DNA of 64,000 nucleotides from Branchiibius hedensis (lineage in GTDB: Bacteria > Actinomycetota > Actinomycetes > Actinomycetales > Dermatophilaceae): positions 1,612,001-1,676,000 of the forward strand of contig NZ_UESZ01000001.1 in NCBI RefSeq assembly GCF_900108585.1, given 5' to 3'. Under the pieces are notes generated by a model. It saw nothing but the letters and a program-made list of their open reading frames with translations, had not been told where the DNA came from and ran no database searches. The number at the start of each line of letters is the position of its first letter. Position 1 is the first letter of the stretch. This document shows, one piece after another, positions 1 through 64,000 of the stretch. Made by a program: the position numbers and the translations under genes.

Positions 1-507
1 CGCGTCGAGATCAACCAGTTCCTGCATCGGGTTCGACGGCGTCTCGAAGAACACAGCCGCGGTGGGCTCGGACAGCGCCGCCTCCCACTGGGTCAGGTCC
101 GCGCCGTCGACGAGCACGGTCTCCACACCCCAGCGCGGCAGGATTTCGTCGACGATCACGAAGCAGGAACCGAACAGCGCCCGGGACGCGACCAACCGGT
201 CCCCCGCGCCTACCAGCGCAGCCAGCGCCGTGAACACTGCACCCATGCCGGAGGCGGTCGCATAACACGCCTCCGCGCCTTCCAGCAGGCGCAACCGCTC
301 CTCGAAGACCGCGACCGTCGGGTTGCCGTACCGGCTGTAGACGAAGCGGTCGACGTCACCCTTGAAGGCCGCCTCAGCGTCCTCGGCGGTCTCGTAGACG
401 TATCCCGAGGTCAGATAGAGCGCCTCGGCCGTCTCTTCAAAACCGCTGCGCGCCAATCCTCCTCGGACACTGAGCGTGTCCCGGCCCCAATCCTCTACTG
501 ACGCCAC
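1..507 (-). CDS. metZ: O-succinylhomoserine sulfhydrylase, N-terminal part (cut by window edge)
   Basis: This is a PLP-dependent Cys/Met-metabolism enzyme that would make homocysteine from O-succinylhomoserine and sulfide. The visible ~169 residues contain the family features RGGLARSGF, YSRYGNPTVAVFEERL, the glycine/serine turn ATASGMGAVF and ETPSNP. The catalytic lysine region lies outside the window. I chose GTG at 507, which gives MASVEDWGRDTLSVRGG and overlaps the end of the upstream rhodanese gene by 13 bp, so the two are probably one operon. The same metZ-rhodanese pairing occurs in mycobacteria (Rv0391/Rv0390). MetZ and cystathionine gamma-synthase are close relatives; the neighbouring rhodanese favours MetZ. 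Confidence 0.75.
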   Translation of the reverse strand, partial: MASVEDWGRDTLSVRGGLARSGFEETAEALYLTSGYVYETAEDAEAAFKGDVDRFVYSRYGNPTVAVFEERLRLLEGAEACYATASGMGAVFTALAALVGAGDRLVASRALFGSCFVIVDEILPRWGVETVLVDGADLTQWEAALSEPTAAVFFETPSNPMQELVDLDA

Positions 508-917
508 GGCAGACCCGCCAGCTTCCAACCGTTGACGCTGCGGTGACCGTCCTCGTCCAGGCCGCCTTCGAAGCCTTCGACGATGTTGTAGCTGTTCGGC
601 AGGCCGGCGGCCGACAGCGCCTCGGCCGCGGCGACAGAGCGAACTCCGGAGCGGCACAGCAACAGCAGTGGCCCGCCGTCCGGGGTCGCCGCACGCACCT
701 GCTCCACGAAGTCCGGGTTGACCTGACCGTCGGGGTAGCTCAGCCACTCCACCGTGACGACCTGTTTGCCGATGCCGGACAGGTCGGGCAGACCCACGTA
801 GGTCCACTCGGCCCGGGTGCGCACATCGACCAACGTGGCGTTCGGCTCTTGCTCCAGCAGGGTGTACGCCTCCGCGGGCGTCACGTCCCCGGCGTACGTC
901 GGCGCGGACTCAGTCAT
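495..917 (-). CDS. Single-domain rhodanese-like sulfurtransferase
   Basis: A 140-residue cytoplasmic rhodanese domain protein. It has the start of the fold (TPAEAYTLLEQ, LVDVRTRAEW) and the active-site loop CRSGVRS carrying the catalytic cysteine, followed by the helix AAAEALSAAGLPNSYNIVEGFEG. It probably carries persulfide sulfur. The ATG at 917 is the only start that gives a compact domain; the longer open frame upstream runs through the neighbouring gene. Overlap with metZ suggests it supplies or handles sulfide for homocysteine synthesis, which is inference from position. Confidence 0.85.
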   Translation of the reverse strand: MTESAPTYAGDVTPAEAYTLLEQEPNATLVDVRTRAEWTYVGLPDLSGIGKQVVTVEWLSYPDGQVNPDFVEQVRAATPDGGPLLLLCRSGVRSVAAAEALSAAGLPNSYNIVEGFEGGLDEDGHRSVNGWKLAGLPWRQ

Positions 918-948
918 GGAAAAACTCTCCCACAACGGGTGGGATTGG

Positions 949-2208
949 TTACAGGTGGTGTTGGTCGTTGAGACGTTCGATCGTGACGGCACCGGTGAAG
1001 ACGTCGACGACCGTGAACGACGCCGGCCCGCAGCCCAGGCGCCACCCGGTGGCCATGTCCAGATCCAGCACGTGGGCGAGCACCGCCATGATCGGCTTGC
1101 GATGGGTCGCGACCACGACCGTCTGACCCTCCTCCAGATCGGCCAGCAGCCGCTGGTACGCCGCAAGCACCCGGGCGACGAAGTCGCGATGACTCTCCCC
1201 GCCCGGCGCGCAGAAGTCCGGATCCGAACGCAGCGACGTCAGACCGTCGGGGGCCAAGTCGCGAATCCGACTGAAGGACAAGCCATCCCAGGCGCCGAAG
1301 GACTGTTCATCCCAGTCCGCGTCGACCCGTGCAGGTACGCCGAGTGCCTGGGCCACCGCCGCACCCGTGGCTTCCGCCCGGGCCAGGGAGGAGGTCACGA
1401 CGTACGGGATGTCGCCCAGGATCTGGTCGCGCACACCTTGTGCAGCGGCAAACGCCTGCCGGCGACCTTCGGGATTGAGCTCGGGGTCGATGCCGCCGCG
1501 ACCGTCCAGGCGGCCCTGCACGGTGAGATCGGTGACGCCGTGCCGCAGCAACACGATCCGGCGCGGGGTGGGCGGGGTGCGCACGGGCACGACCACCGGC
1601 GGTTCGGGTACGGCCCGCTCACCGTCCTCGTCCGGCATCAGCAGGGTCAACTGCTCAGGGGCGGGACTTCCGGCTTCAGCTGGGCTGTCCCGCCAGTAGT
1701 CCGAGGTGATCACCTCGCCGTCCATCCCGTCGTTGGACAGCTTGTCGGCCGCTTTGTTGCGTTCCCGCGGGATCCAGGTCCAGGTGACCTCGCCGCCGGA
1801 TTCGCGGATCCGCCGCACGAGGTCCTGCGCCTGCAACGCCAGTCGGCGCATGTCTTCGTGTTTGATCTTCCACCGGCCGGCCATCTGCTCGATGACCAGT
1901 TTGGAGTCCATGGCCACGTCGATCCGGGCGCTGGGGTCGATCTCCATCGCTGCCTCGAGCCCGGCGATCAGACCGCTGTACTCCGCGACGTTGTTGCTGG
2001 CCTTCCCCAGCGGCGCGGCCCGCTCGGCCAGGGTGTCACCACTGACCGCGTCGAAGACCACCGCTCCGTAACCGGCGACACCGGGGTTGCCGCGCGACCC
2101 GCCGTCCGCCTCAAGACGAAGCGCCCGGCTCAGTGCGTTCTGGTCGCGCCTCTCCCCTCGGCTCCGGGCCTCGCTAGCGCTCGTTTCCTCACCTCGGCCG
2201 GCGCTCAT
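949..2208 (-). CDS. Bifunctional RNase HI / histidine phosphatase-type protein
   Basis: A 419-residue two-domain protein like mycobacterial Rv2228c. Residues ~30-160 form an RNase HI domain (EADGGSRGNPG, NNVAEYSGL, AMDSKLVIEQM, ERNKAADKL supply the acidic catalytic residues), which cuts RNA in RNA:DNA hybrids. Residues ~213-410 form a phosphoglycerate-mutase-like/CobC-type phosphatase domain (LLRHGVTDL). The ATG at 2208 overlaps the upstream zinc-ribbon gene by 4 bp. The first ~22 residues (MSAGRGEETSASEARSRG) are encoded by a dispersed repeat and do not belong to the RNase H fold; an ancestral start was probably nearer ALRLEADGG. Confidence 0.9.
   Translation of the reverse strand: MSAGRGEETSASEARSRGERRDQNALSRALRLEADGGSRGNPGVAGYGAVVFDAVSGDTLAERAAPLGKASNNVAEYSGLIAGLEAAMEIDPSARIDVAMDSKLVIEQMAGRWKIKHEDMRRLALQAQDLVRRIRESGGEVTWTWIPRERNKAADKLSNDGMDGEVITSDYWRDSPAEAGSPAPEQLTLLMPDEDGERAVPEPPVVVPVRTPPTPRRIVLLRHGVTDLTVQGRLDGRGGIDPELNPEGRRQAFAAAQGVRDQILGDIPYVVTSSLARAEATGAAVAQALGVPARVDADWDEQSFGAWDGLSFSRIRDLAPDGLTSLRSDPDFCAPGGESHRDFVARVLAAYQRLLADLEEGQTVVVATHRKPIMAVLAHVLDLDMATGWRLGCGPASFTVVDVFTGAVTIERLNDQHHL
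2142..2207. repeat. Dispersed ~65 bp GC-rich repeat, copy A
   Basis: A 66 bp block, highly similar to 63370-63434 in the same orientation (about eight substitutions and one indel by eye). Both begin, read on the minus strand, at TGAGCGCCG, using the stop codon of the upstream gene. Both end in GAGGCGCGACC and contain GAGGAAACGAGCGC. Here the repeat supplies the start codon and first residues of the RNase H/phosphatase gene. Confidence 0.85.
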
Positions 2209-2942
2209 AGCCCGGATTCAGCCGTCCGGATCAAAATCCGGCCGCATTCCTCGCAGCGCAGCACCTCATCCTCGGCCGCCGCCTTGATCCGCACCAATTC
2301 GCTGGCGTTGAGCTCCAGACCACAGCCGGTGCACCGCTTGGCCACCAGGGCGGCCGCGCCGGTGCCGCGCTGGTCGCGCAGCCGTTCGTAGAGCGCCAGC
2401 AGATCAGCGCCGACGCCGGCCGCGACGTTCGCGCGCTCGCCCGTGGCCACGTCCTGCTCGGCGCTGATCGCGGCCAGTTCCTGGTCGCGCGCCGCGCTCA
2501 ACTCCGCGATGCGGGCGTCGAACTGCGCTACCGCCGCGCTGTGCCGGTCCAGGTCCGTGCGCAGCGACTCGACCTGCTCCATCAACTCCAGCTCGACGTC
2601 CTCCAACTCGCTCTGCCGGCGGGCGAGGGTCTCGAGTTCGTGCTGCAACCCCTGCAGGTCCTTGGCCGAACCCGTCCCAGCCGCGAGCCGCTCCTGGTCC
2701 CGAGCCGTGCGCACCCGCACCTGCTCCACGTCGGTCTCCGCCTTGGCCACCGAACGCTCCGCGTCGCTGACGGCCACCCGCGCGAGCACCTCGTCCTCCG
2801 CGGCGCGGTCACGCTGCTCGGACACGGCCGCCAGCTCGGCGATCTGCGGCAGGTTGCGAGCGCGATGCTCCAACTGCGCCAGCCGCGTGTCGAGTTGCTG
2901 CAAATCCAGTAGCCGCCACTGCCGGGTCAGCTCTGCCTTCAC
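2205..2942 (-). CDS. Coiled-coil protein with C-terminal C4 zinc ribbon (Rv2229c-like)
   Basis: A 245-residue protein. Residues ~10-180 are a long, charged, heptad-rich coiled coil (QLDTRLAQLEHRARNL). The C-terminus has a zinc ribbon with CTGC and CEEC pairs. The family (DUF164/zf-RING_7) is found beside Nif3-like genes in actinobacteria; related proteins have been linked to RNA or nucleotide handling, but no function is shown here. The GTG at 2942 overlaps the upstream stop (GTGA), so translation is probably coupled. The longer frame upstream is a shadow of the Nif3-like gene. Confidence 0.85.
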   Translation of the reverse strand: MKAELTRQWRLLDLQQLDTRLAQLEHRARNLPQIAELAAVSEQRDRAAEDEVLARVAVSDAERSVAKAETDVEQVRVRTARDQERLAAGTGSAKDLQGLQHELETLARRQSELEDVELELMEQVESLRTDLDRHSAAVAQFDARIAELSAARDQELAAISAEQDVATGERANVAAGVGADLLALYERLRDQRGTGAAALVAKRCTGCGLELNASELVRIKAAAEDEVLRCEECGRILIRTAESGL

Positions 2943-3802
2943 TGCGACTCCTTGTCCTGCGGGCGCTGCCCGACATCCTCCGGGCGCTGCCCGACCAGGA
3001 AGTCCCAGGGATCGGTGCGCACCGCGCTCACGGAAGTCTCTACGGTAATGCCCCGTTGCTCCAACATCGTTGCCAGCCGGGCCGCCGCCGGTGCCAGCCA
3101 CAACGACTCGGTGGCAAAGTGCCCGGCGTCAATGAGGTACGGCGCGCCTCCCCTGGCTTCCTGCCGCGCCTCCAGTGCGGGATGGTGGCGAAGATCCGCG
3201 GTCACGTAAACGTCCGCGCCACAGGATCGGACCTGCTCGAAGCGGTCGTCGCCAGCGCCACCCAGGACGGACACTCGGCGTACCTGCGCATCCGCGGGGC
3301 CAGCCACTCGCAGACCCACCGGGGTGGGCGGAAGGGCCGCCGCGAGGCCGATCGCGAAGTCTCGCAAGGTGATTGACTCGGGCAGGTCGCCGACCAACCC
3401 CAGTTCTTGGTCGCCCTCACGCGACAGACCGCGCAGCTCGGTGAGCCCGCACGCCTGCGCGAGCGCGTCGTTCACCCCGGGCCGGGCGACATCGGCGTTC
3501 GTGTGCGCGCAGTACAACGCGACGTCCGCGACAATCAGCGACGTGAGCGCCGCGCCCTTGGCGTGCGTGGTCGCAACCGAGTGCACCCCGCGCAAGAGCA
3601 ACGGGTGGTGGGTGACCAGCAGATCGACGCCGTCGTCGCGGGCCGCTTCGATGACCTCCAACGTCGGGTCGACCGCGAACCGGACGTGCCCGACGCTCTG
3701 GGCCAGGTCACCGCTGACCAGCCCGACCTGGTCCCACGACGCAGCCGTGGCGGGCGGGTACAGCTCGTCGAGCGCCTGCACGACATCAGCAAGGGTGGCC
3801 AC
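2939..3802 (-). CDS. Nif3-like dinuclear metal-centre protein
   Basis: A 287-residue Nif3/YbgI family protein (GTP cyclohydrolase I type 2/NIF3). The metal-binding motifs are visible: LLVTHHPLLLRG near residue 62, CAHTNADVARPGVN near residue 98, and DAGHFATE near residue 229. The family forms toroidal hexamers with two metal ions per subunit; the physiological substrate is unsettled. It is the first gene of a minus-strand unit with the zinc-ribbon and RNase H genes (4 bp overlaps), the same order as Rv2230c-Rv2228c. The C-terminal tail carries a short duplicated motif, GQRPEDVGQRPQD. Confidence 0.88.
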   Translation of the reverse strand: MATLADVVQALDELYPPATAASWDQVGLVSGDLAQSVGHVRFAVDPTLEVIEAARDDGVDLLVTHHPLLLRGVHSVATTHAKGAALTSLIVADVALYCAHTNADVARPGVNDALAQACGLTELRGLSREGDQELGLVGDLPESITLRDFAIGLAAALPPTPVGLRVAGPADAQVRRVSVLGGAGDDRFEQVRSCGADVYVTADLRHHPALEARQEARGGAPYLIDAGHFATESLWLAPAAARLATMLEQRGITVETSVSAVRTDPWDFLVGQRPEDVGQRPQDKESQ

Positions 3803-3832
3803 GGGCTCACCCTTGCACAGCCGGCGGCCCGG

Positions 3833-4705
3833 TCAGTCGGGTGCGCCGAAGTTCGCGGTGTCCGGGTGCGCGCCGAACCGTTGGCCGTCGTCCAGGCCGT
3901 CGATCTTGGCCAGGTCATCGGCATCCAGTTCGAAATCGAACACCTCGATGTTGGCGGCGATCCGCTCCTCGTGGACCGACTTCGGGATCACGATCAAGCC
4001 CTGCTGCAGGTGCCAGCGGATCAGCACCTGGGCCGGCGACTTGCCGTACCGGTCGCCGATCGCGGTGATCACGGGGTCGCTCAGCAGTGAGCTGGCCTTC
4101 CCGTTACGCGGCGAACCGCCCAGCGGGCTCCAGGACTCCACTGCGATGCCGTGCTGGCCGGCGAACTCGCGGATCTCCTGCTGCGGCAGGTGCGGGTGCA
4201 GCTCGACCTGGTCGACGGCCGGCACCACGTCGGTGTGCTCGAGCAGTTCGGCGAGGTGGTGCGGCTCGAAGTTGCACACCCCGATCGAGCGGGCGCGCTC
4301 CGACGCCTGGATGTCGACCAAGGCATCCCAGGTGCGGTGCCGGCGCTCGGCGTCCTGCAGCGGCCAGTGGATGAGGTACAGATCGACGTAGTCCAGGCCC
4401 AGCTTGTCCAGGCTGGCCGAGAACGCAGGGAACGTCTGCTCGTACCCCTGGTCGGCGTTCCAGAGCTTCGTCGTCACGAAGTACTCGTCACGCTCGACGC
4501 CACTTGCGCTCAAGCCGCGGCCGACGGCTTCCTCGTTGCCGTAGGCAGCCGCGGTGTCGACGTGCCGGTAGCCGACCTCCAACGCGTACTGCACTGCGCG
4601 GGCGCACTCGTCGTCGTCGGCCTGCCACACGCCCAGTCCCAGCTGCGGGATCACGCCGCCTGAATTGAGTTGGATTCCAGGGACGTTCGATGGGGATTCA
4701 GTCAT
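3833..4705 (-). CDS. Aldo/keto reductase
   Basis: A 290-residue NADPH-dependent (beta/alpha)8 oxidoreductase of the 2,5-diketo-D-gluconate reductase-like branch. The catalytic tetrad is visible: Asp and Tyr in VDTAAAYGN, Lys in TTKLWN, and His in YLIHWP. The C-terminal cofactor-binding segment includes VIPKSVHEERI. The ATG at 4705 gives the standard N-terminus (LNSGGVIPQLGLGVWQ). The open frame continues ~130 codons upstream with no family similarity, so that part was left out. The substrate cannot be told from sequence. Confidence 0.9.
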   Translation of the reverse strand: MTESPSNVPGIQLNSGGVIPQLGLGVWQADDDECARAVQYALEVGYRHVDTAAAYGNEEAVGRGLSASGVERDEYFVTTKLWNADQGYEQTFPAFSASLDKLGLDYVDLYLIHWPLQDAERRHRTWDALVDIQASERARSIGVCNFEPHHLAELLEHTDVVPAVDQVELHPHLPQQEIREFAGQHGIAVESWSPLGGSPRNGKASSLLSDPVITAIGDRYGKSPAQVLIRWHLQQGLIVIPKSVHEERIAANIEVFDFELDADDLAKIDGLDDGQRFGAHPDTANFGAPD

Positions 4706-4877
4706 GCCACAACCGTAGGTCGCGACCGGCAGGCGCCCACCCGTCGTACCGCCTTCAGTGTGTGATGCCCACAACGGTTCGCAGCGCTGGCATCTCGACC
4801 GGCTCCTTACTGTTCGGTAGGTTTGCGTGACGCGCATCACATCCGACCCCCGCGCGTTCCCGACCAAAGGAGCTTCG

Positions 4878-5879
4878 GTGAAGTACTTCCGCACTGGCGT
4901 CGCAGTCGTCGCCACCCTCGGAGCGTTCGCTGCGTCAGCGGGCACCGCCCAGGCCTGGACCAGTCCGATCCCGCGCGTCCTGAAGTACGGCGCGATCGGC
5001 CAGGACAACTCGTTCCCGGCCGCCCTCACCACCTCAATCGCCAACCCCACCAAGAGCCCCGCCGGCGCCAACGACTGGTCCTGCAAACCCAGCACGAAAC
5101 ACCCCTACCCGGTGGTGCTGGTCCACGGCACCTGGGAGAACGCCTACGACAACTGGAACGGCCTGTCCCCGATGATCAAAGCCGAGGGGTACTGCGTCTA
5201 CGCGCTCAATTACGGCAACACCACCGGCATCGCATTCCTCAACGGAACCGGCGACATGATCGAGTCCGCCAACCAGATCGCGCCGTTCGTGGACCAGGTG
5301 CTCGCGCAGACCGGCGCGGCCAAGGTCGATCTGATCGGCCACAGCCAGGGCGGATCCCTGATCCGCTACTACGCCAACAAGATCGGGGGTGCGGCCAAGG
5401 TCGACCAGGTCATCGGCCTCGCACCGTCCAACCATCCCAGCACACTGTCCGGGATCACCGAGTTCGGCAAGACGATCGGACTGTTCACGCCAGCGATGAA
5501 TCTGCTGGATGCGATCAAGATGCCCGCGGCCGTCCAACAGGCCGACCAGAGCCCGAATCCGCAAGCGCCCTTCTACCAACAGGTCAACGGCGCCGCCGGG
5601 GAAACCATCCCGGGTATCAGATACACCAACATCCTCACCAAGAACGACGAGGTGGTCACGCCCTACACCCAAGGTGCGATCACCGCCGGACCTGGTGCGA
5701 GCGTGGACAACATCACGATCCAGAACGTCTGCTCCAACGACGGTTCCGAGCACATCAGCCTGCCCTACTCCAAGAACGTCGCGCAGATCGTGCTGAACAA
5801 GCTGGACCCCAGCGATCAGCACGCGATCTTCTGCTACAACCAGACCGCGATCTTCGGCAATACCCAGTTGATCGGCTGA
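4878..5879 (+). CDS. Secreted alpha/beta-hydrolase lipase/esterase
   Basis: A 333-residue exported lipase of the LipA/triacylglycerol-lipase type. The GTG at 4878 follows an AAAGGAG ribosome-binding site and gives a classic signal peptide (MKYFRTGVAVVATLGAFAAS... cleaved near AQA-W, residue 26). The oxyanion/HG motif is VVLVHGTWEN, and the nucleophile elbow GHSQGG places the catalytic serine at about residue 156. Several cysteines suggest disulfides outside the cell. The upstream in-frame GTG at 4827 would add 17 residues ahead of the signal peptide and is unlikely. A strong hairpin follows the stop. Confidence 0.88.
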   Translation: MKYFRTGVAVVATLGAFAASAGTAQAWTSPIPRVLKYGAIGQDNSFPAALTTSIANPTKSPAGANDWSCKPSTKHPYPVVLVHGTWENAYDNWNGLSPMIKAEGYCVYALNYGNTTGIAFLNGTGDMIESANQIAPFVDQVLAQTGAAKVDLIGHSQGGSLIRYYANKIGGAAKVDQVIGLAPSNHPSTLSGITEFGKTIGLFTPAMNLLDAIKMPAAVQQADQSPNPQAPFYQQVNGAAGETIPGIRYTNILTKNDEVVTPYTQGAITAGPGASVDNITIQNVCSNDGSEHISLPYSKNVAQIVLNKLDPSDQHAIFCYNQTAIFGNTQLIG

Positions 5880-5893
5880 TCCACCCGCACCAC

Positions 5894-5937
5894 GCTACCG
5901 GCGCCGCTCCCGTGTCCGAGGGCTCGGCGCCGGTAGC
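5894..5937 (+). terminator. Hairpin terminator after the lipase gene
   Basis: Perfect 13 bp inverted repeat: GCTACCGGCGCCG (5894-5906) and CGGCGCCGGTAGC (5925-5937) around an 18 nt loop, 14 bp after the lipase stop and just before the TrkH start. There is little U-tract, as is common in actinobacteria. Confidence 0.7.
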
Positions 5938-5946
5938 GTTCCCGCT

Positions 5947-7302
5947 GTGAGTCTGCGCGACCGCTGGCACGTGCCCGCTGCCCTCCTGTCCCCGGTGCGC
6001 GCCGTCCCACTGGTCTTCGCCGTGTTCATCCTGTTGGGGACCGGCCTGCTGTTGTTGCCCTGGTGCCACGACCCCGGTGCGTCGGTGAGTTTCATGCAGG
6101 CGTTCTTCACCGCGACGTCGGCGGTCACGGTGACCGGTCTGGCGACGGTCGACATCGGCAGCCATTTCTCCTGGCCCGGCCAACTGGTGATCCTGCTGCT
6201 GGCGGAATTCGGCGGAATCGGGATCATCCTGGTCGCGACCACGCTGGGCGTGCTGGTAGGCGGCCGGATCGGCCTTCGGATGAAACTGGCCAGCCAGACC
6301 GACCTGCACGTCACCGGCCTGGGCCAGGTCGGGCCGCTGTTCCGGCGCATCCTGCTCACCACGTTGTTCTTCCAGGGCGTGACGGCGATCATCCTGGTCG
6401 TCCGCTATCGGATGACGTACTTCGACCGCTTCACGACCGCCGCCTGGCACGGGATCTTCGACTCCGTCATGGCCTTCAACAACGCCGGCCTCAGCCTGCA
6501 ACCGACCGGCCTGGCGGCCTACGCCGCAGATCCCATCATCGTCCTGACCATCACCTTCGCCGTGCTCTTCGGCACCGTCGGCTTCCCCGTGCTGGCCGAG
6601 TTGCGGGACCGGTGGCGGCGGCCGGACACCTGGACGATCCACACCCGCCTCACCGTGTGGGGCAGCCTGCTGCTGGTCGCGATCGGCTGGGTGCTCTTCT
6701 TGTGGTTCGAGTGGACCAACGCCGGCACCATCGGCGCCCAATCCGTGCCGCACAAGATCATGACCGGCCTGGAGGGCAGTGTGATGCCACGCTCCGGTGG
6801 GCTCGCGACGTTCAACTGGGGAGACGTGCGACCGGAGACCATGCTGGTCACGGTGGCGATGATGCTGATCGGTGGTGGCTCGGCCAGTACCGCCGGCGGT
6901 ATCAAGGTGACCACCTTCTTCCTGCTGGCCTACGTCGTGCTGGCCGAGATCCGTGGTGACGAGCAGGTGCGGATCGGCCGGCGGGCGATCAGCGCCCAGA
7001 CGATCCGCACCGCCTTGTCCATTGCCCTGATCGGCGTCGCTCTGGCCGTCGGCGGCACGCTCGCGCTGCTGCTGCTCTCGGACAGCACGCTCCCGGACGC
7101 CGCGTTCGAGGCCACCTCGGCCTTCGGCACGACGGGGTTGTCCACTGGCTTGACGCCACACCTGAGCATTCCCGCCCAGCTGGTCGTGATCGCCTTGATG
7201 TTCGTCGGTCGAGTGGGCACGATTACCGCAGCCTCCGCGTTCGCGATGCGCCGCCGCAAATCCCGCTTCCGGCTGCCCGAAGAGCAGCCGATCATCGGCT
7301 AG
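5947..7302 (+). CDS. TrkH/KtrB-family potassium uptake channel subunit
   Basis: A 451-residue integral membrane protein that forms the ion-conducting part of a Trk/Ktr potassium transporter. The four M1-P-M2 repeats show their P-loop filters: VTVTGLATV, FNNAGLSL, MPRSGGLATF and AFGTTGLSTG. The GTG at 5947 gives a short cytoplasmic N-terminus before the first helix. The next gene, 2 bp downstream, encodes the TrkA/KtrA regulatory subunit, so both are one operon. The length suits KtrB-type subunits better than the longer proteobacterial TrkH. Confidence 0.92.
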   Translation: MSLRDRWHVPAALLSPVRAVPLVFAVFILLGTGLLLLPWCHDPGASVSFMQAFFTATSAVTVTGLATVDIGSHFSWPGQLVILLLAEFGGIGIILVATTLGVLVGGRIGLRMKLASQTDLHVTGLGQVGPLFRRILLTTLFFQGVTAIILVVRYRMTYFDRFTTAAWHGIFDSVMAFNNAGLSLQPTGLAAYAADPIIVLTITFAVLFGTVGFPVLAELRDRWRRPDTWTIHTRLTVWGSLLLVAIGWVLFLWFEWTNAGTIGAQSVPHKIMTGLEGSVMPRSGGLATFNWGDVRPETMLVTVAMMLIGGGSASTAGGIKVTTFFLLAYVVLAEIRGDEQVRIGRRAISAQTIRTALSIALIGVALAVGGTLALLLLSDSTLPDAAFEATSAFGTTGLSTGLTPHLSIPAQLVVIALMFVGRVGTITAASAFAMRRRKSRFRLPEEQPIIG

Positions 7303-7304
7303 GA

Positions 7305-7988
7305 GTGTCCGTGCCCAAGGATTCCAACCCCACCGTCGACCCCGTGCTGGTGATCGGCCTCGGCCGGTTCGGCTACTCGGTCGCCTCATCACTGACCTCG
7401 ATGGGCCACGAGATCCTTGCCGTGGACGAAGACGCCACCGTCGTGCAGCGCTACGCCAACGAGTTCACCCAATGTCTGGCACTGGACTCGACCGACACCG
7501 AGGCTCTCCAGCAGATCGGTGCCGCCGACTTCACCCGCGTCGTCGTCGGGATCGGTAGCGATCTGGAGGCGAGCGTGATGACGGTGCTCAGCCTGGCCGA
7601 ACTCGGGATCACCGAGATCTGGGCCAAGGCCGTCAGCCGCAAACACGCCAGCATCCTGGAACGCGTCGGGGCCCACCACGTCGTACGACCGGAGTCGGAC
7701 ATGGGCGAACGCGTCGCGCACAAGCTCACCGGCGCGATGATCGACTTCATGCAGTTCGACGACGACTTCGCGATCGCTCGCACCCGAGCCGTCCCCCGCA
7801 TCACCGGCCGGCAACTCGGGCAGTTGGACACCGAGAGCAAGTACGGCGTGACCATCCTGGGCGTCAAACACGCCGACGCCGCGTTCGAGCAGGCCAGCGC
7901 GCAAACCACCCTGGAGGCGACCGACGAGTTGATCGTGTCCGGGCCCAAACGAGGCGTCGAGGCCTTCTGCGGACTGCTGCAGTCCTGA
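7305..7988 (+). CDS. TrkA/KtrA-family cytosolic RCK subunit
   Basis: A 227-residue regulator of potassium uptake. Residues ~13-135 are an RCK_N Rossmann domain with the nucleotide-binding glycine motif VIGLGRFG and acidic residue VDED. Residues ~145-225 form the RCK_C domain (ITGRQLGQLDTESKYGVTILG). The ring of these subunits gates the membrane subunit encoded immediately upstream. The start could be GTG 7305 or GTG 7311; 7305 is used because it lies 2 bp after the preceding stop. Confidence 0.92.
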   Translation: MSVPKDSNPTVDPVLVIGLGRFGYSVASSLTSMGHEILAVDEDATVVQRYANEFTQCLALDSTDTEALQQIGAADFTRVVVGIGSDLEASVMTVLSLAELGITEIWAKAVSRKHASILERVGAHHVVRPESDMGERVAHKLTGAMIDFMQFDDDFAIARTRAVPRITGRQLGQLDTESKYGVTILGVKHADAAFEQASAQTTLEATDELIVSGPKRGVEAFCGLLQS

Positions 7989-8002
7989 GTCATGATTGCT
8001 GC

Positions 8003-8527
8003 GTGAGCACTCCGTCCGATCCGAAAGACCCGTGGGCCTACGACCCGGCCGCGACGCAGGCGGTGCCGACGACGCCGCCGACGGCACCGGCACCGACGTC
8101 GTCCCCGTATCCGACGTACCCCAATCCGTGGGATCAGTACCCCCAGTACCAGCAGCAGCCGCCGCAGTACGGGCAGTACGCCGCGCAGACCGGACCGGCG
8201 TACAACCCCTACCCCGCTGGCGGGCCCTACCAGCCCTACGCGGTCGCGCCGACGAACGGCAAGGCCACCGCTTCACTGGTGTGTGCGATCGTCAGCATCT
8301 TCTGTTTCGGACCGTTCCTCGCGGTGCCAGCGGTCATCCTGGGCGTGTTGGCCCGCCGGGAGATCGACCGCACGGGCGGTCAGCAGGGCGGATCGGGTCA
8401 GGCGCTGGCCGGGATCATCGTCGGCATCATCGTCACCGCGCTGTGGGTGCTGTTCATCGTGGGCATGATCACCCTCGCCAGCAGCGGCAACCTCGACGGC
8501 ACCTACAACGACACCGGCACCTTCTGA
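8003..8527 (+). CDS. DUF4190 small membrane protein with Pro/Tyr/Gln-rich N-terminus
   Basis: A 174-residue protein. Residues 1-90 are low-complexity, rich in Pro, Tyr, Gln and Ala (PYPTYPNPWDQYPQY), probably cytoplasmic and disordered. Residues ~92-170 hold two hydrophobic helices with the DUF4190 signature (KATASLVCAIVSIFCFGPF, GGSGQALAGIIVGII). DUF4190 proteins are common in actinobacteria and their function is unknown. The downstream SRPBCC gene overlaps by one base (TGATG). Confidence 0.8.
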   Translation: MSTPSDPKDPWAYDPAATQAVPTTPPTAPAPTSSPYPTYPNPWDQYPQYQQQPPQYGQYAAQTGPAYNPYPAGGPYQPYAVAPTNGKATASLVCAIVSIFCFGPFLAVPAVILGVLARREIDRTGGQQGGSGQALAGIIVGIIVTALWVLFIVGMITLASSGNLDGTYNDTGTF

Positions 8528-9018
8528 TGGCTACGGGCGATCGCTTGGAAGTCACCCGCACCATCCCGGCCGAGGCATCGCGGATCTTCGCGGTGCTGAC
8601 CGACCCGCAGGGGCACGTCGCGATCGACGCATCCGGGATGCTGATGAGCGCCGACGGGCAGCGCGTGACCGCCGTGGGCGATGAGTTCGTCGTCCACATG
8701 GACCGCGAGGCCCTGGGCGACCTGCCCATGGGCGAGTACGACGTGACGGTCACCATCACCCAGTTCGTCCCGGATGCGCTGATCGCGTGGACCATCCTGG
8801 GCACGGTGCGCCCACCGATCGGTCACGTCTACGGATATTCGCTGCAGCCGCAGGGCGATTCGACCCTCGTGACCTCGTTCTACGACTGGTCGCAGATCGC
8901 GCCCACGTGGCGGGACGCCGGCATCTTCCCGGTGATCTCCGAGGCCAATCTGAAGGGCACCCTGGGGATTCTGGATCGCACGGTCCGCCGCGGATACCCG
9001 CAGGCATCGCCACGGTGA
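8527..9018 (+). CDS. SRPBCC/START-like domain protein
   Basis: A 163-residue single-domain protein of the polyketide cyclase/START-like (SRPBCC) fold: RTIPAEASRIFAVLTDP at the N-terminus, a central beta-sheet with VTITQFVPDALIAWTI, and a C-terminal helix (EANLKGTLGILDRTV). Members bind hydrophobic ligands in a cavity; no ligand can be assigned. The ATG at 8527 overlaps the preceding TGA, implying coupled translation with the DUF4190 gene. Confidence 0.8.
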   Translation: MATGDRLEVTRTIPAEASRIFAVLTDPQGHVAIDASGMLMSADGQRVTAVGDEFVVHMDREALGDLPMGEYDVTVTITQFVPDALIAWTILGTVRPPIGHVYGYSLQPQGDSTLVTSFYDWSQIAPTWRDAGIFPVISEANLKGTLGILDRTVRRGYPQASPR

Positions 9019-9039
9019 GCCAGACGCGGATCGAAAGGG

Positions 9040-9112
9040 TGGGCCCGGCCGGGTTCGAACCGACGACACCCGCGGTGTAAACGCGGTGCTCTACCAACTG
9101 AGCTACAGGCCC
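9040..9112 (-). tRNA. tRNA-Val (anticodon TAC)
   Basis: Cloverleaf on the minus strand: acceptor GGGCCTG pairs with CGGGCCC, D-arm GCTC/GAGC, anticodon stem CCGCG/CGCGG with loop TTTACAC (anticodon TAC), T-loop TTCGAAC, discriminator A. CCA is not encoded. Confidence 0.95.
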
Positions 9113-9144
9113 TGATGGGCGGCGCCCAAGACTACAGTGCCGCG

Positions 9145-9603
9145 CTACAAACCCGCGATCGCGTCCGCTGCTTCGCCGAAATCGCGTGCCTCGCCGGGGC
9201 CGTTGACCACTGACCAGCGCAGCACCCCGCCCTGGTCGATCAGGAACGATCCGCGTACGGCGAACCCCGCCTCCTCGTGGAACACCCCGTAGTCGCGGGC
9301 CACCTGCCCGTGCGGCCAGAAGTCCGACAGCAACGGGAACTCGTAGCCCTCTTGCTGACCCCAGGCCTTCAGCGCGGGCATCGGGTCGCAGGAGACCGCC
9401 AGGAAACTCACCGCGTCGTTCTGGTAGCGGGTCAGATCGTCACGGACCCCGCACAATTCACCGGTGCAGATGCCGGAGAAGGCGAACGGATAGAAGACGA
9501 CCAGCGCGGCCTTCGTGCTGAGCACAGCGGACAACGTGACCGGCGCACCGAACTGGTCCTTGAGGGTGAAGTCGGGAGCGGTGTCCCCCACGGCGAGACT
9601 CAT
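9145..9603 (-). CDS. ahpE: AhpE-type one-cysteine peroxiredoxin
   Basis: A 152-residue thioredoxin-fold peroxidase that reduces hydroperoxides. The peroxidatic cysteine is Cys46 in FSGICTGEL, preceded by VVFYPFAF. LLSDFWPHGQVARDYGVF is characteristic of the AhpE branch. A further Cys51 lies close by and Cys78 could act in resolution. The ATG at 9603 overlaps the stop of the DUF3052 gene (ATGA). The pair is conserved in mycobacteria (Rv2238c/Rv2239c) just upstream of aceE, as here. Confidence 0.9.
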   Translation of the reverse strand: MSLAVGDTAPDFTLKDQFGAPVTLSAVLSTKAALVVFYPFAFSGICTGELCGVRDDLTRYQNDAVSFLAVSCDPMPALKAWGQQEGYEFPLLSDFWPHGQVARDYGVFHEEAGFAVRGSFLIDQGGVLRWSVVNGPGEARDFGEAADAIAGL

Positions 9604-10022
9604 CGCTGCTTGCTCTGACCGGCCTGGACCAGTTTGACCGCGATCCACTCCGGGCCGGCCTTGCTGGTCGAACCGACCTTGAGCCCGGCGGTCTGCGCGG
9701 CTTCCTGGATGTCGGCAGCGTCGACGTGGTCGGGATGACCGGCCTTCGGCACCAACAGCAACACGAAGCCCTTGTCGGCCAGGTTGGTCAGTGCGTCGAC
9801 GCAGTCGTCGATGAGATCACCGTCGCCGTCACGCCACCACAACATGACGGCGTCCACGACCCCGTCGAAGTCCTCGTCCTCCAAGGACGCGCCGACGACG
9901 TCCTCGATTGCCGCGCGTAGATCATCGTCGCTGTCCTCGTCCCAGCCGATCTCCTGGACGATCTGACCGTCCGCAAATCCCAGTTTCTCCCAGAAGGCCA
10001 CGTCGATGGCGTTATTCACCAT
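9600..10022 (-). CDS. DUF3052 family protein
   Basis: A 140-residue acidic protein matching the actinobacterial DUF3052 family (Rv2239c-like): LGFADGQIVQEIGWDEDSDDDL at the N-terminus, and LADKGFVLLLVPKAGHPDHV. The function is unknown. The 4 bp overlap with ahpE suggests a redox-related role, but that is only positional. It is divergently transcribed from aceE with ~185 bp between them that must hold both promoters. Confidence 0.85.
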   Translation of the reverse strand: MVNNAIDVAFWEKLGFADGQIVQEIGWDEDSDDDLRAAIEDVVGASLEDEDFDGVVDAVMLWWRDGDGDLIDDCVDALTNLADKGFVLLLVPKAGHPDHVDAADIQEAAQTAGLKVGSTSKAGPEWIAVKLVQAGQSKQR

Positions 10023-10206
10023 GGGCGTAGTCCACTAGGTATCACCGGCGTTCGCAACCCGACCGGCGCGAAAAGGGTCCCTGAGCCGCTATTTCCCGAA
10101 GAATGGGAACTACCGGCGAGTAACCCACCCGGCCCTGCACGCTGGACTCTCGGAGTGCTTCGATGGTTGGAAGCCTCTTCACGGTGTCGCACGAGAGGAG
10201 CCACTC

Positions 10207-12969
10207 ATGACACCTGACCCTGTAACCCCGGCGAACCCGGGCCCACTGCTGAACGGTATTCCGAGTCAGCTACCCGACACTGATCCGGACGAGACCAGCG
10301 AATGGCTGGAATCGCTGGATCAGGTCATCGAACACGGCGGTAAGAACCGCGCCCGCTACGTGATGCTGAAGTTGCTCGAACGAGCCCGTCAGCAGCAGGT
10401 CGGGGTCCCGTCGCTGGTCGCCACGGACTACGTCAACACGATCGGCCCGGAGGCCGAGCCGTGGTTCCCCGGCGATGAGGAGACCGAGCGGCGCTACCGC
10501 AACTGGCTGCGCTGGAACGCCGCCATCATGGTGCACCGTGCGCAGCGGCCCGGGATCGGCGTCGGTGGTCACATCTCCACCTACGCCAGCGCCGCGACCC
10601 TCTACGAAGTCGGCTTCAACCACTTCTTCCGCGGCAAGGACCACGAGGGCGGCGGTGACCAGATCTTCTTCCAGGGTCACGCCTCCCCCGGCATGTACGC
10701 CCGCGCCTTCCTCGAGGGTCGGTTGACCTCTGAACAGCTCGACGGCTTCCGCCAGGAGAAGTCACACATCGTCGACGGTGAGCTCAAGGGCATCCCCTCC
10801 TATCCGCACCCGCGCAACATGCCGGACTTCTGGGAGTTCCCGACCGTCTCGATGGGCATCGGCCCGATGAACGCCGTCTATCAGGCCCAGTTCAACAAGT
10901 ACCTGCACAACCGGGGCTTCAAAGACACCAGCCAGCAACGGGTTTGGGCCTTCCTCGGCGACGGCGAGATGGACGAACCGGAGGCGCGCGGCGTACTCCA
11001 ATTGGCCGGCAACGAGGGCCTGGACAACCTGACGTTCGTCATCAACTGCAACCTGCAGCGGCTCGACGGTCCGGTGCGCGGCAACGGCAAGATCATCCAG
11101 GAGCTGGAGTCCTTCTTCCGGGGCGCCGGCTGGAACGTCATCAAGTGCATCTGGGGCCGCGGCTGGGATCCGCTGCTGTCCGCCGACCGCGACGGCGCCC
11201 TGGTCAACCTGATGAACTCCACGCCCGACGGTGACTACCAGACGTTCCGCGCCAACGACGGCGCCTACGTGCGCGAGCACTTCTTCGGCCGCGACCCGCG
11301 CACCCGCAAACTCGTCGAAGACTGGTCCGACGACGACATCTGGTGGAAGCTCAAGCGCGGTGGCCACGACTACCGCAAGGTGTACGCCGCGTACAAGGCT
11401 GCGACCGAACACGTCGGTCAGCCGACGGTCATCCTGGCGCACACCATCAAGGGCTACAGCCTGGGCACCCACTTCGCCGGGCGCAACGCCACCCACCAGA
11501 TGAAGAAGATGACTCTGGAGGACCTCAAGCAGTTCCGGGACTCGTTGAAGATCCCGATCAGCGACGAGGTCTTGGAGGCTGACCCCTACCTGCCGCCGTA
11601 CTACCACCCCGGCGACGACGACCCGGCAATCCAGTACCTCAAGGAGCGCCGCGCCAAACTCGGTGGCGGGCTACCCAACCGGCGCACCCGGGCGGCGGCG
11701 ATCAAACTGCCGGACGACGCGGCGTACGCGATCGGTAAGAAGGGCTCTGGCAAGCAGGAGATCGCCACCACGATGGGCTTCGTGCGGGTCCTGAAGGATC
11801 TGATGCGCGACAAGGAGTTCGGCAAGCACGTGGTGCCGATCATCCCAGACGAGGCGCGCACCTTCGGGATGGACTCGTTCTTCCCGACCGCCAAGATCTA
11901 TAACCCGCACGGCCAGCACTACACCTCGGTGGACCACGAGTTGATGCTGTCCTACAAGGAAGCCGTGGACGGGCAGATCCTGCACCTGGGGATCAACGAG
12001 GGTGGCTCGACGGCAGCCTTCACCGCGGTGGGCACGTCGTACGCGACGCACGGGATCCACATGGTGCCGATCTACATCTTCTACTCGATGTTCGGCTTCC
12101 AGCGGACCGCGGACTACCTGTGGGCGGCAGCGGACCAGATGACCCGCGGCTTCCTGATCGGTGCGACCGCCGGGCGGACCACGTTGACCGGTGAAGGTCT
12201 GCAGCACGCGGACGGTCACTCGCATCTGCTCGCGGAGACCAACCCGGCCGTCGTGGCCTACGACCCGGCGTACGTCTACGAGTTGACGCACATCGTCAAG
12301 GACGGTCTGCGCCGCATGTACGGCGATCAGCCGGAGAACGTGTACTACTACCTGACCGTCTACAACGAGCCGATGGTCCAACCGGCTGAGCCCGAAAACG
12401 TTGACGTGGAGGGCATTCTCAAGGGAATGCACCGCATCAGCGAAGGCTCCGGCGACGGGCCGCGGGCGCAGTTGCTGGCTTCTGGCGTCGGCGTGCCGTG
12501 GGCCCTGGAGGCGCAGGAACTGCTCAAGGACGACTGGGGTGTCGCGGCCGACGTCTGGTCGGTGACGTCCTGGAACGAACTGCGCCGGGACGGCCTGGCG
12601 TGCGACGAGCACAACTTCCTGCACCCGCAGGAGGAGCCGCGCACGGCGTACGTCACCCAGCGCCTGGCCGACACCCAGGGCCCGGTCGTGGCGACCTCGG
12701 ACTGGGAGCGCGGCGTCCAGGACCAGATCCGCGAATGGGTGCCCGGCGACTACGTCACGCTGGGCGCGGACGGGTTCGGCTTCAGCGACACCCGCGCCGC
12801 GGCGCGGCGGTTCTTCCACATCGACGGACCGTCGCTGGCGGTGCGCACGCTGCAGGAGTTGGGCCGCCGCGGCGAGGTCGATCCCGCCCTGGCGGCGCAG
12901 GCCGCCGAGAAGTACCGGTTGTTGGATGTCACTGCAGGCACCTCCGGCAACGCGGGTGGGGAGTCTTAA
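10207..12969 (+). CDS. aceE: Pyruvate dehydrogenase E1 component (homodimeric type)
   Basis: A 920-residue thiamine-diphosphate enzyme that decarboxylates pyruvate and acetylates the lipoyl group of E2. The ThDP/Mg motif runs from [12 protein letters not shown] (near residue 254) to [13 protein letters not shown]. Other signatures are [20 protein letters not shown] and YGFQ-like [16 protein letters not shown]. The length fits the AceE class used by actinobacteria rather than E1 alpha/beta. The ATG at 10207 is preceded by GAGAGGAG. Its position beside the fab genes links acetyl-CoA supply to fatty acid synthesis, as in mycobacteria. A strong hairpin follows. Confidence 0.97.
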
Positions 12970-12982
12970 CCGGGCTCGACCG

Positions 12983-13025
12983 GCAGAGCGCGACCGGCGG
13001 TCATTGACCGCTGGTCGCGCTCTGC
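12983..13025 (+). terminator. Hairpin terminator after aceE
   Basis: GCAGAGCGCGACC (12983-12995) pairs perfectly with GGTCGCGCTCTGC (13013-13025). The loop contains a second inner inverted repeat (GCGGTCA/TGACCGC), giving a stem of about 20 bp, 14 bp after the aceE stop. Confidence 0.8.
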
Positions 13026-13124
13026 ATGTCCCCGCCCGTAAGGGTGGAGTAGCCCACTGCGGTGGATAGTTCCCCTAACGTCGGCTGATCTCAGGGTCTC
13101 TGGCCGTCAACCGAAGGGGAACCG

Positions 13125-14642
13125 ATGGACATCACCCGCAAGAAGAGCGTCGACGACGTCATCCACCAGAACGACGAGGACCCGGAAGCAGCCGAAGAAC
13201 ACGGCGGCAGTCTGCGCAAAAGTCTCGGTGTCTGGGACCTGATCGGGTTCGGGATCGGCATCGTCATCGGTACCGGCATCTTCACGCTGACCGGTGTCCA
13301 GGCCAAGAACAACGCCGGCCCCGCCATCGTCATCTCCTTCCTGATTGCCGGTGGCGTATCCCTGCTGGCCGCGCTGTGTTACGCCGAACTGGCCGCCGCG
13401 GTCCCGACCGCCGGCAGTTCCTACACCTACGCCTACACGACGATCGGCGAGATCTTCGCCTGGATCATCGCGTGGGATCTGATCCTCGAATTCGCCTTGG
13501 GCGCAGCGGTGGTCGCGCGCGGCTGGTCGGGCTATATCGCCGGCGTGTTCAACCTGCCGTCCAAGTGGTTCGCCGAAGAAGGATCTGTCGTCAACATCGG
13601 CGCCATCTTCATCACCCTGCTGCTCGGCTACGTCGCCCTACGCGGCATCCGGGAGAGCAAGTGGGTCACCAACGGCCTGGTGGCCATCAAGGTCATCGTC
13701 TGCATCTTCGTCATCGCGGTCGGTGCGTTCTACGTCAAGACCCACAACTGGGTCCCGTTCATCCCGCCCGCCCAGCCCGCCAAGTCCTCGGGCGCCGAAC
13801 TGACCGCACCGCTGTGGCAGTTCCTGACGGGCGTCACCCCCAGCCACTTCGGCATCGCCGGCGTGCTCGTCGCGGCGGCTGTGGTGTTCTTCGCCTACTC
13901 CGGTTTCGAGGCGGTCGCCAACCTCGGCGAGGAGACCAAGAAGCCCGAGCGCGACATGCCGCTGGGCCTTTTGGGCACCCTCGGCATCTGCACCCTGCTG
14001 TACGTCGGGGTCTGTCTGGTGATGACCGGAATGGTCAACTACCGCGACCTCTCCGAGGCAGACGCCGTCGCCGACGTCTTCCACCAGGTGGGGGTCGGCT
14101 GGGCCGGCATCCTGATCGGCATCGCGGCCGTTGCCGGACTGAGCTCGGTGATCCTGGTGGACATCATCGCCATGGGTCGCATCGGTTTCGCGTTGGCCCG
14201 TGACGGTCTGCTGCCGCCGATCTTCCGCAAGGTGCACCCCTCGTGGGGTACCCCGGTGCTGATGACCGCGCTCACCATCGGCACGGTGGCTGTGTTGGCT
14301 GGGTTCGTCCCGATCAGCGTGCTGGCCGAGATGGTCAGCATCGGAACGTTGTTCGCCTTCGTGGTGGTCTCGATCGCGGTGATCGTCCTGCGCAAGACCC
14401 AGCCGGACATGAAGCGCCCGTTCCGCACTCCCCTGGTGCCGCTGGTGCCGATCCTGGCTACGGCATGCTGTCTGGCCCTGATGGCCAGCCTCGCGGTCGA
14501 GACCTGGATCCGCTTCCTGGTCTGGTTGGCCATCGGCCTGCTGGTCTACTTCTCCTACGGCCGCAAGCACGCCCGGCTGGCGAAGATCGACATCGCAGGT
14601 GAGCTGACGCAGGACGGCACCATCCCGGGAAGTCCGCAATGA
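13125..14642 (+). CDS. APC-family amino acid permease
   Basis: A 505-residue transporter of the amino acid-polyamine-organocation family (cationic amino acid transporter-like). TM1 has the conserved GIGIVIGTGIFTLTG loop, TM3 the motif LCYAELAAAVPTAGSSYTY, and TM6 YSGFEAVANLGEETKKPERDMP. About 12 hydrophobic segments follow a charged N-terminal tail of ~35 residues. The substrate is not resolvable. The stop codon overlaps the start of a universal stress protein gene by 4 bp, a pairing seen in other bacteria where the stress protein modulates the permease. Confidence 0.9.
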   Translation: MDITRKKSVDDVIHQNDEDPEAAEEHGGSLRKSLGVWDLIGFGIGIVIGTGIFTLTGVQAKNNAGPAIVISFLIAGGVSLLAALCYAELAAAVPTAGSSYTYAYTTIGEIFAWIIAWDLILEFALGAAVVARGWSGYIAGVFNLPSKWFAEEGSVVNIGAIFITLLLGYVALRGIRESKWVTNGLVAIKVIVCIFVIAVGAFYVKTHNWVPFIPPAQPAKSSGAELTAPLWQFLTGVTPSHFGIAGVLVAAAVVFFAYSGFEAVANLGEETKKPERDMPLGLLGTLGICTLLYVGVCLVMTGMVNYRDLSEADAVADVFHQVGVGWAGILIGIAAVAGLSSVILVDIIAMGRIGFALARDGLLPPIFRKVHPSWGTPVLMTALTIGTVAVLAGFVPISVLAEMVSIGTLFAFVVVSIAVIVLRKTQPDMKRPFRTPLVPLVPILATACCLALMASLAVETWIRFLVWLAIGLLVYFSYGRKHARLAKIDIAGELTQDGTIPGSPQ

Positions 14643-15523
14643 GCATCGTTGTCGGGTTCGGACCGCACCCCTCGACCAATTCGGGGCTGTACCTCGCCGC
14701 GCAACTGGCGAGGACCACCGGTGACGAACTCGTGTTGTGCTGCATCATCCAGAGCTTGGCGGAGTCACCGGCCATGCGGGACCCGGCCGGCATCGACAGC
14801 GAATGGCAGCATCGGATCCAGGAAGCCGCCGCCGAAGCGCTGGCGGCTGCGCGAGATCGATTGCCCGCGGACCTGCCCGTGACCGAGGTGGTCCGCAGCG
14901 GCCGGTCGGTCCCGGCAATTCTGCAGCGAGAGGGCGACGCCCGGCGCGCCCGCGTGCTGGTCGTGGGTTCCTCGACGTCCGGTCCGTTGGGTCAGATCAG
15001 TCTTGGCAGCACATCGGACCGGTTGGTGCACAGTTCGTCGCTGCCCGTGGGTCTGGCGCCGCGGGGTTACCGCCCCGGCGAGGACACCGTCAAACGGGTC
15101 GTCCTCGCCGTGCGACCAGGGCACAGCGACCTGGCCCTGAGCGACGAAGCCGCCGCGTTGTGCAACTGGCTCGCAGTGCCGGCGACTCTGGTGACCTTCG
15201 CGGTCCGTGACTCGGCGGCCCTGACGGTGTTCGCCGACCAGGGCGTCTTCGACAGTTGGCGAGCCGATGCCGTGGCGGCCCAGCAACGCATCAGCGACGA
15301 GCTGGAGCAGTCCGGGGTGACGATTTCTCGGGTTGGAGTGCTCGTCGGATCACGGTGGTCGCGCACCACCGAGCAGTTCGACTGGTCGCCCGGCGACCTG
15401 CTGGTCTTGGGGTCCAGCGAGCACGCTCCACTGGCCCGGGTGTTCCTCGGATCGACCGCCACCCGCATCGTGCGCACCTCCCCGGTGCCGACGGTGCTGC
15501 TGCCGCGTCGTCGACGGGCCTGA
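14639..15523 (+). CDS. Tandem universal stress protein (UspA family)
   Basis: A 294-residue protein with two Usp domains. Domain 1 (~1-142) carries the ATP-loop-like VVGSSTSGPLGQISLGSTSD; domain 2 (~155-294) carries LVLGSSEHAPLARVFLGSTA. Both match the G-2x-G-9x-G(S/T) pattern of ATP-binding Usp proteins. It is translationally coupled to the amino acid permease gene (ATGA). Its stop abuts the stop of the convergent glycerophosphodiesterase gene with no bases between. Confidence 0.9.
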   Translation: MSIVVGFGPHPSTNSGLYLAAQLARTTGDELVLCCIIQSLAESPAMRDPAGIDSEWQHRIQEAAAEALAAARDRLPADLPVTEVVRSGRSVPAILQREGDARRARVLVVGSSTSGPLGQISLGSTSDRLVHSSSLPVGLAPRGYRPGEDTVKRVVLAVRPGHSDLALSDEAAALCNWLAVPATLVTFAVRDSAALTVFADQGVFDSWRADAVAAQQRISDELEQSGVTISRVGVLVGSRWSRTTEQFDWSPGDLLVLGSSEHAPLARVFLGSTATRIVRTSPVPTVLLPRRRRA

Positions 15524-16561
15524 TCAGCCGGCGTGGGCGAACACCTCCGCCCGGGCGTGCACCGCGACGTCCGGGTGGTCGGTGATCAGGGCATCCACTC
15601 CGGCCCGCGCGAAGATCGCCAGCTCCGCCAGTCCGTCACCGAACTCCTGCGGGACCCGGCTGGAGCGCAAATCGACTGGCAGGAAAGTGTTTTCGGTCCG
15701 GAAGGTCCACACGTGCACGCGCAGGCCGACGTCGTGCGCATGGCGCACCAGGTCGGTGGGCCGGCCCAGGGACCCGTCGGATCGGCGCACGATCACCTGG
15801 TCCTTGCTCGGGCCGATGCCGGTGACCCACGTGGAGATCAGGCGCAGCGCGCGCGGAGTCACCAGATCGGCGTACGTGCGCGCGTCCGCGGTGCCGGCCA
15901 AGTCCGATGGCGCGCCCTCCCGCTCGGTGAGCATCAGCAGCGGGGTGCGCAACCCCAGATCCTCCCGTAGCCGGATCAGGCTCGTCAGTTCGAAGGACTG
16001 CACGAAGACCGGTGCGTTCGGCGCATCGAGGCGGGCATCACGCAGCGCGTGGGTCACGGCGCCCTCCAGATCCAGTCCACGAGCCCGGAAGTACGCCGCG
16101 TGCTTGAGTTCCGGGCTCACCCCGACGATGCGGCTCAACTCCTGCGAGAGCGAACGCCGCAGCGCCAGCAACTCATCGAAGGTGGGGATCCGCAGGCGGC
16201 GTTCGTAGATCGTGTTCGCCTGGCGCAACCGGGGTAGTCGTTCGACGGCCCACAACGTCTTGATCTCCGCAAGGGTGAAGTCCTCGCTGAACCAACCGGT
16301 GCGCTCCACGCCGTCAACAACCCGGGAGGTACGCCGATCGGCGAATTCCCGGCGAGCGGCCACGTCCGTGGTGCGGGACAGTTCGTTCTCGTGCCGGCAG
16401 ATCGCCACGCCGTCGGCCGTCATCACCAGGTCTGCCTCGAGGCTGTCCGCGCCGAGCCGCGCCGCGAGTTCGTAGGCGGGCAACGTGTGTTCGGGGCGGT
16501 AGCCGCTCGCACCGCGATGACCGATCACGAGCGGCGGTTCGTCCAGCCGGTAGGCCACCAT
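15524..16561 (-). CDS. Glycerophosphodiester phosphodiesterase
   Basis: A 345-residue GDPD-family TIM-barrel enzyme that hydrolyses glycerophosphodiesters to sn-glycerol 3-phosphate and an alcohol. The catalytic motif is GHRGASGYRPEHT (residues 13-25), followed by the metal ligands ADLVMTADGV and RHENELSRTTD, and the C-terminal DALITDHPD. No signal peptide is visible, so it is probably cytoplasmic, like the long GlpQ homologues of actinobacteria. Confidence 0.92.
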   Translation of the reverse strand: MVAYRLDEPPLVIGHRGASGYRPEHTLPAYELAARLGADSLEADLVMTADGVAICRHENELSRTTDVAARREFADRRTSRVVDGVERTGWFSEDFTLAEIKTLWAVERLPRLRQANTIYERRLRIPTFDELLALRRSLSQELSRIVGVSPELKHAAYFRARGLDLEGAVTHALRDARLDAPNAPVFVQSFELTSLIRLREDLGLRTPLLMLTEREGAPSDLAGTADARTYADLVTPRALRLISTWVTGIGPSKDQVIVRRSDGSLGRPTDLVRHAHDVGLRVHVWTFRTENTFLPVDLRSSRVPQEFGDGLAELAIFARAGVDALITDHPDVAVHARAEVFAHAG

Positions 16562-16700
16562 GATCAGACTTCACCGGCCCAACGCGACGTCGAGGCATCA
16601 CCAGGGTGCCGCGGGAGGGAACCGCTGGTGAACACTGCCCGCGCGCACAGAGGTCCTGTGGAGGGAATCCACAAACAGCGGCCGGTATCGTGCAGCTGAG

Positions 16701-17855
16701 ATGACAATCACATCGAACACTCGGGAACACACCTGGCGCCGTCTGCAAGGGGCCGCCGGGGCGATGGCGACCGCCGCGATCCAGCAGATGGAGGCGGAGC
16801 ACTCGTGGTATCGGGAGTTGTCCGCCGAGGAGCGCTCCTGGGTGGGCATGGTGGCCCAGGCCGGTATCGGTGGCTTCATCGACTGGTACCGCACCAACGG
16901 GACCGAGCCGTCTTCGGCCACCGACATCTTCGACCCGGCGCCGGCCGAGTTGGCGCGGACGATCAGCCTGAGCCACACGTTGGATCTGATCCGGACCAGC
17001 ATCGGCGTCGTGGAGGACCGGGTCCCGCTGCTGGCCGACGACGCCGACCGCGTTGAGCTGCGCGAAGCAGTCCTGATCTATTCGCGGGAGATCGCGTTCG
17101 CGGCGGCGACCGTCTACGCCCAGGCTGCGGAGGCGCGCGGCGCCTGGGACGCCCGGCTGGAGGCGCACGTCATCGACGCCGTGTTGCGCGCAGAGGCCGA
17201 TGAAGCGCTCCGCTCGCGGGTGGCCGCTCTCGGCTGGGATGAGGTGCACCACGTCCTGGTCGCGGTCGGCCGCGCACCCAGTGGTGCCCACAGTGCGATC
17301 GTGGACGGTCTGCGGCGCGATACCCGCCGGGCTGACCTCGACTCACTGGTGTCGGTGCAGGGCCGCACGCTGATCGCGATCATCGGCGGGGTCACCGACC
17401 CCCTCGCCCAGCTCCAGCCGTTGACCGAGCACTGGGCGCCCGGGCCGATCGTGCTCGGGCCGACCGTCCCGCACGTCTTCGCCGCCGGCCGCAGCGCCCG
17501 GGCCGCCCTGTCGGGCTACGGTGCTGCTCCCGCCTGGCCGGACGCACCGCGGCTGTGTCCGGCCGACGAATTGCTGGCCGAACGTGCCCTGCACGGCGAC
17601 AGCCACGCCCGCCGCACCCTGGTGGATCGGGTGCTGCGCCCGCTGCGCGACCGAGACGCCCTTCGCGAAACCGCTCTCGGCTTCCTGGCCCAGCCCAGCC
17701 TGGAAGCCACCGCGCGAGCGCTCTTCGTGCACGCCAACACCGTGCGCTACCGCCTCGGACAGTTCGCCGAGGCCACCGGTTACGACCTCACCGATGTGCG
17801 GGAGGCCTTCGTGGTCCGGATCGCGTTTGCCTTCGCCGCCTGGGACGAGCGCTGA
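16701..17855 (+). CDS. PucR-family transcriptional regulator (FasR-like)
   Basis: A 384-residue regulator with an N-terminal sensory region (residues ~1-160), a GGDEF-like/CdaR central part, and a C-terminal PucR helix-turn-helix (GFLAQPSLEATARALFVHANTVRYRLGQF as the HTH core, residues ~325-355). In Streptomyces the PucR-like FasR sits directly upstream of fabD-fabH-acpP-fabF and activates it. The same arrangement here makes this the probable regulator of the downstream fab operon. The ATG at 16701 is preceded by a 140 bp gap. Confidence 0.88.
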   Translation: MTITSNTREHTWRRLQGAAGAMATAAIQQMEAEHSWYRELSAEERSWVGMVAQAGIGGFIDWYRTNGTEPSSATDIFDPAPAELARTISLSHTLDLIRTSIGVVEDRVPLLADDADRVELREAVLIYSREIAFAAATVYAQAAEARGAWDARLEAHVIDAVLRAEADEALRSRVAALGWDEVHHVLVAVGRAPSGAHSAIVDGLRRDTRRADLDSLVSVQGRTLIAIIGGVTDPLAQLQPLTEHWAPGPIVLGPTVPHVFAAGRSARAALSGYGAAPAWPDAPRLCPADELLAERALHGDSHARRTLVDRVLRPLRDRDALRETALGFLAQPSLEATARALFVHANTVRYRLGQFAEATGYDLTDVREAFVVRIAFAFAAWDER

Positions 17856-17876
17856 GCGGCTTTGTAGGAACCCCAC

Positions 17877-17895
17877 AGATTCGTCGGACGAATCT
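17877..17895. promoter_or_regulatory. 19 bp near-perfect palindrome between the regulator and fabD
   Basis: AGATTCGTC-G-GACGAATCT is a perfect inverted repeat of 9 bp arms around one base, 50 bp before the fabD start. The short spacing makes an operator more likely than a terminator. It is the best candidate binding site for the adjacent PucR-type regulator or another lipid regulator; this is inference. Confidence 0.55.
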
Positions 17896-17946
17896 CATGG
17901 TGTCACCGGTCGCTGATCGCGGGGTCACCTCGGCAGGGTAGAGATC

Positions 17947-19128
17947 GTGCTTGCGATTGTCTGCCCCGGCCAGGGTGCGCAAACCCCCGGCTTCCTTGCT
18001 CCCTGGTTGGAACTGCCCGGCTTCCGGGACCGGTTGGGCTGGCTGGGTGCCGTCGCCGATGTCGACCTGGTCGAACACGGCATCTCCTCCGATGCGGACA
18101 CCATCCGCGACACGGCCGTCGCGCAGCCGCTGATCGTCGGCGCAGGGTTGGTTGCCGCGCTCGCCCTGTTCGAGCATCCCTCCGACGGATTCCGGGTCAC
18201 CGGGGTCGGTGCCGGCCACTCGGTCGGGGAGATCACCGCCCTGGCCGCGGCCGGCGTACTCACCGCCGAGCAGGCGATGGTCTTCGTTCGCGAACGTGGC
18301 CGGGCCATGGCGGCTGCCTCCGCCGTCACCCCCACCGGTATGAGCGCCGTCGTCGGCGGCGACCCCGAGCAGGTGGACGCCGCGATCGAGGCCGCCGGCC
18401 TGACCGCGGCCAACCGCAACGGCGCCGGCCAGGTCGTGGCCGCCGGCACGCTCGACCAACTCGCCGCGCTGCCCCAGCACCTGCCCGCCAAGGTCCGGGT
18501 GGTGCCGTTGAGCGTGGCCGGAGCGTTCCACACCCAGCACATGGCGCCGGCCGTCGAGCACCTCGCCCGCTACGCGCGCGCCATCTCCACCCACGATGCG
18601 CGCGTCCCCGTGGTGAGCAACAAGGACGGCCACGTCGTCCACGACAGCCGCGACCTGCTGCGTCGCCTCGTCCAGCAGGTCAGCAGCCCGGTGCGCTGGG
18701 ACCTCACGATGCGCACGATGACCGAGATGGGCGTCACCGGCCTGATCGAGATCCCGCCGGCCGGCACCCTCGCCGGGCTGGCCAAGCGCGGCATGCCCGG
18801 TGTGGAGACCCTCGCCCTGAAGACCCCCGACGACCTGGAGGCAGCGCACCGAATGGTGCGTGAGCACGGTGAACCGCGTAGCAGCTTCGATCCGGCGTGG
18901 CGGCTGATCGTCGCTCCCGCCAAGGGCATCGTCGAGTACGCCGAACTGCAGACCGGCGCGAACGTCCGGGCTGGCGCCGTCGTGGCAACTGTCTCGACCC
19001 CCCGCTCCTCGACCCCGGTCACCGCCCCGCACGGTGGCACGGTCATCGAACGGCTCGCAGAAGAAGGCGACCCGGTGTCCCCCGGTCAGGTGTTGCTCCG
19101 ACTGCACCCCGAAACGAGCGAACTGTGA
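17947..19128 (+). CDS. fabD: Malonyl-CoA:ACP transacylase with C-terminal biotinyl/lipoyl-like domain
   Basis: A 393-residue protein. Residues 1-310 are FabD, loading malonyl groups onto ACP: PGQGAQ at the N-terminus, catalytic Ser92 in GHSVGE, His195 in GAFHTQHM. Residues ~318-393 are an addition not present in ordinary FabD (about 310 residues). Its two half-motifs, VAPAKGIVEY and TAPHGGTVIERLAEEGDP, resemble a biotinyl/lipoyl (barrel-sandwich) domain, but the turn where MKM/K would sit reads STPRSSTP with no lysine. It is first in the fab operon and overlaps fabH by 1 bp (TGATG). Confidence 0.9.
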   Translation: MLAIVCPGQGAQTPGFLAPWLELPGFRDRLGWLGAVADVDLVEHGISSDADTIRDTAVAQPLIVGAGLVAALALFEHPSDGFRVTGVGAGHSVGEITALAAAGVLTAEQAMVFVRERGRAMAAASAVTPTGMSAVVGGDPEQVDAAIEAAGLTAANRNGAGQVVAAGTLDQLAALPQHLPAKVRVVPLSVAGAFHTQHMAPAVEHLARYARAISTHDARVPVVSNKDGHVVHDSRDLLRRLVQQVSSPVRWDLTMRTMTEMGVTGLIEIPPAGTLAGLAKRGMPGVETLALKTPDDLEAAHRMVREHGEPRSSFDPAWRLIVAPAKGIVEYAELQTGANVRAGAVVATVSTPRSSTPVTAPHGGTVIERLAEEGDPVSPGQVLLRLHPETSEL

Positions 19129-20159
19129 TGCAGCCCAAGGGAACTGGTCAACTCGTCGAGCCGCAGGGCGCCCGCCACGCGGCGATCCTCGGCCTCGGTG
19201 GATACCGGCCGCAGCGCGTCATCGACAACGCTGAGGTGTGCACCTGGATCGACTCCAGCGACCAGTGGATCCGGGAACGCTCGGGCATCGTGACCCGCCA
19301 CTGGGCGGCCCCGGACGAGACGGTCGTCGACATGTCGGTGCCAGCGTCCGTCGCCGCCCTCGAGCAGGCCGGTGTCCGGCCCGAGCAGGTCAGCGCTGTC
19401 ATCGTCGCGACGATCACCCACCCGTTCCAGACGCCCGCCGCCGCCCCGCTGGTCGCCGACCGCCTCGGCTGTGTGGACGCCGCCGCCTTCGACATCTCGG
19501 CCGCCTGTGCCGGCTACTGCCACGCCGTTGCGATGGCCGGGGACATGGTGCGCGGCGGCAGCGCGGAATACGTCCTGGTCGTCGGCGCCGAGAAGCTGTC
19601 CTCACTGGTCGACCCGCACGACCGAGGATCAGCGTTCATCTTCGGCGACGGCGCTGGAGCCGCGCTCATCGGACCCTCCGGGAGCGTCGGTATCGGACCC
19701 ACCGTGTGGGGCTCGGACGGACAGCAGTGGGACGTGATCCGGCAGCGGGAGTCGTACTGGGACATCCGCGACCACAGCGCAGCGTCCGAGGACGGACTCG
19801 ACCCGTCCACGATGAGCATGGCCGGACCCTCGGTCTTCCGCTGGGCGGTGTGGTCGATGGCTCCGGTCGCACAGCAGGCGATCGACAAGGCCGGCATCCG
19901 CGCCGAGGACCTGGACGCCTTCATCCCCCACCAGGCGAACATGCGGATCATCGACGCGATGATCAAACAACTGCACCTGCCCGCCGACATCGCGGTCGCC
20001 CGCGATATCGCCCAGACCGGCAACACCTCGGCAGCCTCGATACCCCTGGCCGCCGAGCGCATGCTGCGCGAAGGGGAGGCGCCGCACGGCGGCCTCGCCC
20101 TGCAGATCGGCTTCGGTGCCGGGTTGTCCTACGCGGCCCAGGTCGTCGTACTCCCCTGA
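19128..20159 (+). CDS. fabH: Beta-ketoacyl-ACP synthase III
   Basis: A 343-residue thiolase-fold condensing enzyme that starts fatty acid synthesis from acyl-CoA and malonyl-ACP. The catalytic triad is visible: Cys127 in SAACAGYC, His268 in IPHQAN, Asn299 in TGNTSAAS. The N-terminal ~18 residues before AILGLGGYRP are an extension. The start at 19128 overlaps the fabD stop. Presence in the fab operon (Streptomyces-type order) rather than elsewhere argues against a mycobacterial-type FAS I dependence. Confidence 0.95.
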   Translation: MQPKGTGQLVEPQGARHAAILGLGGYRPQRVIDNAEVCTWIDSSDQWIRERSGIVTRHWAAPDETVVDMSVPASVAALEQAGVRPEQVSAVIVATITHPFQTPAAAPLVADRLGCVDAAAFDISAACAGYCHAVAMAGDMVRGGSAEYVLVVGAEKLSSLVDPHDRGSAFIFGDGAGAALIGPSGSVGIGPTVWGSDGQQWDVIRQRESYWDIRDHSAASEDGLDPSTMSMAGPSVFRWAVWSMAPVAQQAIDKAGIRAEDLDAFIPHQANMRIIDAMIKQLHLPADIAVARDIAQTGNTSAASIPLAAERMLREGEAPHGGLALQIGFGAGLSYAAQVVVLP

Positions 20160-20214
20160 TCCCCCGCACCTGGCGGTTCCAGGTAAACGTCCACAACCCA
20201 TAGGAGACACTCAG

Positions 20215-20462
20215 ATGGCGCTCAGCGACCAGGAAATCCTCGCCGGCCTTGCCGACATCGTGAACGAAGAGACCGGTGTCGACACCGCGCAGGTCCAGCC
20301 CGAGAAGTCCTTCACCGACGACCTCGACATCGACTCGCTGTCGATGATGACCATCGTGGTCAACGCCGAGGAGAAGTTCGGCGTGCGCATTCCCGACGAC
20401 GAGGTCAAGAACCTCAACACCGTCGGCGACGCGATCTCCTTCATCCAGCAGGCTCAGGCCTG

Positions 20463-20463
<1 letters not shown>
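20215..20463 (+). CDS. acpP: Acyl carrier protein
   Basis: An 82-residue acidic four-helix protein that carries acyl chains. The phosphopantetheine site is Ser41 in DLDIDSLSMM. The ATG at 20215 follows TAGGAGAC. The stop overlaps the fabF start (TGATG). The 55 bp gap before it contains only the ribosome-binding site and may let acpP be translated at a higher rate than its neighbours. Confidence 0.97.
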
Positions 20464-21703
<1,240 letters not shown>

Positions 21704-21707
<4 letters not shown>

Positions 21708-23140
21708 CCCGACAACCGTCTCTCGCCTCCAGCGAGGCGCATGCCCGCGCACGGACCATCGCGGCCGACGATCCGCGCAACCCGTTGCTGCGGCTGGAAA
21801 GCTTCTTCGACCCTGGCACTGTCGAGCTGATTACCGAGCAGGACTCCAGCGGCGCCCTCGCGGCCCGCGGCCTGGTCGATGGCGCGGCCGCGGTCGCGTT
21901 CGCTACGGATGCGACCATCCAGGGTGGCGCGATGGGTGACGCTGGCTGCAAGGTCATCGTCGCGGCGTACGAGCGGGCATTGGCCGACGAGGTGCCGGTC
22001 GTCGGGCTGTGGCACTCCGGTGGAGCCCGGCTGGCCGAGGGCGTCCTGTCCTTGGACGCCGTCGGCCACGTCTTCGCGATCATGACCCGCGCCTCCGGGA
22101 AGATCCCGCAGATCTCCGTCGTGATCGGTCCCGCAGCCGGCGGCGCCGCCTACGGGCCGGCCCTGACCGACATCGTCATCCTGGCGGCGGAGGGACGTAT
22201 CTTCGTCACCGGTCCCGACGTCGTGCGTTCGGTGACCGGCGAGGACGTCGACGCCCTGCGGCTCGGCGGCCCGGAACCGCACGGTCGGCGCTCGGGTGTG
22301 GTCCATGTCGTCACCGACTCCTCGGAGCAGGCCTACGAGCGCGGTCGCCTGATCACGAATCTGCTCGGCGCACAGGGTGATTGGGGTTCGGTCGAAGACC
22401 GCGACCTCGCCGCGTTGCTGCCGGAATCCGCCAAGCGCGCGTATGACGTGCACCCGCTGGTGGAGCAGCTCCTCGACGACCCGCAGACCAGCGTCGAACT
22501 GCATCCCCGATGGGCCCCCAACGTCACCACCGCCCTTGGTCGTGTGGGCGGGCGCACCGTCGGTGTCGTGGCGAACAACCCGATCCGCCTCGGCGGCTGC
22601 CTTGATGCCTCGTCGGCGGAGAAGGCCGCGCGGTTCGTGCGGATGTGCGACGCATTCGGTGTGCCCCTGATCGTTCTGGTCGACGTGCCCGGGTACCTAC
22701 CCGGCGTGGGCCAGGAGTGGGATGGTGTCGTACGCCGTGGGGCCAAGTTGCTGCACGCGTTCGCTGAGTGTGTGGTCCCGCGGGTGACGGTCGTGACCCG
22801 CAAGGCGTACGGCGGCGCGTACATCGCGATGAACGCCAAATCGCTCGGTGCGACAAAGGTATTCGCGTGGCCCGGTGCCGAGTTGGCCGTCATGGGTCAC
22901 GTCGCTGCGGTCCGGATTCTGCACCGTCGTCGCCTCGCGGAGACCGAAGGCGAGGAACGCACCGAGATGGAGAACCAACTCGCTGCAGAGCACGCTGTCC
23001 TCGCCGGCGGACTCACCCGTGCCCTCGAGATCGGCGTCATCGACGAGGTCGTCGAGCCCTCGGCTACCCGCACCTCAGTTGCAGCCGCGTTGGCTGCCGC
23101 GCCGGCGCAACGGGGACAGCACGGCAACATCCCGCTCTGA
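21704..23140 (+). CDS. Acyl-CoA carboxylase carboxyltransferase (beta) subunit
   Basis: A 478-residue biotin-dependent carboxyltransferase of the AccD/PccB family that transfers CO2 from biotin to acetyl- or propionyl-CoA, giving malonyl-CoA for the upstream FAS enzymes. Visible motifs: ATIQGGAMG and HSGGARLAEGV (N-domain), VIGPAAGGAAYGPALTD (acyl-CoA oxyanion loop), and DVPGYLPG and KAYGGAYIAMN (C-domain). The GTG at 21704 overlaps the fabF stop (GTGA). Position and length match mycobacterial accD6. The biotin carboxylase partner is not in the window. Confidence 0.93.
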
Positions 23141-23145
23141 GCGAA

Positions 23146-25023
23146 TCACTGCGTCTGGTCAGCGCGCCGGCGCAGATCGAAGAAGAGCAGACCCAGGCCG
23201 ATGACCGCGGCGGGAATCACCACCGCGGTCATCAGGCCGCCGATCAGATCCTCGATCCAGATCGGCCAGCCGGTCAGCAACAACAGTGCCCCGCCGATGA
23301 CCGGGCCCACCCCGGCGGCGGTGAGGACCAGCAACATCGCGACGATCGCTGACTTCACCGGTCGCGTGCGGACCAGTTGCGCGCTGCGCTTGAACGCGGC
23401 CCGCAGTGGCCGCTCCTCCACCGCCGCAGCGGCCATCGCCACCGACCACAGCGTGAGCATCACCAGTGCGAGCGGCGCGAGCCAGAAGGTGATGAACGCG
23501 GTCCCGACCAGCAGCACCGTCACCAGGAAGACGTAGACCGGTGTCCGGTGCTCGTTGACCTCGCGGGCGGCGGCCCGCACATCAGGCGTGTGACCGTCGC
23601 GCAGTTGCTCCAGCAGATCGAGAACGATGGCGGCACAGACCGCGTCGATGATCGCGACCAGCACCCATCCGATGCCAGCGATCACCCAGGTCCACCAGGC
23701 GTTCACCCCTGGATCCAGGTCGGTGATGGTGCCCTTCGGTCCGATGTGGATGGCCAGACGGGTCAGGGTCCGCACGATGTAGGTGCTCACGAAGAGCACC
23801 CCCGCGACCGGCAGCAGTTGCGCCGTCAACCGCCACGCGATCGCGAACATCGCCGCCAGGATCTGGCCGACGCTCCGCTCGCGGTCAACGGTCCCGGGTG
23901 CACTGCGCCGCCACTTGGTGCGCGCTGCCAACCAGATGGCCAGCGCCACAGCGGCCAGGATCAGGCCTCCGGTCAGCACGGGCTGGGCCAGGAGCTTCAG
24001 GAACAGCGTCGAGCCCTGGGACACCATCCCGCAGAAAGCGGTCGTCGCCATGGTCGGCACTTGCGGAAGGTCGACCGACGCCGGGCGACCTTCGTCGTCG
24101 ACCCAGGCGATCGGCGTACTCCATTGGGTCTTGGTCGCCGGACCGGTCGGTCCGTTGTTGAAGGTCGGTTGCTTCTCACCCCAGTGCCCGGTGAACGCCA
24201 GCCAGGCGAACGGATCGTTCGGGTCGGTCGGCACCGTGCTGGGAAGCAGGATCACCTGGGGACGGATCTGAGTGCCCGGGGCCGTGGTGTTGTCGCAACC
24301 GAACCCGGTCGCTGCGCCGCGGCCGAGCCAGTGCTCCTGGCTGTAGTACGACGCGTGCGAACCCTGGCCGGGGTAGACCACCGGATGGGTGCCATCGACC
24401 AGGCGCAGCTTGTCCTCACCCCAGTCGGCGACCTCGGAACCCTCATGCTGGGCGTACGCCGTCTGGACCGGCTCGGTGCGCAGCGCCGCCGCGACCGTTG
24501 GCACATCGAAGTCGACCTGGATCATCTCCCAGTCGCTCTCGTGCCGGTCGTTCCAGTCGTTGTAGACGTAGTAGAACCAGTACTGCACGACGACGTGGCC
24601 CTGGTCGGTGACCACGCGCGCGTAGATGCTCGGGCTGTGACCCTCGCGAATCTGGTCGTACCACTTCTCGTAACTGCACCCGGGCCGCAGTGCGTTACCG
24701 GGCAGATCGAGATAACTGTCCGGACCCGCCGTCGCCAGCTGACTGGCGGTCGGCGCGTCGATGGTGCCGTGTGGCGTGCGCAGGGTGACGTCCTGGCGGC
24801 CGAGCACCGCGTCCACCGAGATCGGCAGATACGGCTCGCCGTCGCCGCAGGGGGTGGTGTGCTTGCGGACGACCAACACCGGCGCGTAGCGGTCGGCGAG
24901 TTGTTGCGCCTGGCTGTCGGTCGTCGTACTCGCCTGGCTAGCGGCGGAGGCTGGAGCCCAGGTCGAAAGTACGGCGATCAGCAGCGCGAGCAGTACCCCG
25001 CTGAGCGCAGTGCGCTTGTTCAG
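23146..25023 (-). CDS. Exported Vps62/DUF946-like protein with C-terminal multi-pass membrane domain
   Basis: About 625 residues in two parts. After a signal-like segment (ALLIAVLSTWAPASA) comes an extracytoplasmic domain (~30-330) with YAPVLVVRKHT, YWFYYVYNDWNDRHESDWEM, and YPGQGSHASYYSQEHWLG, the signature of Vps62-related (DUF946) proteins. Residues ~350-620 hold about six hydrophobic segments, ending in a basic tail. The function is unknown. The start is a problem: no ATG, GTG or TTG lies close before the signal peptide. CTG at 25023, overlapping the upstream stop, is the simplest choice; initiation farther upstream in-frame cannot be excluded. Confidence 0.72.
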   Translation of the reverse strand: MNKRTALSGVLLALLIAVLSTWAPASAASQASTTTDSQAQQLADRYAPVLVVRKHTTPCGDGEPYLPISVDAVLGRQDVTLRTPHGTIDAPTASQLATAGPDSYLDLPGNALRPGCSYEKWYDQIREGHSPSIYARVVTDQGHVVVQYWFYYVYNDWNDRHESDWEMIQVDFDVPTVAAALRTEPVQTAYAQHEGSEVADWGEDKLRLVDGTHPVVYPGQGSHASYYSQEHWLGRGAATGFGCDNTTAPGTQIRPQVILLPSTVPTDPNDPFAWLAFTGHWGEKQPTFNNGPTGPATKTQWSTPIAWVDDEGRPASVDLPQVPTMATTAFCGMVSQGSTLFLKLLAQPVLTGGLILAAVALAIWLAARTKWRRSAPGTVDRERSVGQILAAMFAIAWRLTAQLLPVAGVLFVSTYIVRTLTRLAIHIGPKGTITDLDPGVNAWWTWVIAGIGWVLVAIIDAVCAAIVLDLLEQLRDGHTPDVRAAAREVNEHRTPVYVFLVTVLLVGTAFITFWLAPLALVMLTLWSVAMAAAAVEERPLRAAFKRSAQLVRTRPVKSAIVAMLLVLTAAGVGPVIGGALLLLTGWPIWIEDLIGGLMTAVVIPAAVIGLGLLFFDLRRRADQTQ

Positions 25024-25535
25024 GAGACGCGGTGCAGCCAGCGGACGGTCGCGCCGTCCCCGGCGTAGCGGAAGGGTTCGAGTTCCTGGTCCCAGGCCGT
25101 GCCCAGCAACTCGGCCACCTCGGCCCGGAACCGCTCGGGGTCCCCGCCACTGGCGATCACCACCGACCGCAACCGATCCTCGTTGACGACGGCGTCCCCG
25201 GAGGCGTTGGTCCAGGTGTGATGGATGCCGAGATCGGGCGTGCTGGCCCAGCGCGAACCATCGCATCCCGGTGTCGGCTCCTCGGTGACTTCGTAGCGCA
25301 CGCCCTCCCAGCCCCGCAGCGCAGTGGTCAGCCGCGCGCCCGTGCCGGGCTCGGCGGCCCAGGAGAACTCGGTGCGGACCGACCCGGGCGACACCGGTTG
25401 TTTGGTCCATTCCAGATGGACCGGCTGACCCAGGACGCTCTCCAAGGCCCAGCCGATATGCGGGCACAACGAAACCGGGGTGGAGTGGATGAACACCACA
25501 CCCCGAGCGACGGCGCGCGTGCGCGATGCCGACAT
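25020..25535 (-). CDS. DUF3145 family protein
   Basis: A 171-residue soluble protein of the actinobacteria-specific DUF3145 family: GVVFIHSTPVSLCPHIGWALE, LEWTKQPVSPGSVRTEFSW and RWASTPDLGIHHTWTNASGD. The function is unknown. The ATG at 25535 is preceded by GGAGGC on the minus strand. Its stop lies inside the start region of the Vps62-like gene, so the two may be cotranslated. Confidence 0.88.
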   Translation of the reverse strand: MSASRTRAVARGVVFIHSTPVSLCPHIGWALESVLGQPVHLEWTKQPVSPGSVRTEFSWAAEPGTGARLTTALRGWEGVRYEVTEEPTPGCDGSRWASTPDLGIHHTWTNASGDAVVNEDRLRSVVIASGGDPERFRAEVAELLGTAWDQELEPFRYAGDGATVRWLHRVS

Positions 25536-25618
25536 AACCTGCCTCCTTCACGGGACCGAGGACGTCTTCCCCTACGCCTCGAACAGTGAAGGACTCCCCC
25601 ATTGTGCCCCACACGCCA

Positions 25619-25657
25619 CAGGAGCACCAGTGGTCACAACAGCCACTGGTGCTCCTG
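25619..25657 (-). terminator. Strong hairpin terminator
   Basis: Perfect 15 bp inverted repeat: CAGGAGCACCAGTGG (25619-25633) and CCACTGGTGCTCCTG (25643-25657) with a 9 nt loop. It lies 22 bp past the stop of the 25679-26266 gene and ahead of the DUF3145 promoter on the same strand, so it probably separates the two transcripts. Confidence 0.8.
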
Positions 25658-25678
25658 GGCGATGCGATTCTGACGCTC

Positions 25679-26266
25679 CTACGCGGTGGGCGGCGCGGCC
25701 GGCGGATCGGTGGGGGTGCTGGGCGCCGCCGGTGTGCTCGGCAGCACGGGGGTGCCCGCCGACTGTCCCCGCAGGCCCGCCTCGTCGAGCAACGTGCCCG
25801 CCTGCTGGGCGAACTTGTGCTCGACCAGCAACTCGAAGCTGCTCGGGACAATGGCGCTGACGGAGCTGAAGTCACGCTGGCCGCGGGTGAACCCGTAGCC
25901 GATCGCCGACCAGATCAGACCGAACACGGCACCCCAAAGGGCGGTGTAGATCACGACCTGCCAGACGGTGATGTTCTTGACGAACAGCGAGAAGATCAGG
26001 CCGATGAACAGACCGAACCAGGCTCCCGACAGGATGCCGGCGGTGATGACTTTGCTCCAGTTGAGTCGGCCGGTGACCCGCTCGATCTGCTTCAGATCGG
26101 AGCCGACGATCAAGCAGTTCTCCACCGGGAACTGCTTGTCCGAGAGCAGGTCGACCGCCTTCTGCGCCTCCGGGTAGGTGGCGTAGGTGGCCAGGGACAT
26201 CGGGTATTCGAGTTTGAGCGCGGTGTTGCGGGCGGCTGCGCCAAGACCGAGCGAGTTTGTCGACAT
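25679..26266 (-). CDS. General stress protein (YflT-like) membrane-associated protein
   Basis: A 195-residue protein. Residues ~24-60 match the general stress protein 17M/YflT domain (SLATYATYPEAQKAVDLLSD, VENCLIVGSDLKQIERVTG). Two hydrophobic helices follow (~70-135, with a glycine-rich ILSGAWFGLFIGLIFSLF), then a C-terminal Pro/Ala/Thr-rich tail. Actinobacterial homologues are annotated as general stress proteins without known mechanism. It is monocistronic, bounded by a strong hairpin. Confidence 0.8.
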   Translation of the reverse strand: MSTNSLGLGAAARNTALKLEYPMSLATYATYPEAQKAVDLLSDKQFPVENCLIVGSDLKQIERVTGRLNWSKVITAGILSGAWFGLFIGLIFSLFVKNITVWQVVIYTALWGAVFGLIWSAIGYGFTRGQRDFSSVSAIVPSSFELLVEHKFAQQAGTLLDEAGLRGQSAGTPVLPSTPAAPSTPTDPPAAPPTA

Positions 26267-26474
26267 GCCCTGATGCTATCGGCGCTGACACAGGGCAACG
26301 GCGTTACCGCCTTCGACGCGCCGCAACCAACAGCGCGGCGGATTCCGGCGGGCCATTTACACTGGCCGGGATCGGAATACAACGAGGTGGTCCCGGACGC
26401 GGAGCGACCTCGCCGGTTTGCGGCAGCACGATCCCTGTTGCTGCGTGTTTCCGGAGCTACAGGAGCCCCAGCGA

Positions 26475-28451
26475 GTGCCACGCCCAGTATCCGCCAAGGA
26501 CACCTATCTACCCGGCCTCGACGGCATCCGCGCCATCGCGGTGGCTGCGGTGGTGCTCTACCACCTCAACGTCCCCGGACTGTCCGGCGGCCTGCTCGGG
26601 GTTGGCATCTTCTTCACCCTCAGCGGCTTCTTGATCACCACGATTCTGTTGCGCGCCTGGGCGCGCACCAATTCAGTGGGACTGGTCGGTTTCTACCTGC
26701 GCCGGGCAAGGCGCCTGTTCCCGGCGGTCGTCCTGGTGATTGCGGTCGTGATCGTGGCCACGCTCATTGCCGACCGGGACAACCTCGGCGCCACGGTCGG
26801 CAACGGCCTGGCCGGGCTGTTCTACGTGGCCAACTGGCACACGATCGCCGCGGGCGGAGACTACTTCGCGATCACCGCCGGTAACGGTGGCCCACTGGAT
26901 CACCTGTGGTCACTGTCCGTCGAGGAGCAGTTCTACTTCGTCTGGCCGTTGCTGCTGATCGGCATGATCGTGCTCTTCCGCGGCAACCTGCGCGTCGTGG
27001 CCGTCGCAACGGGTGTGTTGTCGGCGATCAGCTTCGTGCTGCTCTACAAATTCTCGATCCGGCCGGCTGATGTGATGCCCGCGTTGTGGAGCACCACGCG
27101 TGCCTACGAAGGCACCGACACCCGGGCCGGCGGCCTGCTCATCGGCGCCATCTTCGCCATCGTGCTCTTCGAACGACCCTTCCGGGCGACCCAGGGTGCC
27201 TGGAAGGTGCCGGTGGACATCCTGGGTCTGGCCAGCCTGGTCGGCTTGGGCTGGATCATCTACTTCAGCGGTTCGCACCCGCAATCCCTGTACTCCTGGG
27301 GCATCCTCGCGCAGTCGTTGCTGACCGCGATCCTGGTCATCAGCGCCATCCACCCCGGCTCGATGATCGTGCGCAACCTGCTCGGTGCGCAGCCGTTCCG
27401 GTGGATCGGCGAGCGCTCCTACGGCATCTACCTGTGGCACCTGCCGGTCATCTACTTCACCCCGCAGAGTTGGATCGACGCACATGCGGTGCTGGTGGGC
27501 ATCGGCCAGGTGGCCATCACGCTGATCCTGTCGGCCCTGAGTTGGACCCTGCTGGAGGACCCGATCCGGCGCAACGGTTTCCGCGCCGCGTTCAAACGGC
27601 CAGCCAACGCCGAGGGTCGTCGGCGCGCCGTGCCCGTCATCGTGTCCGGCTTCGCCGCCCTCGGCCTGGTCGCCAGTGTCGGGCTGGGCAGCGCTTCCGC
27701 ACTCGGCCGCGGCGCTGCGGTTGCGGACCCTGGGCCGGACAAACCGGGAGCGATCAACACCCCTCCCCCGACGAAGACCGGCAAACCGGTCAAGAACGGC
27801 ATCCCGGGCAAGACCTCATGCACGTCGGTTGCGCACATCGGTGACTCCACGTCGATCGGACTTGAGTCCCCTGCCTCGTTGCCGAATGCCGCCGACCGGA
27901 TCACGGCGCAATACAAGAAAGTCGGCGTCACCACGGTCAAGGAGGACATTTCCGGGGCCCGGGCCATCGTGGAGCACTGGAACAACCAGCCCAACGGTGA
28001 GGACGCGATCGAGAAGTTCCAGAAGAGCGGGTACAAGGGCTGCTACGTCATCGCCCTGGGCAACAACGACGTCGCGAACCTGTCCGTCGGCGCTGCGTAC
28101 TCTCTCGACCAGCGCATCGACATGGTCATGAAGCACACCAACAACCAACCGACCCTGTGGCTGACCAGCCGCACGTTGCGCACGGTCGGCCCCTACCGCG
28201 ACGAGGGCTTTCCCGCGTTGTCGACAGCGCTGCAGAACGCCTGCAAGCGGTGGCCGAACCTGCGCGTCTTCGACTGGCGCAGTGAGGTCCAGACCAGTTG
28301 GTACCTGCCCGACGACAAGATCCACTACACGACCAAGGGCTACCAGGAGCGGGCCAAGCGCATCGCCCTCGCCTTGGCGAACGCCTTCCCCAAGGACGGC
28401 AAACCAGCCTCAACCTGCCTGGTGTACTCGGGTTTGAAGGCCAACCAGTGA
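26475..28451 (+). CDS. OafA/YrhL-type acyltransferase fused to an SGNH domain
   Basis: A 658-residue protein. Residues ~10-370 form the Acyl_transf_3 membrane domain (YLPGLDGIRAIAVAAVVLYH with the catalytic-type histidine, FFTLSGFLITTILL, and SVEEQFYFVWP), about ten helices. After a Pro/Lys linker, residues ~455-658 form an SGNH hydrolase-like domain (CTSVAHIGDSTSIGL, ALGNNDVANL, and DKIHYTTKGY for the Asp/His pair). Such proteins O-acylate cell-wall or extracellular glycans. The GTG at 26475 follows AGGAG. It overlaps the next gene by 4 bp. Confidence 0.9.
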   Translation: MPRPVSAKDTYLPGLDGIRAIAVAAVVLYHLNVPGLSGGLLGVGIFFTLSGFLITTILLRAWARTNSVGLVGFYLRRARRLFPAVVLVIAVVIVATLIADRDNLGATVGNGLAGLFYVANWHTIAAGGDYFAITAGNGGPLDHLWSLSVEEQFYFVWPLLLIGMIVLFRGNLRVVAVATGVLSAISFVLLYKFSIRPADVMPALWSTTRAYEGTDTRAGGLLIGAIFAIVLFERPFRATQGAWKVPVDILGLASLVGLGWIIYFSGSHPQSLYSWGILAQSLLTAILVISAIHPGSMIVRNLLGAQPFRWIGERSYGIYLWHLPVIYFTPQSWIDAHAVLVGIGQVAITLILSALSWTLLEDPIRRNGFRAAFKRPANAEGRRRAVPVIVSGFAALGLVASVGLGSASALGRGAAVADPGPDKPGAINTPPPTKTGKPVKNGIPGKTSCTSVAHIGDSTSIGLESPASLPNAADRITAQYKKVGVTTVKEDISGARAIVEHWNNQPNGEDAIEKFQKSGYKGCYVIALGNNDVANLSVGAAYSLDQRIDMVMKHTNNQPTLWLTSRTLRTVGPYRDEGFPALSTALQNACKRWPNLRVFDWRSEVQTSWYLPDDKIHYTTKGYQERAKRIALALANAFPKDGKPASTCLVYSGLKANQ

Positions 28452-29416
28452 ACACGGCGGTTACCCGGAAAGGCGTGACTCGGCGTACGTCGATGGTCGG
28501 CTCTGGTGCCGTCCTCGCCGTGGCGGCCCTGGGACTGAGCGCCTGTGGCGGCGGGACGTCGGCGGCACCATCGTCAACGTCGACGACGTCCACTACATCG
28601 TCTGCTCGGTCCTCATCAGTCTCGTCGTCGGCATCGTCATCGTCGGTCTCGTCGCCTTCGGCGACCAGCACCTCGAGCACGCCGTCGTCTACGACCTCCG
28701 CCACGGCGTCAGGGTCGCCGTCGGCTTCCTCGACCGCGACGGGGACAGCCAGCACCGCCGCCGTGCCGTATCCGCAGACGTCGTGCACCTCGGTGGTGCA
28801 CATCGGGGATTCGACCTCGGACGGCCTGGTCGCATCCGGCGGATTCCTGAAGAATCCGGCGTGGGACGTCGATGCGCAGTACAAGGATGTCGGAGTCAAG
28901 AACGTCACGACCGACATCTCCGGTGCCCGGGCAATCATCGAGCACTGGAACAACCAGCCGAACTCCCTGGATGCGATCGAGAAGTTCGAGAAGCAGGGTT
29001 ACCAGGGCTGTTACGTGCTGGCGATCGGCAACAACGACCTGGCCAATATGAGTGTCGGCGGCGCCGGCCCGATGTCCATGCGAATCGACCTGATGATGCA
29101 ACACGCCGGGTCGAATCCGGTGATGTGGCTGACCAGTCGCACGCTGCGCACCTCGGGTCCGTACACCGATGCCAACTTCCCGGCCCTGTCGAGCGCGCTG
29201 ATCGCGGCCTGCCAGAAGTACCCGAACCTGCGGGTCTTCGACTGGCGCAGCGAGGTGCAGACCAGCTGGTACCAGCCGGCGGACAAGATCCACTACACCA
29301 GCCACGGCTATCGGGAGCGCGCTGAGCGGATCGCGCGTGCCTTGGCCAACGCTTTCCCGGCGTCCGGTGCCACGTCCTCGTGCGTGATCCACTCCGGGCT
29401 GAGCGCGAGCCAGTAG
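28448..29416 (+). CDS. SGNH-domain lipoprotein, paralogue of the upstream SGNH domain
   Basis: A 322-residue predicted lipoprotein: signal segment AVLAVAALGLSAC with lipobox LSAC, then a ~75-residue Ser/Thr linker, then an SGNH domain with CTSVVHIGDSTSDGL, AIGNNDLANM and DKIHYTSHGY. The domain is clearly paralogous to the C-terminal half of the preceding acyltransferase (shared EHWNNQPN, MWLTSRTLRT, RVFDWRSEVQTSWY). The GTG at 28448 overlaps the upstream stop. It probably acts outside the membrane with its neighbour on the same acylated polymer; the polymer is unknown. Confidence 0.88.
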   Translation: MNTAVTRKGVTRRTSMVGSGAVLAVAALGLSACGGGTSAAPSSTSTTSTTSSARSSSVSSSASSSSVSSPSATSTSSTPSSTTSATASGSPSASSTATGTASTAAVPYPQTSCTSVVHIGDSTSDGLVASGGFLKNPAWDVDAQYKDVGVKNVTTDISGARAIIEHWNNQPNSLDAIEKFEKQGYQGCYVLAIGNNDLANMSVGGAGPMSMRIDLMMQHAGSNPVMWLTSRTLRTSGPYTDANFPALSSALIAACQKYPNLRVFDWRSEVQTSWYQPADKIHYTSHGYRERAERIARALANAFPASGATSSCVIHSGLSASQ

Positions 29417-29421
29417 CCGCC

Positions 29422-29820
29422 GTGGCCCGCTTGGTTCGCCGCGCTGCGGTCGGCGATACCGGTGTGGTCCTGGAGGTCGATGGTTCGGGGAACTATCGCC
29501 TCGGCTTTCCCAACGACCTGACGACGAGCGCCGATGAGTCGTGGTGCGATCCGCCGGAGGAACTGTTCTCCTACGAACTTGTCCTGCGCCCAGACCACTA
29601 CGTTGCAGTGGGTTTCAGCCAGAGCACTGTGACTGTGGACGTGAGGGTGGCTGGGGCGACGTCCTGGACTCCGGCGCACCCGGTGCAGATCGGCGCTGTA
29701 TGGGCTTGCCCCAGACCCGCGGGAGCCGTCACGCTCAGAATTCGTAACCGTGTCGATGAGATACGTGAGCACCGACCCGACCGGCGTCGCGGGCCAGGCC
29801 TAGCGGCCAGTTCTACTTGA
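29422..29820 (+). CDS. Hypothetical protein, unrecognised
   Basis: A 132-residue ORF starting at GTG 29422, 5 bp after the SGNH lipoprotein gene. It looks protein-like: GDTGVVLEVDGSGNYRLGF, ELVLRPDHYVAVGFSQSTV, a beta-rich pattern and no transmembrane segment. I do not recognise a family. Its last codons and TGA fall in the first bases of the 3'-end repeat at 29806, so the native C-terminus may have been altered by the insertion there. The opposite-strand ORF of similar length looks less like a protein. Confidence 0.5.
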   Translation: MARLVRRAAVGDTGVVLEVDGSGNYRLGFPNDLTTSADESWCDPPEELFSYELVLRPDHYVAVGFSQSTVTVDVRVAGATSWTPAHPVQIGAVWACPRPAGAVTLRIRNRVDEIREHRPDRRRGPGLAASST

Positions 29821-29949
29821 AGAACTCACTGATTGTGTCGGGCACTCCAGACGCGAAAAGGACGACGCCGAAACCGACGATCAGCAGCGCGGCGAGCGCT
29901 CCGAGCAGGACCATCAGACTCTTGGCTACCTGGTGGACTCGCGGTCCGG
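29806..29949 (-). pseudogene. Displaced 3'-end copy of the small membrane-protein gene
   Basis: About 140 bp nearly identical (about 93%) to 31267-31410, the 3' end of the gene at 31274-31618. It encodes the same last 40 residues (LMVLLGALAALLIVGFG, ending PDTISEFFK) without a start. Most of the ten substitutions are synonymous, so the two copies diverged while both coded for protein. This looks like the old end of a gene displaced by an insertion. Confidence 0.8.
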
Positions 29950-29984
29950 AAGGCGTCCGAGCGATTGTCCGGTGCTGTGATTCT

Positions 29985-31187
29985 TCAGTGCATCTCGTCG
30001 CCCGGACTCCGCCACAGGTCGATGATCGCGTCGTGCAACCGGCGGTCGTTGGCCGGTAGGCCGTCGAGGACTTCGGCGAGGGAGACCGACGTCTGGCGGA
30101 TTTCATAGCGGCTGGCCCGCGTGATGAACACCCGAGAGTAGTCAGGATCCTCGACCACTCGCTTCCATGACGCCGAGTCCTTCTCGTTGGCGAACCAGGC
30201 GGACGGTCCGAACTTCAGCTGCAGCGGGGCCTCGCTGTTTCCCTCGCCCTCACTGTCAACATCGAAGTTGATAGTCCACTGGTAGCTATACCGGTAGTTC
30301 GCGGAGACTCCGCGGACGAAGTCGTCGCCGAACGTTTCGTTCAGAGCAGGACCCAGCACTTGCTCGCTGTAACTCCTCAGTTTGTTCTTCACTCGCTGTA
30401 GAACTTCTCGGCCTTCGCCGAAGCGTTCGATGGCCTGGTCTCGGATAGCGTCGCCGAACTCCTCAGCTGCTGCTTGCTGTGCCTGCCGCGCATATCGGCC
30501 TGCGGCTCCCGTTGCACACATAGCGGTCATGAACTCCAGAAGTTGGCGGTCTTCCACGCGTCCTCTGCCCTTTACGAATCGTCGGTACATCTGGTCGATA
30601 AAGGAATAGGCGTCGGGATGGTCGCGCTGGTAGCCATGGTTGGTCGACAGAGTCCGATGCAGTTCCGTCACGACGGCGCCGTAGGTGACCACGTGGGCGT
30701 TCTCCCAACCATCGCTCTGCAGAGAGCTGTCCTGGTCCCGGCAGAGCAGGACCACCGCGCCACGCTTGCCGTCCCTCTCCGCGTGCGCCAGGTAGCCGGC
30801 GTAGCTGTGGCCGTGACCATCGGAGGTGTAGTAGTTCTCGATCACGACGCGTTCGGTGTCGTTCTCCAGAACGATGTCGGCGATGTCCCAGGGGTTGCCG
30901 TCATCGGCCGTGTTGAGCTCCTGGACGACGATCTCGAACGTCTTCCGAAACTGCCGTGCACCCGGAAGCCCGCGGTTGATCTCCGAGAGGAAAATCTGCT
31001 GGGGCAGGTTCTTCAGACCGTGCGTTGCCTTCAGGTCAGGATTCAGCAACCAGGCGAACACGTTGGAGAGCTGCTTCTCGTGGCTGCCGTGGCGCATCAC
31101 GTCGAAGACGTTGAAGCCGATTTGCATTGATCGCCCGAGAAGCGGCAATAGTTCGGTGACCATGTCCTTGCCCGACGAGGTACCCAC
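29985..31187 (-). CDS. PD-(D/E)XK nuclease superfamily-like protein (candidate defence gene)
   Basis: A 400-residue protein resembling the PDDEXK_4-type family. N-terminal signature EKQLSNVFAWLLNPD with THGLK; core strand pair DIADIVLENDTERVVIENYY followed by TSDGHGHSYAGYLAH. The usual catalytic Lys of the IENK motif is Tyr here, so the active site may be altered. The C-terminal half (~220-400) is not recognised. The start is GTG 31187. Base composition is visibly less GC-rich than neighbours, and the gene lies alone between two copies of another gene's 3' end, both signs of transfer. A role in phage defence is inference from family and context. Confidence 0.65.
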   Translation of the reverse strand: MGTSSGKDMVTELLPLLGRSMQIGFNVFDVMRHGSHEKQLSNVFAWLLNPDLKATHGLKNLPQQIFLSEINRGLPGARQFRKTFEIVVQELNTADDGNPWDIADIVLENDTERVVIENYYTSDGHGHSYAGYLAHAERDGKRGAVVLLCRDQDSSLQSDGWENAHVVTYGAVVTELHRTLSTNHGYQRDHPDAYSFIDQMYRRFVKGRGRVEDRQLLEFMTAMCATGAAGRYARQAQQAAAEEFGDAIRDQAIERFGEGREVLQRVKNKLRSYSEQVLGPALNETFGDDFVRGVSANYRYSYQWTINFDVDSEGEGNSEAPLQLKFGPSAWFANEKDSASWKRVVEDPDYSRVFITRASRYEIRQTSVSLAEVLDGLPANDRRLHDAIIDLWRSPGDEMH

Positions 31188-31266
31188 AGCATCAAACTAG
31201 CGCCTCTGTCGCGATCGTCAGGAGACTGCCGCTGCCGACATCCGATCCCAGGAGACGGCGTCGGTG

Positions 31267-31410
31267 GCCGGCTCTACTTGAAGAACTCACTGATCGTGTC
31301 GGGCACCCCGGACGCGAACAGGACGACGCCAAAACCGACGATCAGCAGCGCGGCAAGCGCCCCGAGCAGAACCATCAGACCCTTGCCTACCTGGTGGACT
31401 CGCGGTCCGG
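31267..31410 (-). repeat. 3'-end copy inside the intact membrane-protein gene
   Basis: Partner of the repeat at 29806-29949, direct orientation, offset 1461 bp. Here it forms the functional 3' end of the intact gene. Together the two copies bracket the nuclease-like gene. Confidence 0.85.
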
Positions 31411-31618
31411 CGATGGGCTCGTAGAGGGACAGATCAACGTCTTGAGTCGCTGGCGCCGGAGTCCTCGCTGTCGTGCTCGGAATAGCCAACGAGTTCGTCT
31501 GCACCACGAGGGCGTGGGACGGGTCGGCCACCGCATCGGGCAGAGCCCGCTGGGGTAACGCGCCGTGTCCGCGGGCGGCCGCGTCGGCCGCGCCTGCCAA
31601 CCCCTTAGAGATGTCCAT
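31274..31618 (-). CDS. Small single-pass membrane protein, unrecognised
   Basis: A 114-residue protein starting at ATG 31618. The N-terminal ~75 residues are soluble and low in complexity (Ala/Pro/Thr). The C-terminus has one clear hydrophobic helix (LMVLLGALAALLIVGFGVVLF) and a short polar tail ending SEFFK. No family recognised. Its start is 52 bp from the first tRNA-derived att copy, and its 3' end is duplicated at 29806, so it seems to have served as an insertion site. Confidence 0.65.
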   Translation of the reverse strand: MDISKGLAGAADAAARGHGALPQRALPDAVADPSHALVVQTNSLAIPSTTARTPAPATQDVDLSLYEPIAGPRVHQVGKGLMVLLGALAALLIVGFGVVLFASGVPDTISEFFK

Positions 31619-31669
31619 GCCTGAGAGTCTCAGACACTTGAGGACCGGGGCAAGCATCGAAGGTGAGTA

Positions 31670-31709
31670 GGGCGGCTGGGGCTTGAACCCAGGACCGACG
31701 GATTATGAG
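31670..31709. repeat. att copy A (tRNA 3'-end fragment)
   Basis: 40 bp identical to 36093-36132 and to 41324-41363, the latter inside the complete tRNA gene. It covers the tRNA from the anticodon loop to one base short of the acceptor end (minus strand). It is the distal attachment-site copy of island 1. Confidence 0.92.
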
Positions 31710-31895
31710 CCGGGGCTGCCCCTGAGTCGCCACTGTTTCCGTTTGCGCCCCCTCGCACCGGGGAGCGCCGAAACTGTCTGCTGCACAATGGATTCCGGCT
31801 CGCCTCGACGCGCGCCGAATCGCCGGGGCGTGGCAGTTCTGGAGGGGATTTCGCGGGGTCTTCTCCACACCGGCCCGCGCTGGCAGACTCTTGGG

Positions 31896-32336
31896 ATGAG
31901 CACAGAGGTCTGGGCACTGGTCGGTGTGATTGTTGGTGCGATCCTTGGCGGGTTCGCACAGATTGCCGCTGGCACCCTCTCCGACCGCCGCGCGCATCAG
32001 GGATGGGTGCGGGACCAGCGATTGGGCGCCTACCAAAACTTCTTGACTCGCACAGACGGTCTGCTGTGGACACTCAACAACGCGAACTTCCGCGAAGAGC
32101 CTGAGCCACACCCGAATGACGAGTTCTTCGACGGCGGACTAACTCCGTTCAGTGCGCCCATCGAGATGTTCGGCGACAGGAAAGTCATCGATGCAGTCGA
32201 CGCTGTCCGCAGCAAAGCGCACGCCTTCGCCGAGCGCCACGTGGGCATGGATGACCTCAGCGCGCAGATTCGCGATCTTGAGACCGCCCGCGACGCATAC
32301 GTGCGTGCCATCCGCAAAGACCTTGCAGTCGAGTAG
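31896..32336 (+). CDS. Small membrane-anchored protein, unrecognised
   Basis: A 146-residue protein from ATG 31896. One N-terminal hydrophobic helix (WALVGVIVGAILGGFAQIAA) is followed by a soluble, helical, charged region (residues ~28-146), including RDQRLGAYQNFLTRTDGLLW and a C-terminal amphipathic helix (LSAQIRDLETARDAYVRAI). The upstream in-frame frame is read through from the att region and was excluded. Similar one-helix cargo proteins occur in actinobacterial islands; function unknown. Confidence 0.65.
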   Translation: MSTEVWALVGVIVGAILGGFAQIAAGTLSDRRAHQGWVRDQRLGAYQNFLTRTDGLLWTLNNANFREEPEPHPNDEFFDGGLTPFSAPIEMFGDRKVIDAVDAVRSKAHAFAERHVGMDDLSAQIRDLETARDAYVRAIRKDLAVE

Positions 32337-32669
32337 TCCCACCCAACTCACTCCCCCAAGCCTGACCCGCTCACCGACCAGCCGCGCGCTGACCCTCCGA
32401 TCACGCCTACGCGATCCTCGCCAGAGTTCCAGGCCGGTCTGGGCAACGGCACTGAGACGCGTTCAAACGCCCGGGAAAACCCCATACGCGTGTTTGGGAG
32501 GGTGAGTTGCCATGTCCAGCAACACGATTCGGCGTCGCGGGGCGCACGGCGAAAGTTCTTGGCGCACCGGGGCGCACGCTGGCGTAGAGTTCTTGTCAGC
32601 GACCAACCGGGGGCCTGTACGGTCCCCACTAACGAACCGACCAGACGCGCCGAGGAGGTGACCGGACCG
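32337..32669. other. Intergenic stretch, no gene seen
   Basis: 333 bp in island 1 with no credible coding frame on either strand. The end has GAGGAGG (32652-32658) upstream of ATG 32670, and a possible weak promoter around 32595-32630 (TTCTTG ... TACGGT). Confidence 0.5.
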
Positions 32670-33019
32670 ATGCAGACTCTTACCCGTCGCAACTCGCACG
32701 TGCGCACCTTGGACGAGCGGGCTGGCGGCCCGCAACGCCTGGGGCGCAGCGCGGTTGACCCGCTGGCCGGCAGCAGACCTACCGCACGCTGAACGTGCTG
32801 GGTACGGCTGACTTGCTCGCTGAGCACCGCCGGGCGGTCGCCGTGCTAAACGCGGCCGATCCCGCCACTCACCTCGCTGCCGTGGCTGCGTTGACGGCTG
32901 TCACCGTGGCCGCCGCTGAGTCGGCCCCCGCTGCCGAACCTTTGATCACTGCATCCCGCGCCCCGCGCGATCCGAACGCCCGCGTCGCAATCGTCGCGGG
33001 GCGTGAGGTCGTCAGCTAG
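32670..33019 (+). pseudogene. Probable frameshifted small island gene
   Basis: ATG 32670 after GAGGAGG opens a frame (MQTLTRRNSHVRTLDER) that stops at 32792. The +1 frame then continues in protein-like sequence from about 32765 (RQQTYRTLNVLGTADLLAEH ... to VAIVAGREVVS, stop 33019). Read across one frameshift it would be about 115 residues, mostly helical. Alternatively 32795-33019 (GTG start, 74 residues) is a separate small gene. No family recognised. A stem-loop with a T-run follows. Confidence 0.4.
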
Positions 33020-33037
33020 CATCCGGTTAGCTCCCTC

Positions 33038-33066
33038 GCCCGTCGCTGAGCGCGGCGGGCTGTTTT
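33038..33066 (+). terminator. Rho-independent terminator
   Basis: GCCCGTCGC (33038-33046) pairs with GCGGCGGGC (33052-33060), one T-G wobble, 5 nt loop TGAGC, followed by TGTTTT. It ends the transcript of the small gene before the integrase remnant. Confidence 0.75.
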
Positions 33067-33763
33067 GGCCCTGCCCGCTAGCGCGACCTGGCCAGGACAC
33101 CCCGCACGCCGGATTCCTCACCTGCGGTGTACGCGCAGCATGTGTTGCCGGCGTTCGGCGGGCGACGCGTGAACGCGCTCACCACCGAGGACGGCGACAA
33201 ATGGGTATATGCATTGCGAAGCTCGGGCCTCGCCGACGCGACCGTGCGCAACGTGTTCGTCGCGTTGCACAAGGCGATTTAGATGGCCGTTCGTCGCAAG
33301 TGGATAGCGGTGAGCCCGTGCGCCAGGGCGCCGGCGGGACGCGCTGCCGTCGCCCAGCGCCGCCGGGGCGCAGCGGTTTGAGCCGCGCTTCTTGACGGTG
33401 GTCGAGGTGGAGCGGGTGGCGGCTGAGTTGGCCGACGCTCCCCCAGCGGCGTTGATGGTGCGGTTTGCGAGCTTCACGGGGTTGCGCGCTGGGGAGATGA
33501 CAGGGTTGCAGATCCGAGACGTCAACTTGTTCAAGCGCACCGTCTCGGTGGAGCGGACAGTGCAGCGGATTCGGGGCGAGTGGGTCACTGGCACCCCGAA
33601 GTCGCTGCGGTCGCGGCGGACCGTCCCGATTCTGCATCCGGGGCTGCTAGACGACCTGGCGGCGTTCCTGGCGGAGCACCCCGCCCGCACCGACCCCGCC
33701 GCGCGGTTGTGGCCCGGCCGCGAACCCGGCACGCACCCGCGTGGACTACACCCGGCAATGGGA

Positions 33764-34753
33764 CTAGGTGTAGTGCCCCGCCAGGTTGGGTACGCGGTCT
33801 GCGGGTGAGCCACCTTTGAGCGCGGTGTGTGCGCGGTGGTGATTGTAGATGTGCAGGAAGTCCTCGTACGCGGCGGCGCGTTCGGTCTCGCTGGTGTAGG
33901 GGCGGGCGTAGGCCCACTCCTCGGTCAGGGTCCGGTTGAACCGCTCGACTTTCCCGTTGGTTTTCGGGGTGTAGGGGCGGGTGCGTTTATGGGTGATCCC
34001 ATGGTCCTGCAGCATGTTCCGGAATAGGTGGGAGCGGTAACAGGACCCGTTGTCGGTCATCACCCGGTCCGTGGTGATCCCGACCTGCGCGAAGTGCGCC
34101 ACCGCCCGTTGCATGAACGCGGTCGCGGTCTCCTTCTTCTCATCGGCCAGGATCTCTGAGTAGGCGTACCGGGAGTGGTCATCGACCGCGTGGTGCAGGT
34201 AGGCATACCCCCGCCCACTGCTGGAGGTAGCACGGGAGTTAGCTTTCCCCGCAGCGCGGCCATGGACCCGGTGTCCACCCCCATCGGGGATGCGGCCCAG
34301 CTTCTTGATGTCCACGTGGACCAAATCACCCGGGGCGTCGCGTTCGTAGCGCACCACCTTTCGACGACCGGCCCGTACCGGGGCACCAGTGGCCGGGTCC
34401 GTCCAGGACAACCGAAGACACCGGTACCGGGTCAGGATGCGGTGCACCGTGGCCGGATTCATCCCCAGGTGGTAGGCGATCCGGGCCGGCCCCCACCGCC
34501 GCGAAACCCGTAACCCCAGGACTCGCCGTTCCCGGCGCCTACTGGTGCGGTGCGGACATGACTGGGGCCGGCTGGGACGATCGCACATCCCCGCCGCACC
34601 ATGCTGGCGGTACCGGGCCGCCCAGCGGTGCGCGGTGGTGACCGAGACCCCGAACCGGTCTGCGGCCCGCCGCAACGGCCACCCATCGTCCACCACGCAC
34701 CGCGCCAGGCGCAGGCGACCAGTCGCAGAAAGCGGGGCATTAGCGTGGACCAT
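33764..34753 (-). CDS. IS481-family transposase
   Basis: A 329-residue DDE transposase. N-terminal HTH (RRAADRFGVSVTTAHRWAAR), then an rve catalytic core: Asp in DLVHVDIKKLGRI, Asp in TDRVMTDNGSCYRS, Glu in KTNGKVERFNRTL. The frame is intact. The stop TAG at 33764-33766 lies outside the IS proper, inside the target duplication (CTAGG), so termination is supplied by the insertion site. Confidence 0.93.
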   Translation of the reverse strand: MVHANAPLSATGRLRLARCVVDDGWPLRRAADRFGVSVTTAHRWAARYRQHGAAGMCDRPSRPQSCPHRTSRRRERRVLGLRVSRRWGPARIAYHLGMNPATVHRILTRYRCLRLSWTDPATGAPVRAGRRKVVRYERDAPGDLVHVDIKKLGRIPDGGGHRVHGRAAGKANSRATSSSGRGYAYLHHAVDDHSRYAYSEILADEKKETATAFMQRAVAHFAQVGITTDRVMTDNGSCYRSHLFRNMLQDHGITHKRTRPYTPKTNGKVERFNRTLTEEWAYARPYTSETERAAAYEDFLHIYNHHRAHTALKGGSPADRVPNLAGHYT

Positions 34754-34868
34754 GAGGACCTCCGGGTTTGGGGATGTGTTTGCTTCGTCGCTTCACACCT
34801 CACCCGGAGGTCTTCCTCAAGTCACGCCGACAGGCCGAGAACCGTTCCTAACGTCCCGGGGCAGTACA
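33769..34868 (-). mobile_element. IS481-family insertion sequence
   Basis: An 1100 bp element. The ends are imperfect inverted repeats beginning TGTAGTGCCCCG (left) and TGTACTGCCCCG (right, read inward), with about 20 of 29 positions matching. It is flanked by a 6 bp direct repeat ACTAGG (33763-33768 and 34869-34874), the target duplication. It encodes one DDE transposase and interrupts the island 1 integrase. Confidence 0.92.
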
Positions 34869-35181
34869 ACTAGGGCAGCTTCAACCGCAACTACTTCCGG
34901 CCTGCGGTGGAGCGGGCGGGGCTGGGCGCGGTGCGCTGGCACGACCTACGGCATTCAGCGTGTTCGGGGTGGCTCGCAGCGGGCATCGAGCCCTACAAGG
35001 TGAGTCGGTGGATGGGCCACGCCAATCTCGCCACCACAGACAGCACCTACTCGCACCTGTACCCCGCCGACTACTCCGACGAGGCCGCGCAGTACGGCGC
35101 GCTCGTGGCGGGGTCAGCCCCGGCGACACCCGCTACTTCGTTGCGCCCGCTCACCGCCCAGGGCTGACGGGCCGAGCGCCC

Positions 35182-35862
35182 TCAGGCTCCCCGGCGCCAC
35201 CCGTTCGGGCCATAGTGGCGAGCCTCGGGATGGTCACGAGGTAACTCGTTGTGCTGACCGAGCTTGGCGCGGGCTGTCTCGTTCGCCTCCCACTCGTACA
35301 GACGGCTGCGGATCGACGCTAACGCCGAGAAGTCCAGGCACTTGTCTGCCCGTACCCCGCAGCTACAGTCACGGTCGTCGGAGTTCTCGGGCGTGTGGTG
35401 GTTCTGGTCGATGTACCAGAGCACCCGCAACAACACCGCGATGAATCGGTGAGCTTTTTCCTTCTGCTCGCGCTCGGCGGCGATGGCCACCTGGTCCAGC
35501 CAAACCGCCACCACCGGATTGACCTGCTTGAAACCGTCTTTGACCGCCGCTTCCATCGCGGATGCGCGCAGACGTTCGGCGTTAAGCTCTTGGGTTAACG
35601 CCTCCACCTTGGCGGCGTGCCTGGCGTCCAGGTTCTCAACGACGTCGGTGCGTTCCTGCCTTAGCTGGTCCAGGTACTCCGCCCACCAGTTCTTGTGCTG
35701 TTGGTCGCGGCGGAGGACGCGGGCGGTCTGGTCGCCTTGGTGGCGGAGGCACAAGTCGCACACCACCTGATCGGTCGTGGACTTGAAGATGAACTCTCGC
35801 GGCAGGCCGCAGCAGCGGCAATCGGTGGTGACGGGTCGGTGGAGGGTTTCGATATCGGCCAC
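35182..35862 (-). CDS. Cys-rich/coiled-coil protein of island 1, unrecognised
   Basis: A 226-residue soluble protein. Residues ~13-45 carry CRCCG and CDLC pairs, a likely zinc ribbon. Residues ~60-125 are charged and heptad-like (LDARHAAKVEALTQELNAERL). The C-terminus has another CSC motif and an Arg-rich tail. It starts at GTG 35862 with GGAGG upstream and ends 15 bp from the integrase remnant, convergent with it. It may be a DNA-binding or structural cargo protein; no family is recognised. Confidence 0.6.
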   Translation of the reverse strand: MADIETLHRPVTTDCRCCGLPREFIFKSTTDQVVCDLCLRHQGDQTARVLRRDQQHKNWWAEYLDQLRQERTDVVENLDARHAAKVEALTQELNAERLRASAMEAAVKDGFKQVNPVVAVWLDQVAIAAEREQKEKAHRFIAVLLRVLWYIDQNHHTPENSDDRDCSCGVRADKCLDFSALASIRSRLYEWEANETARAKLGQHNELPRDHPEARHYGPNGWRRGA

Positions 35863-36092
35863 GGCGGGCCTCCTTGAGCAACGGCGGCCACCCGGACAGA
35901 CGTCCGAGCTAACTACACCAATGTAGTCCGGAGCTCCGACAGACCGCAGAAGTTATCCACAGTCGCGCACATCGCCGCAGGTAAGCACGGGAACGGGTGG
36001 CGGGGTTTTGACGGGGATTTCGCCTCAGAGGACTGTCGGAGACCTTCGCGAGACAGGCTCCAAGCCCTGCTCTACCTGCGCAAACACCCGTG

Positions 36093-36132
36093 GGGCGGCT
36101 GGGGCTTGAACCCAGGACCGACGGATTATGAG
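36093..36132. repeat. att copy B (tRNA 3'-end fragment), junction of the two islands
   Basis: The 40 bp core is identical to copies A and C. With copy C the identity extends to 51 bp (36084-36134 versus 41315-41365), meaning islands 1 and 2 share the same right-end flank. Confidence 0.92.
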
Positions 36133-36246
36133 TCGCTTCGAAGGCATCCTGACCTGTCGCGGTGGGTGCTGAATTGCCCGGAGTGGTGCGGTCGGAGTCC
36201 TCCCCCGTCCCGTCCCGTCCCGTAGCGGCCTGTGCGTGGGCGTTGC

Positions 36247-36264
36247 GTAGCAAGCCGTTAGCAA
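36247..36264. repeat. Paired GT(T)AGCAA repeats, left end of island 2
   Basis: GTAGCAA (36247-36253) and GTTAGCAA (36257-36264), a 10-11 bp step, about 115 bp inside att copy B. A matching pair sits at 41241-41258. They are candidate arm-type binding sites for the missing integrase. Confidence 0.5.
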
Positions 36265-36390
36265 ACCGGCAACACGACGACTGCCTGTTGTCGGTGCACG
36301 CACCTAGCGTCACCACCACCCCAACAAAATGCGACCCCGACCGGTAGCCGCCGATCGAGGGTCCATGACCAGCCACAGGAGGGCTGGATC

Positions 36391-36612
36391 ATGAGCACAA
36401 CCGTACCCACCGCCTCGAGCAGGCGGACCATGCACAACCTCGACCACCTGGTCGAAGACATCCAGTGGCTGTTAGCCGCCGGCGAGAGCCGAGAGATGAT
36501 CGTGGCCCGGCTCGGCTACACCACCCAAGCCAGCCTCGCTCGCGTGCTACGCCGCGCCGGCAAGCACGACCTGGCGCGTCCCTTCGAGCGCACGCTGGGG
36601 GTGGCGCGATGA
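36391..36612 (+). CDS. Small helix-turn-helix-like protein
   Basis: A 73-residue protein with a perfect AGGAGG site ahead of ATG 36391. Residues ~18-60 (LVEDIQWLLAAGESREMIVARLGYTTQASLARVLRRAGK) look like a helix-turn-helix with a sigma/phage-regulator style. It overlaps the next gene by 4 bp. It heads a plus-strand unit of small genes at the left end of island 2 and may regulate it. Confidence 0.65.
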   Translation: MSTTVPTASSRRTMHNLDHLVEDIQWLLAAGESREMIVARLGYTTQASLARVLRRAGKHDLARPFERTLGVAR

Positions 36613-36950
36613 GCCGCTACCAAGGCACCGTCGGTGAACCCCGGGTGATCCCCTGCCCGTCCTGGTGTGTGTACCAGGACCCGAGCGACGAGGCATGCCA
36701 CAGCACCGAACGCCGGGTGCCGGCGACGCGCTACCACCGTGACCGCTACGGCGACGACGACTGGGCTGACGCCTACTTCACCACCTACGCCACCTTCTCC
36801 CGCCTCGGACCGAGGCACCATCTCGTGCACCTCGGGCTCGGTGAAGCGACCGGATTCGAGTTGACCGCCGATGAGGCACGCCAGCTCGCTGAGGCGCTGA
36901 TCCTCGCCGCTGCGGACCTCGAGGCCGCGACGGGCGGTGAGCAGGCATGA
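36609..36950 (+). CDS. Small Cys-containing protein (DUF6907-like)
   Basis: A 113-residue protein with CPSWC near residue 16 followed by a later Cys/His (ACHSTERR) and a C-terminal helical segment (LTADEARQLAEALILAAADLE). The CPxWC ... LxxDEARQLAxAL pattern is typical of DUF6907-type proteins frequent on actinobacterial plasmids and islands; function unknown. It overlaps both neighbours by 4 bp. Confidence 0.65.
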   Translation: MSRYQGTVGEPRVIPCPSWCVYQDPSDEACHSTERRVPATRYHRDRYGDDDWADAYFTTYATFSRLGPRHHLVHLGLGEATGFELTADEARQLAEALILAAADLEAATGGEQA

Positions 36951-37615
36951 GGGACACACCCGCACAGATCGCCGCACGTCCAGCACCGTGCTGCCCGCCC
37001 GGGTGCATCTCGACCGACCACGACGAGGAACGGGCTAGCGGTAGCGATAGTTGGTACTTCCACCGAGCCATCACCGGCCAGGGCAGCAACCAGAGCGGCG
37101 ATGAGTGGTTGGTTGAGGTGCAGATCTGCGAACCATTCGACGACAACGAACTGCCCGACCCGGCAACGGTGTTCATTCAAATCCCGGGCGCGGAGACCCT
37201 CCACCCGGGCGTGGCGGCCGCTATCGGCGAAACGATCACCTCGGCCAGTGCTCTGGCCCGCGAGTGGTCCGGGCTCTGGCTCGGCGTGCCGCCCGTGGCG
37301 CCGGAGGATGTGGTCTGCCCGGACTGGTGCCGCTACAACGGGGCGTGGCACTTCGAACAGCTCAACGAGTTCGACGGGCATTGCATCCACCTCGGAGAGG
37401 TCGCCGGAGCGCACCTGGCGCTCACGACCTGGCCCGACGGTTCACCCACGCAGGACGCGCCCACGGTCACGCTCGACGACAGTCTGCAGCAGGTGACCGC
37501 TGGTGAAGCGGTCGCCACCGCTGCGGCCCTGCTGGCCGGCGTCGCAGCTCTGAACGACATGGGGGGGTCACCCGATGAGCACATCTGCCGCGTGCCACCG
37601 ATTCCCGTGCGATAG
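36947..37615 (+). CDS. Two-domain Cys-containing protein (DUF6907-like)
   Basis: A 222-residue protein with two copies of the same small domain. The first has CCPPGC and ISTDHDEE near residues 15-27; the second has VVCPDWCRYNGAWHFEQL near residue 123, and ends in a helix (QQVTAGEAVATAAALLAGV). ATG 36947 overlaps the previous stop (ATGA). It probably arose by duplication of the neighbour. Possibly zinc-binding; role unknown. Confidence 0.65.
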   Translation: MRDTPAQIAARPAPCCPPGCISTDHDEERASGSDSWYFHRAITGQGSNQSGDEWLVEVQICEPFDDNELPDPATVFIQIPGAETLHPGVAAAIGETITSASALAREWSGLWLGVPPVAPEDVVCPDWCRYNGAWHFEQLNEFDGHCIHLGEVAGAHLALTTWPDGSPTQDAPTVTLDDSLQQVTAGEAVATAAALLAGVAALNDMGGSPDEHICRVPPIPVR

Positions 37616-37900
37616 CGCCTACCGCCGTATCAATCACGACGGTTAGGGCACTACGTTGGCTGGAAATCGGAGCGGGACTACTCGCAGGAAGGCGACCCAT
37701 TGCTGTGGGCGGTCGGAGCCGTTGCTTTCGACGACAACGGCGACTGGCAGGTTCAGCTGCGCATCGCGGACGAGATCGCTTATCTCGACAACGATCAGGT
37801 GATCCGGATGATCCAGGGTCTGCTACACGCGAACAACACGTTTCATGAGACGCGCCTTCAAGACGTCGCCCTGCGTCGACCTGCGTCGACCTGCGGATGA
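37575..37900 (+). pseudogene. Frameshifted island gene
   Basis: ATG 37575 opens STSAACHRFPCDSAYRRINHDG and stops at the TAG after 37640. The neighbouring frame continues without a start as GHYVGWKSERDYSQEGDPLL and VAFDDNGDWQVQLRIADEIA to 37900. Together they look like one ~110-residue protein broken by a single-base change. A 10 bp tandem repeat (CTGCGTCGAC twice, 37871-37890) lies at its end. Confidence 0.5.
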
Positions 37901-37911
37901 GGGTGGCCCAA

Positions 37912-38100
37912 ATGACTGACCCGCTTCTGACGGTCCAAGACGTCGCAGAACAGTTGAGGTGTTCCCCGAAGACCGTGCGCATCATGTTCGCCCGCGGCGA
38001 AATCCGAGCATCCTCCACCAGGGTCGGATGGCGCACTACCCAGACCGACCTCGACGCCTACCTCAATTCCACCAGCAACCGACCCCGGAGGAACAAATGA
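37912..38100 (+). CDS. Excisionase-like MerR-type helix-turn-helix protein
   Basis: A 62-residue DNA-binding protein: LLTVQDVAEQLRCSPKTVRIMFARGEIRAS followed by a wing and WRTTQTDLDAYL, the HTH_17/excisionase pattern. In related elements this gene lies next to int and directs excision. Here no intact int follows. ATG 37912 was preferred to ATG 37897 as the family normally begins just before LLTVQDVAE. It overlaps the next ORF by 4 bp. Confidence 0.8.
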   Translation: MTDPLLTVQDVAEQLRCSPKTVRIMFARGEIRASSTRVGWRTTQTDLDAYLNSTSNRPRRNK

Positions 38101-38270
38101 CCACGCGCAAGGGCACCCCGGCCAAGAAGACCGAGGACGAAGTGATCCGGGAAGCAGCCAAGGCAACCGCCGACCGGATCCTGCGCGAACGCGGCCCGCT
38201 ACCGGACTCCCTGATCAACGACATCAAGAAGGCCACCGCACGACGGCGCATAGAGGACCGTGGACGCTGA
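38097..38270 (+). CDS. Very small basic protein downstream of the Xis-like gene
   Basis: A 57-residue lysine/arginine-rich helical protein (MTTRKGTPAKKTEDEVIREA ... ATARRRIEDRGR). ATG 38097 overlaps the xis-like stop (ATGA) after a GGAGGAA site. In intact elements a small gene often sits between xis and int. Function unknown. Confidence 0.55.
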   Translation: MTTRKGTPAKKTEDEVIREAAKATADRILRERGPLPDSLINDIKKATARRRIEDRGR

Positions 38271-38374
38271 TCGTCAGATCGCCTTGGCTCGACGCCGCCA
38301 CAGGTCGGCGTCGGGCCAAGGCATGGTCACGGATGCAGCATGCCACCAGACGGTAGGTTGCAGCACCGACAGAC

Positions 38375-38797
38375 TCAGGCGGGTGTCGCAATTCGCGATG
38401 TGAACTCAGATGCGCCGACAGCCGCCAGGCCTTCGGCGACCTCCCATGCATGCTCTTCGCCCTCGTAAAGGCGCATCAGTCCGAAGAAGTCCCCTACGGT
38501 GGTCCCCGGATCCAACACGGACGCCTCTGCCGCCTCTACACCGCTGTGATGCACGATTATGCGCGCCTCGATCGCACCCTTGTCGATCATGATCACTGCA
38601 CATGTGACGCCCTCGTGGGCCTGCAGCGCGTGCTTGATGGCCAGCGCGGGTTGATCGCTGTCGAACCCAAAAGCCAAGCACTGACCGCCATCGTTCAAGG
38701 AGGAAACCTGGTTCAACCAGTTGACAAAACTCTCATCGGCTAGCAGCGATGTCACAACCCAGGACCGAGGGCGCTTATCCATTGCTGCTCCTTCCAT
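38375..38797 (-). CDS. Hypothetical protein of island 2, unrecognised
   Basis: A 140-residue soluble protein (or 135 residues from ATG 38782, MDKRPRSWVVTSLLADES). It has a mixed alpha/beta pattern with GGQCLAFGFDSDQPALAIKH, AVIMIDKGAIEARIIVHHSG and a C-terminal acidic region. No family recognised. The start overlaps the end of the next minus-strand gene by 31-46 bp, so the two are probably expressed together; the pair has toxin/antitoxin-like sizes, but nothing in sequence proves that. Confidence 0.55.
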   Translation of the reverse strand: MEGAAMDKRPRSWVVTSLLADESFVNWLNQVSSLNDGGQCLAFGFDSDQPALAIKHALQAHEGVTCAVIMIDKGAIEARIIVHHSGVEAAEASVLDPGTTVGDFFGLMRLYEGEEHAWEVAEGLAAVGASEFTSRIATPA

Positions 38798-39171
38798 GCG
38801 ATGAGTATCTCTGGCGGCGTCGCAACTGCATTTACGACACCTTGGTACACCAGCGGGATCTGTCGAGGCGTTGCCTTGATGCCAGTGTCCCAGATGTCGT
38901 CAAGCTCCACCCCATCTTCATGCGGGTGCACATGCACCGTACCTCCATGAAATGGGGATGTGCAGATGCGGAGCTGCTTGATGTCGCGGCGCTTGCCGCC
39001 TGGCATTGCGAAGTAGAGGAGAAAGTTGAAGTCCACAATGGAACCGCGACAGAGCCGCGTCCGCTGCTGCCAGTAGTACTCATAAGGCCCGATGCGATCG
39101 GTTGGCGGCGTCGTCGGTTCAATGCACCGATCACACTTGTAGTGAAACTGGCGCATGAATGCATCTGCCAC
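38752..39171 (-). CDS. Hypothetical protein of island 2, unrecognised
   Basis: A 139-residue protein starting at GTG 39171, which directly follows a TAA in the same frame. Notable features are CDRC near residue 13, an aromatic segment (IGPYEYYWQQRTRL), a beta-rich core (GSIVDFNFLLYFAMPG, RICTSPFHGGTVHVHPHEDG) with a His cluster, and a C-terminal helix with AWKEQQW. The His/Cys content suggests metal binding. It overlaps the downstream gene. Confidence 0.55.
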   Translation of the reverse strand: MADAFMRQFHYKCDRCIEPTTPPTDRIGPYEYYWQQRTRLCRGSIVDFNFLLYFAMPGGKRRDIKQLRICTSPFHGGTVHVHPHEDGVELDDIWDTGIKATPRQIPLVYQGVVNAVATPPEILIAWKEQQWISALGPGL

Positions 39172-39476
39172 TTATGCCCCGCCCTCTGGTCCGTCGACAT
39201 CCGGCGTCTCACCCTGCTCGGTCCTGGGGTTTGCTTCGGCCACGACCAAGCTTGGTCACCGACCGCGCCGTCACCGCCTGCGTAATGCCCCAGGAAGCAC
39301 TCCATCAGTTTAGTCGACGGCATCGACGCAGGAGTCGACCTCGGTGAGGCCGCAGACGCACGTGCGTCGCTTGGCGTCTGTCCGTCCTCGATGGCGTCGA
39401 CGACGGCCATCCCGACAAGCAGGAGCACCTCCCGCGGGTGCGCGATCACGAAGCCTGAGATAATGGGGCTACTCAT
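39172..39476 (-). pseudogene. Possible degraded ORF upstream of the hypothetical pair
   Basis: ATG 39476 opens a plausible N-terminus (MSSPIISGFVIAHPREVLLL, then VVDAIEDGQTPSDAR). A plausible acidic C-terminus (VAEANPRTEQGETPDVDGPE) ends at TAA 39172 in a different frame, immediately before the next gene. This looks like one small protein with a frameshift, but either piece may be chance. Confidence 0.3.
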
Positions 39477-39516
39477 TGAGTGGGTGCGCGCCAGAAGCAG
39501 CTGAAGGTGTCCCCGG

Positions 39517-40038
39517 TCACGAGACCATCGGCGTCAACGCTTGCACCAAATCGGCCGTTGGGTCGGCTCCGTCCAGCGAATGCGGTTCTGCGGGAGGGAG
39601 CACTAATCTCTCGTCCGCTAAGACGATCGTCCACTGCCCTGTCAGCCTGCGCTCGCTATTGGTCCGGCTGATTACCCTGCCGATCGGATCGGCCACCTCG
39701 ATAGCCGCAATGCTCGAGATGGGTAGGAGCCGAACCTTGATGCTTTGTCCATCAAGGTTGAGGTAGGACTGGGACCCATTCCGGTAACCGTCGTTGTCGC
39801 GCGTCCAGTCGTCCACGGGTGCATCCGCATCTAGAACGACCAACCGTCGGCCGGCCGCGGCGACGACCCGCCACGCCGTATGACCCTCGCTAATCGTGCA
39901 TTGCGCGACGACTCCCAGCACTTCGCCGCCGGCCGCCTTCGCTGCAAGCTCAAACGCCTGATCGACCGACTGGGGCGCTGCGTGACGCCCGGTCCAGAGG
40001 AGCTTCGACCACTTGCCTTCGTAGATCACGCTTGCCAT
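39517..40038 (-). CDS. Hypothetical protein of island 2, unrecognised
   Basis: A 173-residue soluble protein from ATG 40038: MASVIYEGKWSKLLWTGRHA, a helical segment (VDQAFELAAKAAGGEV), then beta-rich sequence (RLVVLDADAPVDDW, IKVRLLPISSIAAIEVADP, QWTIVLADERLVLPPAEP). The second half resembles a PH-like or lipocalin-like barrel in pattern only. No family recognised; intact and good codon use, so likely expressed. Confidence 0.6.
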   Translation of the reverse strand: MASVIYEGKWSKLLWTGRHAAPQSVDQAFELAAKAAGGEVLGVVAQCTISEGHTAWRVVAAAGRRLVVLDADAPVDDWTRDNDGYRNGSQSYLNLDGQSIKVRLLPISSIAAIEVADPIGRVISRTNSERRLTGQWTIVLADERLVLPPAEPHSLDGADPTADLVQALTPMVS

Positions 40039-40128
40039 GCCGAGACAGTAACGTCGGCCACCGACAACAATGGACGGCGCTACCCCTCGTCCGACACCGG
40101 ACGCACGGGGCCGGCCGTTACTAGCGCT

Positions 40129-40421
40129 CTACTCGGAAGCGCCCGGATCGTCGACCTGGTCGCTATCGAGCGCACCGAGGTAGTAGGAGCACAGCAGCCG
40201 AGTGAGTTTCCCTGCGTCCCGGCTGGTCTCGCGCGCCCACTGGTTGACGGCCTGCACCGTCAGCGATGCCATCCACCACATCATGCGAGCAGCTTCGACC
40301 GATTCGAGCGAGTCGAGGATCAACGCAAGGTGTCGCTGTCCAAGCCACGTTCCTGGCAAGCACTCACAATCCGAGCTGCCGCGTCCATAGCGGATCGCGT
40401 TGCTTCGTCGAACTCACCCAT
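40129..40421 (-). pseudogene. Frameshifted small island gene
   Basis: ATG 40421 opens GEFDEATRSAMDAAARIVSA and QERGLDSDTLR, then stops. The adjacent frame continues as LALILDSLESVEAARMMWWM and ASLTVQAVNQWARETSRD to 40129. Read across one frameshift near 40335 it is a helical ~95-residue protein. ATG 40421 overlaps the stop of the gene upstream. Confidence 0.5.
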
Positions 40422-40939
40422 CAGAACGGCCTCGTCGAAGCGCGCCGGTAATCATCCGGGTGCTGCCGGGCAACCGGGGCGGCGACCCGATGCCCGACCT
40501 TCTCGCTGTCCATGTAGATGTCTCTCGAAGGAATCTGCTGCACCACCTCAGTGACGATCCGCTGCACCTGGTCGGCGGTGATGCCTTGCGAATGCACGAT
40601 CGTCTGAGACCCAACCCGCAACTGGTTCTTCGCGGCCTGCAACGCCATCAACTGCGCGTTCGCGTCGCGACGGGCCGAAATTTCCGTGCCCGACAACTGG
40701 CCCGTCAACGAATCGAACTGCTGCTGCAACGACTTCGACCTCGCCAACCCCTTCGAAGCCACCGTCAGATCCGACAATGACCCCCGTGCAAGGGACGCCG
40801 CGGTCTTCATTGCGTCGTCGCCCTGTTGCAGCAACGCGTACGCCAAGTCCCCGAACCCGCGGCGAAGACGCGTCCGCCATGCTGCGAAGCCACTACGAGC
40901 AGGTCTGGCAACCAGCGACGCCCATCGATCCCGCCCCGG
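40421..40939 (-). pseudogene. Phage-like helical protein, start unclear
   Basis: An open frame after the TAG at 40940 encodes RWASLVARPARSGFAAWRTR, AYALLQQGDDAMKTAASLAR, a Gln-rich coiled region (QQQFDSLTGQLSGTEISARR), and a tail (IVTEVVQQIPSRDIYMDSEK). The tail resembles C-termini of phage tail/tape-measure-type proteins, but weakly. The only start codons are TTG 40846 or rarer ones, so the N-terminus is probably lost. Confidence 0.4.
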
Positions 40940-41113
40940 CTAGCTAACCCAGTCCCCGCCGCGTTCACCTGGCCCGACGAGCCTGACCGCTCCGCAGCCG
41001 GCGCATTGGTACTCCAGGTGTGCCCCGTCCGCAGCGAACGACGCACCGGTCAGCGACCAGATGTGCTCCACGCAGTCCTGGTCGTCGTCGCTGCCCACAC
41101 ACCCATGATCCAC
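40940..41113 (-). CDS. Small zinc-ribbon-like protein
   Basis: A 57-residue ORF from GTG 41113: DHGCVGSDDDQDCVEHIWSL, YQCAGCGAVRLVGPGERGG. It has a CxxC pair plus upstream Cys/His that could bind one zinc ion. It is too short to be found by length filters. It lies at the right end of island 2; plus-strand sequence here is also partly open (see rejected items). Confidence 0.45.
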   Translation of the reverse strand: MDHGCVGSDDDQDCVEHIWSLTGASFAADGAHLEYQCAGCGAVRLVGPGERGGDWVS

Positions 41114-41240
41114 GGTGGTTCGTCGGCGTCACCTACGCCTGGGGTCGGACGTTCACCCCGCAGCAACGAGCCGAGTACGACGCACTAGGCGCAGTCGAAG
41201 ATGGGTCGGATGGCCTCTCATGACCACAACTCATGCCGCG

Positions 41241-41258
41241 GTTAGCAATCTGTTAGCA
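41241..41258. repeat. Paired GTTAGCA repeats, right end of island 2
   Basis: GTTAGCA at 41241-41247 and 41252-41258 (11 bp step), 65-83 bp inside the tRNA-proximal att copy, matching the pair at 36247-36264. They are candidate integrase arm sites. Confidence 0.5.
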
Positions 41259-41321
41259 GATCGGCCGACGCCACACACTGGCGTGGACGGCTCGACCGCC
41301 TCTGACCTGCACACACACCCG

Positions 41322-41395
41322 TGGGGCGGCTGGGGCTTGAACCCAGGACCGACGGATTATGAGTCCGCTGCTCTAACCGGCTGAGCTACCGCCCC
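41322..41395 (-). tRNA. tRNA with CAT anticodon (elongator Met or Ile2); insertion site of the islands
   Basis: Complete cloverleaf on the minus strand: acceptor GGGGCGG pairs perfectly with CCGCCCC, D-arm GCTC/GAGC, anticodon stem GCGGA/TCCGT with loop CTCATAA (anticodon CAT), T-arm CTGGG/CCCAG with loop TTCAAGC, discriminator A. Methionine elongator and lysidine-modified isoleucine tRNAs share this anticodon and I cannot separate them by eye. Its 3' half is the att core for the islands, and it has stayed intact. Confidence 0.93.
41324..41363. repeat. att copy C, inside the tRNA gene
   Basis: The 40 bp core shared with 31670-31709 and 36093-36132; right boundary of island 2. Confidence 0.92.
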
Positions 41396-41559
41396 CTGGC
41401 CGTGAACCGTCACGACCAGCGCCCAACCCTATCCGGCCGCCCCGAGGGCGTGTTCTACGGCTGCTCGGCGCCTCGTCGCGCGACACGGCTACATCACGAT
41501 CCTGAAAATAACCTGCGTCTTCCTGTCATTTTGCTGAATACGGTGTCTACAGTTCGTCC

Positions 41560-42318
41560 ATGACCTCACCTGCACCAGGCGACGGCCCGCTGATCGTCGT
41601 CGACTCGGTCAACAAACACTTCGGCGATCTGCACGTGCTCCAGGACATCAACCTGTCCGTCGGGCGCGGTGAGGTAGTGGTGGTGCTCGGTCCGTCCGGT
41701 TCGGGCAAGTCGACGTTGTGCCGGGTCATCAACCGGCTGGAGACGTTCGAGTCCGGCACGATCACCATCGACGGGCAGGCGTTGCCCGAAGAGGGCGCTG
41801 AGCTGGCCAAGCTACGCGCCGACGTGGGCATGGTCTTCCAGTCGTTCAATCTCTTCGCGCACAAGACGATCCTGGAGAACGTCACCCTCGGACCGGTCAA
41901 GGTCCGCAAAATGCCCAAGGCAGAGGCAGATTCGCTCGGCAAGGAACTCCTTGAGCGCGTCGGCGTGCAGCACCAGGCGGCCAAGTATCCGGCGCAACTG
42001 TCCGGTGGTCAGCAGCAGCGGGTGGCCATCGCCCGTTCATTGGCGATGAAGCCGAAGGTGATGCTCTTCGACGAACCCACGTCGGCGCTCGACCCGGAGA
42101 TGATCACCGAGGTCCTCGACGTCATGACCGGGTTGGCCAAGGACGGGATGACGATGATCGTGGTCACCCACGAGATGGGCTTCGCCCGCAAAGCCGCTGA
42201 CCGCGTCGTGTTCATGTCCGACGGTCAGATCCTCGAGCAGGCTCCCCCGGAGCAGTTCTTCACCGACCCCCAGACAGCCCGCGCGAAGGACTTCCTCAGC
42301 AAGATCCTCGCCCACTGA
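41560..42318 (+). CDS. gluA: Glutamate-type polar amino acid ABC transporter ATPase
   Basis: A 252-residue ATP-binding subunit. Walker [11 protein letters not shown]-loop FQSFNLF, signature [16 protein letters not shown], Walker [13 protein letters not shown] and switch His in VVTHEMGFA. It energises uptake with the two permeases downstream. First gene of a four-gene operon (ATPase, binding protein, two permeases) with the same order as Corynebacterium gluABCD. Confidence 0.95.
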
Positions 42319-42349
42319 CTTCGCACACCCACCAATCAGGAGGAATCAG

Positions 42350-43180
42350 ATGTTTCGTCACACCACCGCGGTAGCCGCCAGCGCCGCCTCGGTCGCCCTG
42401 TTGCTTGCCGCGTGCGGCGGAGGTTCGTCCTCCGGCGATGGAACCTCCGTCGGCGGCTCCATCAAGATCGGCATCAAGTTCGATCAGCCCGGTCTGGGCC
42501 TGAAGTCCGGCAATGACTACACCGGGATGGACGTGGACGTCGCCACGTACGTCGCGAAGGAACTGGGCTACGAGCCCAGCAGCATCTCGTGGATCCAGGC
42601 GCCGTCCAAACAGCGCGAGACCTTGATCAAGTCCGGCCAGGTCAACATGGTGGTCGCGACCTACTCCATCACCGACGCGCGCAAGAAGGAGGTGTCCTTC
42701 GCGGGGCCGTATTTCGTTGCCGGACAGTCAGTTCTGGTTCGTAGCGACAGCGACATCAACAGCGTCGATGCGCTGAAGGGCAAGAAGGTCTGTTCGGTGA
42801 CCGGTTCCACCTCGGTGAAGAACCTCGAGGAGAAGGTCAGCGGCCTTGTCCCCCAGCAGTTCGACACCTACTCCAAGTGCGTTGAGGCGCTCTCCTCGGG
42901 TGCGATCGACGCCCTGACCACCGACGACACGATCCTGGCCGGCTTCGCCAACCAAGCGGCGTACAAGGGCAAGTTCAAACTCGTCGGCGGCACCTTCTCC
43001 ACCGAGAACTACGGGATCGGCCTGAAGCAGGGTGACACCGCCATGTGCAACAAGGTCACCGACGCGATCAAGAAGATGATCGACGACGGAACCTGGAAGA
43101 AGATCGTCGAGGAGAACTTGGGCACCGACTACAAGTACGACACCGCAAAGAACCCGCCCACCCCCGCCGCCTGCAGCTGA
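42350..43180 (+). CDS. gluB: Glutamate-type ABC transporter substrate-binding lipoprotein
   Basis: A 276-residue extracytoplasmic binding protein. Signal peptide with lipobox LLLAACGGGSS (lipidated Cys near residue 21), then a family 3 solute-binding domain: IKIGIKFDQPGLGLKSG, YTGMDVDVATYVAKELGY, ATYSITDARKKEVSFAGPYF. ATG 42350 is preceded by AGGAGGA. The substrate (glutamate or another polar amino acid) is inferred from operon order. Confidence 0.93.
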   Translation: MFRHTTAVAASAASVALLLAACGGGSSSGDGTSVGGSIKIGIKFDQPGLGLKSGNDYTGMDVDVATYVAKELGYEPSSISWIQAPSKQRETLIKSGQVNMVVATYSITDARKKEVSFAGPYFVAGQSVLVRSDSDINSVDALKGKKVCSVTGSTSVKNLEEKVSGLVPQQFDTYSKCVEALSSGAIDALTTDDTILAGFANQAAYKGKFKLVGGTFSTENYGIGLKQGDTAMCNKVTDAIKKMIDDGTWKKIVEENLGTDYKYDTAKNPPTPAACS

Positions 43181-43181
43181 T

Positions 43182-43862
43182 ATGGGCGAACTGTTCGGCC
43201 AGTTCGACTTCTGGGGCGCCTTCGGGATGACGATCCAGCTGACGGTGTTCGGTGCGATCGGCGCCCTCATCATCGGCACGGTCGTCGCGATCCTGCGCCT
43301 GTCACCGGTGACGTCGCTGCGGGCGATCGGCACGTCGTACGTCACCATCTTCCGCAATACGCCGCTGACGGTGATCATCTTCGCCAGCGTCTACGTGCTC
43401 TACGTGCAGTTGGGCATTTCGTTCGCGGACGACAAGGCCGCCGACTTCGTCACGCAGAACAACTTCCGGATGGGCGTTCTCGGCCTGGCCGTCTACCACG
43501 CGGCGTTCGTGTGTGAGGCGTTGCGCAGTGGGGTCAACACGATCCCGCTCGGCCAGGCCGAGGCCGCTCGCTCGATCGGACTGTCCTTCGGCCAGTCGAT
43601 GCGGCAGGTCATTTTGCCGCAGGCGTTCCGCGGCGCGATCACACCCCTGGGCAACACGCTGATCGCCCTCACCAAGAACACCACGGTGGTGATCACGATC
43701 GGGGTCGTCGAGTCGGCGTACGTGCTCAATCAGGTCAACGAAGACGCCACGGACAAGCTCAATCTCGCCTTCGCGGTCGTCGCGGCGTTCTTCGTGATCC
43801 TGACCGTGCCGATGGGTGTGGCCACCGGCTGGCTGGCCAAGCGATGGGCGGTGCAGCGATGA
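43182..43862 (+). CDS. gluC: Glutamate-type ABC transporter permease 1
   Basis: A 226-residue HisM/GluC-type permease with about five transmembrane helices and the EAA-type loop (EAARSIGLSFGQSMRQVILPQ) that contacts the ATPase. It starts 1 bp after the gluB stop and overlaps gluD by 4 bp. Confidence 0.93.
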   Translation: MGELFGQFDFWGAFGMTIQLTVFGAIGALIIGTVVAILRLSPVTSLRAIGTSYVTIFRNTPLTVIIFASVYVLYVQLGISFADDKAADFVTQNNFRMGVLGLAVYHAAFVCEALRSGVNTIPLGQAEAARSIGLSFGQSMRQVILPQAFRGAITPLGNTLIALTKNTTVVITIGVVESAYVLNQVNEDATDKLNLAFAVVAAFFVILTVPMGVATGWLAKRWAVQR

Positions 43863-44725
43863 GCGAGGCGAACGTTCTCTTCGACGCCCCCGGTCCGCGG
43901 GCACGGGCGCGCCACCGGATCCTGACGGTCATTGGTGGCGTCATCGCACTGGCGATCGCGGTACTGGTGATCCGCACCCTGGCCAGCAAGGGACAGTTCG
44001 AGGCCGCCAAGTGGAAGCCGTTCCTGACCGCCGAACTCTGGGACGCCTACCTGCTACCCGGCCTCTTCGGCACGTTGAAAGCGGCCGCGCTGGCGATCGT
44101 GATCTCCTGTGTCCTCGGGCCGTTGCTGGCGCTGGCGCGAATGTCGGGGATGCGCTGGTTGCGGGCCATCGCAACCGTGTGGGTGGAGATCTTCCGCGCG
44201 ATCCCGGTGCTGCTGATGATGATCTTCTTCTTCGGCATCTACGCCTACAACGGGGTGTTCACCGCCGAGCTGAATCCGTTAGCCGCCACGGTCACCGGCC
44301 TCGTGCTCTACAACAGCGCCGTGCTGTGCGAGGTGTTGCGCTCCGGCGTCGACCAACTCCCCCGCGGCCAGCGCGAGGCCGGCCTGTCGATCGGCCTGAG
44401 CCCTGGGCAGACCCTGCGCACCATCCTGCTGCCGCAGGCAATCACGGCAATGCTGCCGACCCTGGTCAGCCAACTGGTCGTGATCCTCAAGGACACCGCG
44501 CTGGGCTACAACATCACCTACCTGGAGCTGCTCAACGCCGGAAACACCGCGGCCAGCAACTACAGCAACCTGGTCCCGATGGTCTTCGTGGTCGCGGTGA
44601 TCTTCATCCTCATCAACTACTCGCTGACCAAGTTGGCCGAGTACCTGGAACGACGGTTGAAGCGTCGCGGCCACACGGCGGGACAACCCACCACCCAGGG
44701 GGCGGCCGCAGAACCGACCACCTAG
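43859..44725 (+). CDS. gluD: Glutamate-type ABC transporter permease 2
   Basis: A 288-residue second permease, with the matching loop EAGLSIGLSPGQTLRTILLPQ and RAIPVLLMMIFFFGIY. ATG 43859 overlaps the gluC stop (ATGA) and is preferred over the GTG 15 bp upstream. A polar C-terminal tail ends in EPTT. It converges on fbp with a 4 bp overlap. Confidence 0.93.
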   Translation: MSEANVLFDAPGPRARARHRILTVIGGVIALAIAVLVIRTLASKGQFEAAKWKPFLTAELWDAYLLPGLFGTLKAAALAIVISCVLGPLLALARMSGMRWLRAIATVWVEIFRAIPVLLMMIFFFGIYAYNGVFTAELNPLAATVTGLVLYNSAVLCEVLRSGVDQLPRGQREAGLSIGLSPGQTLRTILLPQAITAMLPTLVSQLVVILKDTALGYNITYLELLNAGNTAASNYSNLVPMVFVVAVIFILINYSLTKLAEYLERRLKRRGHTAGQPTTQGAAAEPTT

Positions 44726-45777
44726 CTGGGCTCCCTCGAGCGGCCGTTGGCTTGCTGCGCGGCACCGGCTGACCCGGAACGCGATGCCTCGCAGTGGTAT
44801 TCGCTGATCAACGCCACTTCCTCGCTGCTGCCGAACACCAACGGCACCCGTTCGTGGACCGTCGTGGGGGTAAGGCTGAGAATTCGCGTGGAACCATCGG
44901 TGGCCAGCCCACCAGCCTGTTCGACGAGGAAGGCGATGGGATTGGCTTCGTAAGCGATGCGGAGCCGACCTTCGCGGTACGCCGGGCGATCGTCTCGTGG
45001 GTAGAGGAAGACACCGCCACGGGTCAGGATCCGATGGGTGTCCGAGACAACCGCCGCAATCCACCGGGTGTTGAAGTCCTTGCCGCGTGGTCCAGTGGCG
45101 CCGGCGCAGCACTCCGCGACGTATCGCGCCACTGGCGGCTCCCAGAACCGGCTGTTCGCCGCGTTGATGGCGTACTCCTGGGTCGCGGCCGGGATCCGCA
45201 CCTTCGATCCGCTCAACCGAAACTGCCCTGTGGCCGGGTCGAGCGTGAAGGCGTGCACGCCGTCGCCGACACTGATCATCAGCACCGTATGACTGCCGTA
45301 GAGGGCGTACCCCGCAGCGACCTGGGAAGTCCCAACCCCGAGGAACTCCTCAGCCGTCACCGGGCCGGTGCGGGTGCGTTCCACGATCGAGAAGATGCTT
45401 CCCACCGGGCCGTTGATCTCCAGGTTGGACGAGCCGTCCAGCGGATCGAAGGCCAGCAGCAGCGTGCCCGCGGGATCGGCTGAGATGACCTCCTCGCTCT
45501 CCTCCGAGAGCACACCGGCGAACTGCGAGCACCCCTCGGCGGCCTCGACGAACAAGCCATGAGCCAGTACGTCGAGGGCCTGCTGCTGCTCGCCGTGGAC
45601 GTTCACCTCACCGACGGGAGCATCCCCCGGGCGTAGGGCTCCGAAGCCGAGCTGACCGGCAACTGCCCGGCACGCCTGCGACACCGCCACGACCCCGGCT
45701 GCGGTCGCGCTGCTGGTCCGCGGCCGGCCCGCAACCTCGGGCTGGGTGAGGAATTCCGATAGCGAGGGTGAACTCAT
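44722..45777 (-). CDS. fbp: Class I fructose-1,6-bisphosphatase
   Basis: A 351-residue gluconeogenic phosphatase that hydrolyses fructose 1,6-bisphosphate. Metal site: SEESEEV, the signature DPLDGSSNLE; substrate loop GYALYGSHTVLM; C-terminal EANPIAFLVEQAGGLA. Many actinobacteria use the unrelated class II (GlpX) enzyme, so a class I enzyme here is worth noting. The C-terminal extension after SEYHCEASR is low complexity. Confidence 0.92.
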   Translation of the reverse strand: MSSPSLSEFLTQPEVAGRPRTSSATAAGVVAVSQACRAVAGQLGFGALRPGDAPVGEVNVHGEQQQALDVLAHGLFVEAAEGCSQFAGVLSEESEEVISADPAGTLLLAFDPLDGSSNLEINGPVGSIFSIVERTRTGPVTAEEFLGVGTSQVAAGYALYGSHTVLMISVGDGVHAFTLDPATGQFRLSGSKVRIPAATQEYAINAANSRFWEPPVARYVAECCAGATGPRGKDFNTRWIAAVVSDTHRILTRGGVFLYPRDDRPAYREGRLRIAYEANPIAFLVEQAGGLATDGSTRILSLTPTTVHERVPLVFGSSEEVALISEYHCEASRSGSAGAAQQANGRSREPS

Positions 45778-45898
45778 GGGCTCATCAGATCAGAGCGTGC
45801 GGCTCCCGTGGGGCGCAAACCCGGGTGATCGATATGCCTATCACCCCATTGGCGCGCGCTATTTGACGCCTCCCAACCCGCAAGGAAACGTGTGAGGA

Positions 45899-45912
45899 GC
45901 ATCACGTGATGC
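45899..45912. promoter_or_regulatory. 14 bp perfect palindrome upstream of fdhA
   Basis: GCATCACGTGATGC, flanked by partly matching GAGGA/TCCTC, 35 bp before the fdhA start, near where the -10/+1 region would lie. A second imperfect inverted repeat, GGGTGAT/ATCACCC, is at 45823-45846. Both are plausible operator sites in the fbp-fdhA divergent promoter region. Confidence 0.5.
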
Positions 45913-45946
45913 GGTCCTCGGGGGTCAATTTCAAGGAGAGAGCCAG

Positions 45947-47167
45947 ATGACGAGCAACAAAGCTGTTGCGTACAAAGGTCCGGGAGTAGTCGAGGTCGTC
46001 GACACGCCGTACCCGGAGTTCGAACTCAAAGACGGGCCTGGGGTGAACCCGGCCAACGTGGGACGAAAGGTCGGCCACGGCGCGATCCTGCGCACCGTGT
46101 CGACGAACATCTGCGGTTCGGACCAGCACATGGTCCGGGGCCGTACTACCGCTCCGGAAGGTCTGATCCTGGGCCACGAGATCACCGGTGAAGTGATCGA
46201 GGTCGGCCCGGACGTGGAGTTCATCAAGGTGGGGGACATCTGCTCCGTGCCGTTCAACATCGCCTGCGGCCGCTGCCGCAACTGCAAGGAGGGCAAGACC
46301 GGCATCTGCCTGAACGTCAATCCCGACCGGCCCGGCAGCGCCTACGGGTACGTCGACATGGGCGGCTGGGTCGGAGGCCAAGCCGAATACGTGCTGGTCC
46401 CGTACGCCGACTGGAACCTGCTGAAATTCCCGGACCGGGATCAGGCGCTGGAGAAGATCCTGGATCTGACGATGCTATCCGACATCTTCCCCACCGGTTA
46501 TCACGGTGCGGTGACTGCAGGGGTGGGGCCGGGCTCCACCGTCTACGTCGCCGGCGCAGGTCCGGTCGGTCTCGCGGCGGCAGTCGGTGCGCAGTTGCTG
46601 GGCGCCGCAGTCGTCATCGTTGGTGACCTGAACGAGGATCGCCTCGCCCAGGCTCGCTCCTTCGGCTGCGAGACGGTGGACGTGTCGAAGGGCGATCCAA
46701 AGGAGCAGATCGAGCAGATCCTCGGCGTACCCGAAGTCGATGCGGGTGTGGACGCGGTCGGTTTCGAGGCGCGCGGCCACGGTGGCGATGCCAGCCACGA
46801 GGCGCCGGCGACCGTGCTCAACTCGCTGATGGACCTCACCGCCGCCGGTGGTGCCCTCGGCATTCCCGGCCTCTACGTGACCGGCGACCCCGGTGGCATC
46901 GACGAGGCCGCCAAAGTCGGATCGTTGTCACTACGCCTGGGCCTCGGCTGGGCGAAGTCGTTGTCGTTCACGACCGGACAATGCCCGGTCATGAAGTACA
47001 ACCGACAGTTGATGATGGCGATCCTGCACGACAAGGTGCAGATCGCCAAGGCAGTCAACGCCACCCCCATCAGCCTGGACGAAGCCCCACAGGGCTACGC
47101 CGAATTCGATCAAGGCGCTGCCAAGAAGTACGTCCTGAACCCCAACGGCTACATCAAGACCGCCTGA
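45947..47167 (+). CDS. fdhA: Glutathione-independent formaldehyde dehydrogenase
   Basis: A 406-residue zinc-dependent, NAD-binding medium-chain dehydrogenase of the Pseudomonas FdhA type, oxidising formaldehyde without a thiol cofactor. Catalytic zinc site NICGSDQHMVRG and GHEITGEV; structural zinc CGRCRNCKEGKTGIC; cofactor loop VAGAGPVGLAAAVGA. The N-terminal NKAVAYKGPG is typical. ATG 45947 follows AAGGAGAG. Aldehyde dismutase is a close alternative. Confidence 0.92.
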   Translation: MTSNKAVAYKGPGVVEVVDTPYPEFELKDGPGVNPANVGRKVGHGAILRTVSTNICGSDQHMVRGRTTAPEGLILGHEITGEVIEVGPDVEFIKVGDICSVPFNIACGRCRNCKEGKTGICLNVNPDRPGSAYGYVDMGGWVGGQAEYVLVPYADWNLLKFPDRDQALEKILDLTMLSDIFPTGYHGAVTAGVGPGSTVYVAGAGPVGLAAAVGAQLLGAAVVIVGDLNEDRLAQARSFGCETVDVSKGDPKEQIEQILGVPEVDAGVDAVGFEARGHGGDASHEAPATVLNSLMDLTAAGGALGIPGLYVTGDPGGIDEAAKVGSLSLRLGLGWAKSLSFTTGQCPVMKYNRQLMMAILHDKVQIAKAVNATPISLDEAPQGYAEFDQGAAKKYVLNPNGYIKTA

Positions 47168-47181
47168 GCGACAGGACGCAC

Positions 47182-47211
47182 GAAGGGCCCGACCAGTTGG
47201 TCGGGCCCTTC
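47182..47211 (+). terminator. Hairpin terminator after fdhA
   Basis: GAAGGGCCCGACC (47182-47194) and GGTCGGGCCCTTC (47199-47211), perfect 13 bp stem, 4 nt loop. Confidence 0.85.
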
Positions 47212-47219
47212 ACGTTGCG

Positions 47220-47292
47220 CTCCCCCGGTTGGACTCGAACCAACAACCTGCCGGTTAACAGCCGGCTGCTCTGCCAATTGAGCTACAGGGGA
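47220..47292 (-). tRNA. tRNA-Asn (anticodon GTT)
   Basis: Minus-strand cloverleaf: acceptor TCCCCTG with CGGGGGA, anticodon stem GCCGG/CCGGC, loop CTGTTAA (anticodon GTT), T-loop TTCGAGT, discriminator G. Confidence 0.95.
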
Positions 47293-47357
47293 TCATGCTG
47301 CCGTGGCAGCCCCGCAACCTTAGCAAAAACCCGCGCGGATGCTAAAACCGATCCGGC

Positions 47358-47879
47358 TCACAGGCCGACGTCGTCACGCAGTCCCGCACTGACCCGTTCG
47401 ATGGCCGCATCGACCGCTGGATTGGAGGTGTCGACCCGCCGCCCGAGCACCGTCTGCAGGAAGAGTTCGCCGGTCGCCAGGTCACGACGTACGACGACGC
47501 GACCGTTGCCGTTCGGGCCCTTCAGCCCCAGCGGTTCGGACCGCACCACACTGGCCTGGACCCGCTCGTGGAAGGTCTCGGCGATCATCCCGGTCTGGTC
47601 CCGGAAGGTCCACTGCCGCGCCCGCGAACCGTCCACCCAGGTGACCGACAGCGTCCAGGTGTCCGGCGACCACGAGCCCGCGTCCACCTCATGCCAGGGT
47701 CGACGCAGCACCAGCCCCACATCGGAGGCGACCACCAGATGAGTGGTGGTCACCACGACGTACGCGGCGGTGTTGTCGTCCTGCCCCTGGGCCAGCACCC
47801 GCTCCTTGCGGCCCAACCCGAGATTGGCACGTACGTCGTTCGGCAGCTCCACGACCCGACCCTTGCGGCGCCACCTCAC
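47358..47879 (-). CDS. Hypothetical protein downstream of dnaG
   Basis: A 173-residue beta-rich protein: VVVTTTHLVVASDVGLVLRR, WHEVDAGSWSPDTWTLSVTW, REL-like ATGELFLQTVLGRR. The pattern suggests a PH-like fold; no catalytic motif. It overlaps the end of dnaG by 4 bp, so it is probably cotranslated. Function unknown. Confidence 0.75.
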   Translation of the reverse strand: MRWRRKGRVVELPNDVRANLGLGRKERVLAQGQDDNTAAYVVVTTTHLVVASDVGLVLRRPWHEVDAGSWSPDTWTLSVTWVDGSRARQWTFRDQTGMIAETFHERVQASVVRSEPLGLKGPNGNGRVVVRRDLATGELFLQTVLGRRVDTSNPAVDAAIERVSAGLRDDVGL

Positions 47880-49741
47880 GGCTCAGACCGTTCCTTCAGC
47901 GCGGACAACTCCTGCTGCAAACCCGCCAGACGTACGGCGATCGCCCGGCTCGCGCTCGGATCCTCCGTGCGCCGTAGTCGGCTCATGGCTTCGTCGATCT
48001 GGCGCTTCAACGAGGCCTCGTGCAGACCGGTGACCAGCGATTGCACGTAGCGCCAATCGGGTTCGCCGTTCGCGGCCAACCGGATCGGTAACGGGGCAAC
48101 CGCCAGATCGGCCACCAGTGGCTGCAGATGCGGCGCCCGCTCGATCACCGATTGCACCCACGCACTGCCCGACAACCCCGTGGGATCACCGGCCGCGCCC
48201 CACACCATCGCGTGCGCCGGTGCGGCGAAGTCCTGCGGGCCGACTTCGGCACGTTGCTCCACGGTCAGGGCGCCCGGGAACTGCAGAAGCACCTGCAGCA
48301 GTTGGCGTTCCAACTGCACCGCCGGGTTGCGCAAGTCCGGCGCCGGGATGCCCGCAGGCTCAGTCGGTTGCTCTTCCGGTGGCGGCTCAGCGGCCGGTTC
48401 GGCACGCCGGGTGACTCGCCCGGCCTTGGCAACTTCGGCGGCCAGCGGCTCGATGTCGACCCCCAGCCAACCCGCCGCAGCCCGCACATACTCCGGGCGC
48501 AGTGCGGCGTCGCGGATTCCGGCAAGGATCGGGGCGACCGCGCGCATCGCCGCCACCCGATCCTGGGCGGCGGTCAGATCGAACCGGGCGATCGTCGTAC
48601 GCACAGCGAACTCGAACAGCGGCACCGCGTCCTCGACCAGCCCGCGCACGGCTGCGTCTCCGGCGGACAGTCGCAACTCGCACGGATCCTGACCCTCCGG
48701 CGCCACGGCGACGTAAGACTGCGCCGCCCACTGCTGGTCCAGCTCGAACGCCTTCATCGCGGCCTTCTGGCCGGCCGCGTCGCCGTCGAAGGTGAAGATG
48801 ATCCGGGCGGGCGCCTGGTCGGCTTCATCGCGCACGATCCGCCGCAGGGTCTTGAGGTGATCAGCGCCGAACGCCGTGCCGCAAGTCGCCACCGCCTGGT
48901 CGACGCCGGCCAGATGACAGGCCATCACGTCGGTATACCCCTCGACGATCACCGCCCGCCGTGTCGAGGCCATCGACTTCTTGGCCAGGTCGAGCCCGTA
49001 GAGAACGGTCGCCTTCTTGTAGATCGGCGTCTCGGCGGTGTTGAGGTACTTCGCCTGGATCCGGTCGTCGTCGAAGATCTTGCGCGCGCCGAAACCGATC
49101 GTGTCGCCGGTCGTGTCCCGGATCGGCCACATCAGCCGGCCGCGGAACCGGTCGTAGAGCCCGCGACCCTGCGAAGCCAGACCGGCGACCGTCATCTCCT
49201 CCTCGGTGAACCCCCGCCGGCGCAGGTCACGCACCAGCGCCGAACCGTCCCGCGGGGAGAACCCGACGCCGAACGGTTCGCAGGCGGCGGAATCGAAGCC
49301 GCGGGCGCGCAAAAAGTCCCGGGCCGGGCGGGCTTCCGGTGAGAGCAGTGCCGCGGTGTAGAACTCGGCTGCCGCACGGTGTGCTTCGACCAGTCGGATG
49401 CGGCGGATCCCGCCGGTCTCCTCCCGCGCACCACCTTCTTCGTAGCGCAGGATGATGCCCGCTTTCGCGGCCAGCCGCTCGACCGACTCGCTGAACGACA
49501 GGTGGTCCATCTCCTGCACGAAGGTGATGACGTCGCCGCTCTTGCCGCAGCCGAAGCAGTGGTAGTAACCCACCTGCGGACGCACGTTGAAGGACGGTGA
49601 CTTCTCGTCGTGGAACGGGCACAGCCCCTTGAGCGATCCGCCGCCCGCGGGGCGCAGCGTGACGTGCTCGCTCACCACACTCTCCAGGGAGGTGCGCTCT
49701 TTGACGAGCTCGATGTCCTCGGCTCGGATCCGCCCCGGCAC
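47876..49741 (-). CDS. dnaG: DNA primase
   Basis: A 621-residue primase that makes RNA primers for replication. N-terminal CHC2 zinc domain (Cys41, His44, Cys62, Cys65: CPFHDEKSPSF, YHCFGCGKSGD), Toprim core with EGYTDVMACHLAG and FTFDGDAAGQKAAMKAF, and a C-terminal helical domain that would bind the DnaB helicase. GTG 49741. Adjacent to the dGTPase-like gene, as in mycobacteria (Rv2343c/Rv2344c), but with a nitronate monooxygenase inserted between. Confidence 0.97.
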   Translation of the reverse strand: MPGRIRAEDIELVKERTSLESVVSEHVTLRPAGGGSLKGLCPFHDEKSPSFNVRPQVGYYHCFGCGKSGDVITFVQEMDHLSFSESVERLAAKAGIILRYEEGGAREETGGIRRIRLVEAHRAAAEFYTAALLSPEARPARDFLRARGFDSAACEPFGVGFSPRDGSALVRDLRRRGFTEEEMTVAGLASQGRGLYDRFRGRLMWPIRDTTGDTIGFGARKIFDDDRIQAKYLNTAETPIYKKATVLYGLDLAKKSMASTRRAVIVEGYTDVMACHLAGVDQAVATCGTAFGADHLKTLRRIVRDEADQAPARIIFTFDGDAAGQKAAMKAFELDQQWAAQSYVAVAPEGQDPCELRLSAGDAAVRGLVEDAVPLFEFAVRTTIARFDLTAAQDRVAAMRAVAPILAGIRDAALRPEYVRAAAGWLGVDIEPLAAEVAKAGRVTRRAEPAAEPPPEEQPTEPAGIPAPDLRNPAVQLERQLLQVLLQFPGALTVEQRAEVGPQDFAAPAHAMVWGAAGDPTGLSGSAWVQSVIERAPHLQPLVADLAVAPLPIRLAANGEPDWRYVQSLVTGLHEASLKRQIDEAMSRLRRTEDPSASRAIAVRLAGLQQELSALKERSEP

Positions 49742-49745
49742 CGCC

Positions 49746-50825
49746 TCAGTCTAGGTCAGCGCCGCCACCGGAGCTGACGGCCTGTGGACGAACCAACCGG
49801 GTCGGGTGCAACGCCTCGACCACCGCCGCCGCAGGCCCGGGGCGGGCCGCCTCCCAGCCCGTACCCGCCCACAGCGAGACCCACTGATAGTTCCCGTCCG
49901 CGGCCGCCGCAGCGCGGACCGGTTTGGTGAGTTGGTCGACGACGGGATAGACCGGCGGCGCGAAGTCATCGAACTGCTCGATGAACTCATTACGTACGCC
50001 GCGCGCGGGCCGACCGCTGAACGCCCGGGTGACCACGGACTGAGTGAGGGTCCGGTCGCTGAGGCCCGCTCGGGCCGCTGCCGACGTCCCCGCCTCGTCA
50101 GTGAGCAGGAACGCTGTGCCGCACTGCACGGCAGCAGCGCCGGACTGCACCGCGAACTCGACCTGCGCGCGCGTCATGATCCCGCCACCCACGATCAACG
50201 GCAGCGCCGAGACACTGCGGCACCGGCGGAGCAACTCCGTCCACGAGTCCTCGTTCGGAATGGCCGCGGCATCGTGGGTACTGCGATGACCACCGGCCGC
50301 CGCGCCCTGGATGCACAAGGCGTCGGCACCGGCGCGCGCGGCGGCGAGCGCCTCGTCGGGGTCGGTCACGGTGATGACAATCTCGGTGCCACACGCGTGC
50401 AGGGCTTCGATGACGTGCTTCGGGGGGATCCCGAAGGTGAAGGAGACGACCGCGACAGGATCATCCAGGAGCAGCGTGACCTTGTCCTCGAAGTGATCCC
50501 GGTCGTGCCAGTCGATGCTGCCCAACTTCGCGCCAAGGCGACGGGCACCGAACCGCAACCGATCGGCGTACTCCTGGACCGCTGCCCGGTCCCGGTCTCG
50601 ATCGAGGTCCGCGGGGACGAAGAGGTTGACGCCGAACGGGACGGCGGTCAGGTCGCGGGTGTCAGCGATCCGATCGGCGAGGGCGTCCGCGGTGAGGTAG
50701 CCGCCGGCCAGGAAGCCCAATCCGCCGGCAGCGCCCACCGCGGCGACGAGTTCGGGGGTCGTGGGACCGCCGGCCATGGGTGCGGCGACGACCCGCCGTT
50801 CAAGTGACTGCAGCAGTGAGGTCAC
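49746..50825 (-). CDS. Nitronate monooxygenase-type flavoprotein
   Basis: A 359-residue FMN-binding TIM-barrel protein of the nitronate monooxygenase/2-nitropropane dioxygenase family: VVAAPMAGGPTTPELVAAV, GFLAGGYL, QGAAAGGHRST (the conserved His), IVGGGIMTRAQV and GAAAVQCGTAFLLT. It would detoxify nitroalkane anions such as propionate 3-nitronate. GTG 50825 overlaps the dgt stop (GTGA), so it is in the dnaG-dgt operon. Confidence 0.9.
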   Translation of the reverse strand: MTSLLQSLERRVVAAPMAGGPTTPELVAAVGAAGGLGFLAGGYLTADALADRIADTRDLTAVPFGVNLFVPADLDRDRDRAAVQEYADRLRFGARRLGAKLGSIDWHDRDHFEDKVTLLLDDPVAVVSFTFGIPPKHVIEALHACGTEIVITVTDPDEALAAARAGADALCIQGAAAGGHRSTHDAAAIPNEDSWTELLRRCRSVSALPLIVGGGIMTRAQVEFAVQSGAAAVQCGTAFLLTDEAGTSAAARAGLSDRTLTQSVVTRAFSGRPARGVRNEFIEQFDDFAPPVYPVVDQLTKPVRAAAAADGNYQWVSLWAGTGWEAARPGPAAAVVEALHPTRLVRPQAVSSGGGADLD

Positions 50826-52051
50826 AGCCACTCCCCCGCCAACAGATGTGCGCGGACATCGGTGAGCGAGGCGACTTGATCCACGATCGCTCGCAGCGCC
50901 TGCGCATCGCTGGTTGCGCTTGAAAATGCTTCTGCTTGCATCGGATCCAGCCGGGTTGGATCTTTCTGGTACGCCGTCACCAGTCCCGCCACGATCTCCT
51001 GCTGTTTGCCCAACAACACAGCGCGTACATCCGAAAGCATCACGAAGAGTAGGGCAGTCGTCTTCAACATGGCGCACTCGGCGCGCACCAGATCAGGTAC
51101 GACCACATCGGCGTCGTACCGCGTGAGTTGACCGTGTCCGTAAACCTCCTGCGTTGCCGCTACCGCCGACCCGACGAAGTGCCCGATCAATCGGCTGGTC
51201 ATGTCCTTCAACCGCGCCTGCGCGGCACGAGTTCCGTCGTAGGACTGCGGCAGGACGCCGCTGGCCAGCAGCTGGGTCCACCCTTCGCGCAACACCTCAT
51301 CGCTCAGGTCCGGCGCGTAGTGCTCCCGGGCCAACGGGAGGAGTTGCTCCGCCAGTCCCTGGTCGCGCAGCCCGACCAGGTCGATGTGGCCGGCAGCGAC
51401 GCCGTCCTCGACGTCGTGCACTGAATAAGCCACGTCGTCCGACCAGTCCATCACCTGCGCCTCGAGACTGGCGCGGCTGATCGGTGCTTCGTTGCGCACC
51501 CAGTCGAAAACGTCGCGGTCATCTTCGTAGACGCCGAATTTCACTGCACCGTAGGGGTTTTCGCCGGACCCCCACGGATACTTGGTCGCCGCATCCAGAC
51601 TCGCTCTGGTGAGGTTCAGTCCGACACTACGGCCGTCGGGCAGGCTCCGCTTCGGCTCCAGCCGGGTCAGGATCCGGAACGTCTGCGCGTTCCCCTCGAA
51701 CCCGCCGATGTCGGCGCTCAACCGGGCGAGGGCGTCCTCGCCGTTGTGCCCGAACGGCGGATGGCCCAGATCGTGCGCCAGACAGGCGGTGTCGACGACA
51801 TCGGCATTGCAGCCCAGGGCCGCTCCGAATTCACGGCCGATCTGGGCGACTTCCAACGAATGGGTCAACCGGTTGCGGATGAAATCATCGCTACCTGGTT
51901 GCAGCACTTGAGTTTTCGCGGCCAACCGGCGCAGCGCAGCCGAGTGCAGGACGCGTGCCCGATCCCGGGCGAAGTCGTCCCGGTCAGCACTCTTCTGCGC
52001 CGGATCCTCCCCGAGATACCGCTCTCGGTCGGTGGGCGAGTACTGACTCAT
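50822..52051 (-). CDS. dgt: dGTPase-like dNTP triphosphohydrolase
   Basis: A 409-residue HD-domain enzyme that hydrolyses dNTPs to nucleosides and triphosphate. HD motif: RNRLTHSLEVAQIGREF, then CLAHDLGHPPFGHNGEDAL, and later MDWSDDVAYSVHDVED. The N-terminus (RERYLGEDPAQKSADRDDFARDRARVLH) is typical of the family. ATG 52051. It overlaps the upstream and downstream genes. Confidence 0.93.
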   Translation of the reverse strand: MSQYSPTDRERYLGEDPAQKSADRDDFARDRARVLHSAALRRLAAKTQVLQPGSDDFIRNRLTHSLEVAQIGREFGAALGCNADVVDTACLAHDLGHPPFGHNGEDALARLSADIGGFEGNAQTFRILTRLEPKRSLPDGRSVGLNLTRASLDAATKYPWGSGENPYGAVKFGVYEDDRDVFDWVRNEAPISRASLEAQVMDWSDDVAYSVHDVEDGVAAGHIDLVGLRDQGLAEQLLPLAREHYAPDLSDEVLREGWTQLLASGVLPQSYDGTRAAQARLKDMTSRLIGHFVGSAVAATQEVYGHGQLTRYDADVVVPDLVRAECAMLKTTALLFVMLSDVRAVLLGKQQEIVAGLVTAYQKDPTRLDPMQAEAFSSATSDAQALRAIVDQVASLTDVRAHLLAGEWL

Positions 52052-52500
52052 GCCAGCCGGTCCCGGCGGAACAACGGCCGCACTGCTTGCTCTCGGTACC
52101 CGCCGTCAACCAACCCGGCACCGCGCTCGAAGACGTTGCGCGAGGCAACGTCGCCGGTCCGCAGCCACGACCACCCACTGGCCGCCACGTAAAGGGGCAG
52201 ATACAGCAGGCCCCCGCACACGGCGTACTGCGTGGTGTGTTTCTCCTCGTGGACCAGTAACTGGGGCCGGTGCTCGTTCAGCAGATCCCAGTCGTAGCGG
52301 GCGACGATCACGTTGCCCAGGGTGAACGCAGGTGCCGGCGGAACGGGCAGCCGGTAGCCCTGGGCCAGGATCAACCCACGGGGCCCGCGGCGCAGGGCAG
52401 CGCGGCCCGCGACCGCGACCATCAGTCCAGTGGCGGTCGAGCCGTTGACGGCGTTGACAATCGCCCGGATGCGCTGGCCCGCAGTGAGCGGGACGCCCAT
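52048..52500 (-). CDS. Small protein with HExxH-like motif beside dgt
   Basis: A 150-residue protein with LLVHEEKHTTQYAV near residue 80, a zincin-like HExxH motif, and a nearby hydrophobic segment (GGLLYLPLYVAAS). The N-terminal half carries short hydrophobic stretches and VIVARYDWDLLNEHRP. Resembles the DUF4157-type 'putative peptidase' set. No signal peptide. It overlaps dgt and the DUF2277 gene by 4 and 1 bp. Confidence 0.7.
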   Translation of the reverse strand: MGVPLTAGQRIRAIVNAVNGSTATGLMVAVAGRAALRRGPRGLILAQGYRLPVPPAPAFTLGNVIVARYDWDLLNEHRPQLLVHEEKHTTQYAVCGGLLYLPLYVAASGWSWLRTGDVASRNVFERGAGLVDGGYREQAVRPLFRRDRLA

Positions 52501-52772
52501 CAGGCAGCGCCGTAGCGGGCCTGGGCCCGTGCCTTCGCCTTCGCTGCCTCGGTCTCCCGGTCCTTCGGCGGCGCCGAGGTCACCAGGGCGTCGACCAACT
52601 CCCGCGTGGCGGCTGCAATCACCTCGACCGCATGGTCGTACGCCGCTTGGTTGGCGGCCGACGGATGGCTCGAGCCACCGACCTTGCGGACGTACTGCAA
52701 CGCGGCTGCCGCGATCTCGTCATCTGTCGCGGGGGGTGCGAAGTTGTTCAGGGGGCGGATGTTGCGACACAT
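52500..52772 (-). CDS. DUF2277 family protein
   Basis: A 90-residue protein with the family signature MCRNIRPLNNFAPPATDDEI and AALQYVRKVGGSSHPSAANQ, and a basic alanine-rich tail. Function unknown; actinobacteria and proteobacteria have it as a short stand-alone protein. ATG 52772. Confidence 0.88.
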   Translation of the reverse strand: MCRNIRPLNNFAPPATDDEIAAAALQYVRKVGGSSHPSAANQAAYDHAVEVIAAATRELVDALVTSAPPKDRETEAAKAKARAQARYGAA

Positions 52773-52830
52773 GTCACCTAGCGTTCCACATCTCGTGGGC
52801 TGCGCGTGAAGCAATGTGGCGCGCAGCCCG

Positions 52831-53400
52831 CTAGCCGGGCAGCTTGTCGGCTACCGCGGACTGTGCATCGACGATTGCCTTCTCCGCCGAGTGCGCGAAC
52901 TCGCTGACGGTGTCGGTCGCGGACTGGGTCAGGTCGCCGATGCTGCTCTTGGCCGACTCAACCGCGTGGCCGGTGCGCCAGGCCAACCCCGGCTGCCCCT
53001 TGGTGTCGACCGCAGTGATGATCAGACCGCCGAAGATGGCCAGATTCTTTAGGAACTGGCTGCGCTGAGCACCCTGCTGGTCCTTGGGTGCCGACCAGAA
53101 CGCGTGCCCCGCCACCGTGGTGGGCACCAACGACGCCGCCAATGCCAACGCACTGATCCGCGGGAACTTGCCGATGGCCAGCAGGCTGCCGCCGACCAAC
53201 TGGACACCGCCGTTGAGCCGCACCAGTTGCTCCGGGGAACTCGGCAGCGGGTCGGAGATCTTGTCCGGCGCCGCGTTGACTGCCTTCTCCAGGAACGGCC
53301 CGGCCATCTGCGCCCGGCCGCCGGGGTTCTTCACCGCGTCGAAACCGCTGAGGATGAACAGGGCGCCCTGGGCTGCGTAGGCGAGACGTCGTACGAGCAT
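52831..53400 (-). CDS. DoxX family membrane protein
   Basis: A 189-residue protein with four hydrophobic segments: LAYAAQGALFILSGFDAV, VQLVGGSLLAIGKFP, LALAASLVPTTVAGHAFW and QFLKNLAIFGGLIITAVDTK, the DoxX/SURF4-like pattern. A C-terminal amphipathic tail of ~50 residues is rich in Ser/Ala/Asp. Likely linked to redox or membrane processes; substrate unknown. Confidence 0.88.
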   Translation of the reverse strand: MLVRRLAYAAQGALFILSGFDAVKNPGGRAQMAGPFLEKAVNAAPDKISDPLPSSPEQLVRLNGGVQLVGGSLLAIGKFPRISALALAASLVPTTVAGHAFWSAPKDQQGAQRSQFLKNLAIFGGLIITAVDTKGQPGLAWRTGHAVESAKSSIGDLTQSATDTVSEFAHSAEKAIVDAQSAVADKLPG

Positions 53401-53526
53401 GGATCAGCAACTCCTCGGTCAGATGAACGTGTCCTCGCCACGCTATCGGGACACCAGCCACGACGGGGACCTCCCCTCGGTTCGTGGTGTGAGACGTGCT
53501 CCAACCGGACAGGGAAGGGTGCCACA

Positions 53527-54369
53527 GTGCTGGTCATGGTTGCGACTCCCACTCCGCTGATCAGCGTTGCCGAACTGGCGAACCAGACGCAGTCTGCGCC
53601 GCTCCTTCTCGACGTGCGGTGGGCACTCGGCGACGAGGACCAGCGGGGCGTCTACGAAGCGGGCCATCTTCCCGATGCCGCCTTCATCGACATGGAGACC
53701 GCCCTGTCCAGCCACGGCAATGGTGGTGGGCGGCACCCGATGCCGACACTGGAGGCCTTCCAGGAGGCAATGCGGACCGCCGGTGTGTCCGGTGACAGTT
53801 CCGTGGTGGTCTACGACGCAGGCAACTCGTTGGCCGCGTCGCGCTGCTGGTGGCTGTTGCGCTACTTCGGCCACCAGGACGTGCGAGTGCTCGATGGCGG
53901 GTACGCCGCGTGGCTGGCTGCCGGACTACCCAGCCAGAGCGGCCCCTCGCCACAGCGATCGGGTGACTTCGTGGCGTCGCCCGGCGCGGAGGTGTTGCTG
54001 ACGGCCGACGATGCCGGCGAGTTGGCGCGCACCGGACTGCTGCTGGACGGTCGACCGGCGCCGCGCTTCCACGGTCGCGAGGAGACCATCGATCCCGTCG
54101 CCGGACACATCCCCGGCGCAGTGAGTGCGCCCGCGCTGGCGAATCTGCGGCCCGATGGCCGGTTCCTCGATGCCGACGACCTCGCCCTGCGGTTCACGGC
54201 ACTCGGTGTCGAGACTCATGAAGCGGTCGGCGTCTACTGCGGGTCCGGGGTGCAGGCCGCTCATCTGGCGTTGGCCCTGGAAGCCAGCGGGGTGCAGTCG
54301 CCGGTCGGGGTCTACCTCGGCTCCTGGTCGGACTGGATCACCAACCCAGACCGCCCAGTGGCGACGTAG
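53527..54369 (+). CDS. sseA: Two-domain rhodanese sulfurtransferase
   Basis: A 280-residue thiosulfate/3-mercaptopyruvate sulfurtransferase. Two rhodanese domains: an inactive N-terminal one (LLDVRWALGDEDQRG, GHLPDAAFIDME) and an active C-terminal one with Cys in VYCGSGVQAAHL. GTG 53527 has a GGGAAGGG site 9 bp upstream; ATG 53536 is an alternative that would shorten it by three residues. Confidence 0.9.
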   Translation: MLVMVATPTPLISVAELANQTQSAPLLLDVRWALGDEDQRGVYEAGHLPDAAFIDMETALSSHGNGGGRHPMPTLEAFQEAMRTAGVSGDSSVVVYDAGNSLAASRCWWLLRYFGHQDVRVLDGGYAAWLAAGLPSQSGPSPQRSGDFVASPGAEVLLTADDAGELARTGLLLDGRPAPRFHGREETIDPVAGHIPGAVSAPALANLRPDGRFLDADDLALRFTALGVETHEAVGVYCGSGVQAAHLALALEASGVQSPVGVYLGSWSDWITNPDRPVAT

Positions 54370-54573
54370 CTGGTCGGTCCCTTCCCCGGACGGGTTTGAT
54401 ACCGATGACCCGCTTCGGGGTTCACAACAGGCAATCACTCACCAACCTCGGTGGCGCCTCGATCATCGGTCAACAATCGACGAAACCGCCATCAATCGAG
54501 GCCCTCCCGAGCCCCAGCACCTCAACTGGCGACGACTACGCCACATGTCGCACAGCGACGGTCAACCGCCGGT

Positions 54574-54751
54574 ACCTATTGGTCGGCTTCCTCGACCTCG
54601 ACCTCCGGCGCCCCTCGCTGCGCTCGCGACACCTCCGGCCTCGCTCTTCGTCAGCCTCCCGAACCTATTGGTCGGCTTCCTCGACCTCGACCTCCGGCGC
54701 CCCTCGCTGCGCTCGCGACACCTCCGGCCTCGCTCTTCGTCAGCCTCCCGA
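54574..54751. repeat. 89 bp perfect tandem repeat, two copies, reaching into dusB
   Basis: 54574-54662 and 54663-54751 are identical 89 bp units. Each contains CCTCGCTGCGCTCG, also found in the dispersed repeat at 63370. Copy 2 overlaps the last codons of dusB: its TGA (54740-54742) lies in the repeat. The rest of 54370-54573 shows no gene. Confidence 0.92.
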
Positions 54752-55906
54752 GTTGTGTTCCTCCGCCGCCGCCACCTCGGCCTGCTGCTTCGGTGAGAGG
54801 TCACGGTTGTCGAGCCAGCCCTCCGGGAGCACGACATGGCGCTCGGAGCCAGCGCGACCACGCGGACCATCGGCGGCCTCCCCCGGCCACGGCTGGTCCA
54901 ACTCGAGCGTGCCGATCAGATCGTCTAGTGCCGCAAGGGAATCCACCAATGCCAACTGGTTGCGCAGGGACGACCCGACCCGGAAACCCTTGAGGTACCA
55001 CGCGATGTGCTTGCGGATGTCCCGGCAACCCTTGATCTCGTCGCCATAGAACTCCACGAGGTACGCCGCGTGCCGGCGCAGCGTGTCCGTCACCTCGCGC
55101 AGGGTCGGACTCACCCGCTCGCTGCTCCCGGTGAAGGCCGCGGCCAGGTCAGCGAACAGCCACGGGCGACCAAGGCAGCCGCGGCCGACCACGACTCCGT
55201 CGCAACCGGTTTCGGCAACCATTCGCAGCGCATCGTCAGCGGACCAGATGTCCCCGTTACCCAGTACCGGGATGGATGTGACTGCTTCCTTCAGGCGAGC
55301 GATGGCAGACCAGTCGGCGGTACCCGAATAGGCCTGGGCCGCCGTACGCGCATGCAGCGCAACGCAAGCCGCCCCCTCAGCCTCGGCGATCCGGCCGGCG
55401 TCCAAGTAGGTCTGGTGCTCCGCGTCGATGCCGACGCGCATCTTGACGGTGACCGGGATCCCGTAGGGCGACGCCTCCCGGACCGCCGCCGCCACGATCG
55501 CTCGGAACCACTCGGTCTTCCAGGGCAGCGCCGAGCCGCCGCCCTTGCGGGTCACCTTCGGCACCGGGCAGCCGAAGTTGAGATCGATGTGATCGCAACG
55601 GTCTTCGCTGGCCAGGATATGTGCGGCCTTGGCGGTGGTGAGCGGGTCGGTGCTGTAGAGCTGGATCGAGCGCGGCGACTCATCCGGGTCGTGCTCGATC
55701 AGCTTCATCGTGATCGGGGTGCGCTCGACCAGAGCCCGCGAGGTGATCATCTCGCTGACGTAGAGACTGTCCGCCCCGCCGGACTGCCGGCACAGCCGCC
55801 GGAACGCCCGGTTGGTGATCCCCGCCATCGGCGCGAGCACCACGGGTGTCGCGATCGTGAGGTCACCAAGGCGCAACGGCGGCGCGACGGCAGGAGCAAG
55901 GGTCAC
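54740..55906 (-). CDS. dusB: tRNA-dihydrouridine synthase
   Basis: A 388-residue FMN enzyme that reduces uridines in tRNA. APMAGITNRAFRRLC, HIDLNFGCPVPKVTRKGGG (catalytic Cys), VTVKMRVGID and NGDIWSADDALRMV are family motifs. The C-terminal ~60 residues (DLSPKQQAEVAAAEEHNSGG) extend beyond the usual domain and end inside a tandem repeat, whose TGA serves as the stop. Confidence 0.94.
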   Translation of the reverse strand: MTLAPAVAPPLRLGDLTIATPVVLAPMAGITNRAFRRLCRQSGGADSLYVSEMITSRALVERTPITMKLIEHDPDESPRSIQLYSTDPLTTAKAAHILASEDRCDHIDLNFGCPVPKVTRKGGGSALPWKTEWFRAIVAAAVREASPYGIPVTVKMRVGIDAEHQTYLDAGRIAEAEGAACVALHARTAAQAYSGTADWSAIARLKEAVTSIPVLGNGDIWSADDALRMVAETGCDGVVVGRGCLGRPWLFADLAAAFTGSSERVSPTLREVTDTLRRHAAYLVEFYGDEIKGCRDIRKHIAWYLKGFRVGSSLRNQLALVDSLAALDDLIGTLELDQPWPGEAADGPRGRAGSERHVVLPEGWLDNRDLSPKQQAEVAAAEEHNSGG

Positions 55907-55921
55907 GGTCGGCCAGTCTAC

Positions 55922-56578
55922 TTAGCGAGCCTGCTCACCCAGTAATGCGCGGAAGTCGGGCACCTCGTCGTACGGCGTGCTGGCCGGTGCGCCCGGGACA
56001 TCAGCAATCGCCGGCCCGGTGTCGAGCGACCATGAGTTCACCCGCGCCCGCGGTGTCTCGACGGCGAGCGCCCGGGCCAACTCCCCCGCGGCCCGGTCGA
56101 TCCGGCGCGACAACGCGTCGTCGGCGAAATCATCGGTCGCAGCGAAGACTGCGGTCGGCAGGACCTGCGCCCGCAGATAACTGAACAACGGTCGCAGGGC
56201 GTATTCGGTGACCAGCGAATGCCGGGACGTGCCGGCGGTCGCGGCGATCAGCACCGGTACCTCGTGCAGCGCCTCCTTGTCGACCAGGTCCACAAAGGAC
56301 TTGAAGAGCCCCGAGTAGGACGCGGTGAAGACCGGGGTGACGGCGATCAACGCGTCCGCGCTGGCGACCGCATCCAGGGCGGCACCCAGGCGCTGTGACG
56401 GGAAGCCGGTCAGCAGGTGGGAGGTGATGTCGGTCGCGAGGTCGCGGACCTCAATGACCTGCACCTCGACACCGTCACCGGCCTGCCGCTGCACCGACGC
56501 GACGATGCGGTCGGTCAGCAGCCGGGTGGACGACGGCTGCGATAGGCCAGCGGTGATGGCGACGATACGACGGCTCAC
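55922..56578 (-). CDS. NADPH-dependent FMN reductase (CE1759-type)
   Basis: A 218-residue flavodoxin-like reductase: ITAGLSQPSSTRLLTDRI at the N-terminus (phosphate loop) and VTPVFTASYSGLFKSFVDLV. It probably supplies reduced FMN to the luciferase-like monooxygenase whose gene ends 4 bp inside its start (56575-56578 overlap). Confidence 0.9.
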   Translation of the reverse strand: MSRRIVAITAGLSQPSSTRLLTDRIVASVQRQAGDGVEVQVIEVRDLATDITSHLLTGFPSQRLGAALDAVASADALIAVTPVFTASYSGLFKSFVDLVDKEALHEVPVLIAATAGTSRHSLVTEYALRPLFSYLRAQVLPTAVFAATDDFADDALSRRIDRAAGELARALAVETPRARVNSWSLDTGPAIADVPGAPASTPYDEVPDFRALLGEQAR

Positions 56579-57708
56579 TTGGTGGCCTCCTGTCCCTGAC
56601 GGGCGGGCAGCACGTGCGCGTTGGGGCTGTCGGATCCGGCGGCCACCAACGAGGCGTGGGTGGGCGGGTCGGACGGCACGTGTGCGGGGCGGTGCGACTC
56701 GGCTTCCTTGCGCAGCGCGGGAACGACCTCCGATCCGAGGATCTCGATCTGCTCCAGGACGGTCTCCATCGGCAGACCCGCGTGATCGATCAGGAACAAC
56801 TGGCGCTGGTAGTCACCCACCTGCTCACGGAAGGCGCCGTAGCGCTCGATCACCTGCTGCGGCGAACCCACCGTCAGCGGGGTCTCGCGGGCGAACTCCT
56901 CCAGGGAGGGGCCGTAGCCGTAGACCGGGGCAACGTCGAAGTAGGGCCGGAACTCCTTGATCGCGTCCTGGCTGTTCTTGCGCATGAAGACCTGGCCACC
57001 CAGGCCCACGATGGCCGTGTCGGCGGCGCCGTGGCCGTGGAACTCGAAGCGACGGCGGTACAGGTCGACCATCTGCTTGGTGTGCGACATCGGCCAGAAG
57101 ATGTTGTTGTGGAAGAAGCCGTCACCGTAGAACGCGGCCTGCTCGGCGATCTCCGGGCTGCGGATCGAACCGTGCCAGACAAAGGGCGGCACTCCGTCCA
57201 GCGGGCGCGGGGTGGCGGTGAAGCCCTGCAGCGGTGTGCGGAACTTACCGGACCAGTCCACGACCTCCTCGCGCCACAGACGGCGCAGCAGGTGGTAGTT
57301 CTCCACGGCCAGGTTGATGCCCTCGCGGATGTCCTTACCGAACCACGGGTAGACCGGACCGGTGTTGCCGCGGCCCATCATCAGGTCCAGCCGGCCGCCA
57401 GCCAGGTGCTGGGCATAGGCGTAGTCCTCGGCGATCCGGACCGGGTCATTGGTGGTGATCAGGGTCGTCGACGTGGACAACTGGATGTTCTTGGTCTTCG
57501 CCGCGATGTAGGACAGCAAGACGGTGGGGTTGGCCGGCGCGACGAACGGCGGGTTGTGGTGTTCCCCGGTGGCGAACACATCCAGGCCCACTTCCTCGGC
57601 CTTCTGGGCCATCGCCACGGTGTTCATGATCCGTTCGTGCTCGGTCGGCACGCGACCGGTCAGCGGATCAGGAGTGATGTCACCGATGGTGAAGATTCCG
57701 AACTGCAT
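56575..57708 (-). CDS. Luciferase-like monooxygenase (LLM class, CE1758-type)
   Basis: A 377-residue flavin-dependent TIM-barrel oxidoreductase: MQFGIFTIGDITPDPLTGRV, DVFATGEHHNPPFVAPANP, YAYAQHLAGGRLDLMMGRGN. CE1758/CE1759 pairs are known from Corynebacterium with a dedicated FMN reductase; the same pairing here supports joint function. The substrate is unknown. Confidence 0.9.
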   Translation of the reverse strand: MQFGIFTIGDITPDPLTGRVPTEHERIMNTVAMAQKAEEVGLDVFATGEHHNPPFVAPANPTVLLSYIAAKTKNIQLSTSTTLITTNDPVRIAEDYAYAQHLAGGRLDLMMGRGNTGPVYPWFGKDIREGINLAVENYHLLRRLWREEVVDWSGKFRTPLQGFTATPRPLDGVPPFVWHGSIRSPEIAEQAAFYGDGFFHNNIFWPMSHTKQMVDLYRRRFEFHGHGAADTAIVGLGGQVFMRKNSQDAIKEFRPYFDVAPVYGYGPSLEEFARETPLTVGSPQQVIERYGAFREQVGDYQRQLFLIDHAGLPMETVLEQIEILGSEVVPALRKEAESHRPAHVPSDPPTHASLVAAGSDSPNAHVLPARQGQEATK

Positions 57709-57875
57709 GGTGCATGCCTTTCGCTAGGTAGTTGCGATTTCAACTACTTCAACGGTAGCGATGCCTGGAACATTCCGCCAGGCGCGGGCGGCGAAGACTC
57801 ATCCGCACACTGGCGTGCGCCATGTCCCAGCTGAAAAACTCGAGCCGTCCGTGATCCCGTGCCACACTGGATCAC

Positions 57876-58115
57876 ATGGCCACCAGAAACCTCACGGTCT
57901 CACTCCCCGAGGAGTTGGTCCGCAAGGCGAAAATCATCGCCGCCGAGCGAGACACCTCGGTTTCCGCCCTGCTCGCCGAACTCGTGGAGGGCCTCACTAG
58001 CGGCGAAGCCCGCTTCGACACAGCATGGCGCGACGAGGTTGCGCTGATGAGAAGCGGCAGCGGACTGCAGGTCGGAGACGTCACCTGGTCCCGAGACGAG
58101 TTGCACGAACGGTGA
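57876..58115 (+). CDS. vapB: VapB-like antitoxin
   Basis: A 79-residue ribbon-helix-helix-like protein: RNLTVSLPEELVRKAKIIAA then ERDTSVSALLAELVEGL. The C-terminus (ALMRSGSGLQVGDVTWSRDE) would bind the toxin. It overlaps the PIN gene by 4 bp. The RHH domain usually also represses the operon. Confidence 0.85.
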   Translation: MATRNLTVSLPEELVRKAKIIAAERDTSVSALLAELVEGLTSGEARFDTAWRDEVALMRSGSGLQVGDVTWSRDELHER

Positions 58116-58528
58116 CGCTGGAGTTCGTCGACACCAACGTTCTTCTGTACGCCTACGACGAGGGCGCGGGCGAACGTCGCAGCATGGCAATCGACCTTGT
58201 CGAGAGGTTGGGAACGTCGCGGCGCGGCGCGATCAGCGTGCAGGTGCTGCAGGAGTTCTACGTCAACGTCACCCGCAAGTGCGCGGTGCCGCTGACTGCC
58301 TCCAGCGCGCAGAGCCGACTGCGTGTTCTCAGTCGCTGGGCCGTGCATACACCCGCCGCCCATGATGTCGTGGCAGCAGCAAGCCTCGCGGATTCACATC
58401 AACTCTCATTCTGGGACTCCATGATTCTGCTCAGCGCCAGCCGCATGGAGTGTGACGTGCTGTGGAGTGAGGATCTCAACGCCGGTCAAGTCATCGAGGG
58501 CGTCGAGATTCGTAGCCCGTTCACCTGA
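58112..58528 (+). CDS. vapC: VapC-like PIN-domain toxin
   Basis: A 138-residue PIN-domain ribonuclease. Acidic site residues: LEFVDTNVLLYAYDEG (Asp), QVLQEFYVNV (Glu), LSFWDSMILLSAS (Asp), and SEDLNAGQVIEGV (Asp). GTG 58112 overlaps the antitoxin stop (GTGA). Standard type II module; isolated in the chromosome between a core operon and a two-component system. Confidence 0.9.
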   Translation: MTLEFVDTNVLLYAYDEGAGERRSMAIDLVERLGTSRRGAISVQVLQEFYVNVTRKCAVPLTASSAQSRLRVLSRWAVHTPAAHDVVAAASLADSHQLSFWDSMILLSASRMECDVLWSEDLNAGQVIEGVEIRSPFT

Positions 58529-58549
58529 GTCCGGGCCATCTGTCTCGGG

Positions 58550-59155
58550 CTAGAGCCAGCCGTTGTTGTCAGCGATCTGGACGGCCTCGGCGCGGGTGCG
58601 TGCGCCGGTCTTGCCGATCGCCGACGACAGGTGGTTACGCACCGTCCCCTCGGAGAGGAACAGCGTGCCGGCCAGGTCCGCGACCGTTCCGCCGGAGCGG
58701 GCGGTGCGCAGCACCTCGGTCTCCCGCTGCGTCAGCGGCGACTCCCCCGCGACCAGCGAGTCGGTGGCCAACGCAGGGTCCACGACGCGCAGGCCCTGGT
58801 GCACTCGACGTACGGCGTCCGCCAGCTCGCGCGCGGGGGTGTCCTTCACGACGAAACCGGCTGCGCCCGCTTGCAACCCGCGGCGCAGAAAGCCGGGCCG
58901 ACCGAACGTCGTCACGATCAGTACCCGGATCTGCGGCAGCGCCGCCCGTAGTGCCGCCGTCGCCTCGATGCCGTCCATCCCCGGCATCTCCACATCCATC
59001 AGGACGACGTCCGGGGCTGCAGACCGGGCCGCCGCGACGACCTCATCACCACGACCGACCTCGCCAACCACTTCGAGATCGGATTCCAACTCCAGCAGGG
59101 CTGCCAGCGCGCCACGGACCAACGCCTGGTCGTCGACCAGCATCACCTTGATCAC
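58550..59155 (-). CDS. NarL/LuxR-type response regulator
   Basis: A 201-residue regulator. Receiver domain with MLVDDQALVRG and phosphoacceptor Asp in DVVLMDVEMPGMDG, Thr/Lys pair in LIVTTFGR and VVKDTPARELA; LuxR-type HTH (PLTQRETEVLRTARSGGTVA and LFLSEGTVRNHLS). GTG 59155 overlaps the histidine kinase stop, so they are coupled. Confidence 0.93.
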   Translation of the reverse strand: MIKVMLVDDQALVRGALAALLELESDLEVVGEVGRGDEVVAAARSAAPDVVLMDVEMPGMDGIEATAALRAALPQIRVLIVTTFGRPGFLRRGLQAGAAGFVVKDTPARELADAVRRVHQGLRVVDPALATDSLVAGESPLTQRETEVLRTARSGGTVADLAGTLFLSEGTVRNHLSSAIGKTGARTRAEAVQIADNNGWL

Positions 59156-60342
59156 GATGCCTCGCTCATCGTCACGGACGGCAGGTCATCGGCGACCTGG
59201 GGTGTGGCCATGGCCAACTCGAATCCGTGCGGCCTCGCTGAGCGGGTGATCAGCACTGCGCCGGCCGCGGCGGCTCGCTCCCGCAGACCGCGCAAGCCGT
59301 TGCCACTTCCCGTGGCCGCCATGCCGCGCCCGTCGTCGGAGATCACGACGGCTTGCGGACTGACGGTGATGCGGCACGTCGATGCGCCGCTGTGCCGGAT
59401 CGCGTTCGTGACGGCTTCCCGCACCGCCCAGGCGAACGGCTCACGCAGATCCTCCGGCACCTCATCGACGGTGTTCGGCAACTCGGCCTTGATCCCGGCG
59501 GCGGCCAACGACTCACGGGCGCGGGCCAATTCACCGGCCAGGGAGATCTCGCGGTATCCCTCGACCGCGCGACGTACGTCGGCCAGCGCCGAACGGGACA
59601 ACGTCTCCAGGTCTGCGAGTTCAGCCCGTGCCCGGTCCAGGTCCACATCGATCAACCGGTTCGCGAGCTCAGCCTTGACGGTGATCACCGTCAGGGAGTG
59701 CCCGAGGATGTCGTGCAGATCGCGGGCCATCCGGTTGCGTTCCTCGCGCACCCGCAAGTCGGCGTTCTCAACCCGACTGCGCCGCAGTGCGTCCTGCCGC
59801 TGGCCGGCCAGGCGGCCGAAGCCGACGGCGATCGAACCGAAGGCGAGACCGACCAGTGTCCCGGTGTCCGCCGTCCAGCCGCTGACGTGCGCGCACGCGA
59901 ACAGGTAGGCCGCCGCGACGAGGATCGCCACCGCGATCGCGTAGCGGTACCGCATCGTCCAAAACGCAACGATGCCGACGAACGCGACTGTCGCAGAAGC
60001 ACTCTGCCCCAACGTGGCACACGCGATCACCGCCAGGGCGATCAGGGCGAAATAGCGCAGCGCGTTCGCGCCCGTGAAGCGCGGATCCTTGTCCTCCGGG
60101 CCGAAGACCGCGCTGTTCGCCCAGAAGTGGACGACGTGCAGAGCCATGAAGGCCAGGACCGCCGCGGCACCGATCCACGCCGAGGGTTCGGTGCGGTGCC
60201 GCCACGTCTGCGCGAACGCGGGCAACAACCAGAACAGCCAGATGCAGGACCAGAAGAGACCGAAGAAGCGCCCGACCCGGTCCTCTCGCACGCCGGCGCC
60301 CTGGCGGTCGGCCAGGGCGTCGGCTTTCACGTGCTGCTTCAC
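59152..60342 (-). CDS. Sensor histidine kinase (HisKA_3 type)
   Basis: A 396-residue membrane kinase, with about five or six N-terminal helices (to residue ~170), then HisKA_3 (ERNRMARDLHDILGHSLTVI, phospho-His in the RDLHD motif) and a HATPase domain (EAVTNAIRHSGAS, ISDDGRGM, NGLRGLRERAAAAGA). DesK-like architecture. Together with the response regulator and the ABC exporter genes upstream it forms a likely stress-detection/efflux unit. Confidence 0.92.
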   Translation of the reverse strand: MKQHVKADALADRQGAGVREDRVGRFFGLFWSCIWLFWLLPAFAQTWRHRTEPSAWIGAAAVLAFMALHVVHFWANSAVFGPEDKDPRFTGANALRYFALIALAVIACATLGQSASATVAFVGIVAFWTMRYRYAIAVAILVAAAYLFACAHVSGWTADTGTLVGLAFGSIAVGFGRLAGQRQDALRRSRVENADLRVREERNRMARDLHDILGHSLTVITVKAELANRLIDVDLDRARAELADLETLSRSALADVRRAVEGYREISLAGELARARESLAAAGIKAELPNTVDEVPEDLREPFAWAVREAVTNAIRHSGASTCRITVSPQAVVISDDGRGMAATGSGNGLRGLRERAAAAGAVLITRSARPHGFELAMATPQVADDLPSVTMSEAS

Positions 60343-60355
60343 GAGGACCAGCGTC

Positions 60356-61153
60356 TCAGACGCGCTTGGTGTCGCGGCGGAAGAAGTACGTTGCGCCCAG
60401 GAAGAACGCGCCGATCCACAGCACCAGACTGACCAACCAGCCGATCTCGAAGGATCCGCCCATCAGCGGCCAGCGGGCGATCTCACCGGCTCCCCACATC
60501 GGGGTGAAGCGGGCGACGGTCTGCATCGTGGAGCCCAAGACGTCGTACGGGACGAACAGGCCACCCCCGAAGGCCAGGATCGCCAGCAACGGGCCGAGGA
60601 TCTGCATGGCGTTCTCGGTGGGCACCAGGTAGCCGATGAACAGCCCCAACGAAGCGAACTGGCCGCCCATCAGCCAGGTCAACAGGAACGAGGTGAGCCA
60701 CGCATCCGTCGGCAGACTCGAATGCCGTAGCGCACCGGCGATGAAGAGGATGACCACGGGAGCCAGGCTGCCCACCAAAGCGGTGAGGAGTTTGGTGGCG
60801 ATGTACGCCCGTCCCGTGAGCGGGGTCAGACGCAGCTGGCGGCTCCACCCCTGCGCCCGCTCGATCGACACACTGGCGCCGATGGCACACGCGGCGACCA
60901 GCGCGCCGTACAACGCGAAGTTGATCATCGTGTAGGCGTTGTAGTCACCCCGGCCGATCCGCCCGGAGGAGCCGGTCGAGAACAGCAGGAAGAACGCGAG
61001 CGGCATGAGCGTCGCGAAGATGATGGTGCGTCGGTTGCGCAGGAGCCGGCGGACTTCGATGCGCAGCAGGCGCAGATTGAGGCCGCCGTGCGCGGGGACT
61101 CGCCGCTCCAGGGTGATCGGGTCGTCGCCCGGGGTGATGGCTGCAGTGCTCAT
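60356..61153 (-). CDS. ABC-2 type exporter permease
   Basis: A 265-residue membrane protein with six hydrophobic helices (TIIFATLMPLAFFLLF, INFALYGALVAACAIGASVS, LTALVGSLAPVVILFIAGAL, FASLGLFIGYLVPTENA and others), of the ABC-2 type. It pairs with the ATPase encoded immediately upstream (4 bp overlap) and the downstream two-component system. Start ATG 61153; the longer open frame upstream is a shadow of the ATPase. Confidence 0.9.
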   Translation of the reverse strand: MSTAAITPGDDPITLERRVPAHGGLNLRLLRIEVRRLLRNRRTIIFATLMPLAFFLLFSTGSSGRIGRGDYNAYTMINFALYGALVAACAIGASVSIERAQGWSRQLRLTPLTGRAYIATKLLTALVGSLAPVVILFIAGALRHSSLPTDAWLTSFLLTWLMGGQFASLGLFIGYLVPTENAMQILGPLLAILAFGGGLFVPYDVLGSTMQTVARFTPMWGAGEIARWPLMGGSFEIGWLVSLVLWIGAFFLGATYFFRRDTKRV

Positions 61154-62094
61154 GCCGATGCTCCTTCGAAGTCGTCGCCGGTCAGCGCGATGAACGCCGC
61201 CTCCAGGCCTTGGCTGGTGATTTCCAGGTCGTACGCCGTGGTGTTGGTGAGCAGGTGACGCGCCAGCGCGTCGGAGTCCTTGGTCCCGAACGTGACCACG
61301 TCGCCGCGCACGTCCACACTCTCGACGCCCGGAATCGCGCTCAGCACGGCGGTATTCGCCTCCGGCAGCGTGGCCTTGACCACCCGCCCGGAAGCCAGAG
61401 CCTTGATCTCGCTGGCCGTGCCGTCGGCCACGATCTGGCCATGGCGCACGAGAACGACGCGATCGGCGTACTGGTCGGCTTCTTCCAGGTAGTGCGTCGC
61501 GAACAGCACGGTGCGTCCGCGTTGAGCGTCGGCGTGGATCGCCGACCAGAAGTCGCGTCGCCCGGTCACGTCCATGCCGGTGGTGGGTTCGTCCAGGATG
61601 ATCAGCGCCGGGTCGCTCACCAGCGCCATCGCAAAGCGCAGCCGCTGCTGTTGGCCACCGGAGCACTTGGCGACCAGCCGGTCGGCGATGTCGGCGATGC
61701 CAGCGCGCTCCAGGCACTCCTGCCTCGAGCGGGTCTGGGCGAAGAGGCTGGCCGTCAGATCGACCGTTTCCCCGACGGTGAGGTCCTTCAACAGACCGCC
61801 GGTCTGCATGACCGCGGCCACCAGGCCCCGCTCGATGGCTGCCCGCGGACCCATCCCGAAGACCTCGACCCGACCCGCGTCAGGCTGGGACAAACCCGTG
61901 ATCATGTCGATCGTCGTGGTCTTGCCGGCACCGTTGGGACCGAGAAAGGCAACGACCTCGCCGGGGGCGACGTGCAGGTCGATACCGCGTACGGCGTGGA
62001 CGTCACCGAAGCTCTTGGTGACCCCGTCCAGGCTGATCGCGTCCGGTGTCGGCGTAGCGCCGGACCGGTGCAGTGGAGTGACAGTGGAGTTCAT
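61150..62094 (-). CDS. ABC exporter ATP-binding protein
   Basis: A 314-residue ATPase of the DrrA/bacitracin-type export family. Walker A FLGPNGAGKTTT, signature SGGQQQRLRFAMALVSDP, Walker B LIILDEPTTGMD, H-loop LFATHYLEEAD. The C-terminal ~90 residues form the regulatory tail typical of this branch. ATG 62094. The ATPase, permease, kinase and response regulator form one minus-strand operon. Confidence 0.93.
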   Translation of the reverse strand: MNSTVTPLHRSGATPTPDAISLDGVTKSFGDVHAVRGIDLHVAPGEVVAFLGPNGAGKTTTIDMITGLSQPDAGRVEVFGMGPRAAIERGLVAAVMQTGGLLKDLTVGETVDLTASLFAQTRSRQECLERAGIADIADRLVAKCSGGQQQRLRFAMALVSDPALIILDEPTTGMDVTGRRDFWSAIHADAQRGRTVLFATHYLEEADQYADRVVLVRHGQIVADGTASEIKALASGRVVKATLPEANTAVLSAIPGVESVDVRGDVVTFGTKDSDALARHLLTNTTAYDLEITSQGLEAAFIALTGDDFEGASA

Positions 62095-62191
62095 AGCGAC
62101 CAGCCTGTCGCCGTACGTCGATCCGGACCTGGCGCGGACGTCATCACCTGGGCATGACAAACCTCATACCCTCAGCCATTACGCTGCTGCG

Positions 62192-62509
62192 GTGTCCTCA
62201 CCGTCCCACGAACCCCAGCCCGAGGTCCGCGTATCGCCGCGGCGTGCCCGCCTGGAGCACCTCGCGGCGCCCGTCGTCGAACGCACCATGCAGACTCCGG
62301 CCATCCCGCTCGTTGTCGTCGGTGCCCTGCTGGTCATCGGGGTGCTCACCCGACACGTCATCGGTGCGATCGCCTTCGGCATCATCGCCCTGCTGCTGGT
62401 CTGCGTTCTGTACCTGGGCTGGCCGCGGCTGACGCCGTTGGAACGGCTGATGCGGTTCTCGGTGCTGCTACTGACCGTGGCGGTGGCCGTGGTGATGGCG
62501 GCCGGCTAA
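62192..62509 (+). CDS. Small two- to three-helix membrane protein
   Basis: A 105-residue protein from GTG 62192. A basic/proline-rich N-terminus (~1-40) is followed by IPLVVVGALLVIGVLTRHVI, AFGIIALLLVCVLYLGWPRL and LLLTVAVAVVMAAG. Resembles the DUF6703-type proteins of actinobacteria; function unknown. The end overlaps the convergent permease gene by 4 bp. Confidence 0.72.
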   Translation: MSSPSHEPQPEVRVSPRRARLEHLAAPVVERTMQTPAIPLVVVGALLVIGVLTRHVIGAIAFGIIALLLVCVLYLGWPRLTPLERLMRFSVLLLTVAVAVVMAAG

Positions 62510-63435
62510 CTCTTGCGCCTGCTGCTGATCGTCTGGCCGAGGATCACCAGGATCACGGCGATCAGGAACATCGAGAAACCGATCACATTGGCCTGCGCAG
62601 GGATACCTCGTAGGTAGGACACGTAGACGAACTTCGGGAACGTCGTCTCGTCACCGGACACGAAGTTGGTGATGATGAAGTCGTCGAAGGACAGCGAGAA
62701 GCTCAGCAGCGCCGCTCCCACGATTCCGGGCAGCACCAGCGGGAAGGTCACCCGCCAGAAGGATGCTGCCGGCCCGGCGTAGAGATCGGCTGCCGCCTCC
62801 TCCAACCGTGGATCGAGGCTCTGCAGCCTGGCTTTGACCGTGACCACCACGAAGCTGATGCAGAACATGATGTGCGCGATGGTGATCGTCCAGAAGCCGA
62901 GGTCCAGCCCGAACCGGCTGAAACCCTGCACGAAGATGGTCAACAGGCTTGCACCCAGGACGATTTCGGGCGTCGCCATCGGGATGAAGACCAGTGTGCT
63001 GGCCGCCGCGCGACCGCGCCACACGTGTCGCACCAGGGCGAAGGCCAGCATCGTGCCCAGCACCGTCGCCGCCAGCGTGGCAATGGCGCCGACCTTCAGA
63101 GATGTCACCAGCGCATCGCATACGCCGGGCGCACCACACGGGTTCTGCCAGTGCTTGAGCGTCGGACTGCCCTCCGACACCCAGGTGATGTTGGACTTGC
63201 GGTAGTTGTTGAACGAGAAGACGAACGTGTAGGCGACCGGCACGAAGAGATAGATCAGCACCAGGATCGCGGCGAGGATCGCGAAGTGGTCGGCAAACCA
63301 GTTCTTGATCCGCCGACCCCGCGAGACACCTGCCCGGGGCGCGGAGATAGCTGCGCTCGTCATCCTCATGGTCGCGCCTCTGCCTTCGCCTCCGGGCCTC
63401 GCTGCGCTCGTTTCCTCGGCTTGGTCGGCGCTCAA
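62506..63435 (-). CDS. Polyamine-type ABC transporter permease (PotC-like)
   Basis: A 309-residue permease (or ~287 from ATG 63369). Six helices with the cytoplasmic EAA loop (EEAAADLYAGPAASFWRVTF). The TTG at 63435 overlaps the upstream potB stop, but the first ~22 residues (MSADQAEETSAARPGGEGRG) come from a dispersed repeat; ATG 63369 (MRMTSAAIS) or 63363 may be the ancestral start. Likely a spermidine/putrescine-type importer; substrate not provable. Confidence 0.85.
   Translation of the reverse strand: MSADQAEETSAARPGGEGRGATMRMTSAAISAPRAGVSRGRRIKNWFADHFAILAAILVLIYLFVPVAYTFVFSFNNYRKSNITWVSEGSPTLKHWQNPCGAPGVCDALVTSLKVGAIATLAATVLGTMLAFALVRHVWRGRAAASTLVFIPMATPEIVLGASLLTIFVQGFSRFGLDLGFWTITIAHIMFCISFVVVTVKARLQSLDPRLEEAAADLYAGPAASFWRVTFPLVLPGIVGAALLSFSLSFDDFIITNFVSGDETTFPKFVYVSYLRGIPAQANVIGFSMFLIAVILVILGQTISSRRKS
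63370..63434. repeat. Dispersed ~65 bp GC-rich repeat, copy B
   Basis: A 65 bp block matching 2142-2207 (see copy A). On the minus strand it begins at the potB stop (TGAGCGCCG) and ends just before ATG 63369. Confidence 0.85.
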
Positions 63436-64000
63436 ACCAAGTCCTCCGTCCCGAACTTGCGCACATAGAAGAACACCAACAGCAGGATCAGCGCCATCAA
63501 CGTGAAGGAAAGTGCTGCGGCCGTGGGGAATCCGCCCGGCACCTTGAAGAACTGGGACTCGATCACGTTGCCGACCATCTTGGTGCTGCGGTCCGAGCCG
63601 AGCAGGTCAGCGTTGACGTAGTCACCAGCCGCCGGGATGAAGGTCAGCAGCGTCCCGGCCAGCACGCCCGGCATGCTCATCGGCAAGGTCACGGTGCGGA
63701 ACGTCGTGAAACCGTTGGCATACAGGTCTCCCCCGGCCTCGATGACCCGCGGATCGGCCCGCTCCAACGAGGCGTAGATGGGCAGCACCATGAACGGCAG
63801 GAAGTTGTAGGTCAGCCCCGCCACCACAGCGATCCACGTTTCGGTGATCCGGCCGTCCGGCAGCATCCAGGTCAGGTGCAGCGAGTGGAAGGTCGCCATC
63901 ACCGGACCCCCGTCGGCCAGGATCTGCCGCCAGGCGATCGTGCGCAGGATGAACGAGGTGAAGAACGGGGCGATGACGCAGATCAGCATCACGTTGCGCC
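63432..64000 (-). CDS. Polyamine-type ABC transporter permease (PotB-like), cut by window edge
   Basis: C-terminal ~188 residues of a PotB-type permease; the N-terminus is beyond 64000. Visible: FILRTIAWRQILADGGPV, the EAA loop (EAGGDLYANGFTTFRTVTLP) and GDYVNADLLGSDRSTKMVG. Forms the heterodimeric channel with the downstream PotC-like protein. Confidence 0.9.
   Translation of the reverse strand, partial: RNVMLICVIAPFFTSFILRTIAWRQILADGGPVMATFHSLHLTWMLPDGRITETWIAVVAGLTYNFLPFMVLPIYASLERADPRVIEAGGDLYANGFTTFRTVTLPMSMPGVLAGTLLTFIPAAGDYVNADLLGSDRSTKMVGNVIESQFFKVPGGFPTAAALSFTLMALILLLVFFYVRKFGTEDLV

Follow-up and report, generated by a model that had tools for sequence, protein, structure and literature searches.

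A putative single-gene cassette without its own recombinase at the 3' end of a small protein gene of Branchiibius hedensis, and arrays of ychF 3'-end copies in Actinomycetales

We detected a direct repeat of the 3' end of a small membrane-protein gene, here called X, on both sides of a single PD-(D/E)XK-type gene in the window, the whole 64,000-nucleotide stretch of the Branchiibius hedensis genome that was analyzed. We suggest, at about even chances of being right, that the PD-(D/E)XK-type gene is the cargo of a recombinase-free cassette inserted in the X 3' end by site-specific recombination. Such a cassette would be about 1.46 kb long and would consist of a replacement X 3' end, 86 bp, the nuclease gene, 35 bp, and an attachment core, with the recombination enzyme supplied in trans or lost since. 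X would have retained its full reading frame because the cassette brought a near-synonymous 3' end, and the cargo gene, which is parallel to X, could be read from X. In favor of insertion are the repeat spanning the X 3' end, the single-gene insert of low G+C, and the location of some cargo-gene relatives at attachment-site settings; against it are the 145-bp repeat, longer than the ychF-type sites described below, the weak core palindrome, and the position of X in a tRNA-Met hotspot.

Gene X (31274..31618, minus strand, ORF list) encodes a small protein of 114 aa, counted from the Met at 31618, with one C-terminal hydrophobic segment. An alternative upstream start at 31657 is possible, and no Pfam family was matched above its cut-off. 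The direct repeat (29805-29949 and 31266-31410) is 145 bp long with 91.7% identity and 12 mismatches. It contains the last 44 codons of X and the stop codon (44 residues; 45 codons common to both copies, minus strand), slightly more than the 40 residues of the original prediction. The homology between the copies ends 8 bp beyond the X stop codon. The longest identical stretch, 24 bp, is at the gene-proximal edge of the repeat (31387..31410, minus strand, containing GGACTCGCGGTCC; second copy at 29926..29949, minus strand), and the remaining differences are scattered along its length. We infer that this identical run is the crossover core, and the crossover was probably within it. The X-attached copy (31266..31410, minus strand) would then be the putative attL, where X ends in the element's replacement 3' end, and the detached distal copy (29805..29949, minus strand) the putative attR, the displaced original X end that would now lie beyond the nuclease gene.

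The same repeat could have served homologous, RecA-type integration of a circle or foreign fragment carrying the nuclease gene and a diverged X end. The 145-bp length and the 92% identity are compatible with this and a special recombinase would presumably be unnecessary, but the differences are spread along the repeat and its longest stretch of identity is confined to an edge, and we consider this explanation quite unlikely.

Ten of the 12 mismatches are inside the 45 common X codons, eight of them synonymous and two not (Ala/Gly and Ser/Gly), in agreement with the ten mostly synonymous differences predicted. Third codon positions account for eight of the ten (binomial P=0.003). Substitutions simulated without constraint resulted in a mean of 3.2 synonymous changes versus the 8 observed (P=0.0017) and, because of this synonymous bias, both copies probably served as the end of a working gene for most of their separation. 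The suggested divergence as coding sequence is thus supported, but the suggested divergence in different genomes is indistinguishable from that of paralogues in one genome. The bias also led us to reject a long target-site duplication from a transposon since gone: such copies begin identical and one stays functional, so eight synonymous changes out of ten are not expected, and the insert shows no transposase-like ORF. A precedent is available in the same genome, where a DDE transposase gene is located between 137-bp direct repeats of 99% identity (L161:4-1958, G000 C1 at about 2.98 Mb), possibly an unusually long target duplication; for X this origin is very improbable.

The insert between the copies (29950-31265, 1,316 bp) has a G+C content of 61%, versus 67% for the window, and contains a single long plausible gene, which agrees with the predicted 1.3-kb insert with only a PD-(D/E)XK-like gene. 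The gene (29985..31187, minus strand, 400 aa) has the orientation of X, starts 86 bp after the X stop codon and ends 35 bp before the distal copy. The expectation that a recombinase would be absent is borne out to the extent that the tyrosine recombinase profile PF00589 had no match within the insert. No transposase-like ORF was seen between 29950 and 31265 in the ORF list, the nearest one outside being at 33764-34753. A promoter and terminator scan gave no signal exceeding shuffles. The only repeat arms in the window copies are GGAC/GTCC and the core palindrome is weak; elsewhere in the same genome the X core has one further exact 15-mer and two one-mismatch sites.

The cargo protein matched PF14281 (PDDEXK_4) with E 2.2e-7 and 31.5 bits (curated cut-off 22.3), and its best match among the PADLOC profiles was PDC-S26, a candidate defence family, with E 3e-12. 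A pattern search of genome contigs gave 61 matches, and 48 of these encode relatives of the cargo gene with 38-54% identity, 46 actinobacterial and two from Verrucomicrobia MAGs. The gene is present in 8/186 family genomes, the window's own included, whereas searches of plasmids, phages and viral contigs did not detect it; the insert DNA had no match in plasmids. The PD-(D/E)XK catalytic residues are D...(D/E)-x-K. In the alignment of the window's sequence and 46 others (n=47), D101, D104, E117 and N118 are invariant, and the lysine expected at position 119 is replaced by Tyr in 35 sequences and by Phe in 12 (47/47 non-Lys), so that D104 and E117 are retained and the catalytic motif is incomplete. 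K38 is Lys in 46/47 sequences and might stand in for the lost lysine. The window gene matches both profiles but forms its own clade, with E-N-Y/F replacing E-x-K. The AlphaFold2 model of the protein (mean pLDDT 81, pTM 0.58) gave 384 weak Foldseek matches, none at E<=0.001. The best ones (E 0.06-0.2) include Bax1, Can2, EndoMS/NucS and MspJI, none of them strong enough to be named as a relative; several of the top matches are presumably PD-(D/E)XK enzymes and others are not. The predicted nuclease activity is plausible, and the PF14281 and PDC-S26 profile matches suggest a candidate role in anti-phage defence.

A search for X in other actinobacteria, as was proposed with the original prediction, covered 57 relatives, the 186 family genomes and plasmids and gave no convincing homologue; therefore no insert-free site is available for comparison. 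The best matches in family genomes outside its own had E 2.1e-4 and 8.7e-4 with 31-37% identity, and 60/185 other family genomes had a match at E<=0.05. These weak matches were taken as chance; many are located inside far longer frames. Six exact peptide words, which detect near relatives only, found no X in viral contigs or GTDB-220 genome contigs, and the X DNA had no match in phages.

The neighbourhood of X is shaped by a tRNA-Met gene. The intact gene (41321..41395, minus strand, ARAGORN) is the target of neighbouring insertions, a second copy of its 3' part is located at 36070..36137 (minus strand, 94% to 41300-41369), and a further 3' fragment (31667..31712, minus strand, matching 41321-41367) adjoins X at the end of an older tRNA-Met insertion array. 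Window positions 31667-41395 thus hold two tandem tRNA-Met insertions upstream of X, with three copies of the tRNA 3' part. The integrase nearest to the insert belongs to this neighbouring tRNA-Met unit; it is a tyrosine integrase (33389..35062, plus strand, PF00589) split in two pieces, 33389-33559 (22.5 bits, below cut-off) and 34886-35062 (35.9 bits, above), with an IS481-type transposase gene between them (33764-34753, minus strand; rve, LZ_Tnp_IS481).

The DUF3145 gene of the window (25020-25535, PF11343) has counterparts within 1.5 kb of tRNA-Met in 8 of the 29 other loci fetched. In three of them (L104, L108 and L109) it is 150-390 bp downstream of tRNA-Met in the same direction, as in the window, and in five it is on the other side of tRNA-Met. 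In the window about 16 kb, X included, separates the two genes, so the stretch is variable and may have received paralogous cargo by nested insertion. The ORFs of 22 of the 29 tRNA-Met loci (L102 being without downstream sequence) included no X-like gene. Two neighbouring stretches (27906-28390 and 28874-29358) are 74% alike and carry ORFs with weak SGNH/GDSL-type matches below the Pfam cut-off, one of them fused to an acyltransferase.

This setting is relevant to a truncated paralogue, which we regard as a real though somewhat unlikely explanation: two X genes, in tandem or on successive tRNA-Met islands, would have been followed by acquisition of the nuclease gene and by a deletion that removed the 5' part of the second X. 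Both X genes under coding selection would also diverge synonymously, the tRNA-Met-to-DUF3145 region is variable cargo, and apparently paralogous ORFs are found in tandem at another locus of the genome (L154), as are the two SGNH-type copies (74%) in the window. It requires, however, a duplication and also a deletion so placed that a single compact gene remained precisely between the copies, its stop codon only 35 bp from the distal repeat, and other islands yielded no X homologue.

The chance of close repeats was surveyed in 464 kb of the same genome, consisting of the window and 20 spaced 20-kb stretches, a close direct repeat being defined as at least 50 bp, at least 80% identity and less than 6 kb apart. 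Six were detected, namely the X repeat, a tRNA-Met repeat and four at other places. Of these four, one surrounds the transposase gene at L161, two are in the tandem, apparently paralogous ORFs at L154, and one is at L155. Close repeats alone are therefore unremarkable; a coding 3' end that is repeated and shows a synonymous bias is a more specific feature.

Relatives of the cargo gene were found in other settings, and a similar layout is in Salinibacterium (L041:7510-11241), where the homologue is alone between copies of the ychF 3' end as the second of two cassettes. This locus is an instance of a defence-type gene between 3'-end copies, for which the original prediction had proposed looking. 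The 3' end of ychF (YchF-GTPase_C) is at 7539. Two downstream copies, at 9692-9726 and 11207-11241, include exact matches to 29 and 27 bp of it and are 97% alike over 35 bp. The first interval contains two ORFs without a Pfam family. The nuclease gene stops 27 bp before the next repeat, and the gap before it is 97 bp if its longest frame is taken, or about 235 bp if the start aligned with that of the window gene is taken. A local search with three integrases found no integrase at this locus.

Other relatives are associated with different elements. In L055:8123-12023 a tmRNA is followed by 85-bp repeats bracketing a frameshifted tyrosine integrase and the nuclease gene, and in L050 tRNA-Met 3' copies delimit a 12.4-kb unit that includes the homologue. 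Tyrosine recombinases 88% alike are located near the nuclease gene in two genera (L033:9805-12216 and L047:7770-8681), and the flanking repeat of L033 is a duplication of the first bases of the recombinase gene before the nuclease. At L069 a 4-kb insert contains the homologue. On one side of this insert is a complete gene for a GntR/FCD regulator and on the other a truncated copy that retains about 95 codons of the regulator gene's 3' part, the two having 23 synonymous versus 16 non-synonymous codon differences. DDE transposase genes are on both sides at L019 and form its flanking repeats, with a SIR2-like gene beside the nuclease; L065 has near-identical flanking repeats of 1.4 kb, and L025 and L064 have flanking repeats as well. 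One mechanism for all cargo loci was rejected, since the repeats are DDE transposase genes at L019 and the start of a recombinase gene at L033. Against travel of the gene in such cassettes, most of the 52 loci compared had no flanking repeat exceeding the cross-locus null. For the enrichment test, 36/48 loci had sufficiently long flanks, and the enrichment around the cargo family was modest: 5/36 cargo loci versus 2/79 control positions at 39 bits (P=0.03) and 3/36 versus 1/79 at 60 bits (P=0.09).

The ychF 3'-end pattern, with up to two mismatches, was run on 396 genomes of the order and matched in 296 of them; a reversed control pattern gave one match, in G511. At least two same-strand copies were detected in 46/396 genomes and opposite-strand copies only in six (P=5e-9); same-strand copies are not always neighbours, and among the matches listed those of G419 are on two contigs and those of G266 are 26 kb apart. 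Twenty stretches were fetched, of which 17 contain ychF with downstream copies and three without ychF (L082, L089 and L093) were set aside. The resulting 18 arrays (L041, L075-L081, L083-L088, L090-L092 and L094) contain 39 additional copies, and their 39 intervals range from 612 to 10,696 bp with a median of 1,674 bp, the long ones possibly concealing missed sites. The arrays appear to be concentrated in some families.

The ychF-type sites are 24-48 bp long and their copies retain a 24-bp core, although this conservation is partly a selection effect because the copies were found by likeness to ychF. In many cassette copies CGGAAC is found at the core start, and its inverted counterpart GTTCCG is 8 bp away. 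The arms match at 5 or 6 of 6 positions in 21/39 copies versus 0/18 ychF ends (P=3e-5). A stricter arm pattern (up to one mismatch) matched in 5/296 class-sample genomes, once each, and in 0/27 order genomes of that sample, including G236, which has three copies by the looser pattern; the arms are therefore not universal. The short repeats of L041 and the arrays favor site-specific recombination there, which counts further against the RecA-type integration considered above.

No tyrosine or serine recombinase match (PF00589, PF00239) was found inside any of the 17 arrays searched, positions being compared by eye. In the genome G292, where three copies are present, PF00589 matches a total of two genes, which by length look like XerC and XerD, and PF00239 matches none. 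Cargo was scanned in 77 of 135 ORFs, picked by eye, which matched 87 Pfam families. Among the matches listed (25 families) are alpha/beta hydrolases (5), HTH_3 (4), MarR (4), GNAT (3), PIN (2), glyoxalase (2), Cass2 (2) and Abi_2 (1), Cass2 being described in Pfam as 'integron-associated effector binding protein'. Array ORFs also match PADLOC profiles, AbiD and AbiTii among them, and toxin-antitoxin (TA) genes are present as well. Related cassettes were found in the arrays of different genera and at differing positions. No exact match for a phage attP of the ychF site was detected, and a looser pattern matched one viral contig, in a ychF gene itself.

Integron cassettes are compact units with the recombination site just after the stop codon. 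The ychF arrays are similar to integrons in their integron-type cargo and in that inverted arms occur at cassette sites and are missing from the primary site; they differ in having no PF00589 match (17/17), a conserved site sequence and the ychF end as the primary site. The integron-like ychF arrays are the most novel lead of this analysis. They suggest that some Actinomycetales keep a store of cassettes in the chromosome much as integrons do, and a concrete search for its recombinase is now possible. A literature search for ychF as an insertion site gave nothing on 3'-end arrays, which is no proof of absence in print; a Streptococcus pneumoniae satellite prophage is reported to integrate intergenically upstream of ychF and not at its 3' end (PMC10383233).

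The window insert is not part of the ychF system because the target, the repeat length (145 vs 24-48 bp) and the core differ. It also differs from integrons, since X shows one cassette only and PF00589 has no match in the insert. The link between the window insert and the ychF system is the cargo gene and the layout, one target-oriented gene whose stop codon precedes the next repeat by 35 bp in the window and by 27 bp in L041. A wider actinobacterial mode, where recombinase-free cassettes of one or a few genes enter the 3' ends of protein genes by a frame-restoring site and an enzyme acting in trans, with ychF as the main address, its integron-like arrays carrying defence, toxin-antitoxin and detoxification genes, and X as a second one, is unlikely on the present data but can be formulated. 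If recombinase-free single-gene cassettes are real, they would explain lone defence genes that sit, with the frame preserved, at protein-coding addresses.

The insertion carrying a replacement 3' end, as originally proposed, matches the layout of e14 in icd of E. coli, where 163 bp of the 3' end are duplicated, the reading frame is completed by sequence from the element and a pseudo-copy is left behind (PMC6379469). The window insert is like e14 in the mostly synonymous copies (8/10, P=0.0017) and the geometry of a replacement 3' end, and differs in having one 1.2-kb gene and no recombinase match in the insert, versus a 15-kb prophage with its own integrase. CIMEs lack integration and transfer genes, retain attL and attR, and accrete at one target (PMC5704250). 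The window insert is similar in having one gene and no PF00589 match, and its 145-bp coding repeat with a 24-bp identical edge may correspond to attL and attR. It is different in its target, X; a CIME proper derives from an ICE or IME. SGI1 is reported to insert at the 3' end of trmE (PMC8409611), and, among SCC-type elements, a mecA region bounded by orfX is reported to be without recombinase genes (PMC3637587); the window insert would share with these the insertion at the end of a protein gene, the genes and size are different, and the likeness is one of layout. From a composite transposon or IS the insert differs by the absence of a transposase-like ORF. By analogy, the insert would function as an e14-type replacement of a 3' end and resembles a CIME, but we do not file it with either, because the truncated paralogue is a real alternative and the attachment sites are putative. 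The claim of a new type of cassette is partly upheld by the single-gene cassette of L041 and is overstated in view of the integrase-less CIMEs and the insertions at gene 3' ends already known.

Two further repeats were observed in the window, a distant 67-bp repeat of 88% identity (2141-2207 and 63369-63434) and an overlapping tandem repeat of about 100 bp (54561-54751).
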